From: JBDROU01 sp043809745 [NCBI: bacterium]
GTDB lineage: Bacteria; Elusimicrobiota; JBDRMW01
Direction: 5' to 3'
Assembly (NCBI GenBank): GCA_043809745.1
Contig: JBDROU010000032.1
Location: 32,678 to 96,677, forward strand
DNA: 64,000 nucleotides
Shown here in pieces: positions 1 to 64,000 of this stretch (the first letter of the stretch is position 1; each line of letters begins with the position of its first letter). The position numbers and the translations under genes are program-made. The notes below the pieces were generated by a model, which saw nothing but the letters and a program-made list of their open reading frames with translations, did not search any database and was not told the DNA's origin.

Positions 1-32
1 AATAGGCTTAACATTGCAAAGGGGATGAAACA

Positions 33-431
33 TTGGTAAAGAAGGCGCTTAATTTTAGAAATATAGCAAAAAATATTGCCCGACTCGGAGATGAAAAATT
101 TGCAAAAGACATTGTTGTATTCAATGTGTGTAAAATATCCTCAGTTACTGATTATCAGATTATAATGGGGGCAGAGTCTCATCCGCAGCTTGAAGCCATT
201 TTTAGAAATATTTCCGATAAGCTTAAGGAGTCAAATATATTTCCATTAAGAACTGAGGGTGGAACAGCTTCTTCCTGGGTAGTACTGGATTTTGGAGGAG
301 TGATCGTCCACTTAATGCTGGACAATATAAGACGCTTTTATTCACTTGAAAGGTTATGGATCGATGGTAAAAGTGTTAAATGGAAGACTAAAAAAAATGT
401 TAAAAAGACAAATAAAACAAAAAATAGATGA
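33..431 (+). CDS. rsfS: Ribosomal silencing factor RsfS (Iojap/YbeB family)
   Basis: RsfS binds ribosomal protein uL14 on the large subunit and blocks subunit joining when nutrients are scarce (family knowledge). The 132-residue product shows the family pattern: an N-terminal helix, a DIVVFNV strand, the S-S-VTDY-IIM segment (residues 35-45) and the WVVLDFGGVIVHLM strand near residues 82-95, followed by the usual Y.LE.LW element. The last 20 or so residues are a lysine-rich tail beyond the usual family end. I start it at TTG 33 because an AAGGGG Shine-Dalgarno lies 8-14 bases upstream; the ATG at base 25 reads into a stop after four codons. Its 3' end overlaps argS by about 35 bases, so the two are probably translationally coupled. 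The first 32 bases may hold the tail of an upstream gene, too short to identify. Confidence 0.9.
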   Translation: MVKKALNFRNIAKNIARLGDEKFAKDIVVFNVCKISSVTDYQIIMGAESHPQLEAIFRNISDKLKESNIFPLRTEGGTASSWVVLDFGGVIVHLMLDNIRRFYSLERLWIDGKSVKWKTKKNVKKTNKTKNR

Positions 432-2019
432 GATATTAAGCAAATTGGTAAAAGATGAATTTCGAGAAATACCATCATTTGCCGTTGAAATCCCGCCGAA
501 AGAATTTGAATCAGATCTTGCGTGCAACATCGCATTGTTGACGGGAAAAATATTAAAAAAAAATCCAAGAGAATTGGCAAAGCAGTTTATTGATCTGCTT
601 TGTTCTGAATTAAAACCTGGAATCGTTAGAGAAATTGATATTGCAGGACCGGGTTTTATAAATATAAGATTATCCCAAAAGTTCTTGGTTGGTAGTTTTG
701 ATTCATGTATAAAAAATAATTTTAAGTTTGATTATAGCGAAAAAAAAGAAAATGTTTGTATTGAATTTGTATCAGCAAATCCTACTGGGCCGCTGCATGT
801 AGGACATGGCAGAGGCGCCGCCATCGGGGATTCTCTGGCAAGAATTTATGAACATGGAGGGGCAAGAGTTGTTAGAGAATATTATGTTAATAATTTAGGG
901 AACCAGATTGATATTCTGGGAAAATCTGTTGAAGCAAGAATTAAGGAACTTAAAGGTGAACAAGCAGAATTACCTCAAGACGGATATAAAGGTGGGTATA
1001 TAAAAGATCTCGCGAAGCAGTATATCGATGGAGGCAGAAAAGATGAAATTAAAAAATATTCATATGAAATTGTTTTAAGTAACATAAAAAACGACCTTTT
1101 GAAATTTGGGGTGGAGTTTGATAAATGGTCTTTTGAAAATTTGTTTCATGATAACGGTTTGCTTGAAGTTGCGTTGAAGCAGTTAGAGAAAAAAGGAATT
1201 ATATATAGAAATGAAGGCGCTTTATGGCTGTCTTCAAGCACTATGGGTGATGAGAAAGATCGTGTAGTACGCAGGACTGATGGAAGATACACATATCTTG
1301 CGAGTGATATCGCGTATCATTATGATAAGCTAAATCGTAATTTTGATAGAATAATTAATATTTGGGGTGCCGACCATCATGGATATCAGAAGCGGTTAGA
1401 AGCGGTGATGAAATCCTTCGGTTTTAATTTGGAGATGCTTCATATTGTCTTCTATCAATTAGTTCGACTGCTTAGAAGTAAGCAGATTGTCCCCATGTCG
1501 ACAAGGGCCGGTGAGTTCATTGCATTAAAGGAGGTTATTGATGAGGTAGGAAAAGATGCATGCAGGTTTTTTTTCTTGCTTAGAAGTCCGGAATCACACC
1601 TTGACTTCGATTTGGAATTGGCAAGAAAGCATACTTCTGAAAACCCTGTATATTATGTTCAGTATGCCCATGCTCGCATTTGCAGTATATTTAGGGAGGC
1701 ATTAAAGAAAAATATTGTTTTTAATAATGATGTTCCTAACGAAAAAATATTAAGTGAAAAACAGGAGATCGATTTGATAAAGCAAGTGGTATTTTTTCCT
1801 GATATGCTTTACAGCTGCATAAAAGACGCTACACCGCATTATATAACTACTTATTTAATAGAATGTGTAAAAAAATTCCATGCCTACTATGATAATCATA
1901 GAGTAATCTCCGAAGATATTCAACTTACCCAAGCCAGATTGTATCTCATTAATGGAGTTAAAAAGATGATTGCTATGGGACTGCATCTGCTTGGTATAGA
2001 TTCCCCGGAAAAAATGTAA
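397..2019 (+). CDS. argS: Arginyl-tRNA synthetase
   Basis: Class I aminoacyl-tRNA synthetase that charges tRNA-Arg in the cytoplasm. From ATG 397 the product is 540 residues, within the normal range of 540-580. It shows the Add-1 N-terminal domain (about residues 1-100), the HIGH-type signature in the form NPTGPLHVGHGRGA, the ADHHGYQKR segment, the MSTRAGEF segment that stands for KMSKS in this family, and the C-terminal all-helical anticodon-binding domain. ATG 397 has a GGAAG about 10 bases upstream. In-frame starts at 346 (TTG) and 364 (ATG) would add 17 or 11 residues and overlap rsfS further, so I prefer 397. No terminator is visible after it. Confidence 0.95.
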   Translation: MLKRQIKQKIDEILSKLVKDEFREIPSFAVEIPPKEFESDLACNIALLTGKILKKNPRELAKQFIDLLCSELKPGIVREIDIAGPGFINIRLSQKFLVGSFDSCIKNNFKFDYSEKKENVCIEFVSANPTGPLHVGHGRGAAIGDSLARIYEHGGARVVREYYVNNLGNQIDILGKSVEARIKELKGEQAELPQDGYKGGYIKDLAKQYIDGGRKDEIKKYSYEIVLSNIKNDLLKFGVEFDKWSFENLFHDNGLLEVALKQLEKKGIIYRNEGALWLSSSTMGDEKDRVVRRTDGRYTYLASDIAYHYDKLNRNFDRIINIWGADHHGYQKRLEAVMKSFGFNLEMLHIVFYQLVRLLRSKQIVPMSTRAGEFIALKEVIDEVGKDACRFFFLLRSPESHLDFDLELARKHTSENPVYYVQYAHARICSIFREALKKNIVFNNDVPNEKILSEKQEIDLIKQVVFFPDMLYSCIKDATPHYITTYLIECVKKFHAYYDNHRVISEDIQLTQARLYLINGVKKMIAMGLHLLGIDSPEKM

Positions 2020-2096
2020 TCTTTTAAAAAAATTCGTTTAAGCCAACAAATCTAAACATAATAATAATTAGTTTTTACAGGTTAACAAAGGTGGTA

Positions 2097-2126
2097 TTGA
2101 CTTAAATGGTAAAAAAGCTATATAAT
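2097..2126 (+). promoter_or_regulatory. Sigma-70-type promoter for the TPR lipoprotein gene
   Basis: TTGACT at 2097-2102 and TATAAT at 2121-2126 are separated by 18 bases. Transcription would start near 2133, just in front of a 9-bp inverted repeat, leaving a leader of about 80 bases before the next gene. Seen directly; not tested. Confidence 0.7.
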
Positions 2127-2135
2127 ATAACAGAA

Positions 2136-2165
2136 TCTGGTAATATATGGTATAACATTACCAGA
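2136..2165 (+). repeat. Perfect 9-bp inverted repeat in the leader of the TPR lipoprotein gene
   Basis: TCTGGTAAT (2136-2144) and ATTACCAGA (2157-2165) pair perfectly around a 12-base loop. No T-run follows, so it is not a normal terminator. It lies immediately downstream of the predicted transcription start, where an operator or an mRNA-stabilising stem-loop would sit. Confidence 0.5.
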
Positions 2166-2212
2166 AGTGTGATTGTTATTTAATGTACTTATAATTTTGG
2201 AAGGAAGATCAT

Positions 2213-3655
2213 ATTAAAAAATTTCTTAACCTAGCTTTCAGTTTTGTTATTATTGGACTTTTTAGTTGCGCCCCTCAAGTGTCTAAAATCGAAGAGGAGC
2301 CTTTAATAGAGGAACCGCCAATAGAGTTCTTCGAGGAAAACGGTAAAGGGGAGTTAGTCGAAAGCAACATCGATGATGCTCAAACTAAGGTGCTGATCGG
2401 TAAGGCAAGCTTGCAGTTAGAGGACTACGATAAGGCGATTGAATACCTTTTAAAGGCCGTTGAAATCCAACCTGATTTAAAAGATCAAATAGACCCACAT
2501 CTGGCAGAGGCTTATAGGCAAGCCGCAAAAGCAAAACTGGATGCGGAAGACTTTTCCGGTGCAGTTCAATATTTTCGCAAGATGATTGATTTAGATTTTC
2601 GCAAACTGGATGATTCTCTTCCTAATATAATTAACGCTTATGTAGGATATGCTAAGGAGATGGATAGGAAGGGAGAAGCTGACCAAGTATTTGAATCCTA
2701 TAATGCTATTACAAAACTAAGTGAAAACAATACGGAACTTCTTATGGGCTTAGGCAGAATCAATTTTGAGATTAATAGATATTCCAATGCTCTTGAGGTA
2801 TTTGAGAGGGTTAATGAGTTAGATGAAAATATGAAAGCCAAAACAAATATTTTCATAAGCAGGATTTATATGAGTAGAGGAAAGAATGATTTAAATAACG
2901 GTTCTTATGACAAAGCAATTAAGAATCTTGTGCTGGCCAAAGAGAACAATGAGAGTCTGGAAGAGGAAGTGGACAGACTTCTGGTTGAAGCACATCTGAA
3001 ATTTGGCGAGACGTTTAATAGAATGGGAAAGTACGAAGAAGCAGAGGAACAATGGAAAAAGTGTTTCGAATTAGCGCCCGATAGTTTAGTTATTTACAGC
3101 AAACTTGGTTTGTTTTATATTGAGAGAGGGAAGAGCGAAAAAGCGTTAGAAATGTATAATCGAATGAATGAGTTAGAGCCTGACAATCTTGAGGTTCTAG
3201 AAAAAATAGCAGATTTAACTCTAAAATTAAAGCAATTTGAAAAGGCGCAGGAAATTCTGCTAAGAGTAGTAAGCTTAGACACAGAGAATTTGTATACGCG
3301 CTTTAATAAATACCTGGCTGAAATTTACTTGCAAGAAGAGAAATATAATAGTACCGTTAAGTATTATCTTGACTATTTAGATTTTTATCCCGGAGATGCT
3401 GAAGCTGCATACAACCTTGCAAGGGCATACAGCTTTACTAAGGAATACGCGCTTGCAAATGAGTATTATAAACAGGCAATAAGTATAGATAAGAGTTGGA
3501 AAAATAAGGGCGGATTCTCAATGGGATTTCGTTTTTACAGGATGAGGGCGCTCGTTATAATTTTATTTTTATTTCTTATATCAAGCCTGATCGCAGTTTT
3601 CTTTGTTATACAAGCCAAGAGAAAACATGGAAGTCCGTTAAAAATCCCTGTCTGA
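2213..3655 (+). CDS. TPR-repeat lipoprotein with C-terminal membrane segment
   Basis: About 480 residues if translation begins at ATT 2213. The first ATG/GTG/TTG codon in frame is GTG 2279, but that start would remove a clear lipoprotein signal: KK, a hydrophobic run, then the lipobox L-F-S-C. The codons from 2213 to 2279 keep the frame open, and GGAAGGAAG at 2199-2207 is a good Shine-Dalgarno 6 bases before ATT 2213; the frame stops at 2192. The body is a series of TPR helices (residues about 50-410) with typical A..Y...G....A...Y..A..L.P spacing. Near the C-terminus (about 440-465) is a strong hydrophobic segment followed by KRK. Function is unknown; TPR lipoproteins often scaffold envelope complexes. 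It has its own promoter. Confidence 0.8.
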   Translation: MKKFLNLAFSFVIIGLFSCAPQVSKIEEEPLIEEPPIEFFEENGKGELVESNIDDAQTKVLIGKASLQLEDYDKAIEYLLKAVEIQPDLKDQIDPHLAEAYRQAAKAKLDAEDFSGAVQYFRKMIDLDFRKLDDSLPNIINAYVGYAKEMDRKGEADQVFESYNAITKLSENNTELLMGLGRINFEINRYSNALEVFERVNELDENMKAKTNIFISRIYMSRGKNDLNNGSYDKAIKNLVLAKENNESLEEEVDRLLVEAHLKFGETFNRMGKYEEAEEQWKKCFELAPDSLVIYSKLGLFYIERGKSEKALEMYNRMNELEPDNLEVLEKIADLTLKLKQFEKAQEILLRVVSLDTENLYTRFNKYLAEIYLQEEKYNSTVKYYLDYLDFYPGDAEAAYNLARAYSFTKEYALANEYYKQAISIDKSWKNKGGFSMGFRFYRMRALVIILFLFLISSLIAVFFVIQAKRKHGSPLKIPV

Positions 3656-3754
3656 TTAAAGATCTCAGTTTTATATAAATTTTTGTAGCTAAGGGCATAG
3701 GTTTTTTGCTATCATGTTAACTACTATAATTAATATAGGTTAACAGAGGATAAT

Positions 3755-4495
3755 GTGATTTCTAAGTCTGGAAGGGTAGTAATTATAACGGGAGCTACAG
3801 GCAATATTGGTTCTAAAATTACCAAGGAGTTTAGCAGAGACGGATGGAATATTGCTGTTGCCTATCACAAAAACAAATGCAAGGCTATGGAATTAGTTGA
3901 GGAAATAATACATGATGGTCATTCAGATGCAGCAGCCTGGAATATAGATCTCTCAGATATACGTATGTTAGAAAGTATGGTTAACGGAATAATACAGAGA
4001 TGGAAGAGGATAGATGTATTAATTAACAACGCTAGTATCTCTCGGGATGGATTAGTTTTAAAAATGTCGTTAGATGATTGGGAAAAAGTATTAACGGTTA
4101 ATTTGACAGGAAGCTTTAATCTCTTGAGAATGACTTCGAGAATTATGATGAAGCAGAGAGATGGGCACATCATTAATATCGCTTCACTATTAGGATTGAA
4201 GGGATCTATAGGAGCGAGTAATTATGCTGCTTCAAAGGCTGCGTTAATTAGTTTAAGCCAGTCTGCTGCAAAGGAACTTGGAAGATTCAATGTTAGGGTA
4301 AACGCGGTGTTGCCTGGATTTCATAAAAGCAGTATAAATGAGAACGCGGATAAAAAAATTATTGAACAGGCCAAAAATGACAGCCTCTTGCATTGCACTA
4401 CGGATCCAAGAGAATTGGCAGAATTTATACTTTTTATCTCTAAGACAAAAAGCATAACCGGGCAAATATTTAATTGTGATTCAAGGGTTTTGTAA
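3755..4495 (+). CDS. Short-chain dehydrogenase/reductase, FabG-like (3-oxoacyl-ACP reductase)
   Basis: A classical SDR of 246 residues, the FabG length. It shows the nucleotide-binding TGATGNIG motif near residue 12, the NNAS motif near 90, the catalytic Ser-Tyr-Lys set (IASL, then YAASK near residue 155) and the VLPGF segment after it. The usual C-terminal GQ....DGG is present as GQIFNCDS, so the final glycines are lost. GTG 3755 is preceded by AGAGGA. A FabF-like synthase follows 65 bases downstream, then a glycosyltransferase and biotin genes. I infer an acyl-ACP reductase with a dedicated role, possibly making the pimeloyl precursor of biotin, but the substrate cannot be read from sequence. 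Confidence 0.8.
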   Translation: MISKSGRVVIITGATGNIGSKITKEFSRDGWNIAVAYHKNKCKAMELVEEIIHDGHSDAAAWNIDLSDIRMLESMVNGIIQRWKRIDVLINNASISRDGLVLKMSLDDWEKVLTVNLTGSFNLLRMTSRIMMKQRDGHIINIASLLGLKGSIGASNYAASKAALISLSQSAAKELGRFNVRVNAVLPGFHKSSINENADKKIIEQAKNDSLLHCTTDPRELAEFILFISKTKSITGQIFNCDSRVL

Positions 4496-4560
4496 AGTGT
4501 ATTTCATTTGGTAAAAAAATTATTGAAATGAAAACGTTAAAGATTTCCCGGCTATAATTT

Positions 4561-5706
4561 ATGGAAAGAGAAGTTGTAATAACAGGTATAGGTCTTATTA
4601 CCGCTTTAGGCAGCAGGGAAGATACTTGGAGATCTGTAAAATCTGGCAGGAGTGGTGTTCGAAAATTCAATTTAGATAATTTTGAATTCACGGGTGCCTG
4701 TATAAACAGGAATATTCAAAAAGTTTTTAATTTAAGCGATTTAATAAAGACTGCAATTGATGAATCTCTCATTGATAGCAATATAAATCATGCGAATAAC
4801 AAAAACAGAAGTATTTGTTCTACGTTAAGTGTAAGTAAACCTGATTTCAGCTCATATTCACGCTCCGGAAACTTCCTTGAACTATTTAACTCATATAGTG
4901 TAAAATCATCATTGCAGGAATTAGGTTTTGTTTCTCAAGTTTATGAAATTTCTGCCGCATGCGCTACAGGTATATATTCAGCGATTAAGGCCTATAAATT
5001 AATAAAAAATGGAGAAGTTGATATTTGCATAGCCGGAGCAGGGGAGATGCCGTTTAACGCACTTTATTATTCAGGTTTTAATAATATGGGTGTTTTAGCT
5101 CAGGATGGAGAACCAAGAGAGATGATGAAACCTTTTGATAGGAATCGAAATGGATTTGTGCTTGGTGAAGGAGCATGTGTTGTTATTTTTGAAGAGCTGG
5201 AATCTGCTGTTGCAAGAGGAGCCAGCATATATTGTAAGGTTGCAGGGGGCATTAGCGCATTTGATCCTAAAGGATTCTTGAAGTTTGAGAAGGATAGTTT
5301 ATTTCTTACAAAAGCATTACTCGGGATTGTAAAGGATGGTGGTATGGATATAGGCAAGAATACCTATGTGCATAGTCATGGTACCGCTACAGCTGTTAAT
5401 GATATAATGGAGACAAACTCTTTGAAAAGGGCTTTTAACAAAGAGGCTTATAAACTAAAAATATCGTCTACAAAACCGATGACGGGCCATTTGTTAGGGG
5501 TCTCCGGGATTTTAGGCGTTGCCTTCTCATCATTAGCATTACGTGATCAGTTTGTGCCGCCTACAATTAATTTGAGCGAGACAGATCCTGAATGCGACTT
5601 AAATTATACAGCATTAAAAGGTCAAAAAGTAAAAATCGAAAATACGATTGCCGTTTCTATGGGTTTTGGCGGACATATAGGAACAATGGGATTAAGTAGA
5701 GTGTAA
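4561..5706 (+). CDS. Beta-ketoacyl-ACP synthase, FabF/KAS II-like
   Basis: A thiolase-fold condensing enzyme of 381 residues, shorter than FabF (about 412); the shortening lies in residues 30-110, where similarity is poor. The catalytic set is complete: Cys134 in SAACATG, His273 in HSHGTAT, Lys305 and His310 in STKPMTGHLLG, and the C-terminal SMGFGGHIG loop. It should therefore condense, not act as a chain-length factor. The N-terminus (MEREVVITGIG) fixes ATG 4561, although no Shine-Dalgarno is visible and a TATAAT hexamer lies 2 bases upstream. It stands between a FabG-like reductase and bioF-bioD-bioA, which suggests a dedicated acyl-chain role. A polyketide or unusual lipid role is the alternative. 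Confidence 0.85.
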   Translation: MEREVVITGIGLITALGSREDTWRSVKSGRSGVRKFNLDNFEFTGACINRNIQKVFNLSDLIKTAIDESLIDSNINHANNKNRSICSTLSVSKPDFSSYSRSGNFLELFNSYSVKSSLQELGFVSQVYEISAACATGIYSAIKAYKLIKNGEVDICIAGAGEMPFNALYYSGFNNMGVLAQDGEPREMMKPFDRNRNGFVLGEGACVVIFEELESAVARGASIYCKVAGGISAFDPKGFLKFEKDSLFLTKALLGIVKDGGMDIGKNTYVHSHGTATAVNDIMETNSLKRAFNKEAYKLKISSTKPMTGHLLGVSGILGVAFSSLALRDQFVPPTINLSETDPECDLNYTALKGQKVKIENTIAVSMGFGGHIGTMGLSRV

Positions 5707-5708
5707 TA

Positions 5709-7476
5709 GTGAAAGAGAAAATTAATAAAAAATTGTTTTTGTTTTATAAAATTTGCCGCGATAACAGAATTAGTTTGATAATATTTTTTGCAGCTTTTTT
5801 AATCCGCTTTATTTTTTACATCAACATTAAAGATACTTTTCTTTTTGAAAATCCCATATTGGATGCCAAATACTATTTCGATTGGGCGCGGAGTATCGCG
5901 AACGGGGATTTGATTTCAAGCCAACAGGGTGTTTTTCTAATGAGTCCGGGATATCCTTATATTTTAGCTGTTTTATTTAAGTTATTATCAATAAAAGTAG
6001 ATTATCCAATTTTATTTCAGATTTTTTTAGGGAGTATTTCGTGCGTGCTTATTTTCCGTATCTGTCTTAGATTTGTTAATAGGTTTTTAGCTGTTGCAGC
6101 CGGTTTGCTGCTGGCTTTTTATGGAATTGCAGTGTTCTATGATGGAATGCTGCTTAAGTCCAGTCTTTATCAATTTCTAAGCATTCTTTTTATCTTTCTA
6201 TTCCTGGTTCAAGTTGAAAATAAAAAATATGTTTTAAGCTTATTTTTAGGATTAATTATAGGTTTGTTGATCCAGCTTAGGCCGTATGCTGTTCTTTTAT
6301 TTTTTTTGACAACTGCGTTTTATGTATATGAATGCAGAAAAGAATCATTAAGAAGGCTTCTTTATAATAGTTTATTTCTAACTGCAGGATTATTGATAAT
6401 GGTTTTACCTGTTGGAATAAGAAATTACATTGTCGGGAATCAATTTGTGTTATCGACCGCGCATGGTGGAATGAATTTTTATACTGGGAATAATAAATAT
6501 TCTGTAGGGCCGTATACCCCACTGCCTTTTGCACGCACAGATCCGGAATATGAACAGCAGGATTTTTTAGATCATGCAATAAGGTTGTCAAAGAAAAAAC
6601 TCTCCCGGTCAGAAGCAAATATATTTTGGTACAAGGAAGGATTGAAGTTTATAAGCGCTAATCCAGTTAAGTGGCTGAAATTGATGGGCAAGAAGCTATT
6701 AATATTTATAAATAACTATGAACCGCCGATTAACATAGATTATTATTTTTTTAATGATTATTACGGCAGCTTGCAAAGAATAGCGGTTATATCTTTTGGA
6801 TTAATCGCTCCTTTCGGTATAATAGGTTTGGTGTTTTATAGCCGTAAATCAAGAAAAGAGACATTCTTAGTGTTCTATTTTTTAATCTATTTCTTTAGTA
6901 ATATTGTGTTTTTTGCGGTTTCTGAATACCGCTACCCAATTGTGCCGGTTTTAATTATCTTTACAGTTATTCTAATGTCGAGAATTGCAGATTATTGGAA
7001 ACATAACAATTGGGGCAAGATAACCATAATTTCAATCAGCGTGTTTTTCTTATTATGGTTGTGTAATGCAGATATTTACAGTAAATGCTTTAAATTACAA
7101 ACTTATAAAGCAGCAAATCTGGCAAACTCATATTTTGGATTAGGGGTCACTTATGAATCATTTAATAAAGACAATGAAGCAGTTGAAGCCTATAAAAAAT
7201 CAATTTCAATAATGCCTCAGGATAGCAGTATTGTGAATTTAAGCAACAAGCTTTTAGAAAAAGGAAAAGAGCAGGAAGCTGAGAAATTATTATTATGGGC
7301 AATAAAACTAAGGCCGGATTCATTTGAAGCGCATAATAATCTTGGCAACTTGTTTTATCAGCGCGGAGAGTACAAAAATGCATTTAATGAGTTTTCTATT
7401 GCGTTTAAGCTAAATCCTTATTCGGAAGCTGTAAAGAATAATGTAAAAATAGTATCGGAGAAATTAGGGGTTTTGA

Positions 7477-7496
<20 letters not shown>
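5709..7496 (+). CDS. GT-C family membrane glycosyltransferase (ArnT/PMT-like) with C-terminal TPRs
   Basis: 595 residues. The first 460 hold about 9-11 hydrophobic segments. Between the first and second lies an acidic loop with the D-A-x-Y-Y...W-A.....G pattern and then the SPGYPY element typical of polyprenyl-phosphate-sugar-dependent transferases (dolichyl-phosphate-mannose protein mannosyltransferase/ArnT group). Residues about 475-590 form two to three TPRs (A..YFGLGV, A..AYKKSI, A.NNLGNLFYQRGEY). The GTG start is 2 bases after the KAS stop, and the 3' end overlaps bioF by 20 bases, so it is co-transcribed with both. It probably moves a sugar from a lipid carrier onto a protein or lipid on the periplasmic side. 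It has no obvious link to biotin. Confidence 0.8.
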
Positions 7497-9295
<1,799 letters not shown>

Positions 9296-9315
9296 TTTCG
9301 TATTGAGAAACAATT

Positions 9316-10682
9316 ATGAAATTGCGTTTAAAATCTAGATTAGAGCATTGGGATAAGAAATATATCTGGCATCCATTTACCCAAATGAGTGATTGGGAAA
9401 AAGAGCCCCTTACAATTATAGAAAAAGCAAAGGGTAATTATATTTATGATATATTTATGGGAAGAAGTATCTTGATGGCGTTTCATCGCTTTGGGTCAAT
9501 TTGCACGGGCATAAGAATCAAACTATTAATAGAGCGATAAAAAAACAATTAAAGTATGTTGCCCATTCCACGTTTTTAGGATTATCGCATCCTTCCGCTA
9601 TTATTTTAGCAAGGGAGCTTGTTAAGGTCTCCCCAAAGGGCCTTACAAGGGTATTTTTTTCCGATAATGGGTCCACCGCAGTGGAGATTGCTGTAAAGAT
9701 GGCATACCAGTACTGGATACAGAGGAATGATAAAAATAAATGTAAATTCTTAACCCTTAAGAATGCCTATCATGGGGATACTATTGGGGCAGTCTCAGTC
9801 GGAGGTATAGATCTGTTTCATTCTAAGTTCAAGCGGCTGCTTTTCAGTACTATACAAGCTCCGTCCCCTTATTGTTATAGGTGCTATCTTAATAAAACTC
9901 TGCCGGAATGCAAGATGAGATGTTTGGACGATTTAGAGAAGCTTTTGAATAAGAATTCTAAGCAGATAGCAGCATGTATAGTTGAACCAATGATTCAAGC
10001 TGCGGGCGGAATGATAACGATGCCTAAGGGATACCTTGGCGCTTTAGAGAAACTCTGCAGAAGATACAATGTCTTAATGATTGCTGATGAGGTAGCTACC
10101 GGTTTTGGAAGATCCGGCAGATTATTTGCTTGTGAGATGGAAGGCGTTCGCCCAGATTTCTTATGTGTTGCTAAGGGAATTACTGGAGGGTATCTGCCTT
10201 TAGCCGCTACTTTAACGAATGAGAAAATCTATAACGGGTTCTTAGGGAAATACGAGGAATTCAAAACCTTTTTTCACGGTCATTCGTATACGGCAAATCC
10301 GCTGGGTTGTGCTGCAGCATGTGAGAATCTGGATTTGATTAAGCGAAACAATGTGCTTCGCGAAGTTAGAGTTAAGAGTAATATGCTGACTTCTGAATTG
10401 AGAAAATTGAAGGGTATTCAATGCGTTGGGGATGTACGGCAATTAGGGTTAATGGCAGGCGTTGAGCTTGTTAAAGATAGGGTTACAAAGAAACCATTTC
10501 CATTTAGCAATAAGATAGGAATTAGGGTTTGTATGGAGATGAGGAAAAGGGGTTATTTTTTGCGCCCTCTGGCTAACATAATTGTCCTTATGCCGCCTTT
10601 GAGCATTACCGAATCACAGATCAAAGGCCTAATTATGAATTTGAGAAGAGTCTTGAAAATAATACCGACTTTAGAAGATTAA
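9316..10682 (+). pseudogene. bioA: Adenosylmethionine-8-amino-7-oxononanoate aminotransferase, interrupted by a frameshift
   Basis: BioA converts KAPA to diaminopelargonate using S-adenosylmethionine as amino donor. The N-terminal part (9316 to about 9454) reads WHPFTQM...YIYDI in one frame. From about 9457 the match continues one frame over: YGKKYLDGVSSLWVNLHGH, then FFSDNGSTAVEIA, ADEVATGFGRSG, the PLP lysine in CVAKGITGG and the full C-terminus. Only the ATTT around 9453-9456 disturbs the frame: removing two T's restores the usual D-I-x-G spacing. No other lesion exists, and codon use after the break looks normal. A sequencing or assembly error or a recent mutation is therefore more likely than old decay. 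As written, the first frame stops at 9540 and the second is open from before 9501. bioB is not in this window. Confidence 0.9.
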
Positions 10683-10786
10683 TTTAAATAAATTTTTCAA
10701 AAGGTTTAAGAATAGTTTACAAAAATTTTACAACTATTTAATTGTCGAATGAGTTTTGCTGATTTTTAGCTATTTTTACAACCCCC

Positions 10787-10815
10787 TTGAAATATTCACA
10801 AATGGTCTTTAGAAT
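10787..10815 (+). promoter_or_regulatory. Sigma-70-type promoter upstream of the PhoU/DUF47-like gene
   Basis: TTGAAA at 10787-10792 and TAGAAT at 10810-10815 are 17 bases apart. Transcription would start about 60 bases before the start codon of the next gene. It lies in the 200-base AT-rich gap after bioA, in which I see no terminator hairpin. Confidence 0.5.
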
Positions 10816-10882
10816 AATATAGGCTAATAAATGATGCCAGTAAGTTTATAGATATTAAAGATTGTAAGTATATTTAAGTGAT

Positions 10883-11485
10883 ATGGGAATATTTTGCTCA
10901 AAAAAAGATGTTTTGACCATGCTTCATGATCAAGCATGTAAATTGGAAGAAGGGCTTATGGTATTGGATGAATTTGTTAATCGTCCAAATGAAGAAAGTA
11001 AGTTAAAAATTCAAAAATTAAGGGTAGAAATTGAGAAATTGCAGGAACGTATAGTTGAAGAATCCAATTTTGATTCTGCGCCTCCATTTGAAAAGGAGGA
11101 TATTTTTAATTTTAGCAGACTTATTTACGACACTATTGATTATTCAAACTCAACTATAGAAGACATGCTGCTTTTCAAATTAGAATCCAATCAATACCTG
11201 TCCAAAATGGTAAAGATACTGTATGAATCAAATCAACACCTAGGAATAGCAATTAAGCTTATTAACCTATATCCAAGATTCTGCTATGAGTATGTTTTAA
11301 GAGCTAAGAGATATGCTGATTACATAAGGGCTTTATTTAAGGATGCTTTAAATGATCTTTCAAAAGGCAAAGATAGGGTAAGTGAAATGGCCTTAAAAGA
11401 GGTTTATAAAGATGTATTGTCAGCTTTTGAGAGCAGTTATGAATTGGTTAATGACATATCACATGCAGTTGTTATGGTAGATTAA
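10883..11485 (+). CDS. PhoU-like / DUF47 family helical protein
   Basis: 200 residues, all predicted helical. The APPFEKEDIFNFSRLIYDTIDYSN stretch (residues about 72-95) resembles the conserved centre of the DUF47/PhoU-like family, where the usual form is P..ReDI..L...lD...D. The rest alternates charged and hydrophobic helices. DUF47 proteins usually accompany PiT phosphate transporters and modulate phosphate uptake; no pit gene is adjacent here, so the link to phosphate is uncertain. ATG 10883 has only a weak upstream AAGTG. It begins a run with two zinc-ribbon genes. Confidence 0.55.
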   Translation: MGIFCSKKDVLTMLHDQACKLEEGLMVLDEFVNRPNEESKLKIQKLRVEIEKLQERIVEESNFDSAPPFEKEDIFNFSRLIYDTIDYSNSTIEDMLLFKLESNQYLSKMVKILYESNQHLGIAIKLINLYPRFCYEYVLRAKRYADYIRALFKDALNDLSKGKDRVSEMALKEVYKDVLSAFESSYELVNDISHAVVMVD

Positions 11486-11498
11486 AAATTGTTGGTTG

Positions 11499-11774
11499 AT
11501 GTGGACTTATATGATACAGTGTAAAAAAATAAATATTTCAAAAAATAATCTTATTAAACCAATACAGATATCCAGAGAATGCTCTGTATGCGGTGAGCTT
11601 AATAAGAAATACCATGGTTTCTGCATTTACTGCAATGAGAGATTAGATAGCAAACAAAATGTGAATACGAAGCAAGAAGGTTCATTTAGAGTAAAAGGCA
11701 GATTATTTTTAGTGACAGTTTTCATTGTTGTGCTGGCTCTGATTCTTTATATAATGATTAAATATATCGGTTAA
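11499..11774 (+). CDS. Small zinc-ribbon protein with one C-terminal membrane segment
   Basis: 91 residues from ATG 11499 (a TTG directly in front and an ATG at 11511 are alternatives). It contains one zinc ribbon, C-x2-C then C-x2-C (CSVCGELN...FCIYCNERL, residues about 29-47), and a single hydrophobic helix near residues 68-88. The arrangement, cytoplasmic ribbon and tail anchor, is the same as in the next gene, which starts 3 bases after this one ends. I do not recognise a family function; such ribbons usually mediate protein contacts. Confidence 0.6.
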   Translation: MWTYMIQCKKINISKNNLIKPIQISRECSVCGELNKKYHGFCIYCNERLDSKQNVNTKQEGSFRVKGRLFLVTVFIVVLALILYIMIKYIG

Positions 11775-11777
11775 TTT

Positions 11778-12383
11778 ATGATAAATAAAAATGACAAAAA
11801 ACAGGCAGATGATTTATTAGGAGAAGATTTTGCCGGAGCTAAAAGTTTACTTGAAGAATCTCCTGAAAAGAAAATAAATGAAAAAGATCAATCTGAAGCA
11901 AATGAACCTAAAAATGTTTCACATTGTTCAAATTGCGGCGCAGAATTGGTAAATAATGAATTAAAATGCGCACGTTGCACTGAGGCGCCAAGTACTGAAT
12001 CAAGACGGACAGATGAAGAGGATACAAGAATTACAATTGATCCGACTACCAAAGACTATGAGAAAATTAAAATTTATAAAAGCGGTCCTATAGTCGCAGT
12101 AAGCATTAAAGGGACTCAGTATACATCTGAAGATGAGAATGTGCCGGTAGAGATTCGTAATATATTTGAGAGGGTTTTAAAAGGCGAGTCGGTAAAGAGT
12201 ATAATTAAAGAATTCAAGGGTGAAAAAGACAGCGTGGAACAAGAGAGTTTTATGAAAATGTTAGTCACAAAATTATTTAAGTTGCTCAAATCGCTGTTCG
12301 GGAACGTATATTTAATAATAATAATAGTTCTTTCAATTATTTTGTTCTTTCAATTGTTAAGTATGATTAAGGGCTGCTCTTAA
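11778..12383 (+). CDS. Zinc-ribbon protein with C-terminal tail anchor
   Basis: 201 residues. An acidic, lysine-rich N-terminal stretch is followed by a zinc ribbon (HCSNCGAELVNNELKCARC, residues about 50-68), a charged linker and a 100-residue middle region with some beta character (ISIKGTQYTSEDENVPVEI). A strong C-terminal hydrophobic segment (residues about 172-195) ends in KGCS. It reads as a cytoplasmic protein anchored at its tail. It pairs with the preceding small ribbon protein. The function is unknown. Confidence 0.6.
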   Translation: MINKNDKKQADDLLGEDFAGAKSLLEESPEKKINEKDQSEANEPKNVSHCSNCGAELVNNELKCARCTEAPSTESRRTDEEDTRITIDPTTKDYEKIKIYKSGPIVAVSIKGTQYTSEDENVPVEIRNIFERVLKGESVKSIIKEFKGEKDSVEQESFMKMLVTKLFKLLKSLFGNVYLIIIIVLSIILFFQLLSMIKGCS

Positions 12384-12465
12384 AAATTAATTAATATTTT
12401 TACAGAACTAAAGTTTTGGTTATTATTTTTTGAGCAAGCTAAATAAAAAAAGGGAGGAATTTAAG

Positions 12466-13218
12466 TTGAGAGTACCACTTATGGCAGGAAACATGAAGAT
12501 GTTTAAGACATCAAAAGAAGCGGCAGAATTATTAGAGGCTTTAAAGAGCAGATTGGGAAATGTAAAAAATTGTGAGATTGTTATGTGTCCAAGTTTTACA
12601 TCTCTTGCCAGTGCAAAAAAGGCAATTATGCAAAGCAGTATTCTGTTGGGGGCCCAGGATGTTTATTGGGAAAAAGAAGGGGCATATACTGGAGAGGTAT
12701 CAATTCAGATGTTGGCAGAAATTGGATGTTCTTATGTTATTATTGGTCATTCTGAAAGGCGGCAGTACTTTAATGAGACAAATGATACGGTTAATAAAAA
12801 GACTTCAGCAGTCATTTCTGGTGGGTTAAGGCCTATAGTCTGCGTAGGAGAAACGCTTGAGGAGAGAGAAAGCAATAAGACATTTAATATTATTGATGAT
12901 CAGGTTAAAGCAGGTTTGAAGAATATTCAACTGAAAACCGGAAATGAGATGGTTGTGGCTTATGAACCTGTGTGGGCTATAGGGACTGGAAAAACTGCGA
13001 CTCCGGATATGGCTCAAGAAGTGCATGCTTATATAAGAAAATTATTGAAAGAAATGTTTGGAGAAACTGTTGCCAAGAACATGAGGATCTTATATGGAGG
13101 TTCTGTAAAACCGGATAATGTTTCTAATTTGATGAAAGAAAAAGACATAGATGGCGGTTTAGTTGGAGGGGCATGTTTGAAGGCAGATTCATTTGTAAAT
13201 ATTGTAATGTATAGCTGA
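12466..13218 (+). CDS. tpiA: Triosephosphate isomerase
   Basis: Interconverts dihydroxyacetone phosphate and glyceraldehyde 3-phosphate. 250 residues from TTG 12466, exactly the family length. Active-site residues are all present: Asn9 and Lys11 in GNMKM, His95 in IIGHSERR, and Glu167 in AYEPVWAIGTG; the phosphate-binding GGSVKP loop is near 210. I choose TTG 12466 because the GGGAGGA at 12452-12458 is a near-perfect Shine-Dalgarno 7 bases upstream and the protein then begins MRVPLMAGN. An in-frame TTG at 12430 lacks such a site. It is not clustered with gapA or pgk here. Confidence 0.96.
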   Translation: MRVPLMAGNMKMFKTSKEAAELLEALKSRLGNVKNCEIVMCPSFTSLASAKKAIMQSSILLGAQDVYWEKEGAYTGEVSIQMLAEIGCSYVIIGHSERRQYFNETNDTVNKKTSAVISGGLRPIVCVGETLEERESNKTFNIIDDQVKAGLKNIQLKTGNEMVVAYEPVWAIGTGKTATPDMAQEVHAYIRKLLKEMFGETVAKNMRILYGGSVKPDNVSNLMKEKDIDGGLVGGACLKADSFVNIVMYS

Positions 13219-13271
13219 TTTCACAAAAATTGCTGATTGTTTTGAGTAATTTTATTTTAAAGGAGGTAAAA

Positions 13272-13634
13272 ATGAAAGGGGAGGAAAAAAGAAGGGAAAT
13301 CAGAATCTTCGTTTCCTTGCCGGTAATCTTCCATGGAGAGCAGGATCAATCAGAAAATAGGGGGGATATAATTGATCTGAGCTTAGGCGGGATGAGTTTA
13401 AAAACTGGAATCGATCTGAAAGTGAACGATACGATTAAAGTTAAATTTGAAATCCCGACTGAGATGCGATTTATTTTTTTAGGGAAGATCATTACCAGCA
13501 GAGTGGAGAATAGCGAAAAGGTATTCGGCGTGAAATTTATAAAGCAAGATCCAGTAGATAGGCTTAACTTGAGTGAGTATATTATGCAAACAAGGTCTGA
13601 GCAGGAATTCTGGATAAAAGATAATTTCAAATAA
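13272..13634 (+). CDS. PilZ domain protein (c-di-GMP binding)
   Basis: 120 residues, a stand-alone PilZ domain. Both c-di-GMP-binding motifs are visible: RREIR (the RxxxR motif) near residue 7 and DLSLGGM (D/NxSxxG) about 30 residues later, on the expected beta-barrel. ATG 13272 follows a strong AAGGAGG; an in-frame TTG at 13230 would place that site inside the gene. The family reads c-di-GMP levels and often controls type IV pili or exopolysaccharide. The pilT operon begins about 100 bases downstream, and pilB and an HD-GYP protein also lie in the window. Confidence 0.85.
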   Translation: MKGEEKRREIRIFVSLPVIFHGEQDQSENRGDIIDLSLGGMSLKTGIDLKVNDTIKVKFEIPTEMRFIFLGKIITSRVENSEKVFGVKFIKQDPVDRLNLSEYIMQTRSEQEFWIKDNFK

Positions 13635-13733
13635 ACCCGCAAAAGTTCTTTGTTTGCTTTATTGGGGCTTTATTCTGATATTAGTAAGTCCTAAATATAA
13701 GTTTGCCAAGAATATCTGGGAAAGGAGAATTTT

Positions 13734-14168
13734 TTGGGAATAAAAAGAATACTTATCTTTGCGGCAGTGTTTTTGCAATTAGTTTTTGTCAGCAGTGTTT
13801 GTATCTCTCAAGAGAATTATTATCACAAAGCTCTAAGTCTTATTGATAATGAAAAGTTAGAAGAGGGTCTGGAATACTTGCAGAAACATCTGGAAGAGCA
13901 TACGGAAGACGCAGATGCCTATTTTACTCTGGCTTTAGTGCTTAATAGATTGAAGGAGTATGAAAAGGCTGAAGAATATCTGAATCAGTCGCTAATGCTT
14001 AGCCCAAGGCAAGCCTCAACATACTTTGCCCTTGCGTTACTATCAGAAAAGATGAATGCCCATTCTAAGGCGTTAGAGAGCTGGTATAAATTTGTTATGC
14101 TTACAAAAAACAGCAAGCTTAAGAAGATTGCAAAAAAACACATACAACTTTTAGAGAGCATAAAATGA
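13734..14168 (+). CDS. Secreted TPR protein, first gene of the pilT operon
   Basis: 144 residues. Residues 1-25 form a signal peptide (KR, hydrophobic run, then CISQ); two to three TPRs follow (YYHKALSLIDNEKLEEGLEYL, ADAYFTLALVLNRLKEYEKAEEYL, ASTYFALALLSEKMNAHSKALESW). TTG 13734 is supported by AAAGGAG 6 bases upstream. Its stop overlaps the next start by 4 bases (ATGA), so the two are coupled. Probably a periplasmic scaffold; the Cys near residue 23 might be a lipidation site, but the lipobox is weak. Confidence 0.75.
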   Translation: MGIKRILIFAAVFLQLVFVSSVCISQENYYHKALSLIDNEKLEEGLEYLQKHLEEHTEDADAYFTLALVLNRLKEYEKAEEYLNQSLMLSPRQASTYFALALLSEKMNAHSKALESWYKFVMLTKNSKLKKIAKKHIQLLESIK

Positions 14169-14770
14169 AAAAGGAAATATTTTGCTTAATTATTCTGTTA
14201 TTTACTGTAAACTCTTGTGTTCATAGAGTAGCTGTGCGTAAGGATTATAATTTTAGCGCAATTAAAAGAATTGCAATATTGCCATTTAAAGGTGAAGGGT
14301 TAATTGGGGAAGCGGTGGCGGATGAGTTTAAACGCCAGTTGCTGCTAACAGGGATTGATGTGGTGGAGATAAGCGTTAATGGCGCGGATTTAGCTGATAA
14401 TATTAAGGATTTTAATGTTGATGCATATATAACAGGGACAGTGGCTCGTTATAAACCTGAGCAGAATTTTTTAATCTACAGTCAGAAATCAAGTGAAAGC
14501 GATACAATTGTCGTGGGAAGTCCAGTGATTGAACTTGGTTCAGATAAAATATTTCAGAGAAGAAATATTTCTGACGAAGATGACAGTTATTTATTATTTA
14601 CAAATGCTTCGTTAACCGTAAACAGCAGAATAATTGAAGTAGAAGAAGGAAAGATTGTTTGGGCAAATGCATATAATTACGAGGGCTTGGATGTAGATAG
14701 CTCTATTGGATATATAATAAAGTATTTTATAAGTTCAATGAAACCATATTGGAGGGAATTGAATCAATAG
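14165..14770 (+). CDS. CsgG/GNA1162-like lipoprotein
   Basis: 201 residues with a clear lipoprotein signal: MKK, hydrophobic run, TVNSC. The mature part has the fold pattern seen in CsgG, TolB-N and GNA1162-like proteins: I.RIAILPFKGEG, then GEAVADEFKRQLLLTGIDVVEI, then DAYITGTVARY and a late strand V.SRIIEVEEGKIVWAN. This alpha/beta domain usually sits at the inner face of the outer membrane. Its position before pilT suggests an envelope part of the same machine. Related domains recur in the lipoproteins at 24893 and 25619. Confidence 0.7.
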   Translation: MKKEIFCLIILLFTVNSCVHRVAVRKDYNFSAIKRIAILPFKGEGLIGEAVADEFKRQLLLTGIDVVEISVNGADLADNIKDFNVDAYITGTVARYKPEQNFLIYSQKSSESDTIVVGSPVIELGSDKIFQRRNISDEDDSYLLFTNASLTVNSRIIEVEEGKIVWANAYNYEGLDVDSSIGYIIKYFISSMKPYWRELNQ

Positions 14771-14818
14771 AGCTGCTATTCCCAGATTGGTAAAAAAAAT
14801 TTAAGGAGGTCTTTAAAG

Positions 14819-15913
14819 ATGAATGTAAATGAACTGCTGCAGTTAATGATAAAGAAAGGTATATCAGATATTCATTTTAAGGCTGCTTCTCCGCCCATAA
14901 TTCGGGTGAATGGAAAACTTATCGCGACAAACTTCGAAAACTTTACTGCTAAACATATTCATGAGTTAGCGTATAGTATTATGAGCCCTGAGCAGCAGGC
15001 TTTATTTGAGAGGGACAATGAGGTTGATATTTCGTACGCGATAGATGGCGTTTCGCGCTTTAGGGTCAACGTCTACCGTCAAAAAAACACTATAGCGGTT
15101 ACTTTAAGAGTAGTACCGCTAAAAATTAAGAGTTTTGAAGATCTTAATATGCCTGTTGAGGTATTGCGTAAGCTATCCGAAGAAACTAGGGGACTTATTC
15201 TTGTGGCCGGTATTACAGGCGCGGGCAAAACAACAACCTTAAATTCGATTATAGATTATATCAATAACCAATTTGCTTATAATATAGTTACTGTTGAAGA
15301 TCCTATTGAATTCTTCCATCAAGATAAAAAATCTACTATTTCACAGAGAGAAATTGGTTCAGATACAAAATCGTTTAAGAGCGCCCTTAAACATGTGCTT
15401 CGTCAGGATCCTGATGTGGTTGTTATTGGAGAGATGCGCGAGTTTGAAGCTATTGCTTCCGGTATAACTGCGGCAGAAACAGGACATCTTGTAATGTCTA
15501 CAATTCACACTATGGATTCTGTCCAGACTATAGACAGAATAGTTGATTCTTATCCGCCTCATCAACAGTTGCAGATACGTTTGCAGTTGGCAAATATTCT
15601 TAAAGGGGTCATAGGGCAGAGACTTCTTATTTCATCTGATGGAGAGATGCGATATCCAGCAACAGAAACCCTAATTTGCACTTCATTGATACGTAAATTA
15701 ATAGTAGAAGGAAAATCTCAGGAGATTTACAAAAGTATAGAGCAAGGTGATTATTATGGCATGCACACTTTTGATCAAGATCTGTACCGTCTTTATAAGC
15801 AGGGTAAGGTAAATTTAGAGGAAGCGCTCGAAAATGCAACCAATCCTGATGATTTGATGCTGAAAATCAGAGGGATAGGATCAGAGGCAGGTGTTAATAG
15901 TGGCAGTCAGTAA
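14819..15913 (+). CDS. pilT: Type IV pilus retraction ATPase PilT
   Basis: Hexameric ATPase that disassembles type IV pili. 364 residues with the full set: N-terminal PAS-like domain starting MNVNELLQLMIKKG.SDIHFK, Walker A G-x2-GAGKTTT near residue 135, Asp box and Walker B in RQDPDVVVIGEMRE near 200, His box in TGHLVMSTIHT near 225, and a PilT-type C-terminus (HTFDQDLYRLYKQGK). An AAGGAGG lies 7 bases upstream. The AIRNLIRE-type motif of classic PilT is not conserved; the matching place reads CTSLIRKLIVEGK. It lies in an operon with two proteins of unknown family and a histidine kinase; no pilin or pilC gene is adjacent. Confidence 0.93.
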   Translation: MNVNELLQLMIKKGISDIHFKAASPPIIRVNGKLIATNFENFTAKHIHELAYSIMSPEQQALFERDNEVDISYAIDGVSRFRVNVYRQKNTIAVTLRVVPLKIKSFEDLNMPVEVLRKLSEETRGLILVAGITGAGKTTTLNSIIDYINNQFAYNIVTVEDPIEFFHQDKKSTISQREIGSDTKSFKSALKHVLRQDPDVVVIGEMREFEAIASGITAAETGHLVMSTIHTMDSVQTIDRIVDSYPPHQQLQIRLQLANILKGVIGQRLLISSDGEMRYPATETLICTSLIRKLIVEGKSQEIYKSIEQGDYYGMHTFDQDLYRLYKQGKVNLEEALENATNPDDLMLKIRGIGSEAGVNSGSQ

Positions 15914-17750
15914 GTGGAAAATTGAAAAATATCCAAATGCTAAAAGCCCAAACCAGTGTGTTCTGAAGATTAGGGGTTCTAGGGACGATATCTTGTTCGT
16001 ATTCAATATGCTCATGCAAGATTGTGAGGTTCCTTACTCGATACATACTGGAGAGGAATATAATTGGGGTTTAGTTTTTACTGATCCTAAAGGTGAAGTT
16101 TCTGAAGAGATAAAGAAGCAATTGTTAGCTAGAGGCGGGGAAAATAGTGTTAGTCCTGAATCAAAAAGGCAAAAAGAAACTGAAGATTTGAAAAAAATTG
16201 AAATAACGGATTACTATGCTGATATAATGGAGGAAAGTGGAAAGTATAAAGTCGAGGGCAATAGCAGGAGTGATAGGTTCCCTCCAATAATCGAAGCAGG
16301 TAAAAGTGAGTCAGATGTTTCTAATTCGGAAGAGCCAAAATTAAGCAAACCTATTTTGGATAAAACAAAACAGGATAAACCTAAAACATCCTCATCTGAG
16401 GAAGAAACTCAGTTAAAGGAGCAGCATCAAAGGTTAAAGGAAGATATTTATGCGGCTGATCAGAGGCCAAAGGTCGCAAAAGATTTAAATATGGATAAAG
16501 AAATATTAGAACCTAAGGAAAATGTTCAAGAATATAATCAAGATAAGCTTGCTGAATCTTCGAAAGATCAGAAATGGGTGAACCAGCCGCAAGAGGTTGA
16601 AAAAGAAAGAGAGCGGAAAGATAAAGAAAAAGGTTCTGATTCGGATAAAGTTGAAATGAAGAATCTATTAGACGAGTTGAATGAAGTATTTTCTGACCTT
16701 ACAAAATCGGAAAGAGATAAGATGAGAGAAAAGCTTACATCTGATTTTGATGCTATTTCAAAGGAGCGTAGAAGGAGAAATGTGTTTGGAGAAGAAAGTA
16801 CTAATTTTGAAAAGGACAAAGGAGATGTTGATCAAAAACCGCGGCCTTCAAATGAAACTTTACCGCGCGAAGCATTTTCAGAAGATAAATTTGATTCTAA
16901 AAGAAATGTATTTGAGATTGAAAACAGAGATCATATGCAGACAAGATTAGGCCAAAAAAGAGATAATATTCCGAATAGCATGGAAACGAATTCCAATTTT
17001 CCCGACACATCTGATAGATCCGCTGAATCGTTTGAAGATGATTTTACGAATAAGCAAGTAACGCCTGATGATATGAGTGGTTTTGAAAGCAGGGGAGCTG
17101 AAAACAGAAATGAGCAGCCTGATGAAGGTCAATCCATAACTGAAGAAGTAAAAAAGGATGCAAAACTCCAAGAGATATTAAGGAATTTTAAACAACAGAA
17201 AAAGATGGGAAACACTCAAAAAGATCATGGTTCATATGATGCATCTGCTAATCAAGGTGATTCCTATATAGGAAAAGCTCAGCAGCAAGACGAAATAAAA
17301 CAAAAGCCAGAATATTTTGGAAAAGAACCGCATGAGCAACCGATGCATGCAGCCCAAAAATTTGAGAGCCCAAGCCCAATCAATATATGCTGTGTTTGTC
17401 CTTCAAATGAAAAAAGCGGTTTCCAATTATTTCAAGAAACAATAGAGGATGTAATAGAAAAAACTACTAAAACTGCTTTTTATTCAAATATTAGTTTGTC
17501 GATTGCAATGAATGTGGGAAATCCAAACATTCAAGGAATTATTGATGAGATAAAAAGTGTTAATGTAGATGTCGTTATCTTAATTGATGAGCCTGCTATA
17601 TCTAGAGCCGCAATTAATCAATTAACATTAAGCTTGAGTCAATTAAACATACCCTTTTACTCAATAAGCAAGAGTAAGATTGGTAAAAAGTTTGTATATG
17701 TTGATTTGGTAGTGGAATTAATGCTTAAGAAAAAGAATGTTAGAGAGTAG
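15900..17750 (+). CDS. Unknown EYNWG protein A: conserved N-domain, long charged linker, alpha/beta C-domain
   Basis: About 616 residues from GTG 15900 (GTG 15891 is possible); the start overlaps the end of pilT. Residues 1-75 form a compact domain with EYNWG at 53-57. Residues about 80-480 are a highly charged, E/K/D/Q-rich linker that looks disordered. Residues about 490-616 form an alternating beta/alpha domain (INICCVCPSN, ISLSIAMNV, VDVVILIDEP, IPFYSISKSK) resembling a Rossmann or flavodoxin-like fold. The next gene has the same N-domain and the same type of C-domain, so the two are paralogues. I do not recognise the family. The pilT overlap suggests a partner of the pilus motor. Confidence 0.65.
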   Translation: MAVSKWKIEKYPNAKSPNQCVLKIRGSRDDILFVFNMLMQDCEVPYSIHTGEEYNWGLVFTDPKGEVSEEIKKQLLARGGENSVSPESKRQKETEDLKKIEITDYYADIMEESGKYKVEGNSRSDRFPPIIEAGKSESDVSNSEEPKLSKPILDKTKQDKPKTSSSEEETQLKEQHQRLKEDIYAADQRPKVAKDLNMDKEILEPKENVQEYNQDKLAESSKDQKWVNQPQEVEKERERKDKEKGSDSDKVEMKNLLDELNEVFSDLTKSERDKMREKLTSDFDAISKERRRRNVFGEESTNFEKDKGDVDQKPRPSNETLPREAFSEDKFDSKRNVFEIENRDHMQTRLGQKRDNIPNSMETNSNFPDTSDRSAESFEDDFTNKQVTPDDMSGFESRGAENRNEQPDEGQSITEEVKKDAKLQEILRNFKQQKKMGNTQKDHGSYDASANQGDSYIGKAQQQDEIKQKPEYFGKEPHEQPMHAAQKFESPSPINICCVCPSNEKSGFQLFQETIEDVIEKTTKTAFYSNISLSIAMNVGNPNIQGIIDEIKSVNVDVVILIDEPAISRAAINQLTLSLSQLNIPFYSISKSKIGKKFVYVDLVVELMLKKKNVRE

Positions 17751-17778
17751 AAGTTAATATTTATTTAAGGGTTTAAAT

Positions 17779-20043
17779 ATGCTAGAACGTTGGGAATTTA
17801 TACACTTTCCTTGTATGAAAGATTCTCAGAGATACAAGCTAAAATTAAAAGCTGATGAAGATAATTTAAGAAAGATCGTAAGAATGCTTTCTGCTAATTC
17901 CGGTCGTCCATTTGCTTCGCTCTCGCATGAGTATAATTGGGGAGTTTATTTTTATAGTATAGATGAGAACGAAAAAAGAAGGATTACTGATACGCTAAAA
18001 AGGATTTGTAATCAGGGTAATGTCAGCCAGTCTGAAGTAATAATGGGGCAGGAACTCCCACCAATGTTCGAGGAGTTTTTAGAAGCTACAGCAAAGGAGT
18101 TAAAAGGCAATACAGACACTGTGGATGGATCATTGCAAATGGAGGAGCTTGGTTCTGCATCTGTGGATAAGAGCTCCGAGGGATCTGCCATAAAAGAAGA
18201 TAATAACATTATTTCCGGAGACAAAAATTCTGAAAATGCGGATCAAAATACCCGGATGCAGCCCTCTGTTGAAATATCGGAATTAAATGACCGTGAATCC
18301 GAATCAGTGCAAAAGGATGATTGGTCTATTGGTTCACCGGAAGCCCCGGAGCCAGATAAAATATTGGCAAAAGATGATGAAGCTTCTTTTAAAAACTCAG
18401 ATTCAAAAGAGACAGCATCTTCAAAATCTATGGGAAACATTGAAACAAGAACATTTCTTAATAAAAATTATACATTAAACGAATTCGTAGTGGGTTCTAA
18501 TAATCGTTTTACGCATGCGGCTGCTAAGGCGGTAGCGGAAAATCCCGGCAAAATTTATAATCCATTATTTATTTATGGAGGAGTTGGATTAGGGAAAACC
18601 CATCTGATGCATGCAGTGGGTCATTACGTTCTTGAGAAGTCTCCATCTATAAACGTGGTATATGTAACAACTGAGAGGTTTATGAGTGAGGTTATCGAAG
18701 CTATTGGCAAAGGCGAGATTCAGTCCTTTAGAGAAAAATATCGCAGCGTTGATCTGCTGCTTATAGATGATATTCAGTTTTTATCAGAATCTGAATCAAC
18801 ACAGGAAGAGTTTTTCCATACTTTTAATATGCTGCATGAGAGCGCAAGGCAAATCATTATAACTTCTGATAGGCCTCCAAAACAGTTGAGTACGCTTGAA
18901 GATAGACTGCGTTCCCGTTTTGAATGGGGATTGATTGCGGATATTAAATCACCGACTTTAGAGACCAGGGTTGCCATATTAAAAAGGAAAAATGAAGGCA
19001 GCAATGTATCCTTGGATGATAATATCCTGCTTTATATCGCGTCAAAATTAAAATCAAACATAAGAGAACTCGAAGGTTTCTTAAAAAGAGTAAATGCTTA
19101 TGCTGCTCTAACCGGGCAGGAGGTAGATATGGAGTCTGTTAAGTCCATAATGAGAGAGTTGCTGCCGGAAGATGAGATCGAAGAAGAAGATAAAGTTATT
19201 AAGGATACTGATATTTTAAGTCAGGCATTTGCTGAAGGTCCTGCTATGACTCAACAAGAAAATGTACAGGCTAACCCTGCGCCAAAGGGACAACTTCAAC
19301 CAGAACCATCATTTGTGCATGAACCTTTAGTGAATTTTATGGAAGGATTTTCAGCTGGAGAAACAACCCCTTCTTCACCTCAGAACGATCAATATAAATC
19401 ACCAGAATTGCAGCAGCCAGGAACACCTAATTTTCAACAAGATCAACCTTTTACACAGCAACAACAATTTACACCGCCGCCGCCTCCTCCTCCTCAATTT
19501 CAGACAATGTCCGCACCGCCGCCGCCTCCTCCTCCTCCTCAAATGCAGCAGGCGCCAACAATACCGCCTCCGGTACCTGTACAACTGAATTCTGGGAATC
19601 CATCTCCAGGATTTGGTGTTGCTGGTTTAAAAAATGATGGGGTGGATCAGAATCTAGTTCCTATTGAAGTAGCCTTCTTTTATCCAGAGGGTAAGGATAA
19701 AGAATTTAGCACAATGAAAGAAAAATTTAGACAAGTAATTAAAAAACATAAGCTGAAATTTAGATTTGAGAGTATTTTTGAAAGGGGTTACAACTATGGT
19801 CAAAAAATTAATTATGCGTTTTTTACGGAACTATGTAAGACTAACAATGTTAGGATAGTAATATTTCTTGGCGCCCCTCCAAACCAGAATTTTACCAGTG
19901 AGGATTCTTCTAATTTGCTTGGGGCGATGATGGAAGATGACAAAATCTCGATGCAATATGTGCCTTGGAATGAATTGAATAAAGATTATAGGTATCTAAA
20001 TCTAGCGCTTGATATAACTCTATTAAGGAACAAAAAGGTATGA
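17779..20043 (+). CDS. EYNWG protein B: DnaA-type AAA+ ATPase domain inside an unknown architecture
   Basis: 754 residues. Residues 1-75 match protein A's N-domain (EYNWG at 51-55). Residues about 215-445 are a DnaA domain [21 protein letters not shown], Walker [10 protein letters not shown] near 266, Walker [10 protein letters not shown] near 328, the arginine-rich RLRSRF box near 378 and [11 protein letters not shown] near 430. DnaA domain IV, the DNA-binding helix-turn-helix, is absent. In its place come a Q/P-rich region with two runs of 7 and 8 prolines (about 560-590) and an alpha/beta C-domain (about 620-754) like that of protein A. It is therefore not the replication initiator. Its stop overlaps the kinase gene by 4 bases. 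An ATP-driven switch for pilus or polarity control is my inference. Confidence 0.8.
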
Positions 20044-23003
20044 ATGTTTTCGCGAGAGTATCGGTAAGAATTAAGGAGATTATTCGTTTTTGGTTATTAT
20101 TCACATTTATTTCATTGATAATAGTTGCTCATTCTCTATTCTGGTTTGTTTTTAACATGAATAGTAATATGAAAGAAGAGATGCGTCCTCTTGTTGAAAA
20201 AAGTTTGTCTGTCGGAACCGCTGCTTTATTTTCAGATAAGAATAATACATCTGGAATATTTGATTTAAAGAAGGAAATTTCCAATTTGGAACAAACTGAA
20301 TATATAATTTATGTTCATGTGAGGAATATATTGGGGAAAATTTTAATACCGGGGAAAAAGAATTTTGAAGAGCTGCCTTATTTTTTTAAGGTTAAGTTTC
20401 CCATGCAAAAAGAACAAAATGTTTTGGCTTATCTTGAGATATGGTATGATTATTCTTATGGATTAAAGAAATATTATTCGATGCTATTTCTTGGCTTTAT
20501 TATTCTGCTGCATATAGCGATTCTTGTTACTATTGAATTGGCTCTTATTGAGTTAAAAGTATTTCAACCTGTGCGTATAGCTGCAGGGAACATTAATAGG
20601 ATACTAGATTGGAATTCAGACAGATTTGATTCAAAAGGATCATTAAAGGGGATCAAATTATTTGAAGGCAGAGCGACCGAGATTGTTGAAATAATGTCTG
20701 AAACTCAGGAAATACTCAATATGCTTTTTGATATATCCAAAACACTAACTCTAAATTTGGATATTCGTGAAATTCTAGATTCTGTGCTTGATACAATTCA
20801 GAAGAAATTTGATTTAATCAGCGTAGCTATACTTGAAGTTGGGGATGATGGCTATTTAAGAATTAAAAATCACAGAGGCTTTTCCCGTGAATTTGTTCGG
20901 ACAACAAAAGTAAGATTTGGATCAGGTGTAATGGGAAAGGTGTATGATACTGTAAGGACAGTAATAATAAATGATATTTCACGTGAAGGAGATTTGTTCA
21001 CGCAAGAAATGGCCGAACAAGAGCAAATTCAGTCTGCGCTTTATATCCCTCTTGTCCTTGAACAACAGCCGTTTGGGGTGCTTGTAGTAGCTTCAAGAAA
21101 TAAGAGCTATTTTGATTACCGCCGTATCAAAACATTAACCATGATTGCTGAGACATCCTCAATTGCTATGAGGAATGCTCGGCTTTATGAACAACTGCAA
21201 AATTTTAATAGACGGTTGGAAGCAGAGGTTACTTCCACCACGCAGGAGCTTACGCAAACTAATACAAGGCTAATCAAAAAGGTAAGAGAATTAAAAGCGC
21301 TCTATGATATAGCCTTTTCAACATCAATGCATTTAGATTTAGATCAAGTATTAAGTTTAATTGTAGAGAAAATTCAAGAAATATTAAATGTGGAATGCGT
21401 TAGTTTTGCTATTTATAATGAAAAGAAAAATGAATTGGTGCTAGAGCGAACAATGATTAGAGGAAAATTTGTAAATAATCAGCATAATTTCATCAGAATG
21501 ATTGATGCCGGTATTTTAACTCATGTTTTTAAGGGTGGAAGTCCATACATATCAAACAAGTTATTAAATGAAGAAAACAAGAATTTAGGTTTGCCGAAGG
21601 ATTATATTCTTAGAACGATTTTGTCTGTTCCGCTAAAGACCAAATATAAAACAGTAGGGGTGCTGACAGTTGGTAATAAAATAGACTCTCCATTTAATGA
21701 TGATGATCTTCGCCTGGTACAGGTACTTTGCAATCAAACTGGAGAAGTTATAGAAAACATAAAATTATATCAGGAAAACAAAAGACGGGTCCAGGATCTT
21801 ACTACACTTCAAGAGATGTCTTTTTCAATATCATTAAATAGTTCTCTGCATGACAATCTTAAAAAAATCTGTTCGATAATTGTTAGAGAATTTGAGGCAG
21901 ATTCTGCTGCATTTTTACTATTTGATGAAATGTCAAAGGAACTTATAATGGAAAAGGGATCTCATTTGTTGAAAGAAAGTCATTTTGATTATCGTATCAA
22001 AGAGGAAAATCAACGTTCATTGTCTGCAAGCGCATTCCGAATGGGAGAGCCTATATTAATGCCGGTGTATAACCCTCGAAGTACATTCCACGATGTTTTT
22101 GAGGAACAGCTTAAGTCTCTGCTGGTAATACCGCTTAAAATCGAAAATAAGATGATAGGAATATTGCATATGGGCAGTAAAAATGAGCGGTGTTTTGAAT
22201 TTGAAAAACTGCGTTTGGCCGCTCTTATAGCGGATCAAACTGCAGTTATTATTGAAAGATCGAAACTGTATGAGGAATTAAATAACGCGGTTAATGAACT
22301 TCAGCAAGCAGATAAAATAAAAAATGAATTTATTACGCATGTGTCGCATGAACTTAGGATTCCCATAAGTGCCATACAGGGATTTGTAAAAGCGCTCTTA
22401 AACAAGGAGACTGGTAAATTAAATGAACATCAGAAAAATATACTTCATCTAGCTGAAAAATTTGTGAGCAGATTAAATGTCTTGATAAATGATTTGCTGG
22501 ATGTCGCGCGTATGCAAAGAGGTGATATTCAGTTAAAGATGGCACCAAGCGCGATTGGGGGCATAGTGGATGAAGTGATTAAAGAATTAAAGCAGTTGTG
22601 GGAAGTTAAGGAACAAAAAATAACCGTTCAATCAAATAATAATGTACCTAAGATTATGATTGATTCGAAAAGATTTATACAAGTATTTAAAAATTTAATG
22701 CTAAATGCAATTAAATTCACTCCTCACGGCGGAGATATAATAATAAAAATTGAGCATCAGAATGGCAATGTAATGCTGTGCATAAAGGATAGTGGGATCG
22801 GGATTCCAACGGAAGATCAGCCGTTAGTCTTTAACCAATTTCATCAAATTGATAATCCGGTTCATAAAGAACTTAGAGGGTTTGGAGTGGGATTGTCAAT
22901 TGCAAAATCTATTATTGAGCTGCATAAAGGCAAAATAACTATAAATTCAGAACTAAATAAAGGCGCTGAATTCATTATTACAATACCTCTAAAAGATGAG
23001 TAG
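20040..23003 (+). CDS. Membrane-bound sensor histidine kinase with three GAF domains
   Basis: 987 residues. TM1 (about 16-38) and TM2 (about 146-172) enclose a periplasmic sensor of about 105 residues. Three GAF domains follow (about 232-380, 425-575 and 593-745), with a coiled linker after the first. The kinase core has the phospho-acceptor His near 769 in SHELRIP, an N box [11 protein letters not shown] near 885, DSGIGIP and a G box GFGVGLS near 947. All catalytic elements are intact. No response regulator is adjacent, so the partner is elsewhere. It is coupled by ATGA to the DnaA-like protein and ends the pilT operon, which suggests it controls or reads that machine. Confidence 0.88.
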
Positions 23004-23173
23004 ATATGTCGCGGGCCAATCTTAAGAGAAATTTCTTAACACAATATTGCCGGTTCTAAATAAATTTGGAAATAAATTATAAAATTTGCAGAAATGGAAA
23101 TCTGCTTCTCAAATAGTATAAACTATTCTGCAGCAAAAATATTTAAAGAAAAACAGGCTTGCTAAATTATAAG

Positions 23174-23202
23174 TTGATTTTTTGATATATATTAAATATA
23201 AT
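23174..23202 (+). promoter_or_regulatory. Sigma-70-type promoter of the lipoprotein cluster, with small hairpins upstream
   Basis: TTGATT (23174-23179) and TATAAT (23197-23202) are 17 bases apart, about 40 bases before the start codon of the LPP20-like gene. In the same 240-base gap are two small hairpins: GCAGA/TCTGC (23088-23105) and AATAGT/ACTATT (23112-23127). Neither has a T-run, so they are poor terminators for the kinase operon. Confidence 0.6.
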
Positions 23203-23242
23203 TCTCTAAAATAAATCTTAGAATAAGGACAGGAGGGTTATC

Positions 23243-23692
23243 ATGCATAAATGGTTTTTTTTGCTGGTGTTTGGTGTTTTATTATTGCAAATTGGATGCG
23301 GATCCGGGATTAGGACTAATGTTAAAAAAGGAGAAATTAAGAACACAATAGAAGGTGAATCAATCCAAAAGAAGTTTATCGAAACAATCGGTATTGGCGC
23401 GGCCGATCAAGGGTTGGAAAACGCAACCCAGAGAAAAGCGACCAGCAGAAATGCTGCTATTGTGGCTGCACAGTATGAGATGATCTCTACGATAAAAGGT
23501 ATTGCTTTAGAAGGAGGGGTTACAATCGAGAAAGCTATGGAAACAGATTCCAAGATAACAGCAACTGTAAATGATACTGTAAAATCGGCCCAGATAATTA
23601 AAACTGAATGGACTGATGACGATGGATGTGTAGTAACTCTTCGAGTGAGCAAAAAGGATTTAGAAGAGAAAATGGGAATGAAGTTCGAATAA
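23243..23692 (+). CDS. LPP20/FlgP-like lipoprotein
   Basis: 149 residues with lipobox LQIGC at about residue 19. The mature part carries the LPP20 pattern: an aromatic-poor strand IETIGIGAA, then a long helix with A..R...A...AQYEM that runs into an amyloid-like strand, and C-terminal V.SAQIIKTEW and CVVTLRVS strands. LPP20 relatives include Helicobacter Lpp20 and Vibrio/Campylobacter FlgP, which form outer-membrane-associated rings. ATG 23243 is preceded by AGGAGGG. It is the first gene of a four-lipoprotein run. Confidence 0.75.
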   Translation: MHKWFFLLVFGVLLLQIGCGSGIRTNVKKGEIKNTIEGESIQKKFIETIGIGAADQGLENATQRKATSRNAAIVAAQYEMISTIKGIALEGGVTIEKAMETDSKITATVNDTVKSAQIIKTEWTDDDGCVVTLRVSKKDLEEKMGMKFE

Positions 23693-23743
23693 TTATCTAA
23701 TATAAGCAGTTCAAATTGAAGATCGGTAAAGAGTGGAGGGTGA

Positions 23744-24886
23744 ATGAGGAGTAAAACAAGGATACTGATTCTTATATTGCCTTTCCTGATTCTTGCTTGC
23801 GCCGGGAACAGGAAACTAACACGTACTTTTGATGGCCAACCAGGTGAGATTGTGATAGCTGAAGGCATAGCTCCAGTTATTGATGGTGATGTCTTAAATG
23901 CGAAGAAGGCTGCCCTTACCGAAGCTCAGAGAAGGGCTGTAGAGATGGTTGTAGGCGTCTATGTTACTGGAGAAACAAGAGTGGAAAAGGCTGTCTTAAT
24001 AGAATCTAATATCGTTTCTAAAACTAAAGGGTATATTGCCCAATACGATGTTCTTGAAGAAAAAATGCAAGATGGTTTCGTAAAAGTGAAAATAAAGGCA
24101 CTTGTTAAATTAGAGGATTTGAGTAAGGATTTGAAGGAGCTGGGCTTAATTGTTAAGCCAAGTGAAGTAGGAAATCCTAAAACAGCTGTTTTAATAAAGG
24201 AATCTTTAGATGGAAAAGATCAAACTTCTTCTGAAGCTGAATCAATGATTATACAGGAGCTTGTTAATAAGGGGTATTCAGTGGTTGAATCATCAAATCT
24301 TTCAGCAGAGGAGATAAAAGGTGTTTCAGCTGGGGAGGAGAGCTTCTATAAAAAACTCGCAGATAGATTGAAGGTTGAAGTTCTTGTGGTAGGAAAAGCA
24401 GTAAGTTCATTCTTTACAAGTGAGAATTTGGGAGGATTTGTATCTTATCGCGCTTCCATTTCTGCCAGGGTGTTAAAAGCTCAAACCGGGGAGGTGCTAA
24501 TTAGCGTGTCTCAACAGGCAAGCGGTGTTGATGTTGTTAAGCAGATAGCGGGTGAAAAAGCTCTTCAAAAGGTAGGACAGCTTGTTGGAAAGGAGTTATC
24601 TGTAAAAATTGCCCAGAAATTAAAAACGCATTCAGATATTGTGCTTACAATTAAGGATTTAAGTACAGTCAACGAACTTAACGAAATTACCAATTATTTA
24701 AGAAGAACAGCATATATAAAAGAATTAGTTATTAGCAGTTTTTCGTCAAATGAAGCTACGATCGATGTTCGCTTAAGTTCAGGTGATACCCAAAAGCTGG
24801 CCCAAACTTTGGGGAATATTCCTGGAAAGACATTCACAACTATTTCGTTGAGTAAATACCTGCTTTCGGTAAAAATTGAAAACTAA
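23744..24886 (+). CDS. FlgT-like lipoprotein
   Basis: 380 residues with lipobox LILAC near residue 19. Residues about 40-130 match the FlgT N-terminal pattern: A.G.AP...GDVL.AKKAAL.EAQRRAVE...GV.V, then I.SKTKGYI..Y.VLEE...DG.V.V.I.A.V. Residues about 145-290 look like the TolB-N/CsgG-type middle domain (TAVLIKE, E..IIQELVNKGY.VVE), and a third domain follows. In Vibrio, FlgT with FlgO and FlgP builds the H/T rings around the flagellar motor. No flagellar gene is seen here, so the ring may belong to another machine. Confidence 0.75.
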   Translation: MRSKTRILILILPFLILACAGNRKLTRTFDGQPGEIVIAEGIAPVIDGDVLNAKKAALTEAQRRAVEMVVGVYVTGETRVEKAVLIESNIVSKTKGYIAQYDVLEEKMQDGFVKVKIKALVKLEDLSKDLKELGLIVKPSEVGNPKTAVLIKESLDGKDQTSSEAESMIIQELVNKGYSVVESSNLSAEEIKGVSAGEESFYKKLADRLKVEVLVVGKAVSSFFTSENLGGFVSYRASISARVLKAQTGEVLISVSQQASGVDVVKQIAGEKALQKVGQLVGKELSVKIAQKLKTHSDIVLTIKDLSTVNELNEITNYLRRTAYIKELVISSFSSNEATIDVRLSSGDTQKLAQTLGNIPGKTFTTISLSKYLLSVKIEN

Positions 24887-24892
24887 ATATAT

Positions 24893-25528
24893 ATGTGTAA
24901 ATGGCGATTTTTTCTGTTACTCCTTTTTGGCAGCGCGGTTATTAGCTGCGCCATTAACCCAAAATACATAACAGATGATTTTCATCCACCGAGGACTGTT
25001 GCCCTTTTACCGGTTGCTAATCAAAGTAACGATCTTAATGCTCCTGAACTTGTCAGGAAGCTTATGTTGGAAGTATTGGTAAGCAAGGGTTATGAAGTAA
25101 AACCGTTGGATACAACTGATGAGATTTTAAAAAAAAACGGTATAAGTGAAGGTGGTCAGTTAAACGCGGTAACACCTGAAAAACTTGGGAAAGAGCTTGA
25201 TGTCGGCGGACTTTTTTATGGAGAGATCATTGAATATAATTTCATCAATGTAGGGGTGTATAGAAACAGGGTTGTGGAAATAGATTATAAGTTAGTTGAT
25301 CCTCAAACAGGAAAGATGCTTTGGGAGGATCAGAGGAAGGTTTCCAACAAGCAGTTTGAGTTTGATCAGGACAAAATGGTTAAATCTTTAGCGCTGGGAT
25401 TGGCTGAAAAAGTTATCGAAAATCTTATTTCGTCTCCGTTATTGCCTGAATGCAAGGCGGTAATAAATAAGATTGCGCGCACTCTGCCTCAAGTCTATGG
25501 AGATAGTTCTGGCCTAAGCGGTTATTAA
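24893..25528 (+). CDS. GNA1162/DUF799-type lipoprotein
   Basis: 211 residues, lipobox AVISC. The mature region follows the DUF799 pattern: PPRTVALLPVANQSNDLNAPELVRKLM, LV.KGYEV.PLDT.DEILK.NGI, and then L.VGGLFYGEI.EYN. That domain is structurally related to TolB-N and CsgG domains and is outer-membrane attached. It starts 6 bases after the previous gene without a clear Shine-Dalgarno, so it is probably translated by coupling. Confidence 0.8.
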   Translation: MCKWRFFLLLLFGSAVISCAINPKYITDDFHPPRTVALLPVANQSNDLNAPELVRKLMLEVLVSKGYEVKPLDTTDEILKKNGISEGGQLNAVTPEKLGKELDVGGLFYGEIIEYNFINVGVYRNRVVEIDYKLVDPQTGKMLWEDQRKVSNKQFEFDQDKMVKSLALGLAEKVIENLISSPLLPECKAVINKIARTLPQVYGDSSGLSGY

Positions 25529-25618
25529 GAAAGGCTGTAAAAGAAGAGTTTTTAATAGGAGAAAGCGTAATAAGTAAAGAACAGATCCAGCAGTAACAAA
25601 AAAAGAAAGGAGTAGTGT

Positions 25619-26545
25619 ATGTTAAAAAAATTTTTTGCAGTGAGTCTGATGGGTTGTTTTGTTATTATAGGCTGTGCTCCTTCAACATCAATTAAACAAA
25701 GGCAATCAACAACAGTAGAAGAAACCAAACACCTTAGAAGCGAGCATACAGGTCCAAAAAGAAGGGTGGGCGTTATCGATTTTGAAAACAAGACAACATA
25801 TGGCGCTCGATTAGGGCAATCTGCTACAGACATACTTATTACAGAGTTGGTAAAGACCAACCGTTTTATTGTTGTTGAAAGGGATAAAATGAATAAACTG
25901 CTTGAAGAACAAAAGCTTGGATTAACTGGCGTGATAAATCCAAATACCGTTGCTAAAGCAGGGAAACTGCTCGGGTTAAACGCAATAATAACAGGAAGTA
26001 TATCTCAGTTTGGCGCTAAAAAGGAAGGATCGGATTATCTGATTACTCAGAGCAAAAGGCAGATAGTTGAGGCAACAGTAGATATTCGTGTAGTAGATGT
26101 TGAAACTGGTCAAATCCTATATGCGGATTCAGGAAAAGGTGTTGTCAAAAAAGGTTCCGGCAAAGTTCTTGGAATGGGAACAAAGAGTAGTTATGACGAA
26201 ACACTTGAAGGGGAAGCATTGAGAGCTGCAATTGTAAAGTTTGTGGACAATATAGTTTCGCAAATCAGCGCAAGGCCTTGGTCATGTCGAGTCGCGATGG
26301 TTAAGGATTCGAGCATCTATTTAAATGCAGGCATTTTATCTGGGTTAAAGCCAAACACAGTGCTGATTGCTTATCATTTAGGCGAGGAGATTATAGATCC
26401 AACCACAGGGATTTCACTCGGTAATACTGAAGAGGAAATTGGGAGTTTGAAAATAGAAAGAAATTTTGGTGAAGATGGATCCATTGCAAAGTTGGTAGCT
26501 GGACAGATGCCGTCCAGCAACGATATTTGCAGATTAAAGCAATAA
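25619..26545 (+). CDS. CsgG-family lipoprotein with FlgT_C-like C-terminal domain
   Basis: 308 residues, lipobox IIGC. The CsgG core is clear: RVGVIDFENKT.YG.RLGQSATDILITEL, RFIVVERDKMNKLLEEQKLGLTG, A...G.LLG.NAIITGSISQFG, then V.ATVDIRVVDVETGQILYADSGKG. After about residue 225 comes a domain with SIYLNAGILSGLKPNTVLIAYHLGEEIIDPTTG.SLG, the pattern seen at the C-terminus of FlgT. GAAAGGAG precedes ATG 25619. CsgG secretes curli subunits as a nonameric pore, but many CsgG-domain proteins are not pores, and no csgA or csgE is nearby. Confidence 0.85.
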   Translation: MLKKFFAVSLMGCFVIIGCAPSTSIKQRQSTTVEETKHLRSEHTGPKRRVGVIDFENKTTYGARLGQSATDILITELVKTNRFIVVERDKMNKLLEEQKLGLTGVINPNTVAKAGKLLGLNAIITGSISQFGAKKEGSDYLITQSKRQIVEATVDIRVVDVETGQILYADSGKGVVKKGSGKVLGMGTKSSYDETLEGEALRAAIVKFVDNIVSQISARPWSCRVAMVKDSSIYLNAGILSGLKPNTVLIAYHLGEEIIDPTTGISLGNTEEEIGSLKIERNFGEDGSIAKLVAGQMPSSNDICRLKQ

Positions 26546-26708
26546 TATATAACTTTTAAACAAATATTAAGTTGTAAATTACAGGTGGGTTATCCGACGC
26601 AATACCAGCCAAAATGCAGGATTAAATGAGATCTCTCGATTATGCTTGTTTGATGAATGTCCAGGTTTTTCAGCTAAATCTCAAATTGCATAAGTTAAAG
26701 GAGAATAT

Positions 26709-27521
26709 ATGGATGTTAAGCAGTTAAATGAAAAAGCTAATAATGTGCGAAAGCATATTATTAATATGTTAACCCAGGCTGGATCAGGTCATCCCGGTGG
26801 TTCGCTTTCAAGTGTGGATATTTTGGTGGGTTTGTATTTTAACTACATGAAGCATAATCCTAAAGAGCCATTATGGGATGAAAGGGACTTATTTATATTG
26901 TCAAAGGGGCATGGATGCCCCGCGTTATATTCCGTGCTTGCGGAATCTGGTTATTTCGATACCAAAGAGTTGATAACATTGAGAAAACTGGGAAGCAGAT
27001 TACAAGGTCATCCGGCCGGTCAATTAAGAGAAATAGGTATTGAGATGTCCAGCGGGTCTCTGGGACATGGTTTGTCTGTTGCTGTCGGAGCCGCGATTGG
27101 TATTAGGTGCAGAAAACAAAACAGGAGGGTCTATTGTTTAATGTCGGATGGGGAACAGCAGGAGGGTTCCGTGTGGGAAGCGGCAATGGCGGCAGGCCAT
27201 TTTAAGCTGGACAATCTTTGCGCTATTATCGATTATAATAATCTGCAGATTGACGGTGAAGTTGAGAATATTATGGGTGTTAAGCCTTTGGAGGATAAAT
27301 ACAAATCTTTTCGCTGGGAAGTTATCATGGTTGACGGGCATGATATAAAAGAGCTTATTGAGAGTTACAAAAAAGCGGAAAGTACAAAGAAAAAACCTAC
27401 TATAATAATCGCTAATACGATTAAAGGCAAGGGCATTTCTTTTATGGAAAATGTTGTGGGTTGGCATGGCAAGACCCCTTCGCAGGAAGCAGCAAATAAA
27501 GCTTTAAATGAATTAAAGTAG
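26709..27521 (+). CDS. Transketolase, N-terminal subunit (TPP-binding)
   Basis: 270 residues equal to the first half of a full transketolase. It shows SGHPGGSLS near residue 27, SKGHGCPALY near 80, the SGSLGHGLSVAVG stretch and the TPP motif SDGEQQEGSVWEA...DYNNLQIDG. The C-terminal half is encoded by the next gene, 19 bases downstream, so this is the split two-subunit form common in archaea and many anaerobes. It exchanges two-carbon units between pentose and hexose phosphates and stands just upstream of genes that feed ribose phosphates in. AAAGGAG precedes ATG 26709. Confidence 0.92.
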   Translation: MDVKQLNEKANNVRKHIINMLTQAGSGHPGGSLSSVDILVGLYFNYMKHNPKEPLWDERDLFILSKGHGCPALYSVLAESGYFDTKELITLRKLGSRLQGHPAGQLREIGIEMSSGSLGHGLSVAVGAAIGIRCRKQNRRVYCLMSDGEQQEGSVWEAAMAAGHFKLDNLCAIIDYNNLQIDGEVENIMGVKPLEDKYKSFRWEVIMVDGHDIKELIESYKKAESTKKKPTIIIANTIKGKGISFMENVVGWHGKTPSQEAANKALNELK

Positions 27522-27540
27522 AGAAAGGAAACTAATTATA

Positions 27541-28512
27541 ATGCCTCAGACATACGGTAAAAAAATGGCTTCTAGGTTTGGATATGGCGAAGCTCTTGTG
27601 GAATTGGGAGATAGTAATGATAGAGTGGTGGCCGTTGGTGTTGATGTTACCGGTTCTACCGGAGTGAATTTATTTGCGGATAAATTCCCAGGCAGATTTA
27701 TTCAATTAGGTATAGCTGAGCAAAATGCGCTTACTGTTAGTAGTGGGTTAGCCTTAAGCGGGTTGGTTCCATTTGTGTGCGGTTACAGCGCTTTTATTCT
27801 GGGGAGGGCATGGGACCAAATAAGAAATTCTGTGTGCTATCCGGATCTTAATGTTAAAATTGCAGGTTCTCACAGCGGTGTAACTGTTGGTCCGGACGGC
27901 GCTACACACCAAGCTATAGAGGAAATCAGTTTATTGCGTGTCCTTCCAAATATGAAAATCATAGTTCCATGCGATTATGAGGAAGCAAAACAGGCCACAC
28001 ATGCTATGGCTGCAATTCAAGGTCCGGTGTTTATCCGTTTGTGCCGTGTAGCGATGCCAATTATTACTTCTCCGAATGATAAATTCGAGTTTGGAAAAGC
28101 AAGAGTTTTAAGCAGCGGTAATGATGTCGCAATTATTGCTTGCGGTAATATGGTGTATGAGTCGCTTGTTTCCGGAGAGATGCTCGCAAAAGAGGGTATA
28201 CAGGCTTCAGTAATAAATGTACACACGATAAAACCGTTGGATGAAGAAACCATTGTTCAAACAGTACGAAGATGCGGTTGCGCCGTAACTGCTGAAGAAC
28301 ACCAAATAGCAGGCGGATTAGGCGGAACAATTTCTGAGCTGCTCGCTAAAAAATATCCCGTGCCAATGGAAATGATAGGCATAAATGATGTATTTGGTGA
28401 GTCAGGTGAACCTGAAGAGCTTCTGAAACACTTTTCTCTAAAAGCGGAAGATATCTGTGTTGGGGTAAGAAATGTATTAAAGAGGAAGAAGTCATCAGTT
28501 GTAAACCCTTAA
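27541..28512 (+). CDS. Transketolase, C-terminal subunit
   Basis: 323 residues containing the pyrimidine-binding and C-terminal domains. Typical pieces are GVDVTGSTG, RFIQLGIAEQNALTVSSGLALSG (the catalytic Glu is in AEQN), HSGVTVGPDGATHQAIEEISLLRVLPNM, and the C-terminal VHTIKPLDEETI and TAEEHQIAGGLGG. It completes the enzyme with the preceding gene. DXS and pyruvate dehydrogenase E1-beta share parts of this pattern, but the TPP half next door decides for transketolase. Confidence 0.92.
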   Translation: MPQTYGKKMASRFGYGEALVELGDSNDRVVAVGVDVTGSTGVNLFADKFPGRFIQLGIAEQNALTVSSGLALSGLVPFVCGYSAFILGRAWDQIRNSVCYPDLNVKIAGSHSGVTVGPDGATHQAIEEISLLRVLPNMKIIVPCDYEEAKQATHAMAAIQGPVFIRLCRVAMPIITSPNDKFEFGKARVLSSGNDVAIIACGNMVYESLVSGEMLAKEGIQASVINVHTIKPLDEETIVQTVRRCGCAVTAEEHQIAGGLGGTISELLAKKYPVPMEMIGINDVFGESGEPEELLKHFSLKAEDICVGVRNVLKRKKSSVVNP

Positions 28513-28541
28513 GACTAAATTGCTCCTTATCCACAATATCC

Positions 28542-28622
28542 CGTAAAGGGATGTGGTCCCAACGGTACTTTACGTCCAATCGTGGTTCTAGGGTCAGACT
28601 AAATTTCTGGAATGGAGTCTGA
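28542..28622. repeat. Nested inverted repeats between transketolase and deoB
   Basis: CGTAAAG (28542-28548) pairs with CTTTACG (28568-28574), with an inner GGGA/TCCC stem between them. A second pair, TCAGACT (28594-28600) and AGTCTGA (28616-28622), reaches into the possible deoB start. No T-run follows, so this looks more like a repetitive palindromic element than a terminator. A TTATCCACA DnaA-box-like word lies just upstream at 28527-28535. Confidence 0.45.
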
Positions 28623-29814
28623 AAATCTAATGAATCCAAGAGCAATATTGATAGTTCTCGATAGCGTTGGTGTAGGTGAACTGCCGGATGCGTACTTGTA
28701 TAAAGATGAAGGAAGCAACACTTTAGGCCATATCTTAGAAAAGAAACCTGCATTAAAAATCCCAAATCTCATATCACTGGGCATCCTAAATATATTAGAC
28801 AACACTAATCTTAATTCCAGCAAAACAAAAGCGAAAATAATCGGTACTTATGGGAAAATGGCTGTTGCTTCTCCTGGAAAAGATACCACTACCGGGCATT
28901 GGGAGATGGCAGGGATTATATTGAAGAAGCCATTCCCAACCTATCCTAATGGTTTTCCAAAAGATTTAATAAGAAAGTTTGAGCAAGCAATTGGTAAAAA
29001 GAGTATCGGTAATTATACGGCTAGCGGAACACAGATTATTCAGGATTTAGGTGAGGAGCATTGTGAAACTGGCAGGATAATAGTATATACTTCTGCAGAT
29101 AGTGTTTTTCAGATTGCAGCTCATGAGGATGTTGTTCCGCTCAATGATTTATACTATTACTGTCAGACTGCCCGCGATTTGCTGACAGGGGATCATGCGG
29201 TTGGCAGAGTTATAGCAAGGCCTTTTGCAGGCGCTTCCGGAGATTATCATCGTACTAGAAACAGGAGGGATTATAGTTTGTTGCCGGTTGAAGATACCAT
29301 ACTGGATGTTTTTATAAAGAGCGGTATAGATGTTTTCGGGGTTGGTAAGATAGGAGATATATTTGCGGGGAGGGGTATTACAAAATCATTTTTAACAAAG
29401 AATAATGAGCAAGGGGTTAATAAGACTATTGAATTGATAAAAAGCAAAGATTCCAGACAATTTATATTTACTAATTTGATTGATTTTGATATGCTCTATG
29501 GGCATAGAAATGATTTAGAAGGATATGCTAATTCCCTCGAAGAATTTGATTTGCATCTGTCAAAAATATTAAATATTTTAGGTAAAGACGATGTGCTCAT
29601 TATTACTGCTGACCATGGTTGTGATCCTGTTACTCCCTCTCCGGACCATTCTAGAGAATATGTGCCATGTATGGTGTATGGAAAAAGAATTAAACAAGGT
29701 GAAACTTTTGGTGTACGAACTACGCTGGCAGATGTAGCAGCCACTTTGGCTGACATTTATAAAATTGGGGAATGGAGAAATGGGAGAAGTTTTTTAGAAA
29801 AAATAGTTGCATGA
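28612..29814 (+). CDS. deoB: Phosphopentomutase
   Basis: Moves phosphate between C1 and C5 of ribose or deoxyribose, so it links nucleoside phosphorylase products to the pentose phosphate pathway. About 400 residues, the family length. Alkaline-phosphatase-superfamily metal ligands are visible: VLDSVGVGELPDA near the start, the catalytic Thr in GKDTTTGHWEM near 90, GVGKIGDIF near 240, and ADHGCDPVTPSPDHSREYVP near 340. ATG 28612 or ATG 28630 may be the start; neither has an ideal ribosome-binding site. The stop overlaps the next gene. Confidence 0.95.
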   Translation: MESENLMNPRAILIVLDSVGVGELPDAYLYKDEGSNTLGHILEKKPALKIPNLISLGILNILDNTNLNSSKTKAKIIGTYGKMAVASPGKDTTTGHWEMAGIILKKPFPTYPNGFPKDLIRKFEQAIGKKSIGNYTASGTQIIQDLGEEHCETGRIIVYTSADSVFQIAAHEDVVPLNDLYYYCQTARDLLTGDHAVGRVIARPFAGASGDYHRTRNRRDYSLLPVEDTILDVFIKSGIDVFGVGKIGDIFAGRGITKSFLTKNNEQGVNKTIELIKSKDSRQFIFTNLIDFDMLYGHRNDLEGYANSLEEFDLHLSKILNILGKDDVLIITADHGCDPVTPSPDHSREYVPCMVYGKRIKQGETFGVRTTLADVAATLADIYKIGEWRNGRSFLEKIVA

Positions 29815-30590
29815 TGATGAAAAATATCCTACATAAAACAAAATGCGCAATTATACTTGGATCCGGATTAAGTGATATTAATATAGGTTTAAGACCTGTT
29901 GTGTCTGTGCCTTATGAGAAATTGAAGGGGTTCAAAATCCCGGTTGTAAGCGGCCATAAACCATATCTTGATATAGTAGAATCTGGGAGAAAAACTGCTT
30001 TAGTTTTCAGGGGCAGAATACATGGTTATGAGTGCGAGAATGTTTCTAGCAGCTATTCAATGTTAGAATATATAAAGAAGTTGGATGTAAGAAATATTCT
30101 TTTCACGAATGCGGTTGGAAGTGTTAATCCCAAAATGAATGTAGGTGCTATTGTTCTAGTAAAAGATCACATAAATTTAACTGGAACAAATCCCTTTATG
30201 TCAGGTGCTGTTAGTATTAAGAATACTAATCCATTCCAGGATTTGAGGGGTTTATATAAGAATCGTGTTTCGGATTTAATTTGGAATATTTGCAAACAGA
30301 AAAAGATTTTTATTAACAAGGGTGTGTATGCCGGAGTGCAGGGACCAATTTATGAAACAGGCGCGGAGGCTTCATATTTAAGGCGAATTGGAGCGGATGT
30401 TGTTGGTATGTCATTAGTACAGGAGATGCTTATAGCTCATTTTTTCGGATTGGTTGGAGCGTCTATCTCTTTTGTAACCAATAACCATCTCCAAAGAACA
30501 TCAGGTTCACATGAACAAGTAATTAAAAATGCCCAAAAAGCTATTATTCCGATATCAAAAATCATATCGGATTTTATTAAAAAAATTTGA
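29811..30590 (+). CDS. Purine-nucleoside phosphorylase, trimeric type I
   Basis: Splits inosine, guanosine and deoxy forms with phosphate. From ATG 29811 it has 259 residues; an in-frame ATG at 29772 would give 272, closer to the family mean, but with a 43-base overlap with deoB. Motifs: IILGSGLSD near the N-terminus, FRGRIHGYE, the FTNAVGSVNP strand, GVYAGVQGPIYETGAE, and VVGMSLVQE...SFVTNNH. The Pro of the usual VGMSTVPE is Gln here. It is distinct from the MTAP-type enzyme at 34132. Coupled to deoB by overlap. Confidence 0.9.
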   Translation: MMMKNILHKTKCAIILGSGLSDINIGLRPVVSVPYEKLKGFKIPVVSGHKPYLDIVESGRKTALVFRGRIHGYECENVSSSYSMLEYIKKLDVRNILFTNAVGSVNPKMNVGAIVLVKDHINLTGTNPFMSGAVSIKNTNPFQDLRGLYKNRVSDLIWNICKQKKIFINKGVYAGVQGPIYETGAEASYLRRIGADVVGMSLVQEMLIAHFFGLVGASISFVTNNHLQRTSGSHEQVIKNAQKAIIPISKIISDFIKKI

Positions 30591-30608
30591 ATTGGTATAT
30601 TTATACAA

Positions 30609-31949
30609 ATGAGCATATTAAGCACATATGATATTATAAGTAAAAAAAGGCAGGGTTTGGTATTAGCTAGGGAAGAGATCTCCTTTATAGTGAATGGTTT
30701 TTTACAAAAAAAGGTCAATGATTTTCAAATAGGTGCCTTTCTAATGGCGGTATTTATTAAGGGGATGAATGAAGATGAGACATATTATCTTACTGAATCT
30801 ATGGCCGGATCTGGAGAGCATCTTGATCTTAAAAGCATAAATGCCCCCAAAATAGATAAGCATTCCACAGGCGGTGTTGGAGATGGTGTAACTTTATGTC
30901 TAGTTCCAATTGTGAGTAGCTTAGGCCTTGTTGTTCCGACTATGGCAGGCAGATCGCTTGGCTATACCGGTGGAACAATAGATAAACTGGAATCAATCCC
31001 GGGGATTAATACTTCGCTGGAACCTAAATCAATAGTGAAGCAGCTACAAGATATAGGATGCGCAATATTTTCTCAAACTGATCATATTGCAGCAGCTGAT
31101 AAGTATTTTTACAGTATTAGAGACAAAATAGCTTGCGTTGAATCTCCAGGTTTGATAATATCCAGCATCTTGTCTAAGAAAATGTCAGAATCAATTGATG
31201 GTTTAGTTTTAGACATAAAGGTAGGCAGCGGCGCGTTCTTGAATAGTTTCGGTGAAGCCGAAAGATTTGCCAGCAATGTAAAACAGGTAGCCAAAAGATT
31301 AGGCATCAAAATTACACAATTCATAACTGATATGGACCAGCCTCTTGGAAAATATGTCGGGAATAGTTTAGAAATGTTCCAGGCAGTTGAAATCCTATCC
31401 GGTAAAAGGGAAGAAAATACAGATGATATCCGGCAGCTGATAGCGGAATTTGCAATGGAGATGCTTATGATGGGCGATAAATTTGCAGATAAGCGGCAAG
31501 CATTGGAAAAAGTTAACGAGGTAATCTCAAACGGGAAAGCTAAGGAGAAACTAAAAGAGTTAATTTCCTATCAGAATGGTGATGTGTCAGTTATTGACAA
31601 CCCAAGCAAACTGCCGCAAGCCCAGAACAAACTCGAGGTTTTGTCAGATGAAGAAGGTTTTGTGGAGATGATAAATGCTAGGGGTATTGCGGAATGTCTT
31701 ATGCTTTTGGGCGGTGGGAGAACAAAAGCGGATAATCCAATCGATTTATCGGCAGGTATCATACTAAATAAAAAACACGGCCAGTATGCTAGAAGCGGAG
31801 ATATACTGGGGACGCTTGTACATAACTTCTCATCGGATGATCAACGCGTGGTTCAAGCTGCAAAGAGCTTCATTGAAGCATTCAGTTTTTCGAAGGGCCA
31901 AGTAAAGGGTAAGAATCTAGTAATAGAGATAGTTAAAAATGGAATTTAA
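30609..31949 (+). CDS. pdp: Pyrimidine-nucleoside phosphorylase
   Basis: Phosphorolysis of uridine and thymidine. 446 residues, glycosyltransferase family 3 fold. The signatures are strong: KHSTGGVGDGVTL near residue 83 (phosphate site), TMAGRSLGYTGGTIDKLESIPG near 115, and the glycine-rich VLDIKVGSGAFL near 205. The family's C-terminal domain ends near residue 440. Thymidine phosphorylase (deoA) is the close alternative and cannot be excluded without testing. Its 3' end overlaps recJ by 11 bases. Confidence 0.92.
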   Translation: MSILSTYDIISKKRQGLVLAREEISFIVNGFLQKKVNDFQIGAFLMAVFIKGMNEDETYYLTESMAGSGEHLDLKSINAPKIDKHSTGGVGDGVTLCLVPIVSSLGLVVPTMAGRSLGYTGGTIDKLESIPGINTSLEPKSIVKQLQDIGCAIFSQTDHIAAADKYFYSIRDKIACVESPGLIISSILSKKMSESIDGLVLDIKVGSGAFLNSFGEAERFASNVKQVAKRLGIKITQFITDMDQPLGKYVGNSLEMFQAVEILSGKREENTDDIRQLIAEFAMEMLMMGDKFADKRQALEKVNEVISNGKAKEKLKELISYQNGDVSVIDNPSKLPQAQNKLEVLSDEEGFVEMINARGIAECLMLLGGGRTKADNPIDLSAGIILNKKHGQYARSGDILGTLVHNFSSDDQRVVQAAKSFIEAFSFSKGQVKGKNLVIEIVKNGI

Positions 31950-34062
31950 AAACCCAAGTATTTTCAATAAAAAGTGGATACTAAAAAATCGCAATGAAGA
32001 ATTGATAGATTTATTAGAAAAGAATATCCAGCTGCCAAAGACGATTATACAGCTGTTAACTCTTAAAGGCCTGGATTCGCAAGAAAAGATAGTAAATTTT
32101 CTGAATCCAAGTGTTCGCAAGCTTAATACACCATTTAAATTTTTCGGCATGGAAGAGGTGGTGCTGCGTCTTAAGAAAGCTTTGCAAGATAAAGAGAAAA
32201 TAATGGTTTATGGAGATAGGGATGTTGATGGGATAACCGCGCTCTCAATAATGGTTTATACTTTACGATTGCTCGGAGGGGATGTGGAGTGGTATTTAAA
32301 CCGGGATGAAGGTTATGGGGTAAGTGAGAAAATACTAAAAGAATTTGTCAAAAAAGGGGTTACATTAGTTGTGACGGTGGATTGCGGTATTACGGCTATT
32401 CAAGAGGTGGACTTCCTTGTTTCACAAAATGTAGACGTAATAGTAACCGATCATCATCAGCCGAAAGAAAAATTACCAAACGCGTTCGCTGTTATTAATC
32501 CACATGTACGGAACAGTTTGTACCCATTTAGTGAGCTGGCTGGTTGTGGGGTAAGTTTTAAGGTTATGCAGGCATTAATGTATTCTTTTGCCCGTGATTT
32601 TGGTAAAAAAATGTTATTTATTACCTATAATGCCGAAAGAGAAATATTATTTAAATTATATAAAAATGGGGTTCAGATTTCCGAAGTTTACAAAATTAAA
32701 GGTGAAAGTAAGACTGATAAAGATTTATTAGCAAGTATTATTGAGGATGCTGATGAATTATTCTTTGTTGATGTCGTGCAATATGAGAAAATGAGGTTAA
32801 TCTTCCCAAATATATTTTCAACTTTATTAAAACAGAAGGTTGTTAATTATTTAGGAGAACGCTTCCCTGTGAGCCGATATTTAAGAGAAGAAGAAAAGGA
32901 GATGGTTTCATTGGAACGATTAAATGAGCTTTATCTTTTTGAGGAGTTTATTTTTGATTTAAGGATGAGGCATTACTTATATCAGACTGTTGATTTGGTT
33001 GCGCTTGGGACCCTGGCTGATATGGTTCCTATGATTGATGAGAACAGAATATTGGTCAATCTCGGTTTAAAGATATTGCAGAAGACGCGTAATTTAGGAT
33101 TAAGAACCTTACTTAAGCAGTTAAGGCTAAGCGTTGACGGGACTTCTATCGGATCTAAGGAAGTGACTTGGAAGATAATACCTACTTTAAACTCTTGCGG
33201 ACGATGTCAAAAACCAGAGATCGCGGTTAATTTATTATTGGGAGAGTTCGAATCCGAGGTTCAGGGAGTTGTAAATAAGATATTGGAGATTAACGAGTTA
33301 AGAAAGGAGTTGCAGAAAAAAAATAAGAAATACTTTGAAGAATGTTTGGAAAATGAATACGATTCTGAGAGAGATAAGTTTTTGTTTCTGTATGCAGAAG
33401 ATTTGGATCATGGTGTTACGGGTATTGTTGCTAACGGTCTTTTAAGGCGTTTTCAAAAACCAGTATTTTTGCTTATCAAAATTGAGAATGAAATTCACGG
33501 ATCAGTTAGATCACCTCAAAATATAGCTGTATTGCCGATATTAGAAAAATGCTCTCGCTTTTTGTCGAATTATGGCGGGCACCAGTGCGCGGCAGGTTTT
33601 CGTCTGGCCCCGGAAAATCTTTCTTCCTTCCGCAATGCCTTAACAGAAGTGTTCGGCTCAGACATTTTTCCATTAGATATTTCGCCTAAAATAAATGTTG
33701 ATGCTGAATATTTTGATAGACAGATAGACTGGGATTTTTTAAATATTCTTGATAAATTCGAACCATTTGGCGTGGATAATAAAGAGCCTATATTTTTGTT
33801 GAAAAAAGTAAAAATTAAAAAAATAGACCAATTAGGAGTGAATAAAAATCATCTTAGGATTAATTTGGAATTCGGCGGTAAAAGATATGTCGGGATGGGT
33901 TGGGATTTTGGAGAAGTATTTTCTGCGATTGAGTGTGAAGGATATTATGATATAGTGTTTAATATTGAAGTTGATAATTCAAAATCTGAGAGATCATTTA
34001 GGTTGATTCTCCATGATATTGCAGTTTCTCAAGAAGATAAGGTATTATCTGCCTCATTTTGA
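31939..34062 (+). CDS. recJ: Single-stranded-DNA-specific exonuclease RecJ, with an insertion
   Basis: 5'-3' exonuclease of the DHH phosphoesterase family. 707 residues against about 570-580 usual. Motif I is YGDRDVDGITA (residues 91-101), with Arg where Tyr is usual but all Asp residues kept. DCG is at 148-150, DHH at 171-173, DLVALGTLADMVP at 352-364 and the DHHA1 motif YGGHQCAAGF near 545. Between DHH and DLVALGTLADMVP lies an extra region of about 110-130 residues (about 218-345) that most RecJ proteins lack; it reads as charged alpha/beta sequence. It is transcribed with nucleoside-salvage genes, which fits a supply of nucleotides from DNA. Confidence 0.92.
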   Translation: MEFKNPSIFNKKWILKNRNEELIDLLEKNIQLPKTIIQLLTLKGLDSQEKIVNFLNPSVRKLNTPFKFFGMEEVVLRLKKALQDKEKIMVYGDRDVDGITALSIMVYTLRLLGGDVEWYLNRDEGYGVSEKILKEFVKKGVTLVVTVDCGITAIQEVDFLVSQNVDVIVTDHHQPKEKLPNAFAVINPHVRNSLYPFSELAGCGVSFKVMQALMYSFARDFGKKMLFITYNAEREILFKLYKNGVQISEVYKIKGESKTDKDLLASIIEDADELFFVDVVQYEKMRLIFPNIFSTLLKQKVVNYLGERFPVSRYLREEEKEMVSLERLNELYLFEEFIFDLRMRHYLYQTVDLVALGTLADMVPMIDENRILVNLGLKILQKTRNLGLRTLLKQLRLSVDGTSIGSKEVTWKIIPTLNSCGRCQKPEIAVNLLLGEFESEVQGVVNKILEINELRKELQKKNKKYFEECLENEYDSERDKFLFLYAEDLDHGVTGIVANGLLRRFQKPVFLLIKIENEIHGSVRSPQNIAVLPILEKCSRFLSNYGGHQCAAGFRLAPENLSSFRNALTEVFGSDIFPLDISPKINVDAEYFDRQIDWDFLNILDKFEPFGVDNKEPIFLLKKVKIKKIDQLGVNKNHLRINLEFGGKRYVGMGWDFGEVFSAIECEGYYDIVFNIEVDNSKSERSFRLILHDIAVSQEDKVLSASF

Positions 34063-34131
34063 TATAATAAAGGTGGCTTTGTGTTATAAATATTTGATAG
34101 TTAATAAATAATAATAGAATTGAGAAGAACA

Positions 34132-35010
34132 ATGGCAAAACGCAAAAATATAAAAAAAGTGAAAATTGGTATAATTGGAGGGAGCGGGATCTATCAGATT
34201 GATGGCATTCAAAATCTGGAAAGGATCACCCTAAATACGCCGTTCGGGAAACCGTCTGATAGTATTATGATTGGTGAGCTCGGGGGAGTAAGAGTGGCTT
34301 TTCTGCCGAGACACGGCAGAGGACATGTAATTATGCCTTCGGAGATAAACTATAGGGCGAATATTTATGCATTTAAGATGCTCGGAATTGAAAAAATAAT
34401 TTCTATTTCCGCATGCGGGTCATTAAAGGAAGAAATACATCCTACTGATATGGTTTTTCCGGACCAATTATATGATAGGACCAAGGGCAGAGTATCTACA
34501 TTTTTTGGCAATGGTATTGTAGGTCATGTAAGTTTTGCGGATCCTTTCTGCAATGCAGTTGCTGAAAAAATTCAATCCGAAGCAAGAAATCTTGGATTTT
34601 CAACAGTAAGAGGAGGGACCTATGTTTGTATCGAGGGCCCTGCGTTTTCTACTAGAGCGGAATCAAACGTATACAGGCAGCTGGGTTTTTCAATAATTGG
34701 CATGACAAATCTTAATGAAGCTAAATTGGCTCGTGAAGCAGAGACATGTTATACTACTATTGCGTTGGTTACGGACTATGATTGCTGGAAAGTTGATGAT
34801 GATGTGGATGTAAGTAAGGTTTTGGAATATTTAAGGGCTAATGTGGATAATGTAAAAAAATTATTGAAGGAAGTAATCCCTAAACTGAAATCAAAACAAG
34901 AATGCTCATGCTCAAAAGCACTTAAATATGCTGTGATGACGAATCCGCGGTTTGCTAACAAAAATACCAAAAAAAAGTTAGCTATTTTCTTGGACAAGTA
35001 CTGGAAATAG
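34132..35010 (+). CDS. mtnP: S-methyl-5'-thioadenosine phosphorylase / 6-oxopurine phosphorylase
   Basis: 292 residues from ATG 34132 (TTG 34120 would add four). Motifs: IGIIGGSGIY near residue 12, FLPRHGRGH near 62, INYRANIYA, ISISACGSL, the substrate loop YVCIEGPAFSTRAES near 160 and IGMTNLNEAKLAREAE near 185. The IIGMTNL stretch and length mark the MTAP group, which cleaves methylthioadenosine and often inosine. No methionine-salvage genes follow; the neighbours are nucleoside salvage, so a purine nucleoside may be the real substrate. Confidence 0.88.
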   Translation: MAKRKNIKKVKIGIIGGSGIYQIDGIQNLERITLNTPFGKPSDSIMIGELGGVRVAFLPRHGRGHVIMPSEINYRANIYAFKMLGIEKIISISACGSLKEEIHPTDMVFPDQLYDRTKGRVSTFFGNGIVGHVSFADPFCNAVAEKIQSEARNLGFSTVRGGTYVCIEGPAFSTRAESNVYRQLGFSIIGMTNLNEAKLAREAETCYTTIALVTDYDCWKVDDDVDVSKVLEYLRANVDNVKKLLKEVIPKLKSKQECSCSKALKYAVMTNPRFANKNTKKKLAIFLDKYWK

Positions 35011-35017
35011 ATTTAAG

Positions 35018-35407
35018 ATGAATAAAGCAATAATTGATAATCTTATTAAAATCGCTGATGAAGCAAAGAATAATGCTTACTGTCCATACTCGCGCTTTCC
35101 TGTAGGAGCAGCTCTCTTGACAAAAAAAAAGGGTGTTTTTACCGGAGTAAATGTTGAAAATGCATCTTATGGATTAAGTATCTGTGCTGAACGGGTTGCG
35201 GTTGGAAAAGCTGTTTCTGATGGGGTAACGGATTTCATTGCTTTAGCTGTAGTTGCTGATAAAAATGGAATCTTGCCTTGCGGCGCATGCTTGCAGGTTT
35301 TGTCTGAATTCTCAGGCAATCTTGAGATTATTTATAAAATAAAAAACGGCAAAATAACAATAACAAAACTAAAGGATTTAATTCCTAAAAGATTTAAATT
35401 GAACTAA
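35018..35407 (+). CDS. cdd: Cytidine deaminase
   Basis: 129 residues, the tetrameric short form. Zinc site and catalytic Glu are in SICAERVAV (CAE, near residue 55) and PCGACLQV (near 88). The CPYSRFPVGAALL segment and the NVENASYG substrate loop are also typical. It deaminates cytidine and deoxycytidine so that pyrimidine-nucleoside phosphorylase can act. It starts 7 bases after mtnP and ends 1 base before the HAD gene. Confidence 0.95.
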   Translation: MNKAIIDNLIKIADEAKNNAYCPYSRFPVGAALLTKKKGVFTGVNVENASYGLSICAERVAVGKAVSDGVTDFIALAVVADKNGILPCGACLQVLSEFSGNLEIIYKIKNGKITITKLKDLIPKRFKLN

Positions 35408-35408
35408 G

Positions 35409-36089
35409 ATGATTAAAGCACTTATTTTTGATCTGGACAATACTCTGATTGATTTTGTTAAAATGAAAAAATATGCCGTTGAATCTGCTGTTGATGCTAT
35501 GATAGATGCTGGATTAAATATCCCGAAGGAGCAGATGGTTGAGAGGATATATGAAGTATATGAACAAGAAGGAATTGAAGATCAAAAGATATTTGATAAA
35601 ACTTTAGAGAGTGTTTTGGGCCAAATAAATTTCAAGATTTTAGCAGCAGGAATTTTTGGTTATCGTAAATCAAAAGAGAGTAATTTGAATACATATCCTC
35701 ATGTTAGACTCTCGCTCACGGAACTTACCAAGATGGGAATGCATATGGCTATTCTCTCAGATGCCCCCAGGATGCAGGCTTGGGTAAGGATATATTCACT
35801 TGGATTAGCAGATTATTTTGATGAAATAATTGCCTATGAGGATACCGGTGAAAGAAAACCTTCTCCAAAGCCTTTTGAAAAGGTTCTAAGTTTGTTAAGA
35901 GTCGACTCAACTGAAGTTCTAATGATAGGTGATTGGGTTGAGAGGGATATTGTTGGCGCAAAGAGCGTAGGTATTAAAACAGTATATGCCCGCTATGGTG
36001 ATGTTAAGAAGTCGCAGAATCCAAATTCGGATTATGAGATTACGGATATTTTGCAGTTAATTGATATAGTAAAAAAAGAGAATCGATAA
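35409..36089 (+). CDS. HAD-superfamily phosphatase
   Basis: 226 residues. The four HAD motifs are present: FDLDNTL near residue 8, ILSDAP near 118, the Lys in GERKPSPKPF near 152 and MIGDWVERDIVGA near 176. The cap is helical (C1 type). The pattern is close to the TIGR02253/YjjG-type group, which includes nucleotidases and glyceraldehyde-3-phosphate phosphatases. Its place after cdd suggests a 5'-nucleotidase that makes nucleosides for the salvage enzymes. The substrate is inferred. Confidence 0.82.
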   Translation: MIKALIFDLDNTLIDFVKMKKYAVESAVDAMIDAGLNIPKEQMVERIYEVYEQEGIEDQKIFDKTLESVLGQINFKILAAGIFGYRKSKESNLNTYPHVRLSLTELTKMGMHMAILSDAPRMQAWVRIYSLGLADYFDEIIAYEDTGERKPSPKPFEKVLSLLRVDSTEVLMIGDWVERDIVGAKSVGIKTVYARYGDVKKSQNPNSDYEITDILQLIDIVKKENR

Positions 36090-36135
36090 AGCAGCTGTGG
36101 TGTGAAAAGAGAATAAATAGAAAGGATTTTTACTT

Positions 36136-36927
36136 ATGTTTCAGATATTGGTGAATATTATTATTCCTGTTGCTGCAGGGATAGTGTTTTTTTGTTTAGC
36201 TTGGTATATAAAACAAATAGCCCCAATGAGGACACTGGTTACAGGCGGACTTACATATAGATGGGCTTTCTGGGGTTTTATATTTTTTGGTATCTATTTT
36301 GGTTCTCGCCCGCTCCAAATAATGCTTGGGCCTCATCCTATGCCGTTAATTGTAAATAATATACGCGAGTTTTTTTTAATAGGATTGTTTGCCCCAGCTG
36401 TATTCGTCGCAATGATGAGTTTAGTATTTGGTTCGGAAAAAATACTTAATATATTTGTAAAGGGTTTCTTCGCATTATGCATTTGCTTGGCTACAATATT
36501 TGTAATAGTAAATATATTTGCTATAGGCGGGAGTATGGAAATATTTTCGTTGGGTGAATGGAAAATGTATGACGGTTTGTGGTTTGGTAATCCAAACGAA
36601 AAGGTTAGATCATTGATGGGATTGCTTTTTGTAATTAGATTAATAGACCCGGTAATGATAATAATTATTGCAGCTTGTATCGTTCTCTGGAGATCATTAA
36701 CATATCCTGCAGAGAAGATGCGGATTTATGATAATATGCCAAAAAAACTTTTCTTTATGTTTCTTGCTAATATTTGTTTTTCGCTTTCTATGCTTTCAGT
36801 TGGATTCCTTTATATATTTGGTAAAGTGCCAAATCAGTGGTGGATCTATTATGTAGGCGGCTTGCTGTCCGGCATGTTCGAATTTATCAGTCTTCGTTTG
36901 CCTGTAAAAAGCAAGGTTAATTTGTAA
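36136..36927 (+). CDS. Polytopic membrane protein of unknown function, about seven TM segments
   Basis: 263 residues with hydrophobic segments near 5-23, 42-60, 75-97, 105-130, 160-185, 205-230 and 236-255. No catalytic motif is visible. The layout, with short loops such as SRPLQIMLGPHPMP, resembles the seven-helix sensor modules found in front of some signalling enzymes, but here there is no output domain. GAAAGGA precedes ATG 36136. It is followed by a palindromic repeat element rather than another operon gene. Confidence 0.6.
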   Translation: MFQILVNIIIPVAAGIVFFCLAWYIKQIAPMRTLVTGGLTYRWAFWGFIFFGIYFGSRPLQIMLGPHPMPLIVNNIREFFLIGLFAPAVFVAMMSLVFGSEKILNIFVKGFFALCICLATIFVIVNIFAIGGSMEIFSLGEWKMYDGLWFGNPNEKVRSLMGLLFVIRLIDPVMIIIIAACIVLWRSLTYPAEKMRIYDNMPKKLFFMFLANICFSLSMLSVGFLYIFGKVPNQWWIYYVGGLLSGMFEFISLRLPVKSKVNL

Positions 36928-36937
36928 TATCTTTTAC

Positions 36938-37070
36938 TATAAAAATGGGGACAGCCATTAGAAAAATGGGGACAACCCCCTATTTTTTCAGAGTAACTAA
37001 ATATTGTTTTATATTAACACAAAAAAATAGGGGGTTGTCCCTAATTTTTCTAATGTCCCTATTTTTCTAT
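36938..37070. repeat. REP-like inverted repeat ending next to a start codon
   Basis: Two arms of about 50 bases (36938-36988 and 37021-37070) are near-perfect reverse complements; each contains GGGACAACCCCCTATTTTTT or its complement. The left arm also has an internal direct repeat AAAAATGGGGACA. The loop is about 32 bases. The right arm ends 1 base before ATG 37072, so the next gene has no Shine-Dalgarno of its own. The GGGACA/TGTCCC words resemble palindromes that accompany REP-associated tyrosine transposases (from memory); no transposase is in the window. Confidence 0.75.
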
Positions 37071-37071
37071 A

Positions 37072-38613
37072 ATGAAATTACTGTTTAAATTTCTATTATT
37101 TAGCACAGCTCTCCTTTTTTTTACATCATTGCAGGCTAAAGAAATCGTTATAAATGAGATATTTTATAATGCTGTTGGTTCAGATGAAAATGAAGAATGG
37201 GTAGAGATCGTAAATATTTCCACTTCTTCAGTAGATATTAAAAATTGGAAATTCTACGATGGCAGCAATCATATCTTAAAATCAGTGCGCGGCGACCTGA
37301 TACTTCTTTCGCAGGAATACGTTGTCCTTTGTTCAAGCGGATCTAAATTTATTGATGAATATCCCTATTGCAGTGCAGATGTAGTTGATACCGTAATGAC
37401 ATTGAAGAATACAACAATGACTATCACATTATACGATGGAGATAATAATATGATTGATACGGTGACATATTATTCTGCTTGGAACAATGATGAAGACGGC
37501 AAGAGTATTGAAAGAAAGGAAGTGTTTTCTGAATCAAATGATTCGTCAAATTGGTTCGAGAGTAAGGAATTGGGAGGTACTCCCGGATCGAGCAATTCAT
37601 CCGGGCTGGTGGAAGAAGAGATACCTGAAGAGGAAGACGGACATACTACATCTATAACCGAACCAGAAGATTACGTTTACCCTGTAATAACAGAAGTCGC
37701 TCCAAATGAATTTAATGATTTTGTCGAACTGTATTATTTAGGGGGTGGTTATTGTCCAGGATTTGAGTTATTTCAAGGAGAAAGTTCCGTAAAAAGCGTA
37801 GGCGGGAATGAAGTTGAAAAGGATGATTATTGGGTGGTCTATTTTAATTCAACTCAGGTTGATGAGATCAGCGATGCCAATAGCAATGGTGTGTTGGAGT
37901 TTTATACTGCTCATAATGGGTTGACAGCTACAGATAATGTCATAAGCATAAGAAATACTGCAGGAACTATTTACGACGCGGTTATATTCAGCAACCAAGA
38001 TAGGGGAAGCTTCATATACAGCAGTAGTTATGATATTGCGGTAGCAACTGGTATTTGGGAGCCGGAGGTTGTATCAGGATATGTAGCTGATTATGAAAAA
38101 AATTCAGTTAATTATGTAAATGGAGGTACGGGCAAATCAGTGGCGAGAAAACTGTTGAGTACTGGTTTCCCAAGTGTAAGCAGTCCTGGCAATGCCTCGG
38201 ATTGGTGGATAAGTAACGTGCTAACTCCCGGAGAAGGATACAGTTTGGAGCAGCACTCTAATAAAGAATGTTTGGAGATAATTGGGCCGAATCCGTTTTC
38301 TCCATACGATTCTGATCCAGGAAGAAGAATGGCGTCAATTTCCTTTCAAGTGCCGGATTTAGCGGTAAAGAGAATGTATATTTTTGATGTTCGCGGCAGA
38401 AAAAGAATTAATTTAATTGATAATGATATTACTTTCCAGGGAGTTATGCTGGCAGGGCAGGGCAGTGGTTTTATCAGTTGGGATGGTTCGGATAGCAATG
38501 GAGATATTGTTCCGATGGGTATTTACATTGTCTATCTGGAAGCGCAGGATTCACATTCCGGTGCGGTTTGGCAAGGCAAGAAAACTATTGTAGTTGCGAA
38601 ACAATTGAGGTAG
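37072..38613 (+). CDS. Secreted lamin-tail-domain protein with FlgD-like C-terminal domain
   Basis: 513 residues. A signal peptide (1-22, ending LQAKE) leads into a lamin tail domain (about 23-175: IVINEIFYNA...NEEWVEIVNIS..SVDI.NW.FYDG, ending with a GGTPGSSN segment). An acidic linker (EEEIPEEEDG) and a second, divergent LTD-like part (about 200-390) follow. The C-terminus (about 400-510) has GPNPFSPYDSD...VRGR and ISWDGSDSNGDIVPMGIYIVYLEA, the FlgD Ig-like pattern often found at the end of exported surface proteins. It is probably a surface or periplasmic structural protein, possibly binding polysaccharide or another surface partner. Confidence 0.85.
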   Translation: MKLLFKFLLFSTALLFFTSLQAKEIVINEIFYNAVGSDENEEWVEIVNISTSSVDIKNWKFYDGSNHILKSVRGDLILLSQEYVVLCSSGSKFIDEYPYCSADVVDTVMTLKNTTMTITLYDGDNNMIDTVTYYSAWNNDEDGKSIERKEVFSESNDSSNWFESKELGGTPGSSNSSGLVEEEIPEEEDGHTTSITEPEDYVYPVITEVAPNEFNDFVELYYLGGGYCPGFELFQGESSVKSVGGNEVEKDDYWVVYFNSTQVDEISDANSNGVLEFYTAHNGLTATDNVISIRNTAGTIYDAVIFSNQDRGSFIYSSSYDIAVATGIWEPEVVSGYVADYEKNSVNYVNGGTGKSVARKLLSTGFPSVSSPGNASDWWISNVLTPGEGYSLEQHSNKECLEIIGPNPFSPYDSDPGRRMASISFQVPDLAVKRMYIFDVRGRKRINLIDNDITFQGVMLAGQGSGFISWDGSDSNGDIVPMGIYIVYLEAQDSHSGAVWQGKKTIVVAKQLR

Positions 38614-38700
38614 TTCGAAACATCTTAGTAGGAATTTCCCTAGAATTTTAATGCGTTTGTTGATTTTGTACAAAAAAAATAAAATTTTGGCATAACAATT

Positions 38701-38904
38701 GAAAACAACAGGAAATATTTTTTTCACTCCGATGCAAAATTCTTTACGGATTTCGATGAACGAAAATATTCGGTTTGCCGACAACTCGCACGCAAAAAGT
38801 CGAAGACTTTTTGCGGCTCAAACACGTCGGCAAAAGCTTCCGAATATTTTCTTCGAAACCCTAAATTTTGCAAGTCGTTACAAAAAATATTTTCTGTTGT
38901 TTTC
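38701..38904. mobile_element. 204-base near-palindrome, MITE-like
   Basis: The whole segment folds back on itself around position 38803. Outer arms GAAAACAACAG / CTGTTGTTTTC (38701-38711, 38894-38904), middle arms GAAAATATTCGG / CCGAATATTTTC (38762-38773, 38840-38851) and TTTGCCGAC / GTCGGCAAA (38774-38782, 38826-38834), and an 11-bp core CGCAAAAAGTC / GACTTTTTGCG with a GAA loop (38791-38815). It fills most of the 340-base gap between two genes. No target-site duplication is obvious. Open frames exist on both strands only because of the symmetry; I see no real gene in it. Confidence 0.75.
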
Positions 38905-38956
38905 ATAAAGGCTTTACCGAGTTAAAAAATAAAATGAGGAAACTCAGAATATCTTA

Positions 38957-39784
38957 ATGCAGCGAATTATTATATTTTTATTATTTTGTATTTCTTTAAC
39001 CGGCATATTAAATGCTAGTTTTGAAGAAAAGTTTTTAACTGCAAGGGAAACATACCTGGGTGGTGCGTATACGGCAGATAATAGGCCTGAAAGCGTGTTG
39101 ATAAAGAATCCTGCTAGTTTGGGTTTTAAGAAAAGCAGTTCCCTGTCCTTTAGCCATTCTGAGTTATTTTCTCTGGATGATTTAGATAATCAGATATTCA
39201 GCTTCATTTTTCCCACTGAAAAGTTTGGGAATTGGGCGGTAAATTACAGCGAATTTGGACCTGAGATTTATAAGGAAAAAGAAATAGGGATTGATGCCGG
39301 ATTTATGTTGATTGAAGAACTGTTTTTGGGATTCAGAATAAAGAATGAAAGTCTAAGTATACGTAATTATGGGAGCGCATCATCCTCAGCGCTGGATGCC
39401 GGCAGTATTGCTCTCTTGAGCGATAATATTTCTTGCGGTGTTTATGCCAGAAATGTGGTCGCGGAAAGAATAGGCAAAAGCGATGAAAGGCCTCAAAAAA
39501 GCTGCCGTTTAGGTTTAGGATATGCTTTTAATAACTTTTTTATGAGTGTAGTTGATTTGGAAAAAAACTTTTTAGATAAAAATATTATTTATCATCTAGG
39601 TCAAGAGATTAGGTTTTCCGAAGCATTTTTAATAGGCATTGGATGGGAAAGCAATCCAGGGAGATTTAGCTGTGGATTCGGTATCGCAACAAAATTGATT
39701 GCTCTCGAGTATGCTTTTATATCGCATCCATATCTGGATATAGAGCATCATATAAGCATTAATTGCTATTTATTCAGGGAGTGA
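38957..39784 (+). CDS. PorV/UPF0164-like outer-membrane beta-barrel protein
   Basis: 275 residues with a signal peptide (1-20). The N-terminal ARETYLGGAYTADNRPESVLIKNPASLGF closely follows the PorV/PorQ/UPF0164 signature (R...LGGAYTA..dD..A...NPAgL). Alternating strands typical of a 14-stranded barrel follow, ending in an aromatic-rich strand. In Bacteroidota PorV serves type IX secretion, but relatives occur widely without it. It lies between a lamin-tail protein and another barrel, 4 bases upstream of the latter. Confidence 0.72.
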   Translation: MQRIIIFLLFCISLTGILNASFEEKFLTARETYLGGAYTADNRPESVLIKNPASLGFKKSSSLSFSHSELFSLDDLDNQIFSFIFPTEKFGNWAVNYSEFGPEIYKEKEIGIDAGFMLIEELFLGFRIKNESLSIRNYGSASSSALDAGSIALLSDNISCGVYARNVVAERIGKSDERPQKSCRLGLGYAFNNFFMSVVDLEKNFLDKNIIYHLGQEIRFSEAFLIGIGWESNPGRFSCGFGIATKLIALEYAFISHPYLDIEHHISINCYLFRE

Positions 39785-39788
39785 ATAG

Positions 39789-41597
39789 ATGAAGAAATAT
39801 ACCGCATCATTAATTATATTATTAATTTGCGCTTGCATGATCTCGGCAAATGAAAATGTTCTTGACGATCAAAAGCTAAGCATCTCAACAAAGATATCTG
39901 GCGAAAGAGATTCTGAAGAAATATCAGATTTGTTAATCGATAAATTGCAAATGCTTTCAGCCGTTAAAGAAACAGGTTTGTGGAGTTCTTTATTTAGATT
40001 CAGGAATTACAACAGAAAAATAAGTGAGAGTGAGTATAATGAATTCAGTGAATATTATTATAACCGATTTAATGTTGGTTATAAAAAAGCATCTTTAAGA
40101 ATAGAATCAGGTTTCGTGGTTTTAAGAGAAACATTCCAGCCCGCATTTAATGCTTTAAACTTTGATAAATATTTCTTAAAAAAATATTTTTTGTTGATTG
40201 AACGGCAGCCAAAAATCGGCAGATTTATTTTAGGCAATTATAGATTAAACTCTGGGCAGGGTTTAGTTTTTTATGATAGTTTGGCGGAGTTTGTGCGTCC
40301 AATAAAGAATAAACCAATGCCAATACGGCCGGATTTGGGTTTGTCTGATCAAAATTATTTAAAGGGTGTTGCCTGGGAAAATGAGAACGACAAATTTGGA
40401 ATTTCTTTATTTTTTTCGCAAAAGGACCTTAACGGCAGTAAAGAAAATAACGAAATGGATGTTGATCTGTATTCAATAAGGGAAGTGGATAATGATTTTA
40501 TAAGCAAGTCGGAAATAAACAGGTATCATACTTTTGAGGAAACCTTAATAGGCGGGAGAGTTTTTAGCAAAAATGAATTTCTATACGTCGGCATTAGCGG
40601 TTATGAATCCTCATTTAATTATAAACTGAACCCAGAAGATACAACTAATTACTACTCTCATGTTTATAGAGGGGATAAGAATACAGTTTTGGGCTTTGAT
40701 TTCAATTATTACTATAATGACTTAAACATATTTGGGGAGCTAGCGGTTTCTAAAGCTGGAGGAGGAGATTTGAAAACTAACCAGGGGAATGGCTGGACAA
40801 TAACGCCGGTTTATGATATTGAGCCATTTAGTTTATTTAGTTCAATTTATTATTATGATCCTTATTTTTTCAACAGGCATGCGCAAGGTACTTCTTTTGA
40901 TGGGGAGCCTCCAAATAATGAAAGAGGAGTCATTTCCGGAGTAAATTTTAAGGATAAAGGGCATAGTTTGCTGACTCATTACAGGATTGCCCGAAATGAG
41001 CTATCTAACTGGAAGGGCACCGGGCAAAGCACCTCAGCACACCTGCCGGGTGAATCAAAAGCTGTTTACTTTGAGTATTCTTACAAACTTGCTCCAGGGG
41101 TAGATTTGTACTTTAGGCAATGGAACAGCTTTGAAGATAAATATTTGGATATTGATAATTCAGATGTTGAAGAATTTAAGCAAGTAGTTCAAGAAAAAAC
41201 GAGGAGCAGATACCAGATTTCGCTGAAAAAAAAGAAGGCAAGTTTTAAGATCCGCTACGATAAGGTTAAAGAAAAAGTAGAAACCCTGTCAACTCAGGAT
41301 GAAGGGGATCTTTTTTTCAGCGAGATAGGATATAAACTGTCTGATGTCTGGGATGTAAGCGGCCGGGCAATATTTTTTGATACTGAAGGGGTATACCTAA
41401 ATGAATATGAACCCAATTGGTACCGCATTTATCAGTCTTATTCATTTAGAAGCAACCCGGGTGTTAGATATTATTTGGTATCGAAATTAAAAATAACAAA
41501 TCACTTGCTTTTTTGGGCAAAATTAGGTCAAACCGTGTATGATAATCTTGACAAATCCTCAACAGACTTCCGCACCCAACTCGATCTAACCTTCTAA
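39789..41597 (+). CDS. Large outer-membrane beta-barrel protein
   Basis: 602 residues, signal peptide (1-20). The mature protein is made of amphipathic strands with many aromatic residues and ends in a classical outer-membrane C-terminal Phe (TQLDLTF). The stretch GNYRLNSGQGLVFYDS (near 150) resembles the barrel of ComEA-like helix-hairpin-helix fusion proteins found in Bacteroidota and relatives; the helix-hairpin-helix part itself is reduced to about 50 residues (EISDLLIDKLQML) with no clear motif. It probably forms a pore or receptor working with the PorV-like and lamin-tail proteins upstream. Confidence 0.75.
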   Translation: MKKYTASLIILLICACMISANENVLDDQKLSISTKISGERDSEEISDLLIDKLQMLSAVKETGLWSSLFRFRNYNRKISESEYNEFSEYYYNRFNVGYKKASLRIESGFVVLRETFQPAFNALNFDKYFLKKYFLLIERQPKIGRFILGNYRLNSGQGLVFYDSLAEFVRPIKNKPMPIRPDLGLSDQNYLKGVAWENENDKFGISLFFSQKDLNGSKENNEMDVDLYSIREVDNDFISKSEINRYHTFEETLIGGRVFSKNEFLYVGISGYESSFNYKLNPEDTTNYYSHVYRGDKNTVLGFDFNYYYNDLNIFGELAVSKAGGGDLKTNQGNGWTITPVYDIEPFSLFSSIYYYDPYFFNRHAQGTSFDGEPPNNERGVISGVNFKDKGHSLLTHYRIARNELSNWKGTGQSTSAHLPGESKAVYFEYSYKLAPGVDLYFRQWNSFEDKYLDIDNSDVEEFKQVVQEKTRSRYQISLKKKKASFKIRYDKVKEKVETLSTQDEGDLFFSEIGYKLSDVWDVSGRAIFFDTEGVYLNEYEPNWYRIYQSYSFRSNPGVRYYLVSKLKITNHLLFWAKLGQTVYDNLDKSSTDFRTQLDLTF

Positions 41598-41603
41598 GGT
41601 AAG

Positions 41604-41693
41604 AATGGGATCAAACATGACCCCATTGCTTAAAGCCTATTGCGAAATAGGGGTACCCCTGTTATACTTCAGAATGGAGGGTGGTTTGCCCTC
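41604..41693. repeat. Three consecutive palindromes between the barrel gene and pilB
   Basis: AATGGGATCA/TGACCCCATT with a 4-base loop and one mismatch (41604-41627); the perfect 12-base palindrome AGGGGTACCCCT (41649-41660); and GAGGG/CCCTC with a 7-base loop (41677-41693). The first may terminate the upstream operon, but no T-run follows. The three together look like a palindromic element inserted between operons. Confidence 0.5.
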
Positions 41694-41712
41694 TGGGGGA
41701 TAGGTAATTGCA

Positions 41713-43437
41713 ATGGGTAAAGGGAATGTACGTAAAAAGAACCTAAGGGATATATTATTAGATAATAAACTGCTTACAGAAGAGCAGCTTAATAAGGTTA
41801 TAGAAGAAGCTGCTAAGACCGACCAGCCGTTACAGCAAGTAGTAATAAATAATAAACTTATAGATAAAATTGAATTCCTACAGGTGCTCTCGTCGGAATG
41901 GAGCGTTCGGGCTATTGACCTGTCCGAGCTGGAGATAGATTCGGATATAGTAAAAATAATTCCCGAAACAAGCGCAAGAAGGCATCTGGCTATGCCGTTT
42001 GCTAAAGAGGAATCTGTATTATTTGTAGCTATGGCTAATCCGAGAGATTTCTTTGTATCTGAGGATATACATCTTAGAACGGGATTCGAGGTTCAGTCAT
42101 ATCTCTCAATGCCGGATGATATCATTGCCGCGCTTGATAAAGTATATGGGGCTAAAGAAGGGGAGGCCTTAAGAAAGATACTGGATAACGTAGGCAAGGA
42201 AACAGGCGCTGATCTCAAACTGGATGAGGGGAGGGAAGAGGAAAAAGTAGACATTTCAGATGTGGACGTGGCCGCTCCTGAGGTAGAGAAGATAGTCAAT
42301 GCGATTATTCTGGAAGCTTTGCAGAAAAAAGCATCTGACATCCATATTGAACCTTTTGAAGGAAAAATAATGGTCAGATACCGAATTGACGGGAATTTAT
42401 GCGAATCTAACTTTGCGCCGCCATTTAATTACCGTTTTGCTGTCATAGCAAAGATCAAGATTATGACCCAGCAGATGGATATCACTGAAAGAAGAAAACC
42501 GCAAGACGGCAGAATTCAAATTCTTTCTTCAGGCAAGCCAATTGAATTCAGGGTAAATATTATTCCTACTGTTTTTGGTGAATCCTGCGTTATGAGGGTG
42601 TTGGACAGGGCTTCTGTGAGGGTTGATATGGATAAAATGGGGTTCCTGCCGGATACGCTTGAAAAGTTTAAGAGATGTCTTGACAGGCCATACGGGTTAA
42701 TACTGGTTTGCGGACCTACCGGAAGCGGGAAATCAACTACTCTTTATTCAGCTCTAAATTTTATTAATAGTCCGGATACAAAGATTATTACCGCCGAGAA
42801 TCCGGTTGAGTACAATCTGGGCGGGATTATACAATTAAATGTGAACCAGGAGATAGGGTTGGATTTTTCCTCTGCTTTAAGAGCTTTTTTAAGACAGGAT
42901 CCGGATGTTATAATGGTTGGGGAAATACGTGATAAAGAAACTGCGACTATTGCTTTGGAAGCTGCTATGACTGGTCATCTTGTATTTTCAACCGTACATA
43001 CTAATGATGCATCAAGCGCTGTTGCGCGTCTGCATGAGATGGGAGTCCCAAGTTTTCTTATATCATCAACGTTGGAGTGCATTCTTGCCCAGAGATTAGT
43101 AAGAAAAATATGCCAGAATTGCATAGAACCCGTTCAGCCGACCAAGGAAGTTTTGGATTATTTGAAGGCGTATAAAATTGATACTTCAAACATAAAACTT
43201 ATGCACGGAGCAGGCTGTTCGGAATGCAGCAATATGGGATATAAGGGCAGATGCGGGGTGCATGAACTTCTGGTAATGACAGATGATGTAAGATCATTTA
43301 CTTTAAAGGAGTTGGCCTCCGGCCCGATTCATGATTTTGCTGTATCCAGGGGAATGCGCACTATGCTGCAGGACGGTTTAACAAAGGTTACTATGGGAGT
43401 TACAACTATAGAAGAAATTCTTACGGTTGCCCAGTAA
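41713..43437 (+). CDS. pilB: Type IV pilus assembly ATPase PilB
   Basis: Extension motor of the pilus. 574 residues. An MshEN (GspE-N) domain covers about 1-150 (LRDILLDNKLLTEEQL, MPFAKEESVLFVAMANP). The ATPase core follows with ASDIHIEPFE near 210, Walker A GPTGSGKSTT near 334, the Asp box RQDPDVIMVGEIRD near 397 and the His box TGHLVFSTVHTND near 418. Four cysteines of the zinc-binding C-terminal part (ICQNC and GCSEC) are present. The MshEN domain binds c-di-GMP in many relatives, which fits the PilZ and HD-GYP proteins nearby. The retraction partner PilT lies 26 kb upstream in another operon. Confidence 0.94.
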   Translation: MGKGNVRKKNLRDILLDNKLLTEEQLNKVIEEAAKTDQPLQQVVINNKLIDKIEFLQVLSSEWSVRAIDLSELEIDSDIVKIIPETSARRHLAMPFAKEESVLFVAMANPRDFFVSEDIHLRTGFEVQSYLSMPDDIIAALDKVYGAKEGEALRKILDNVGKETGADLKLDEGREEEKVDISDVDVAAPEVEKIVNAIILEALQKKASDIHIEPFEGKIMVRYRIDGNLCESNFAPPFNYRFAVIAKIKIMTQQMDITERRKPQDGRIQILSSGKPIEFRVNIIPTVFGESCVMRVLDRASVRVDMDKMGFLPDTLEKFKRCLDRPYGLILVCGPTGSGKSTTLYSALNFINSPDTKIITAENPVEYNLGGIIQLNVNQEIGLDFSSALRAFLRQDPDVIMVGEIRDKETATIALEAAMTGHLVFSTVHTNDASSAVARLHEMGVPSFLISSTLECILAQRLVRKICQNCIEPVQPTKEVLDYLKAYKIDTSNIKLMHGAGCSECSNMGYKGRCGVHELLVMTDDVRSFTLKELASGPIHDFAVSRGMRTMLQDGLTKVTMGVTTIEEILTVAQ

Positions 43438-43467
43438 ATAGTTAATAATTTCAGGAGAGAATTAGAG

Positions 43468-44655
43468 ATGCCAAAATGTCCTAAGTGCACGGTAGTTTAT
43501 AGAGGAAAGTTGACGAAATGCCCGAGCTGCGGAGCTAACCTCTCTAATAACATATATACCGATGAATCCACTTATATTGAGAATCAGGCTTTCCAGGGAT
43601 TTTTTAATATGGCCAGGAGCATTAGTTCTACGCTTGATTTGGATGCGCTGTTAAAAAAAATCGGTATTTCGGCAGAGAAGCTGCTGAATGCCGAGGCAAG
43701 CTCAATAATGCTCAAAGTTGAAGGGGTGGATCAGCTTTATTTTAAGACAGCTACGGGTCCTAAAAGCCAAGAGGTAAAGCTAATGAAAGTTCCGATAGGA
43801 ACAGGAATAGCTGGTTGGGTTGCCAGAGAGATGAAACCGCTTATTGTAAATGATGTTGAAAAAGATAACCGCTTTACAAAGGATTTTGATAGACAAAGCA
43901 GTTTTTCTACCCGTTCGATTTTATGCGTTCCTATGGTAGTTGATAATGAGCTGATAGGTGTTGTGGAGGTGTTGAATAAAATCGGAGTGGAAGGATTTAG
44001 CGTCAACGATTTAAATCTTTTAAGCAGTTTATCAGGACTTGCTGCTGTTGCTGTAATGAACGCAAAATTGGTTGAGAGCCAGAAGAACTTTTTTGCAAAT
44101 ATAATTGAGTTGCTGGTGAATGCTGTTGAAATGAGGGATCCTAGAATGAACGGGCATGCTTTTAGGGTTGCGCAAATGGCGTGTGCTATAGGAAAGAAGC
44201 TTTCGGTTGTAGATCAGGATTATAAGGTCCTCTATTATGGGGCATTATTGCACGATATAGGGATGCTTGGTGTTACTTGTGATGGTTCACATTCTTCTTC
44301 AGGACAAAGGAATCCTGATATGACTCAAAAGAATATACATTCAGTTCTCGGGTGTGATATGATAAAGGATATAATGATGCTGAAAAATGTGGGGCCGATT
44401 ATACGCCATCATCATGAATATTTCGATGGGAGCGGGTTACCTGATAAATTGAAGGGCAATGATATCCCCTTGGGCTCTAGAATAATAAGTCTTCTTGAAG
44501 ATGTTGAGGGAATACGGCTTAAAAATGAACCGATGGAAAAATATTTTGAAGAGGTGGAGGAGTTAGTAAAGGATGGATCCGGAAAAAAATATGATCCAAG
44601 AGTGGCAAAAGCCTTCCTGCAAGAAAACAAAATCCAGAAAGATTATATGATCTAA
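43468..44655 (+). CDS. Zinc ribbon - GAF - HD-GYP signalling protein
   Basis: 395 residues. An N-terminal zinc ribbon (CPKC...CPSC, residues 4-22), a GAF domain (about 45-200) and an HD-GYP-type domain (about 205-395). The HD ligands are visible: GHAFRVAQMA, LLHDIGMLG near 265 and HHHEYFDGSGLP near 315. The GYP triad reads GLP, and the usual aDvyDA late motif is LEDVEG, so c-di-GMP hydrolysis may be weak, changed or lost. It directly follows pilB (30-base gap) and is probably co-transcribed, which suggests control of pilus extension. Confidence 0.85.
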   Translation: MPKCPKCTVVYRGKLTKCPSCGANLSNNIYTDESTYIENQAFQGFFNMARSISSTLDLDALLKKIGISAEKLLNAEASSIMLKVEGVDQLYFKTATGPKSQEVKLMKVPIGTGIAGWVAREMKPLIVNDVEKDNRFTKDFDRQSSFSTRSILCVPMVVDNELIGVVEVLNKIGVEGFSVNDLNLLSSLSGLAAVAVMNAKLVESQKNFFANIIELLVNAVEMRDPRMNGHAFRVAQMACAIGKKLSVVDQDYKVLYYGALLHDIGMLGVTCDGSHSSSGQRNPDMTQKNIHSVLGCDMIKDIMMLKNVGPIIRHHHEYFDGSGLPDKLKGNDIPLGSRIISLLEDVEGIRLKNEPMEKYFEEVEELVKDGSGKKYDPRVAKAFLQENKIQKDYMI

Positions 44656-44665
44656 GCCAAAAGGC

Positions 44666-44695
44666 AGCTAGTCTCAATAAGGTTGATTAGCTTTT
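44666..44695 (+). terminator. Possible Rho-independent terminator after the HD-GYP gene
   Basis: AGCTAGTC (44666-44673) pairs with GATTAGCT (44685-44692), one G-T pair, followed by a short TTTT. Placed 10 bases after the stop codon of the HD-GYP gene. The stem is AT-rich and the T-run short, so it is a weak candidate. Confidence 0.4.
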
Positions 44696-44841
44696 ATAAG
44701 GGCTGAACTCTCTAAAATCTAAACATTCAAAAAAACGCCTGAGTAAAATCAGTTGCAATATATAATCAACTTTTATAATATAAATTCGGTGGTTTATTTG
44801 TTTTTGGCTTATGTTAAGCAATAGATTAAAAGCTAAATGAT

Positions 44842-45642
44842 ATGATTCTATCAATAGATATAGGAAATACAAGCACTGTTTTAGGATTATTTAAGGATTC
44901 AAAATTATATCTAAAAAAAAGGCTTAATACAGAGAACATAATCAATTCACTTAATTTCCATTTAAAAAAATCTCAAAAGTCATCGAATTCATTTGATAAA
45001 ACCTTGAATGAACTCAAAGAGTACGCGCTTAAAAGATCAAATAAGATCTGCGGGATAAGTCTTGCGAGTGTTGTCCCGCATATTACGAATAAATTGATAA
45101 AGCTGCTTAAAAGTGAATTCCATGCAAAGGTCCTAAATGTGGATTACAGGACGAAATCAGGTCTTGTAATCAAGATAGACAATCCTAAAGAGCTTGGGGC
45201 AGATAGAATTGTTAATGCCAGTTTTGCTTATCATTGTTTTCATGGAGCATGCATCATAGTAGATATGGGGACAGCTACGACTTTGGATTGTGTAAATAAC
45301 CGCGGAGAATACATTGGAGGAATGATCTTGCCGGGAATTGAGATTGCAGCTAAGGCATTGAAAATGTTTACTGCTAAACTGCCGTTTGTTTCATTTAAGA
45401 AACCGTTAAGAGTTATCGGCAGGAATACTATCCAATGCATTAGCTCAGGCTTATACTACGGTGGTCTTGGAATGATACAAGAAGCAATAAAACAATGTAA
45501 AAAAGAGATCGCTTCGGATGTTACAGTGATTTTAACCGGCGGTTTGGGAGGGTTGTTTTTTTATAAATTAAAAGAAATAAAATATTATTGGCAGGATTTG
45601 ACTTTGATTGGATTGAATAATTTATGGGAGATTAATACATAA
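44842..45642 (+). CDS. coaX: Type III pantothenate kinase
   Basis: First step of coenzyme A synthesis. 266 residues. ASKHA-fold motifs: DIGNTSTVLG at the N-terminus, LGADRIVNA near 118, DMGTATTLD near 138 and GGMILPGIEI near 155, with the late LTGGLGG near 234. The central region 35-60 carries a lysine-rich insertion. It has no strong Shine-Dalgarno. A possible promoter (TTGCAA 44753-44758, TATAAT 44774-44779, spacer only 15) lies in the 186-base gap upstream. Confidence 0.93.
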   Translation: MILSIDIGNTSTVLGLFKDSKLYLKKRLNTENIINSLNFHLKKSQKSSNSFDKTLNELKEYALKRSNKICGISLASVVPHITNKLIKLLKSEFHAKVLNVDYRTKSGLVIKIDNPKELGADRIVNASFAYHCFHGACIIVDMGTATTLDCVNNRGEYIGGMILPGIEIAAKALKMFTAKLPFVSFKKPLRVIGRNTIQCISSGLYYGGLGMIQEAIKQCKKEIASDVTVILTGGLGGLFFYKLKEIKYYWQDLTLIGLNNLWEINT

Positions 45643-45659
45643 TGTTGTAAGGAGAAATT

Positions 45660-46661
45660 ATGAAAAAATGTTTGTTGATGTTTTTCCTTTTGATGGGATT
45701 TAGCATGAGTGCAAAGGCTGGAATAATTGATGATCTGAATCAAGCGGTAAGTGATGTAGAACATGATTACGGTTTAATAGGACAATGGATGAGCGAAAAC
45801 TTAAGCGATGGGATAGCAAAATCTTCTGTTGGTGGAATAGATATGCCCGCAAAAGTTTGCAGACAGCTCGGTTTTGAGTTTGGATTATCTTTAGGCGGCG
45901 AGGTGTGGAAAATCGACAGAGATACCTTTAGGGGACTTAATACAAGAACAATTGATGTTACAACTGCCGGGGATATAGATTTACCTGATACTATTGGTAT
46001 GCCTGCCGGTGTGCTTCATTTTAAGCTTGGGCTGCCCATGAGTTTTGATTTGGGCGCTAAGGTTGGGAGTGTCAGCCGGAATTTTGACGAAGCAGATTCG
46101 GAATTTACATTAGATAATAGTGTATTTGGTGTTGAGTTAAGGAAACAGGTAATAGGACAGGATGAATTGAGCGGTGTTATGTTCCCCGATGTTTCTGTTA
46201 ATTTAAGTATTGATGGCTCTAACGGTAAACTAGAGAAAAGAGAAGTATATTATAAAGTAAGTGACGTAATTTACAATAATAGCAATTATGCGCAAACTGT
46301 GCGTTCAACAACCACTTGGGAGAGTAGTTGGAATACAGGTCAGATAGGTCTAAAGGTTGTTATGAGCAAAAGGTTAGCGTTTTTAACCCCATTTGGAGGT
46401 TTTGGTGTTGGCAAAAATTTTGGTGATACAAAAACAAGCATATCCACTGTGGGTGATTTGGTTTTATCTCCTGATTTAGGGCCTAATCAAACAAAGCAGC
46501 TAAACATTGTAAGTAAATCAAAAGACACCGCAGATGATGTGGTTCTCAGATTTTTTGCAGGCATGGAGCTGAATATAGCTCTTTTTCATGCCGGATTAAA
46601 TTTGTCTGCCAGTAAAGATGCATATGCCGGATATTTAAATCTCAGGTTTGAGTATAGATGA
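45660..46661 (+). CDS. Predicted outer-membrane beta-barrel protein
   Basis: 333 residues with a signal peptide (1-20, SMSAKAG). The mature part has amphipathic strands (LGFEFGLSLGGEVWKI, LHFKLGLPMSFDLGAKVGSVS, LAFLTPFGGFGVGKNFG, FAGMELNIALFHAGLNLSASKDAYAGYLNLRFEYR) and a terminal strand ending YR rather than the classical F. The SFDLGAKVG and PFGGFGVG pieces are common in 10-14-stranded barrels of uncharacterised families. Preceded by AAGGAG. It ends just upstream of the groE regulatory region. The function is unknown. Confidence 0.65.
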   Translation: MKKCLLMFFLLMGFSMSAKAGIIDDLNQAVSDVEHDYGLIGQWMSENLSDGIAKSSVGGIDMPAKVCRQLGFEFGLSLGGEVWKIDRDTFRGLNTRTIDVTTAGDIDLPDTIGMPAGVLHFKLGLPMSFDLGAKVGSVSRNFDEADSEFTLDNSVFGVELRKQVIGQDELSGVMFPDVSVNLSIDGSNGKLEKREVYYKVSDVIYNNSNYAQTVRSTTTWESSWNTGQIGLKVVMSKRLAFLTPFGGFGVGKNFGDTKTSISTVGDLVLSPDLGPNQTKQLNIVSKSKDTADDVVLRFFAGMELNIALFHAGLNLSASKDAYAGYLNLRFEYR

Positions 46662-46689
46662 AATAAAGCATCATTTAGATTAAGTATCC

Positions 46690-46716
46690 TTAGCAATCCT
46701 ACCTTAAGAGTGCTAA
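46690..46716 (+). promoter_or_regulatory. Upstream CIRCE operator (one mismatch)
   Basis: TTAGCAATC - 9 bases - GAGTGCTAA. Only one base differs from the consensus TTAGCACTC-N9-GAGTGCTAA. It lies 71 bases upstream of the groE -35 box, so it would be a second HrcA-binding site. Confidence 0.75.
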
Positions 46717-46759
46717 TTATTTCAATTATAAACCATATTTTCCGACGACAAAAAAGCCC

Positions 46760-46788
46760 TTGACAACATACAGCACTTATTATATAAT
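46760..46788 (+). promoter_or_regulatory. Consensus sigma-70 promoter of groES-groEL
   Basis: TTGACA (46760-46765), 17-base spacer, TATAAT (46783-46788): full consensus. The last T of the -10 box is also the first base of the CIRCE operator. Confidence 0.92.
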
Positions 46789-46814
46789 TAGCACTCAGAT
46801 ATTTTGAGTGCTAA
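46788..46814 (+). promoter_or_regulatory. Perfect CIRCE operator of the groE operon
   Basis: TTAGCACTC (46788-46796), 9 bases, GAGTGCTAA (46806-46814). It matches the HrcA operator exactly and overlaps the transcription start, so HrcA should repress groE until heat shock. hrcA itself is not in the window. Confidence 0.95.
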
Positions 46815-46843
46815 AAATAAAATAAAACAAGGGAGGTGGTAGT

Positions 46844-47155
46844 ATGAACTTAAAACCTTTAGGTGATAGGGTAGTAGTTAAACCTATTGAACAAGAAGAA
46901 GTCAAAAAGGGCGGCATCATCATTCCAGATACAGCAAAAGAGAAGCCGCAGGAAGGTGAAATTGTTGCTGTAGGCAAAGGTAAAACAAATGATGATGGGA
47001 AGCTCATTCCTTTAGAGGTTAAGGTTGGGGATAGAATACTTTATGGTAAGTATTCCGGTACTGAAGTAAAAATAGCAGGAGAGGATTTCCTGATTATGCA
47101 TCAGGAGGATATCATGGGAGTTGTTGAAAAAGAGCTGGTCGGATCAAAAAAGTAA
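46844..47155 (+). CDS. groES: Co-chaperonin GroES
   Basis: 103 residues, slightly longer than the usual 95-97. It starts [31 protein letters not shown], with the mobile loop KKGGIIIP, and ends with the usual [16 protein letters not shown] followed by a short tail. GGGAGGTGG precedes ATG 46844. It caps GroEL rings in the cytoplasm. First gene of the HrcA/CIRCE-regulated operon. Confidence 0.98.
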
Positions 47156-47166
47156 ATAATAAATAA

Positions 47167-48828
<1,662 letters not shown>

Positions 48829-48860
48829 TATTTAGCAGTAAGTATTTTTAAGTTTTTAAG

Positions 48861-48900
48861 AATAGGGGATTCGAAAAATTATTTTCGAATCCCCTATTTT
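48861..48900 (+). terminator. Strong terminator-like hairpin after groEL
   Basis: A perfect 17-bp stem, AATAGGGGATTCGAAAA (48861-48877) with its complement at 48882-48898, around the 4-base loop ATTA, followed by TTTT at 48897-48900. It separates the groE operon from the giant gene. The T-run is partly inside the stem, so it could act in both directions. Confidence 0.8.
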
Positions 48901-49034
48901 CGGTTTTCATAGAGATCTCTTAGCGGATTTCGCAAGCCAACAACTGATTTGGCGAGCATATAGTTTTAATTCAATTTCTTGAGAAAAATCAATATTTTGC
49001 AGAAGAAAATATTTAACAAAGATTTAACATATTC

Positions 49035-49066
49035 TTTACAAGATCTTTACATAAAGCATATATAAT
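49035..49066 (+). promoter_or_regulatory. Candidate promoter of the giant gene
   Basis: TTTACA (49035-49040) with TATATA (49059-49064, spacer 18) or TATAAT (49061-49066, spacer 20). Transcription would leave a leader of about 95 bases. The leader contains an AAAGCT/AGCTTT pair that could form a stem, and no strong Shine-Dalgarno before ATG 49166 (only AGAGAG). The rest of the 337-base gap holds the groE terminator and AT-rich sequence. Confidence 0.45.
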
Positions 49067-49165
49067 ATGTATAGAAGAAAGCTAAATCATGACTTATACT
49101 TATAGTATGAAGCTTTAGAAATCTTTGGAATGCGTCGGAAGATGCAGAAGAGAGAGCTTTAAAAC

Positions 49166-52100
49166 ATGCAGATAACAATTCCATTAAGAGAAATAAGAAT
49201 ACTCAAAAAAATAACAGCGCTCAGTGTAGCTGTTGTTCATCTGTATGTTTCAACAGTCGGCGCGGTAGATTTCGGCAGGATCATGAGTGAAGATCAGCTG
49301 AAGAAGGATAGAGAACAATCCGAATATCTTGATCCTGACAAGATGATGGAGCAGAAAAAGAAGCGTCAGGATTTTATAGACAAGAAGAATTTGATAGAGA
49401 GTGAAAAAGGCAAAAAGCGCGATGAAGACGGCAAGGTTCAGACATCTGAGAAAGTAGCCGAAACAATTCAGGAAAATGAGCAAGAGCGCAAAGAGCGCAC
49501 TCAAAAACTTCAAGAAGAAATAATAAAAGCCCGCCAGAAGAGACACAAGATTACATCCTCGATATACGAATTCAATTACGTTAAATACGATGACGGTAAG
49601 GTAGTGAGGTTCAAGGACGGCCTGATTTCAACAATAGAGAACGAACGTTTTAGAACTTCAAACGGGGTTGTTGTAATCAAGAATACAACCGACATGCAAT
49701 ACAATGAGAAGGACCTTCTTACAAGCTATAAAGCAGAGGAGACCGATTCGCAGGGCAATGTAACTAAGACAGAATGGAGCGGCGCTTCATATACGGATGC
49801 ATCCAGATTTTATGCTAATGAAGACACAAAAGCGGAAAAGCTGGTAAATTCCTATACAGAAAAGAAGACTGATGCGCTGGGCAATACAACTACTGTTGTT
49901 TGGTCGGATGGCAAGTACGAAGACAAGAAGTTGATGAGTTATAAAGAGATGAGCGCGGATGCTCTTGGCAACACATCAAAAAAAGAATGGACAGCAACAT
50001 CTTATGAAGGGGATAATGTTGCAAGTTTTAAGGAGCTCAACACAGACATATTTGGCAATAACAGCACTCGGGAATGGTACGATGCTAAATACATTCAAAA
50101 CCCACTTTACAAAGAAGGCGATCCGACGCATCCCAAGGATCTTCTTATCAGTTACAAGGAAAAGATAACCGATGATCGGGGTATGGTATCATTTGCTGAG
50201 AGATCCGATATTTTTTATAACAAGGATGAGCAGATAGTAAGTTATAAAGAAAAGCAGATAGATGCGCAGGGCCGTGAAAGTTATAAGACCTGGAAGAACG
50301 GGACATATAACGAACACGGCGACCTTGTATCATATACAGACGAGACAGTAGATCACAGGAATCTGCTTGTTACTGTGCACTGGCATGACGGGGAATACAA
50401 CAAGTACCATCAGTTAACCAATTATATTCAGGACACCAAGGACGGTAAAGGCCTTATAACCACAGTTAAATGGGGCGGCAGCAGATATAACAATCTTAAT
50501 CAGCTGACCTCATTTAGCGAGGTCTCAACCGATAAATTGGGCAACACCTCAACAAAAAAGCAGGAAAAGATCGGATATGATTCTTTCGGCAGGTTAAACT
50601 TTTATATCCAGCTTGACAGTGATTCGCTAGGCAATGCTACCAGCAAGGAATTCAAGAATGTAGAATATGACAAATACAACAATATGGCGAAATATGTTGA
50701 GAACAGGATAGATAAGCTTGGTTTAAGGGAGCAGTATGCATTTTACAATGGTGTTTACGATAATCATAACAGGTTAATAAGTTCAGACGAAGATACGACG
50801 GATCATTTCGGTAAGACCGCAAATAAAAAGTATACCGCGATTAAATTCGACGAACAGCAGAATACTCCGGCAGAATATAAGGAAGAGCACACAGACTCCA
50901 AAGGTAATATAGAATTCTATCATTACACAGGTGTTAAATATGACCTTTACGGCAACAAGCTGAGATACAATGAAGAGAAGATTGATATATTCGGCAATAC
51001 AACGCGAAAGATTTGGCAGGGCGAATATAACAGGGTAGATTTTCTGGTTTTATCAAAGGAATATTTTACAGATATGTACGGTTACGAACATTATACATTT
51101 CTGAATATGAGCCGTGCTGATTGCTATGACAAATACGGCAGGCTTATCAGCTATAATGAGGAGTACAAAGATCCGGACGGCAATATAACAAATATAATAC
51201 GAAATACCGGTTACAACAAATACAGCCAGGAGATATACAGCAGTGAAGAGGTAATGGATTTTTCGAACAACAGGACAAAAAAGGAGAGGAGCAGTAAATA
51301 CAATACGGACGGCCTGCTGTCAGAGTACAATGAAGTTCATACAGATTCAAACGGCTGGGAAACAAAGGTTTACTGGCGCGGTTTGGAATACAATGATTAT
51401 AAAGAGCTGTCAAAGAGCTATCAGGAAACATTGGATTCTGAAGGCAGGAAGATAAGCCAGGATTCTTTGTTTACATACGATCAAAAAGGGCGCAGCTTAA
51501 CAATCAATCAAGAGAGCGTATCCACAGATAATCCTGATACGAAGGTTTCCTATATAAAGGAAGGGATATCTTATGATCGTTACGGCCAGGAGACAGATTT
51601 TGAAGAGACCAATGTTATTAGCGGTAAGCTTGAAGATGGCAAAGAGATATACACAAAAACGCACACGAAAAGGGAGCAAATAAGCGTTATAGATAATTCT
51701 TTAAAATCTTACAAACAGGTAAAAGATACAACCGGAACCGACCAATACGGTCAGGTAATCAATATGCAGGAGATAACAGAAGTAACAGGAAACACACCTA
51801 AGGGATATCATATGGAGACTCACAATCTTGGCAGCGGCATACAGGATCTAGTATTGCCTGAGAACTGGGTTTATTTGCAGCCGGAAATAAGAAGTGAGTA
51901 TCTGTCCGGCGCGCTGGAAGGGCTGACATTGAATTTGGCCGGTAAGGATATCAAATGGGAAGATTTAAGCAATAAAGATCAGCTGATTTTAGTGGAAGGC
52001 GGCAGCATAGATTATGAGGGAGTTAATGTTCAACTAAAAGATGGGAATATAGTGCTTTCACTTGATAATCACACAAAATCAGACAGATCCAAACAGGTAT

Positions 52101-55100
52101 ATAATAAAGGTAATAAGCTTATCAGTTATAAAGACATACTCTGGGACGAGGCGACCTGGGGCGGCACAACCGAGACAGAGACAAATATGATAAGCTATGA
52201 TACGATGGGCAATGTTATCGGTAATCATACCGTAAGCAGGGATACCCAGAATATATACAGCGACAAGGTGACGAAAAACATATCATATAACGCTTCCGGA
52301 TACAGAATATATTCTACTGAGACAGAGTTTTTAACTGGTGAAACATTCAGGGATCTTCCGGAGAACTGGAATGATCTTACGATATCGGCAAAGCTCGAGT
52401 ACATAAGAGGGCTTCAGCTGAATGTAAGCGGCGACATGATTACGATTGATGATCTCTCCCAGGATGACCGTGTGGATCTTTTGACGGGCAAGGGTGTTAA
52501 ACTGCAGGACGGCACACAGGTGAAGTTCAATTCGGATGACTGCAAAATACTGATTAATGTAAAAACAGCGAAGATAAAAGAAACTTCAAAAAACAAATAT
52601 GATATTTTAGGCAGAGCTCTTTATTATGAATCGAATGTAACGGATACCACAACTGAAGATAAAGAATATATAAAATGGTATGCCGGTAAATTGGATAAAG
52701 CGACAAATGAGGTGGATTTCACAAAGGCATACAATGCATTATTCCAGCTGTCCCGCGACACAACAGTTACCCGCAAGGTCGGTACTGACATATTAGGCGG
52801 TGACACAGACGTCACTCAAAGCGTATACAGGGATAACATGTTTTATGACGCTCATGCGAGGATGCTGGGTTATAATTCGATTATACTGTCAACTGCCAAA
52901 CCTGCTTTAATCATACATAAGTTTGTATTCGGTATTAAGTACGACAGTGTTGGCAGGATTGCAGATCAGATAGATTTGGAACACCGTTTTGGTGAGATAA
53001 TCTATGATAGCATACTGGATTATATCACCGATTGGGACGAGGTCATTGATAATCCATACGATGATGAAGAATATAGTGTTTGGGCAGAAGAAGAGAAAAG
53101 ATGTTTTTTATCCAACATGGTATTCATATTAGATGATAAAAGAGTAGTCTGGGAGGAGCTCGAAGAATCAGTGCAGAATGATATACTGTCTGATCCTGAA
53201 GATTACAAATTATGGTACAGTTATGATGTAAATTTCATCACAATTCGCGACAAATCTGAACTGGACAGTGATACAGGTTATCTTTTAGGTTATACCGAGA
53301 CAAAGCGGGAATGCGGCATAGATTACAGGCAAAATACGCTGGATAATATAAAGACAACAGAAAGAAACGGTATTACATATAATGACATAGGCCAGATGAA
53401 TTCTTATCATGAGAGGCTGACTTCAAATATCACGCCTGACAAAGAGACAATCAAGGACACCTACGGTATCTGCTACGACAAATATGGTTATCAGGTATCA
53501 TACATAGAAAATGCGAGAACATTCGGTGAGACTGATGATTTCCTGAGGCTGCCCGATAATTGGAGCGAGTTTGATTCTGAAGGGAATCCTATCTGGTCGG
53601 TTGATCGCAAGCTTGAGTATCTGGAAAAATTCGGATATAACATAGACGGCCGGGTTGTATCGTGGGAATATTTAGCCGGTAATATAAAGGAATTTTTAAC
53701 AGAAAATATAGTAGTTATACAAAGGAACTGGGATGAGTTGTCTGAAGAATCCAGGCTCGAATATTTAACCGGTGTAGATTACAACAGAGATGGCACAAGC
53801 ATATCCTGGTCCGATCTGGACAAATCAATACAAGATTACCTGCTTAGCGGCATGAGCATTCATCTGGTGCTGGAGCAGAAGGAGCAGACTATCCAGTCTG
53901 GTACTATACATTCCGCGTTTGGCAATGTTTTAGCGTATCATCAGCTGATCTGGAATTCTGATGCTCCCGGAGATGTATCAGATCCAAGTAATTGGCCAAC
54001 CGCAAAAGACAATCCGAATTATACAAGGGTATCGATGTCGAACATGACATACAACATAAATGGTTTATTGTCGGGTTATCATGAGATCAGGAAGGATGTC
54101 CGAGACTTAACGCAGGACAGCTGGATATCAGATATAACATACAACGAATTAGGCCAGCAGATCACATCAAACAAGAAGGTATATGAGTTCGGATTTGATG
54201 ATAAAGGAGGCGAGGCATACAAGATAGAAACGCTGACACAGCGGAGCAACACGGTATATAACCAGCTGGGTCAGATGGTTTTTTACAGAGACAAGATAAA
54301 ATCTTCGGATGTCGCTTTTACCAAGTTTGTTACCTGGACAAATGGCGGATATAACGCATTCAGCCAGCTTCAGACATTTGTAAATATAGACCGCAAGATA
54401 GGCTGGGGGGCGTATGATAATGCAGTCGGGGAGCGGGAGTTTATCAATCACACAGTAAAAACCAGCAGGGATTATACATATTATAACGGTTTTGGCCAGA
54501 TGACGGATTACGGCGAGGTTATAAAAGATGATGCTACTTTGGATCTTACTAAATATATAAATGTGAGTTCAATCATATATGACAGTTTTGGCAGGCAGTC
54601 GGGTTTTTTCAGGGTAGAAAACGAGAAGGGCATGGTAGATGATATAGTGACACTTGACCTGGTAAAAAAGACGCTTAGGTTCGGTGCTTTTTACGACAGG
54701 TTCGGCCAGGTAGTTGGATATGATGAGAATATCCAGACGGTTGGCGGCAACGAGGAAGAGCTTATTTATCCTGAGGATTGGGCTAATCCTGAAGCGTATA
54801 GTGATGAGGAGCGGATTGAATTTTTGAGCGGTATACAATTTATAATTGATATAGGTGAGTGGAACAGGCTTAAGCGGTCTGGCGCAAGCTGGCAGGAGTT
54901 AAAGAGTTTGACAAGGATTTATGATGAGCTGACAGAAGCTCAGAAGTTGAGAGTGTATGACGGCAGTTTAGTATCGATTCTTGGTTTGGTTAATGTTACA
55001 GAAGATATTCACAGGTATGATACTGAATACAATAACGCGGGCCAGCTGATCCATTATAAAGAGTCGAGGACGAGTTCAGACACCCCGGATCTTGATATAA

Positions 55101-58100
55101 GAGTAGATTGGTCCACCCCCACGCCTTACAGCGGATATAATTATCTGAATCAGCTTAAGAATTACATACAGAAGACCGCTCGTGAAGGTGTGACTTATCA
55201 AGAGCTTCCGCTTTGCGAGGAATGGAATGATCTAACAGGATCTGAAAGGGTTGAGTATTTAGTAAACCGTTTGGACGGTATAATACTGGTTGATCCGAAC
55301 ACCCCGGATTCAATAATTGATAACTGGAAGGGACTCTCAGAAGCCAGGAAGCATGAATATCTGTTAGACTTTAATTCATTGTCTGATAGTGATAAACGCA
55401 AATTGGCGGGATCCTTAATAAAAAAAGGAGGTATGGTAAGTTATTTTCATACAGAGGAGACGGAGCACCGTTATAATATAGATTATAACAGTTTTGCTCA
55501 GCTAAAAGGCTATAAAGCGGAGATAACAGAATCTCAATCACCGGATCTTACCAAGCACATCTACAAACATGATATTAACTATAACAGCAGGGGCCAGATG
55601 GCTTCATTTACGGAAGAGGAGCGTCTGGATGGAAGGACAGTTCAAACAGAATATATACTGCCGGATAAAGAGACCTGGGACACCTACACCGGGGATGAGA
55701 AAAAGGATTTACTGGAAGGCAAGAATATAACAAAGGAAGGAAGGATTATTCGTCTTGAGACATCCGGTAAAGAAGTAGAGGTTGATAAGTTAACGGTTAC
55801 CTTACGGAAAAATATGCTGTATAACGGTTTAGGCCAGGTAAGCAGCTATGAAGATGCCATAAATTATAACGGTGATAACAGTTTCACAGAACATATTTCG
55901 ATGACAGGCATGCAGTACAACCGCGCGGGCAAGCTTAAGAATTACAAGAAGACGACTAACCAGATGGGCGAGGCAGTAACAGTATTGGATGACGGCAGTA
56001 AGGTAAGCAGCCAGATAAACCGCAAGATAACGGTTAATCGAATCAGCACGCTGTATAATTACAGCGGCCTGGTCTTATCGTATATTGATAAGAGGTTTGA
56101 TACCAGAAGCGCGGATCTGGCGACCTCGGTAATCCGTTATAATATTATGTACAGCGGGTTCGGCCTTACTTCCTCGTATAATGAAATGAAGAAGGAGCAG
56201 GGCAGCGGGTATCAGGATCTGCCAGTTGATTGGGCGGATGAGGATATCTGGAATGATGAACAGAGGAACAATTATCTGGCAGACACTACGGTTGAGGTAT
56301 CTTATTTAGGAATAACCAATACGTATGTATGGAGCGAACTTACGGAAACAGAAAAGAATATAAATTTGAATCTTGAGGCATTGGGTTTAGCAGATATCAG
56401 GATAAAGATTGATAAGGATCTGACCACTAAGACGTCCCGAACATTGATCCGTTATAATGATCTAGGCCAGGAAAGCGGCTACCGCGAAATTGAGGAGACA
56501 AGCGATTCGCCTATAGTTACGGTTTCAGATACATTTAATATGCGCTACAACGGAGCCGGCATGATATCCGGATACGGCAAACGTACGTTAAAAGACGGGG
56601 AATGCGCAAATGAACTGATATTCCCGGCAGACTGGAACGATACCGAGCCGAACGATCCGTTGAAGACAATCTGGACTGATGATGAGAAGAAAACATATAT
56701 GGATAACATCAAATATATATATGATGGGACTGAATACAGTTTTTCGGATCTGAATTCAGAGCTTAAAGCACAGCTTATGAACGGTGACAAAAGCGGCTTT
56801 GAGATTAAGTTTGTGATCAATTCTGATAAAGTCGAGTATAAGACGAATATGGTTTATAATTCGATAAATGAGCTTGTAGGCGAGACGAGTTTCAGCATGG
56901 AAAATCCGAACCTTCATACTACCACGATTAACTGGGGCCGCACATACAACAGCGTAGGTGATTTGGTGAGTTTCACAAGAAAGGTAAGGAATTTTGGTGA
57001 GGCTACCAGGGATATAACTGATGAGGATGGAAACGTAGTGTTGGATAAAGATGGTAAGGCAGTAAAAGAGGTTATAAGAGTAAATGACACGAAGTACATT
57101 AACAGGAAATATACATTATATGATGAGAACCGAAATATAGCTGAATATGTAGAGGACGAATGGAGTGATGCGGCAGAATCAAAGGTTAGCAGGAAGACAT
57201 TCAAGGATGCGCTCTATGACGGTCTGGGCAGGAAGATAAATTATACAGAGACAAAAGAGGATCTTATTTTAGGAGAAGCAAAATTGCCTGATAATTGGAA
57301 CATTTTAGGGTTTGATGAGAAGGATAAATATTTAAGCGGTAAGAATATATTTGCTGATTATAAGTATTATGATTGGGATAATCTTAGTTCTGAAAGCAAG
57401 GAGTCGCTGCTGAGCCTTTTAGAAGGATCTAAGTCTATTGCTTTCACAGATTTTGAGCAAGAAGTTTTATTGGAAACGGATACGTATAAAGGATTAATAT
57501 ATGACAAGAAGGACCGGTTGATTTCCTACCATTTAACGAAGACGACAAATGCATCTGATGTTACGGAGGTAATAAACCGTTCGGGTTATGTATATAATCC
57601 GTTTGACCAGGCGGTTTCTTATAAGGAGAGCCAGCTAAGGTTTGGAATTGATGATATAGAATTGCCTGAGGCCTGGTCTGATATGAGCGGTGAAGACAAG
57701 GCGGATTATCTGGCCAGCCGATCATTGATCGGTGATGGCGGGAGAAGGGTTAACTGGAATGAGTTATCAGCTGTTGGCAAGGAAGATTTTATAAATGGAT
57801 TAAGCGGCAAGACAAAGATAGAGGTTTATCTGAGCGAAGAGGTAAGTATAGAGCGTACGAATACGATGTATAACGGCTTGGGGAATGTATCATATTACAG
57901 TGAAATAATAAACAGGAACAGGGCTTCAGCGATAACCGAAAGGGTGAGCAGGTATAACATAACGTATGACGGTTTCGGCAGGACAGACGGTTTCCATAAC
58001 AAAGTGAATTATTCAGGTGAGATCCAAACGGCCTTTTCTGAGTATCTGGATTCAAGCGATAACGAGGAAGTCTTAAGTTATTTATATGGACAGACAATAG

Positions 58101-61100
58101 TTTTGGATTTTGATATTGATGGTATTTCGGATAAGGAGATAAGTGATGCAGGCATTGTTATTTCGGGAGACCGGAAATATCTGATCTGGCAAAAGCCTAC
58201 AAACGCTGATAATAATATAGATGAAGCCAAGAAAGCCATGCAGTTTGAGATACTGGAGAAGTTGAAGATATCGGGTTTGTTCAGTGACGGCGGTAAATAT
58301 TCCACCTGCGTAAATTACACGGATTCGGAAATTCACTCGAATATAACTTATACTTCCAAAGGGCATAAAAAGCACGAGACTACAAAAAAGAACAATTCAG
58401 GATCTGAAGAGCTAATTACATTAAGTGAATGGTACGCAGGTTTTTATGATCAGAAAACCGGGAATCAAGAATATGCAGCTGCATATGACAGTATGGGCAA
58501 GCTTAGGGAGCATACCGAGATAGTCACAGAGACCGGCCGTGATGATGATGCGGTTTTGAATCTTCAAACAGTTACTCACAGAAAAAATATAGAATACGAT
58601 AATTTCAACCGGCAGGTGAGTTATGAACAGCGCGAGACTGACTCCAGCTCGCCGCATCTTTTGAAGACGATGTATTTTACGGCGGAAAGTTATTCAGGTT
58701 TTGGAAACCTTACGGGTTTTGATCGTACAATCAAGCGTCAGAGTATAGATTTTGAAGGCAACGAATATAAGGACGATAACGGAGAACTTATCCTTGACAA
58801 AGTTGATATACAAAAGAGGAGGAATGTGGCGTTTAACTCATTGAATCAAAGTGTCTATTATGAGGAATATCTGTGGAGCAATACAGCAAAAGATCTGCAT
58901 CAGAATATAATCTGGTCCGGCGGGGCATATAATGAAGCCTACCAGCTTGTGGGATTCAAGAAGAACACGCAGAATACGGGAAGCATTGAACAGAGTCTAC
59001 CGAGTAATTGGGAGACGCTGGATTTATCGGAGCGGCAGAAGTATTTAGAATCTATCGGAAGTTTTATTTATAACGGCGAAACGGTAGTATGGGCAGGGTT
59101 AAGCGGTGTTAAGAAAGAAGAGATAGCTAATAGAATAAAAGGCAGGATAACGTTAGTTATTAATAATGAGAATGAGATAGTTCAAACAGACATACGCAGC
59201 AACTCATACGGTCAGCAGATAGGATACCATCAGGTATCAAAGGATTCAATAGGCCAGGATTTCATAACAGTTACGGACTCATACGGAACGGTTTATAATA
59301 AGCTGAATCAGGTAGTAGATAAGACGGACAGATCGAGTACAGTTTATAGTGACGGGAGTTACGGTATAACTAATACGGTAACTACCAAGGATATGAGCTA
59401 CAACGAAGTTGGCCTTGATGTGAGCTATGACAGGACATCCAGATTCGAGCAGAAGGATGTGGGGTTGGATTATACCACAAGGCTTAAGAGGATAGATTCC
59501 ATATATAATGATTTGCGTCAGATGGTTTCGTACAGAGAAGAATCGACAGATGCCTACGGCAGGGTAAATAATGTGGTTTGGTCTGAAGCTTTGTATAACA
59601 GTCTTGGCTTTAACATATATAATGAGAAGACAACGGTAGATGAGTACGGCAACACTACGAAGAACCTTTGGGGCAAGGATAAAAACGGTAATATAGCAAG
59701 CCGCTATAACGGTTTGGGCAAGCTTGAGGGCTTTGCAGAATACATATATAAGGAAGGCATGATAAAAGAAGACACATATCATGAGCGGTCTTTAATGGGT
59801 TATAATTTCAACGAATTGCTCTGCGGTTATACCGATATGTACGAGAAGACGGACGCGTTCGGCTATGTTACAAAGATCGACAGTAATTGGACGGGCGAGT
59901 ATAATGACAGGAAGCAGTACAAGAGTACTATAGAGGATTCAGTGACCACATTCGCGAATAATGAGAAGCGTCACAGCGTTAAGAAGTGGAGTGCTGATAT
60001 GGAGGACTCTTATTCAGCTGCCGACCAGGTGATGCATACTGTGGAAGAGCTGAAGGAAGAGAATTTCAACAATCTTGATGAACTTGAAAGCAGCAAGCTT
60101 GAAACACGAGAATGGTATGCAGGCACAAACAAAGATGTAAAGGACGGTGAGCTTCCTTATAACAGATATAATTCCATATTGAGCTTCAAAGAGGTGGTTC
60201 ATTCAGAGTCTACAACACCTGACGGTGTTATACTCCTTCATGATTCTGATAATACCAGGGAAGGTATAACCTATATTGACCCCGGTAAGGAACACGCAGG
60301 CAAGAATTACTCATACAGTGAACACGGTTTCAGCACAACGCAGGGTGAGTATGAAAAATATTGGATTGTAAACTCGTTCAACAAATGGGGCCAGGTAAAG
60401 GCTTATTCAGAGGAAGGTTACAATACATCTAACGGCACATATTATAAACATCAGTCTGATGCCACATATGATGATAAGGGACAAATTTTGGGTTATTATG
60501 TATGGGGCGGAGGATCTTCCGAAGACTCCTATCGAAAAACAGTTACAGATTCTCTATATGATTGCAAGGGCAGAAACATATATTACAGCGAGTTTGGCAG
60601 ATCAACCGCCGGTGATTATGATAAACAATGGTACGCGGGAGGTAACAGCTTTAATATAAATCTTTCGAAACCGCCGATATGGGTAGAAGGCGCGTTTAAC
60701 GGTTTTGACCAGCTGATACTTTCGTACGAGACCGGCAGCAAGGCAGTTGACGGCGGATATGAGAAAACCTGGCAGGCGAAATATGATGATTACGGCAAAC
60801 AGCTTTACACAAAAGAACAGAAAACAAATTATTATGAAGATGGGATGCAGGAGGATGACAGGATAACGGTTATTGAATGGTGGGCTGATAATAATTCAAC
60901 GAGCGGAAAATCCAGCTATGACAATGAAAAACGCTGGCTGGAAAAGTATTATCAGGAATCTCGTTTATATAAAGTTGGTAATTATGATTCAGCAGATAAA
61001 GACCGGGGTGTTGAAGAGCTGCTTACAACGACATTTGATGCTACCTTTAGCGACTCATTTGATTCCAAGGGCCAAAAGACGCATAACAAGCAGGTGGAAA

Positions 61101-64000
61101 ATAACAGTTATTACAACAGGCCGAAAGCAAGTGACCAGATCGTATCAGAAACAACAACCAAGGAATGGTTTGCAGGAAACGAGTATTTATACGGTTCAGA
61201 AGATGATAATGAATACGATGAGCTTTACAGGTTAGAATCATCATATGAGCTTATTAGTAAAGAGCAGATTTTTGGTGATGATTCTATATTTAAGACCGAA
61301 CAAACAATAAGAAAGACCGATAATAAATACTACACCAAGGAAGAGGAGACAGCAGATTACGAACATGTGCTGGCAGGCCAGATGAAAGCATATGTAGAGA
61401 CAGTTACCAACAGTAATACTCCGGACAAGATGGAGATCCGTGAAATTTCAGATACTGTATACAACAATCAGGGTTTAAAAGCGGGCGAAAAACAGGTTAA
61501 GAGGGAGCAGGGCATTGAGAGCTATGTGCCAGACAAGCTCGATGAAGTTTTAACAGATTTTTCTTCCGGCATCAGCATTGATTCGCTTTTAAGAAAGCTG
61601 AACATAGATTTGAGCGGTTTTGATATTATCAGCCCGGATATACTGACACCTTCAATAATAAAATCAGTTGTTAACTGGTTAAAGGATAGCGCTACAGAGA
61701 GTTTTAACTGCGCTATGAACGCGCTGTATAATATGCTTAATCTTTTAGGTTTTAAGGTTACTAAGTCCGATATTTTCTTAAGGTCAATTATTATAGATAC
61801 GCTAATAGGCAACATTTCGCTTATTCCCAAGCCTGGCGATATATTAAATACATCAGCCTTGGCGCTTTCAAAAATAGCCAAATCATTTGGCGTGGATGTG
61901 GCTGAACGCAAAGGGGTTGATCTTACGCAGCTTGCTTCGATGATAAATCCCGGAAATCCTGTAATCGCGCTGGTAGATGAAGATGGTGATTCTGTTGGGG
62001 ATCATTTCTACAGTATTTTATCCATAACAGATTCAGAGGTGCATTATAGTGATGGTACTAAGACTGACATAATATCAAGAGAAGCGTTCAGTGATCAGTG
62101 GACGGGCAGGATAATAGGTTCTAAGGATTACAAAGAGCTGGGAGAAGATATAACAGATGAGGAACTGGCGACTCTTTTAGGCAGCAGGCTTCCTTCGACA
62201 AAAGAGTTTGATTATTTTGACTATTCAGAGACGATGATTTTTTACAGCGGTATTGAACGGGACGCGATGGGCAGGTGGACAGGCTGGAAAGAGGATATAA
62301 CTTATTCAGGGTCCTCGGATAAGAATACTGTGGTTGAAATAAGGACAGATTACCAGGAGAACAGCCAAAGGTACGACACTTATAAAGCTTTTTATCATGA
62401 GTTCAGTATGTCGGATCAGGATAAATCCGAACCCAAGCTGAATAAATATTATTATATGGAAAAGCAGTTTACAGGTTATGATCAGCTTAACAGGGCGACA
62501 AACTGGGTTCAGACTACTTATGATCTGGATAAGGAAAATTCGGGGGATATAGTGCAAATAGGTAAAGTGAGCAAGATAACGACATCTGATGTTCTTGTTA
62601 CATACAATGATAAAGGTTTTTACAGGACTTACAATGAAAATGCCAGGGAGCAGGATCCGACAGGCCTTGTATATAATAAGGAATACCAGTTGTATAAGAC
62701 CGGCTACATTAATGATAATCAATTAGAAGGTGATGATGAATCCGGGATAAGGTATGATTCGTACGGTAGGGCTTACAGATGGTATCAGGAGACAACGGGC
62801 GATGATGCGTTGGGAAAGATCACAAAATCAAATCACTATATTAATTATTTTATTAACGGTATGAATTCTAAAACTACTGAGACCGGTATAAGAAAGAGCA
62901 TAAGCGGTGATGAACTGTATGTAAGTTATGAAAAAACGACAAGCGGCAAGAAGTACGATGATGTAGGCAACCTGATTGAACAGTATGAAGAGTATAACGC
63001 TTCAGATGCTCCGGATAAGGAATTAGAAACCAAAGTTCTGTCCTCTTATGATGATCAGGCTCGTATGAGTAGAATAACGCAGGATATAACCGAAAAGGAT
63101 AAATCTATATTTTCGCTGAAACTGGATCATTCGTATACAGTAGAAACAGACCAGACATATTACGAATACGGTTTGATAAAGACTTTCGATAAGATCACAG
63201 TTGACGGTTCCAGGACAGTTGCCGAAAACTGCACAGCAGATATCCTGTACGACATATCCGGCAGGCAGACATATCTGAAGACACAGAACAACGAAAGGGA
63301 TAATACGGCCGGGAACAGGCTTAATAAATCATTTTCTGTTGAAACATACATAGGTTTTGACGGCAAGGATGCGTATGATGAATTGGGCAACCGGGCGTTT
63401 ACCAGGAGGATAACCAGGGAGAAGGATCTGACAATAACCGAAGAGACGCTGGAATCGAACCTTTATAACCGCGAGGGTCTGCTGGCGTATTCGAATACGG
63501 TTAAAAAGGAGCAGGAGTTATCTGAATTGGGTGTTTTGGAGGATAAAAACGGTGACGGTATACTGCTGGATCACTGGACGTATGCAAAGACCGATAACGG
63601 GTATACCGATAACAATGGTGTGTATCATTCCGGTTATAATGCGCTGGGCCAGCTGGCGTTTTCTAAGAAGGAAACTAAAGATTCCAGTAAGGTTACAGTC
63701 GAAGAAACGCAATACATCGTGATAGATGAAGTAGTCGGTACGAGGGATTATAGTGATGGCCGGAACCGCTATGACAAATTAGGCAGGCTGGTATATTCAA
63801 ACAATGAATACACGGAGACAGGCGTTTCAGGAGTTGAGGGAAGCGAAAAGCTGAACAAGAAATATTTTGTAGAAACGACGATAGACAGTAATGATTACAA
63901 TGATCTGGGACAGGTGTTGAAACAGACAAGGGTTACGGGTGATTATTATGAAGGCAAAGTTGTTAAAGAGGTAACGGAGAAGTCTTTGGAGAATACAAGA
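49166..64000 (+). CDS. Giant secreted protein with YD-like repeats (partial, open at the window end)
   Basis: One uninterrupted frame of 4945 codons that runs off the window; a stop directly precedes ATG 49166. Residues 1-34 look like a signal peptide (RILKK, hydrophobic run, STVGA). A basic coiled stretch follows (about 38-125). From about residue 150 the protein is built of 35-40-residue units related to YD/RHS repeats, consensus Y(N/D)..(G/F)(Q/R)L.SY.E...D..GN.T...W.G..YN. Residues about 897-3330 also contain some twelve copies of a second, LPxNW-type module, and about 4176-4320 a C39-like peptidase domain. Base composition is richer in G and C than the upstream genes. Surface adhesion, predation or a wrapped toxin are all possible; the C-terminus that would decide is missing. 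Confidence 0.9.
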   Translation, partial: MQITIPLREIRILKKITALSVAVVHLYVSTVGAVDFGRIMSEDQLKKDREQSEYLDPDKMMEQKKKRQDFIDKKNLIESEKGKKRDEDGKVQTSEKVAETIQENEQERKERTQKLQEEIIKARQKRHKITSSIYEFNYVKYDDGKVVRFKDGLISTIENERFRTSNGVVVIKNTTDMQYNEKDLLTSYKAEETDSQGNVTKTEWSGASYTDASRFYANEDTKAEKLVNSYTEKKTDALGNTTTVVWSDGKYEDKKLMSYKEMSADALGNTSKKEWTATSYEGDNVASFKELNTDIFGNNSTREWYDAKYIQNPLYKEGDPTHPKDLLISYKEKITDDRGMVSFAERSDIFYNKDEQIVSYKEKQIDAQGRESYKTWKNGTYNEHGDLVSYTDETVDHRNLLVTVHWHDGEYNKYHQLTNYIQDTKDGKGLITTVKWGGSRYNNLNQLTSFSEVSTDKLGNTSTKKQEKIGYDSFGRLNFYIQLDSDSLGNATSKEFKNVEYDKYNNMAKYVENRIDKLGLREQYAFYNGVYDNHNRLISSDEDTTDHFGKTANKKYTAIKFDEQQNTPAEYKEEHTDSKGNIEFYHYTGVKYDLYGNKLRYNEEKIDIFGNTTRKIWQGEYNRVDFLVLSKEYFTDMYGYEHYTFLNMSRADCYDKYGRLISYNEEYKDPDGNITNIIRNTGYNKYSQEIYSSEEVMDFSNNRTKKERSSKYNTDGLLSEYNEVHTDSNGWETKVYWRGLEYNDYKELSKSYQETLDSEGRKISQDSLFTYDQKGRSLTINQESVSTDNPDTKVSYIKEGISYDRYGQETDFEETNVISGKLEDGKEIYTKTHTKREQISVIDNSLKSYKQVKDTTGTDQYGQVINMQEITEVTGNTPKGYHMETHNLGSGIQDLVLPENWVYLQPEIRSEYLSGALEGLTLNLAGKDIKWEDLSNKDQLILVEGGSIDYEGVNVQLKDGNIVLSLDNHTKSDRSKQVYNKGNKLISYKDILWDEATWGGTTETETNMISYDTMGNVIGNHTVSRDTQNIYSDKVTKNISYNASGYRIYSTETEFLTGETFRDLPENWNDLTISAKLEYIRGLQLNVSGDMITIDDLSQDDRVDLLTGKGVKLQDGTQVKFNSDDCKILINVKTAKIKETSKNKYDILGRALYYESNVTDTTTEDKEYIKWYAGKLDKATNEVDFTKAYNALFQLSRDTTVTRKVGTDILGGDTDVTQSVYRDNMFYDAHARMLGYNSIILSTAKPALIIHKFVFGIKYDSVGRIADQIDLEHRFGEIIYDSILDYITDWDEVIDNPYDDEEYSVWAEEEKRCFLSNMVFILDDKRVVWEELEESVQNDILSDPEDYKLWYSYDVNFITIRDKSELDSDTGYLLGYTETKRECGIDYRQNTLDNIKTTERNGITYNDIGQMNSYHERLTSNITPDKETIKDTYGICYDKYGYQVSYIENARTFGETDDFLRLPDNWSEFDSEGNPIWSVDRKLEYLEKFGYNIDGRVVSWEYLAGNIKEFLTENIVVIQRNWDELSEESRLEYLTGVDYNRDGTSISWSDLDKSIQDYLLSGMSIHLVLEQKEQTIQSGTIHSAFGNVLAYHQLIWNSDAPGDVSDPSNWPTAKDNPNYTRVSMSNMTYNINGLLSGYHEIRKDVRDLTQDSWISDITYNELGQQITSNKKVYEFGFDDKGGEAYKIETLTQRSNTVYNQLGQMVFYRDKIKSSDVAFTKFVTWTNGGYNAFSQLQTFVNIDRKIGWGAYDNAVGEREFINHTVKTSRDYTYYNGFGQMTDYGEVIKDDATLDLTKYINVSSIIYDSFGRQSGFFRVENEKGMVDDIVTLDLVKKTLRFGAFYDRFGQVVGYDENIQTVGGNEEELIYPEDWANPEAYSDEERIEFLSGIQFIIDIGEWNRLKRSGASWQELKSLTRIYDELTEAQKLRVYDGSLVSILGLVNVTEDIHRYDTEYNNAGQLIHYKESRTSSDTPDLDIRVDWSTPTPYSGYNYLNQLKNYIQKTAREGVTYQELPLCEEWNDLTGSERVEYLVNRLDGIILVDPNTPDSIIDNWKGLSEARKHEYLLDFNSLSDSDKRKLAGSLIKKGGMVSYFHTEETEHRYNIDYNSFAQLKGYKAEITESQSPDLTKHIYKHDINYNSRGQMASFTEEERLDGRTVQTEYILPDKETWDTYTGDEKKDLLEGKNITKEGRIIRLETSGKEVEVDKLTVTLRKNMLYNGLGQVSSYEDAINYNGDNSFTEHISMTGMQYNRAGKLKNYKKTTNQMGEAVTVLDDGSKVSSQINRKITVNRISTLYNYSGLVLSYIDKRFDTRSADLATSVIRYNIMYSGFGLTSSYNEMKKEQGSGYQDLPVDWADEDIWNDEQRNNYLADTTVEVSYLGITNTYVWSELTETEKNINLNLEALGLADIRIKIDKDLTTKTSRTLIRYNDLGQESGYREIEETSDSPIVTVSDTFNMRYNGAGMISGYGKRTLKDGECANELIFPADWNDTEPNDPLKTIWTDDEKKTYMDNIKYIYDGTEYSFSDLNSELKAQLMNGDKSGFEIKFVINSDKVEYKTNMVYNSINELVGETSFSMENPNLHTTTINWGRTYNSVGDLVSFTRKVRNFGEATRDITDEDGNVVLDKDGKAVKEVIRVNDTKYINRKYTLYDENRNIAEYVEDEWSDAAESKVSRKTFKDALYDGLGRKINYTETKEDLILGEAKLPDNWNILGFDEKDKYLSGKNIFADYKYYDWDNLSSESKESLLSLLEGSKSIAFTDFEQEVLLETDTYKGLIYDKKDRLISYHLTKTTNASDVTEVINRSGYVYNPFDQAVSYKESQLRFGIDDIELPEAWSDMSGEDKADYLASRSLIGDGGRRVNWNELSAVGKEDFINGLSGKTKIEVYLSEEVSIERTNTMYNGLGNVSYYSEIINRNRASAITERVSRYNITYDGFGRTDGFHNKVNYSGEIQTAFSEYLDSSDNEEVLSYLYGQTIVLDFDIDGISDKEISDAGIVISGDRKYLIWQKPTNADNNIDEAKKAMQFEILEKLKISGLFSDGGKYSTCVNYTDSEIHSNITYTSKGHKKHETTKKNNSGSEELITLSEWYAGFYDQKTGNQEYAAAYDSMGKLREHTEIVTETGRDDDAVLNLQTVTHRKNIEYDNFNRQVSYEQRETDSSSPHLLKTMYFTAESYSGFGNLTGFDRTIKRQSIDFEGNEYKDDNGELILDKVDIQKRRNVAFNSLNQSVYYEEYLWSNTAKDLHQNIIWSGGAYNEAYQLVGFKKNTQNTGSIEQSLPSNWETLDLSERQKYLESIGSFIYNGETVVWAGLSGVKKEEIANRIKGRITLVINNENEIVQTDIRSNSYGQQIGYHQVSKDSIGQDFITVTDSYGTVYNKLNQVVDKTDRSSTVYSDGSYGITNTVTTKDMSYNEVGLDVSYDRTSRFEQKDVGLDYTTRLKRIDSIYNDLRQMVSYREESTDAYGRVNNVVWSEALYNSLGFNIYNEKTTVDEYGNTTKNLWGKDKNGNIASRYNGLGKLEGFAEYIYKEGMIKEDTYHERSLMGYNFNELLCGYTDMYEKTDAFGYVTKIDSNWTGEYNDRKQYKSTIEDSVTTFANNEKRHSVKKWSADMEDSYSAADQVMHTVEELKEENFNNLDELESSKLETREWYAGTNKDVKDGELPYNRYNSILSFKEVVHSESTTPDGVILLHDSDNTREGITYIDPGKEHAGKNYSYSEHGFSTTQGEYEKYWIVNSFNKWGQVKAYSEEGYNTSNGTYYKHQSDATYDDKGQILGYYVWGGGSSEDSYRKTVTDSLYDCKGRNIYYSEFGRSTAGDYDKQWYAGGNSFNINLSKPPIWVEGAFNGFDQLILSYETGSKAVDGGYEKTWQAKYDDYGKQLYTKEQKTNYYEDGMQEDDRITVIEWWADNNSTSGKSSYDNEKRWLEKYYQESRLYKVGNYDSADKDRGVEELLTTTFDATFSDSFDSKGQKTHNKQVENNSYYNRPKASDQIVSETTTKEWFAGNEYLYGSEDDNEYDELYRLESSYELISKEQIFGDDSIFKTEQTIRKTDNKYYTKEEETADYEHVLAGQMKAYVETVTNSNTPDKMEIREISDTVYNNQGLKAGEKQVKREQGIESYVPDKLDEVLTDFSSGISIDSLLRKLNIDLSGFDIISPDILTPSIIKSVVNWLKDSATESFNCAMNALYNMLNLLGFKVTKSDIFLRSIIIDTLIGNISLIPKPGDILNTSALALSKIAKSFGVDVAERKGVDLTQLASMINPGNPVIALVDEDGDSVGDHFYSILSITDSEVHYSDGTKTDIISREAFSDQWTGRIIGSKDYKELGEDITDEELATLLGSRLPSTKEFDYFDYSETMIFYSGIERDAMGRWTGWKEDITYSGSSDKNTVVEIRTDYQENSQRYDTYKAFYHEFSMSDQDKSEPKLNKYYYMEKQFTGYDQLNRATNWVQTTYDLDKENSGDIVQIGKVSKITTSDVLVTYNDKGFYRTYNENAREQDPTGLVYNKEYQLYKTGYINDNQLEGDDESGIRYDSYGRAYRWYQETTGDDALGKITKSNHYINYFINGMNSKTTETGIRKSISGDELYVSYEKTTSGKKYDDVGNLIEQYEEYNASDAPDKELETKVLSSYDDQARMSRITQDITEKDKSIFSLKLDHSYTVETDQTYYEYGLIKTFDKITVDGSRTVAENCTADILYDISGRQTYLKTQNNERDNTAGNRLNKSFSVETYIGFDGKDAYDELGNRAFTRRITREKDLTITEETLESNLYNREGLLAYSNTVKKEQELSELGVLEDKNGDGILLDHWTYAKTDNGYTDNNGVYHSGYNALGQLAFSKKETKDSSKVTVEETQYIVIDEVVGTRDYSDGRNRYDKLGRLVYSNNEYTETGVSGVEGSEKLNKKYFVETTIDSNDYNDLGQVLKQTRVTGDYYEGKVVKEVTEKSLENTR
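51854..59160 (+). other. Region of the giant gene with about twelve LPxNW modules
   Basis: A second repeated module is interleaved with the YD-like units. Copies begin near 51854, 52355, 53549, 53717, 54767, 55205, 55658, 56219, 56621, 57284, 57662 and 58997. The shared pattern over 40-60 residues is LP(E/D)xW.xL....(K/R)..YL.G, then I.x.G..(I/V).W..L.....(Q/K)..L..G, then a short strand. Positions are conserved, not the bases, so the copies are old. I do not recognise the module. Confidence 0.7.
61691..62130 (+). other. C39-like papain-fold peptidase domain inside the giant protein
   Basis: Non-repeat sequence of about 145 residues. Cys4182 in FNCAMNAL starts a helix, His4280 lies in GDHFYSIL and Asp4296 in YSDGTK, followed by a strand ending in F..QWTGRII. 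Cys-helix, HF.S/V, and D.G..x..F...W.G are the C39 pattern; the His-Asp distance of 16 residues equals that I recall for the ComA peptidase (His96, Asp112). The Gln of the oxyanion hole cannot be assigned with confidence. No ABC-transporter parts are attached. Confidence 0.65.

What the first reader, a model, noticed from the sequence alone, without database searches (positions are those of the whole stretch)
15900..20043. Paired EYNWG proteins downstream of pilT, one built around a DnaA-type AAA+ motor
Two adjacent proteins share an N-terminal domain (about 75 residues, EYNWG motif) and a similar alpha/beta C-terminal domain, joined by long disordered linkers. In the second, a complete DnaA domain III is inserted, while the DNA-binding domain IV is missing and replaced by a polyproline region. 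The first overlaps pilT, the second overlaps a histidine kinase. I know of no described system with this layout. It could be an ATP-switched assembly that controls pilus motors or cell polarity, with protein A as the ATPase-free partner of protein B.
Basis: partly seen in the sequence, partly recalled or inferred. Interest (0 to 1): 0.88.

Follow-up and report, generated by a model that had tools for sequence, protein, structure and literature searches.

The report
DnaA motor rebuilt beside pilus gene
An uncultured bacterium carries, right after its pilus-retraction motor gene, two related proteins of which one contains the ATP-driven core of the DNA-replication starter DnaA but has lost parts that grip DNA, so the core has probably been reused for a job other than starting replication.

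Summary
A (15891-17750) and B (17779-20043) share a significant N-domain (blastp E 6e-6; z 12) and a weaker C-domain (z 5.3). B carries a full DnaA domain III (Pfam 2e-72; it passes NCBI's DnaA cut-off), with no domain I or IV match and a polyproline tract behind it. New here: (1) B keeps the nine E. coli ATPase and interface residues mapped, but the ssDNA-gripping lysine (K243; 98 K and 2 R in 100 DnaA rows) is serine. With domain IV gone, this argues against a replication initiator. (2) The predicted C-domain has the fold of Argonaute/PIWI MID domains (best Z 14.2), without sequence-family match. (3) B's N-domain resembles HisG_C only weakly. (4) No relative of the pair was found in the genomes reachable here; the host is not placed and its genome is not held. 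Best reading: B is an ATP-switched AAA+ scaffold taken from DnaA, working with ATPase-free A in a pilT-A-B-kinase gene cluster. That it acts on pili rests on gene order alone. A Hda-like regulator of replication is the main rival. New variant of a known kind (DnaA-clade AAA+ without domain IV).

The parts
14819..15913 (+). pilT, type IVa pilus retraction ATPase family
   Evidence: TIGR01420 447.8 bits, cut-off 319.1
15891..17750 (+). protein A, 619 aa, ATPase-free paralogue; overlaps pilT by 23 nt
   Evidence: ORF; no Pfam, NCBIfam or PHROGs family
15906..16145 (+). N-domain of A (residues 6-85, EYNWG at 56)
   Evidence: similar to B's N-domain: E 6e-6, z 12
16146..17366 (+). long charged, probably disordered linker of A
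   Evidence: about 410 aa, hydrophobic 0.20, charged 0.41, net -20
17367..17747 (+). C-domain of A (residues 493-619)
   Evidence: 23% identical to B's C-domain; z 5.3
17779..20043 (+). protein B, 754 aa
   Evidence: ORF
17779..18021 (+). N-domain of B (residues 1-81, EYNWG at 51)
   Evidence: model pLDDT 70.8; weak HisG_C resemblance
18022..18444 (+). acidic linker 1 of B
   Evidence: hydrophobic 0.21, net -20
18445..19176 (+). DnaA domain III (AAA+), residues 223-466
   Evidence: PF00308 2.1e-72; nine mapped ATPase/interface residues kept
18790..18792 (+). codon of S338, equivalent of E. coli DnaA K243 (ssDNA-binding lysine)
   Evidence: 98 K and 2 R of 100 DnaA rows; mapping; role (PMC8235120 passage)
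19474..19539 (+). polyproline runs (residues 566-587) inside linker 2, in the region where DnaA domain IV would follow
   Evidence: linker 2 is 21% Pro, 15% Gln
19651..20040 (+). C-domain of B (residues 625-754), Argonaute-MID-like fold
   Evidence: model pLDDT 81.7, pTM 0.77; VIA Z 14.2
20040..23003 (+). sensor histidine kinase: three GAF stretches, HisKA, HATPase; overlaps B by 4 nt

Best explanation
B is a DnaA-derived AAA+ switch that no longer works on DNA. SHOWN (sequence): the nucleotide-binding, hydrolysis, arginine-finger and sensor-2 residues are kept, domain IV is gone, and the conserved ssDNA-binding lysine is serine. INFERRED: ATP-bound B assembles into a DnaA-like spiral or short filament, and hydrolysis takes it apart. 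Its N-domain and MID-like C-domain, carried on flexible acidic and Pro/Gln-rich arms, act as docking or ligand-sensing heads. A has the same two heads without the motor and so competes with or caps the assembly, or bridges it to a target. From gene order, the likeliest input and output are the GAF histidine kinase and the PilT retraction motor. Binding to either has not been tested.
For: AAA+ core: B keeps 94 of 104 columns that are at least 90% conserved in 100 DnaA rows. E. coli K178, T179, E204, R227, D235, D236, R281, R285 and R334 all map to the same residue in B. Of 14 departures from columns at least 85% conserved, five lie in the initiator-specific helix region and the B-motif loop: T298, M302 (T in 91 of 100 rows), S303 (N in 100 of 100), E337 (G in 89), S338 (K in 98, R in 2); the other nine are scattered. 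PMC8235120 (passage) names V211 and K243 as important for ssDNA contact and relatively well conserved. No domain IV. A and B share both end domains. Tight pilT-A-B-kinase arrangement. The window also holds PilZ at 13230-13634 and a PilB/GspE-type ATPase with an MshEN domain, followed by a GAF-HD protein, at 41713-44655.
Against: Only one instance is known, so neither the operon nor the domain pairing is shown to be conserved. No interaction was predicted or tested. The V211 position keeps a hydrophobic residue (I306), and R245, also Ser in B, is Ser in 52 of 100 rows, so the DNA-release case inside domain III rests mainly on one lysine plus S303; E. coli itself does not have N at the S303 position (it is Q, from the alignment). 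Some DNA contact through other residues is possible. Gene order may reflect co-transcription only; tpiA and transketolase genes lie nearby too.
Confidence: 0.42

Rival explanations
1. B is a Hda-like regulator of the true DnaA: its intact AAA+ interface inserts into DnaA-ATP oligomers and triggers hydrolysis or blocks them, linking replication timing to surface or pilus state.
For: Arg-finger, box VII and sensor-2 residues and 94 of 104 conserved columns are kept. The core is far closer to DnaA than to Hda (TIGR00362 375 bits against TIGR03420 107.6), which would suit mixed oligomers.
Against: No clamp-binding QL[SD]LF-type motif in A or B (the motif is recalled). TIGR03420 is far under its cut-off of 194.8. 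Among the genes annotated here no replication-initiation gene lies beside it; the nearest DNA gene is recJ, 12 kb away. The kept interface suits self-assembly as well.
Confidence: 0.22
2. A/B are cytoplasmic signalling partners of the GAF histidine kinase, with pilT only a co-transcribed neighbour.
For: 4-nt overlap between B and the kinase. Both end domains look like small alpha/beta folds (the N-domain model is weak).
Against: The pilT-A junction overlaps too (23 nt). Pfam finds no receiver domain in A or B.
Confidence: 0.18
3. The MID-like domain binds nucleotides or nucleic-acid ends, and B is a nucleic-acid-handling AAA+ (helicase-loader or defence-like).
For: MID fold Z 14.2; AAA+ similarity to DnaC/IstB-type loaders.
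Against: No ArgoMid or PIWI sequence match. The protein ends right after the MID-like domain. PADLOC gives only a 39-residue P-loop match, E 4e-5. The ssDNA lysine is lost.
Confidence: 0.1
4. B is still a replication initiator or the host's divergent DnaA.
For: Passes NCBI's DnaA cut-off. No whole genome is held, so a separate canonical dnaA could not be looked for.
Against: No domain IV, K243 position Ser, pilT and kinase as neighbours instead of dnaN.
Confidence: 0.05

Closest known systems
DnaA (chromosomal replication initiator), domain III
   Same: Full AAA+ core, up to 70% identity over 155 aa to bacterial DnaA; nine mapped ATPase, Arg-finger and sensor-2 residues
   Different: No domain I or IV match, K243 position Ser, new N- and C-domains on long linkers, next to pilT
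Hda / HdaA
   Same: DnaA-type AAA+ without domain IV
   Different: B scores 107.6 bits against a cut-off of 194.8, has no clamp motif, and carries two extra domains
Argonaute/PIWI MID domain
   Same: Same fold as the predicted C-domain (best Z 14.2, rmsd 2.4, 120 of 130 residues)
   Different: 9-16% identity in the rows shown, no PIWI domain, no Pfam match
HisG C-terminal domain (PF08029)
   Same: Weak profile similarity to B's N-domain
   Different: E 0.16 only; A's N-domain does not match; no HisG catalytic part
IstB / DnaC / DnaI helicase-loader ATPases
   Same: Same AAA+ clade
   Different: Much lower score than DnaA; no accessory domain of theirs was found in B

Membership tests
DnaA replication initiator | AAA+ domain III with Walker A/B, sensor 1, Arg finger R285, sensor 2 R334 | tested here: met
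   PF00308 2.1e-72; residue mapping; S363-D364 of the sensor 1 strand as in 100 of 100 rows
DnaA replication initiator | Domain IV (helix-turn-helix dsDNA binding) | tested here: not met
   No DnaA C-terminal family at E<=1; TIGR00362 match stops at 343/437; no motif
DnaA replication initiator | Domain I at the N-terminus | tested here: not met
   No DnaA N-terminal family at E<=1; the N-domain matches the paralogue A instead
DnaA replication initiator | ssDNA-binding lysine of the B motif (E. coli K243) | tested here: not met
   S338; 98 K and 2 R of 100 rows; role from PMC8235120 passage
DnaA replication initiator | Hydrophobic residue of the H motif (E. coli V211) | tested here: met
   I306; I in 96 and V in 4 of 100 rows
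Hda | Hda profile over its cut-off | tested here: not met
   TIGR03420 107.6 against 194.8
Hda | Clamp-binding motif QL[SD]LF type (recalled) | tested here: not met
Argonaute MID | MID fold | tested here: met
   Predicted model of B's C-domain; VIA Z 14.2 and the 50 rows shown are all Argonaute/PIWI; Foldseek alone lists lumazine synthase at similar E (1.3e-4 against 7.9e-5)
Argonaute MID | Sequence family match (Pfam) | tested here: not met
   No Argonaute family for either C-domain; the one row is Ferrochelatase, E 0.06, in A
Argonaute MID | 5'-phosphate pocket residues | tested here: inconclusive
   No residue-level structural alignment was available
Argonaute | PIWI domain after MID | tested here: not met
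   B ends with the domain
HisG_C (PF08029) | Significant profile match | tested here: inconclusive
   Profile of 28 HisG_C not chosen for likeness to B: 11.4 bits, rank 1 of 11,598 ORFs, E 0.16, above all 2000 shuffles (max 6.7); A: none. PF08029 itself does not list B at E<=10
Type IV pilus system | Physical or regulatory link of A/B to PilT | not testable with these tools
   Only adjacency shown

The most novel reading that the evidence does not exclude
The replication initiator's ATP-driven spiral has been captured by surface motility: B, stripped of its DNA-binding domain and of the conserved ssDNA lysine and fitted with a ferredoxin-like N-head and an Argonaute-MID-like C-head (perhaps a nucleotide or second-messenger sensor), polymerises with ATP under kinase control, and together with the motorless A gates PilT retraction or places it at a pole.
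Probability: 0.2. Interest if true: 0.85.

Novelty: new variant of a known kind. Interest (0 to 1): 0.52.

Why it matters
DnaA-clade AAA+ proteins are known (recalled) as initiators, initiator regulators and helicase or transposase loaders, all in DNA transactions. A DnaA core that keeps its ATP switch and loses its DNA grips would be a natural test of what a DnaA spiral can do without DNA. It is also an annotation trap: B passes the DnaA cut-off and would probably be named DnaA. The MID-like fold outside Argonautes, in an ATPase-linked pair, raises the question of whether that pocket senses nucleotides elsewhere.

Tried and rejected
Relatives: a 416-aa query of the four A/B end domains in genome contigs found none (19 stretches matched, none confirmed). 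Spliced N+C of B or the two-row profile A3 of A and B: phylum of G001, a record named Omnitrophota, 6 of 285 genomes with a match at E<=0.001 (1.1e-4 to 6.6e-4, per genome, running over stop codons), all six on the end of a HisG-like ORF (HisG named from recall and from likeness to the PF08029 loci); phylum of G002 (Saganbacteria record) 1 of 74 at E 0.0065, a chance match over stops; phylum of G004 (record titled Deltaproteobacteria) 0 of 198 at E<=0.001; phylum of G006 (Atribacteria record) 0 of 50 at E<=0.001; class of G224 0 of 384 at E<=1e-4; phylum of G005 (Planctomycetota record) 0 of 294 at E<=1e-4. The sets overlap in part. Without a genome known to match, an empty answer is weak. Full B against 384 genomes of the phylum of G001: 321 with a DnaA-type hit at E<=1e-20, three of them with two hits; no listed row (the list is cut) reaches B's N- or C-domain, longest listed open frame 595 aa.

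Host: not placed. GroEL is up to 69% identical to Omnitrophota genomes against at most 65% in the other genomes searched (24 genomes, 18 with a match). ArgS is up to 48% against at most 44% over comparable lengths (79 genomes, 68 with a match), while a 237-residue ArgS fragment in G002 reached 47%. PilT is only 43% at best in one Omnitrophota class (41 of 49 genomes with a match). The domain III tree leaves B on a long, unresolved branch.

N-domain structure: Foldseek best E 0.21, VIA best Z 6.1, model pLDDT 70.8, so no fold is claimed. C-domain against viral models: nothing at E<=0.001, best 1.6e-3. PDB sequence searches with N and C profiles: best E 1.2 and 0.26. Pfam on the single domains at E<=10: only SpoIVA_C, LAMTOR, DUF2175 (E 0.08-0.19, B N-domain) and Ferrochelatase (E 0.06, A C-domain), all under their cut-offs.

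Papers (search listings only unless said): searches gave no description of a DnaA core with pilT or with a MID domain; the library holds open-licence PMC papers only. One search listed five papers; single passages were read in PMC5835720, PMC5043065 and PMC8235120.

Rejected: misassembly or recent import (codon usage). Defence system (only a 39-residue P-loop match).
Full report
What is there. Downstream of tpiA and a PilZ-domain gene lies pilT (14819-15913; TIGR01420 447.8 bits), then A (15891-17750), B (17779-20043) and a sensor kinase with three GAF stretches, HisKA and HATPase (20040-23003), all on the + strand. pilT and A overlap by 23 nt, A and B are 28 nt apart, B and the kinase overlap by 4 nt.

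Is the A-B similarity real? The N-domains match at E 6e-6 (blastp with compositional adjustment) and z 12 against shuffles. The C-domains match at z 5.3, with 1 of 1000 shuffles as good. Both domains lie at the same ends of the two proteins. Among 11,726 ORFs of the window and 154 fetched loci, the C profile finds only A and B at E<=1; the N profile finds A and B (E 2e-44, 6e-43) and three weak rows: two HisG-like ORFs in loci fetched because they resembled B (E 0.02, 0.65) and the window's transketolase ORF (E 0.36). The segments between are low in hydrophobic residues and charged or Pro/Gln-rich, consistent with disorder; no disorder predictor was run.

The motor. B residues 227-387 are Bac_DnaA (2.1e-72) and residues 194-466 match TIGR00362 at 375 bits, over NCBI's own cut-off of 343.9, although the profile's last 94 positions, the domain IV part, are missing. 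Against 100 DnaA rows, B keeps 94 of 104 columns that are at least 90% conserved. Mapping on E. coli K-12 DnaA, fetched, shows K178, T179, E204, R227, D235, D236, R281, R285 and R334 all kept (their roles are recalled). So ATP binding, hydrolysis and the subunit-subunit arginine contacts are very likely functional (inference from established AAA+ knowledge).

What is lost. Domain IV has no trace. Within domain III, B departs from 14 columns that are at least 85% conserved. Five are in the initiator-specific helix region or the B-motif loop: T298, M302 (T in 91 of 100 rows), S303 (N in 100 of 100), E337 (G in 89) and S338, the K243 position (98 K, 2 R of 100). The other nine are scattered. PMC8235120 (passage) states that residues equal to E. 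coli V211 and K243 are important for ssDNA interaction and relatively well conserved, and R245/S246 less so. PMC5043065 (passage) reports that V211A and R245A prevent DUE binding and opening; PMC5835720 (passage) names V211 and R245 as direct ssDNA contacts. In B the V211 position stays hydrophobic (I306) and the R245 position is Ser, as in 52 of 100 rows. So one of the two well conserved ssDNA contacts is gone, together with the dsDNA-binding domain. I read this as release from DNA work. It is not proof of no DNA contact.

The C-domain. AlphaFold2 with only the two window sequences gave pLDDT 81.7 and pTM 0.77 for B's C-domain. Foldseek ranks human AGO2 MID first (E 7.9e-5), with lumazine synthase close behind (1.3e-4). 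The second look, limited to Foldseek's 1000 best chains, shows Argonaute/PIWI MID domains in all 50 rows listed, Z 14.2 to 12.1, the best with rmsd 2.4 over 120 of 130 residues, 9-16% identity. This is a fold match, well above the Z 7-8 that the tool's note gives as typical for models without a clear match. It is not evidence of guide binding: no Pfam match and no PIWI domain. Residues shared by A and B include P12, N48, G50 and P76, which by the predicted elements lie at or just after strands 1, 2 and 3; they may mark a ligand or partner site (inference).

The N-domain. The model is weak (pLDDT 70.8) and finds no convincing fold. One lead: the six weak hits among 285 Omnitrophota-phylum genomes (E 1e-4 to 7e-4 per genome) all fall on the end of a HisG-like ORF. 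No such hit appeared in the 74 genomes. I tested the lead with HisG_C sequences from 38 other handles (30 with a match). A profile of 28 of the 30 loci (two were not parsed by my script) scores B 11.4 bits, first of 11,598 ORFs but at E 0.16, above the best of 2000 shuffles (6.7); A does not match. A profile of the six selected HisG ORFs scores B higher (19.1 bits), but those were chosen for likeness. I keep it as a lead towards a ferredoxin-like regulatory fold.

Relatives. None found. The scans and their limits are listed under Tried and rejected. The host is not held as a genome. Its GroEL and ArgS are closest to Omnitrophota genomes among those searched, but not close. The absence of relatives therefore says little: the right lineage may not have been searched.

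Mechanism. The parts suggest an ATP-switched scaffold with two heads and a motorless twin. The pilT and kinase neighbours, the PilZ protein and a PilB/GspE-type ATPase with MshEN followed by a GAF-HD protein 22 kb away make a pilus or c-di-GMP context plausible. Every step from 'ATPase kept' to 'controls PilT' is inference. The strongest rival keeps B in replication control as a Hda-like partner of DnaA. Deletion, expression and interaction tests would separate the two.

Verdict. New variant of a known kind: a DnaA-clade AAA+ without domain IV, in an architecture for which my searches found no precedent.

Noticed in passing
window 49166-64000 (+, runs off the end): One open reading frame of at least 4945 aa with many short YD/YNKY-like repeats, by eye reminiscent of RHS-type proteins; no Pfam match at E<=0.01.
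   Followed up: partly
window 41713-44655: A PilB/GspE-type ATPase with an MshEN domain followed by a GAF-HD protein: pilus or secretion ATPase and probable c-di-GMP signalling in the same window.
   Followed up: partly
window 23744-26545: Three genes after the kinase that look like outer-membrane or lipoprotein genes: FlgT_N-like (under its cut-off), GNA1162-like, CsgG/LpoB.
   Followed up: no
window 37072-38613: A bacterial protein with a Lamin Tail Domain (PF00932, 55.8 bits).
   Followed up: no
window 26709-28512: Transketolase split into two genes (N- and C-parts).
   Followed up: no
window 1-64000: GC skew is positive in all 16 windows of 4 kb and 42 of the 47 listed ORFs of at least 120 aa lie on the + strand.
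   Followed up: no
window 17779-20043: B passes the NCBIfam DnaA cut-off without domain IV, so automatic annotation would probably call it DnaA.
   Followed up: yes
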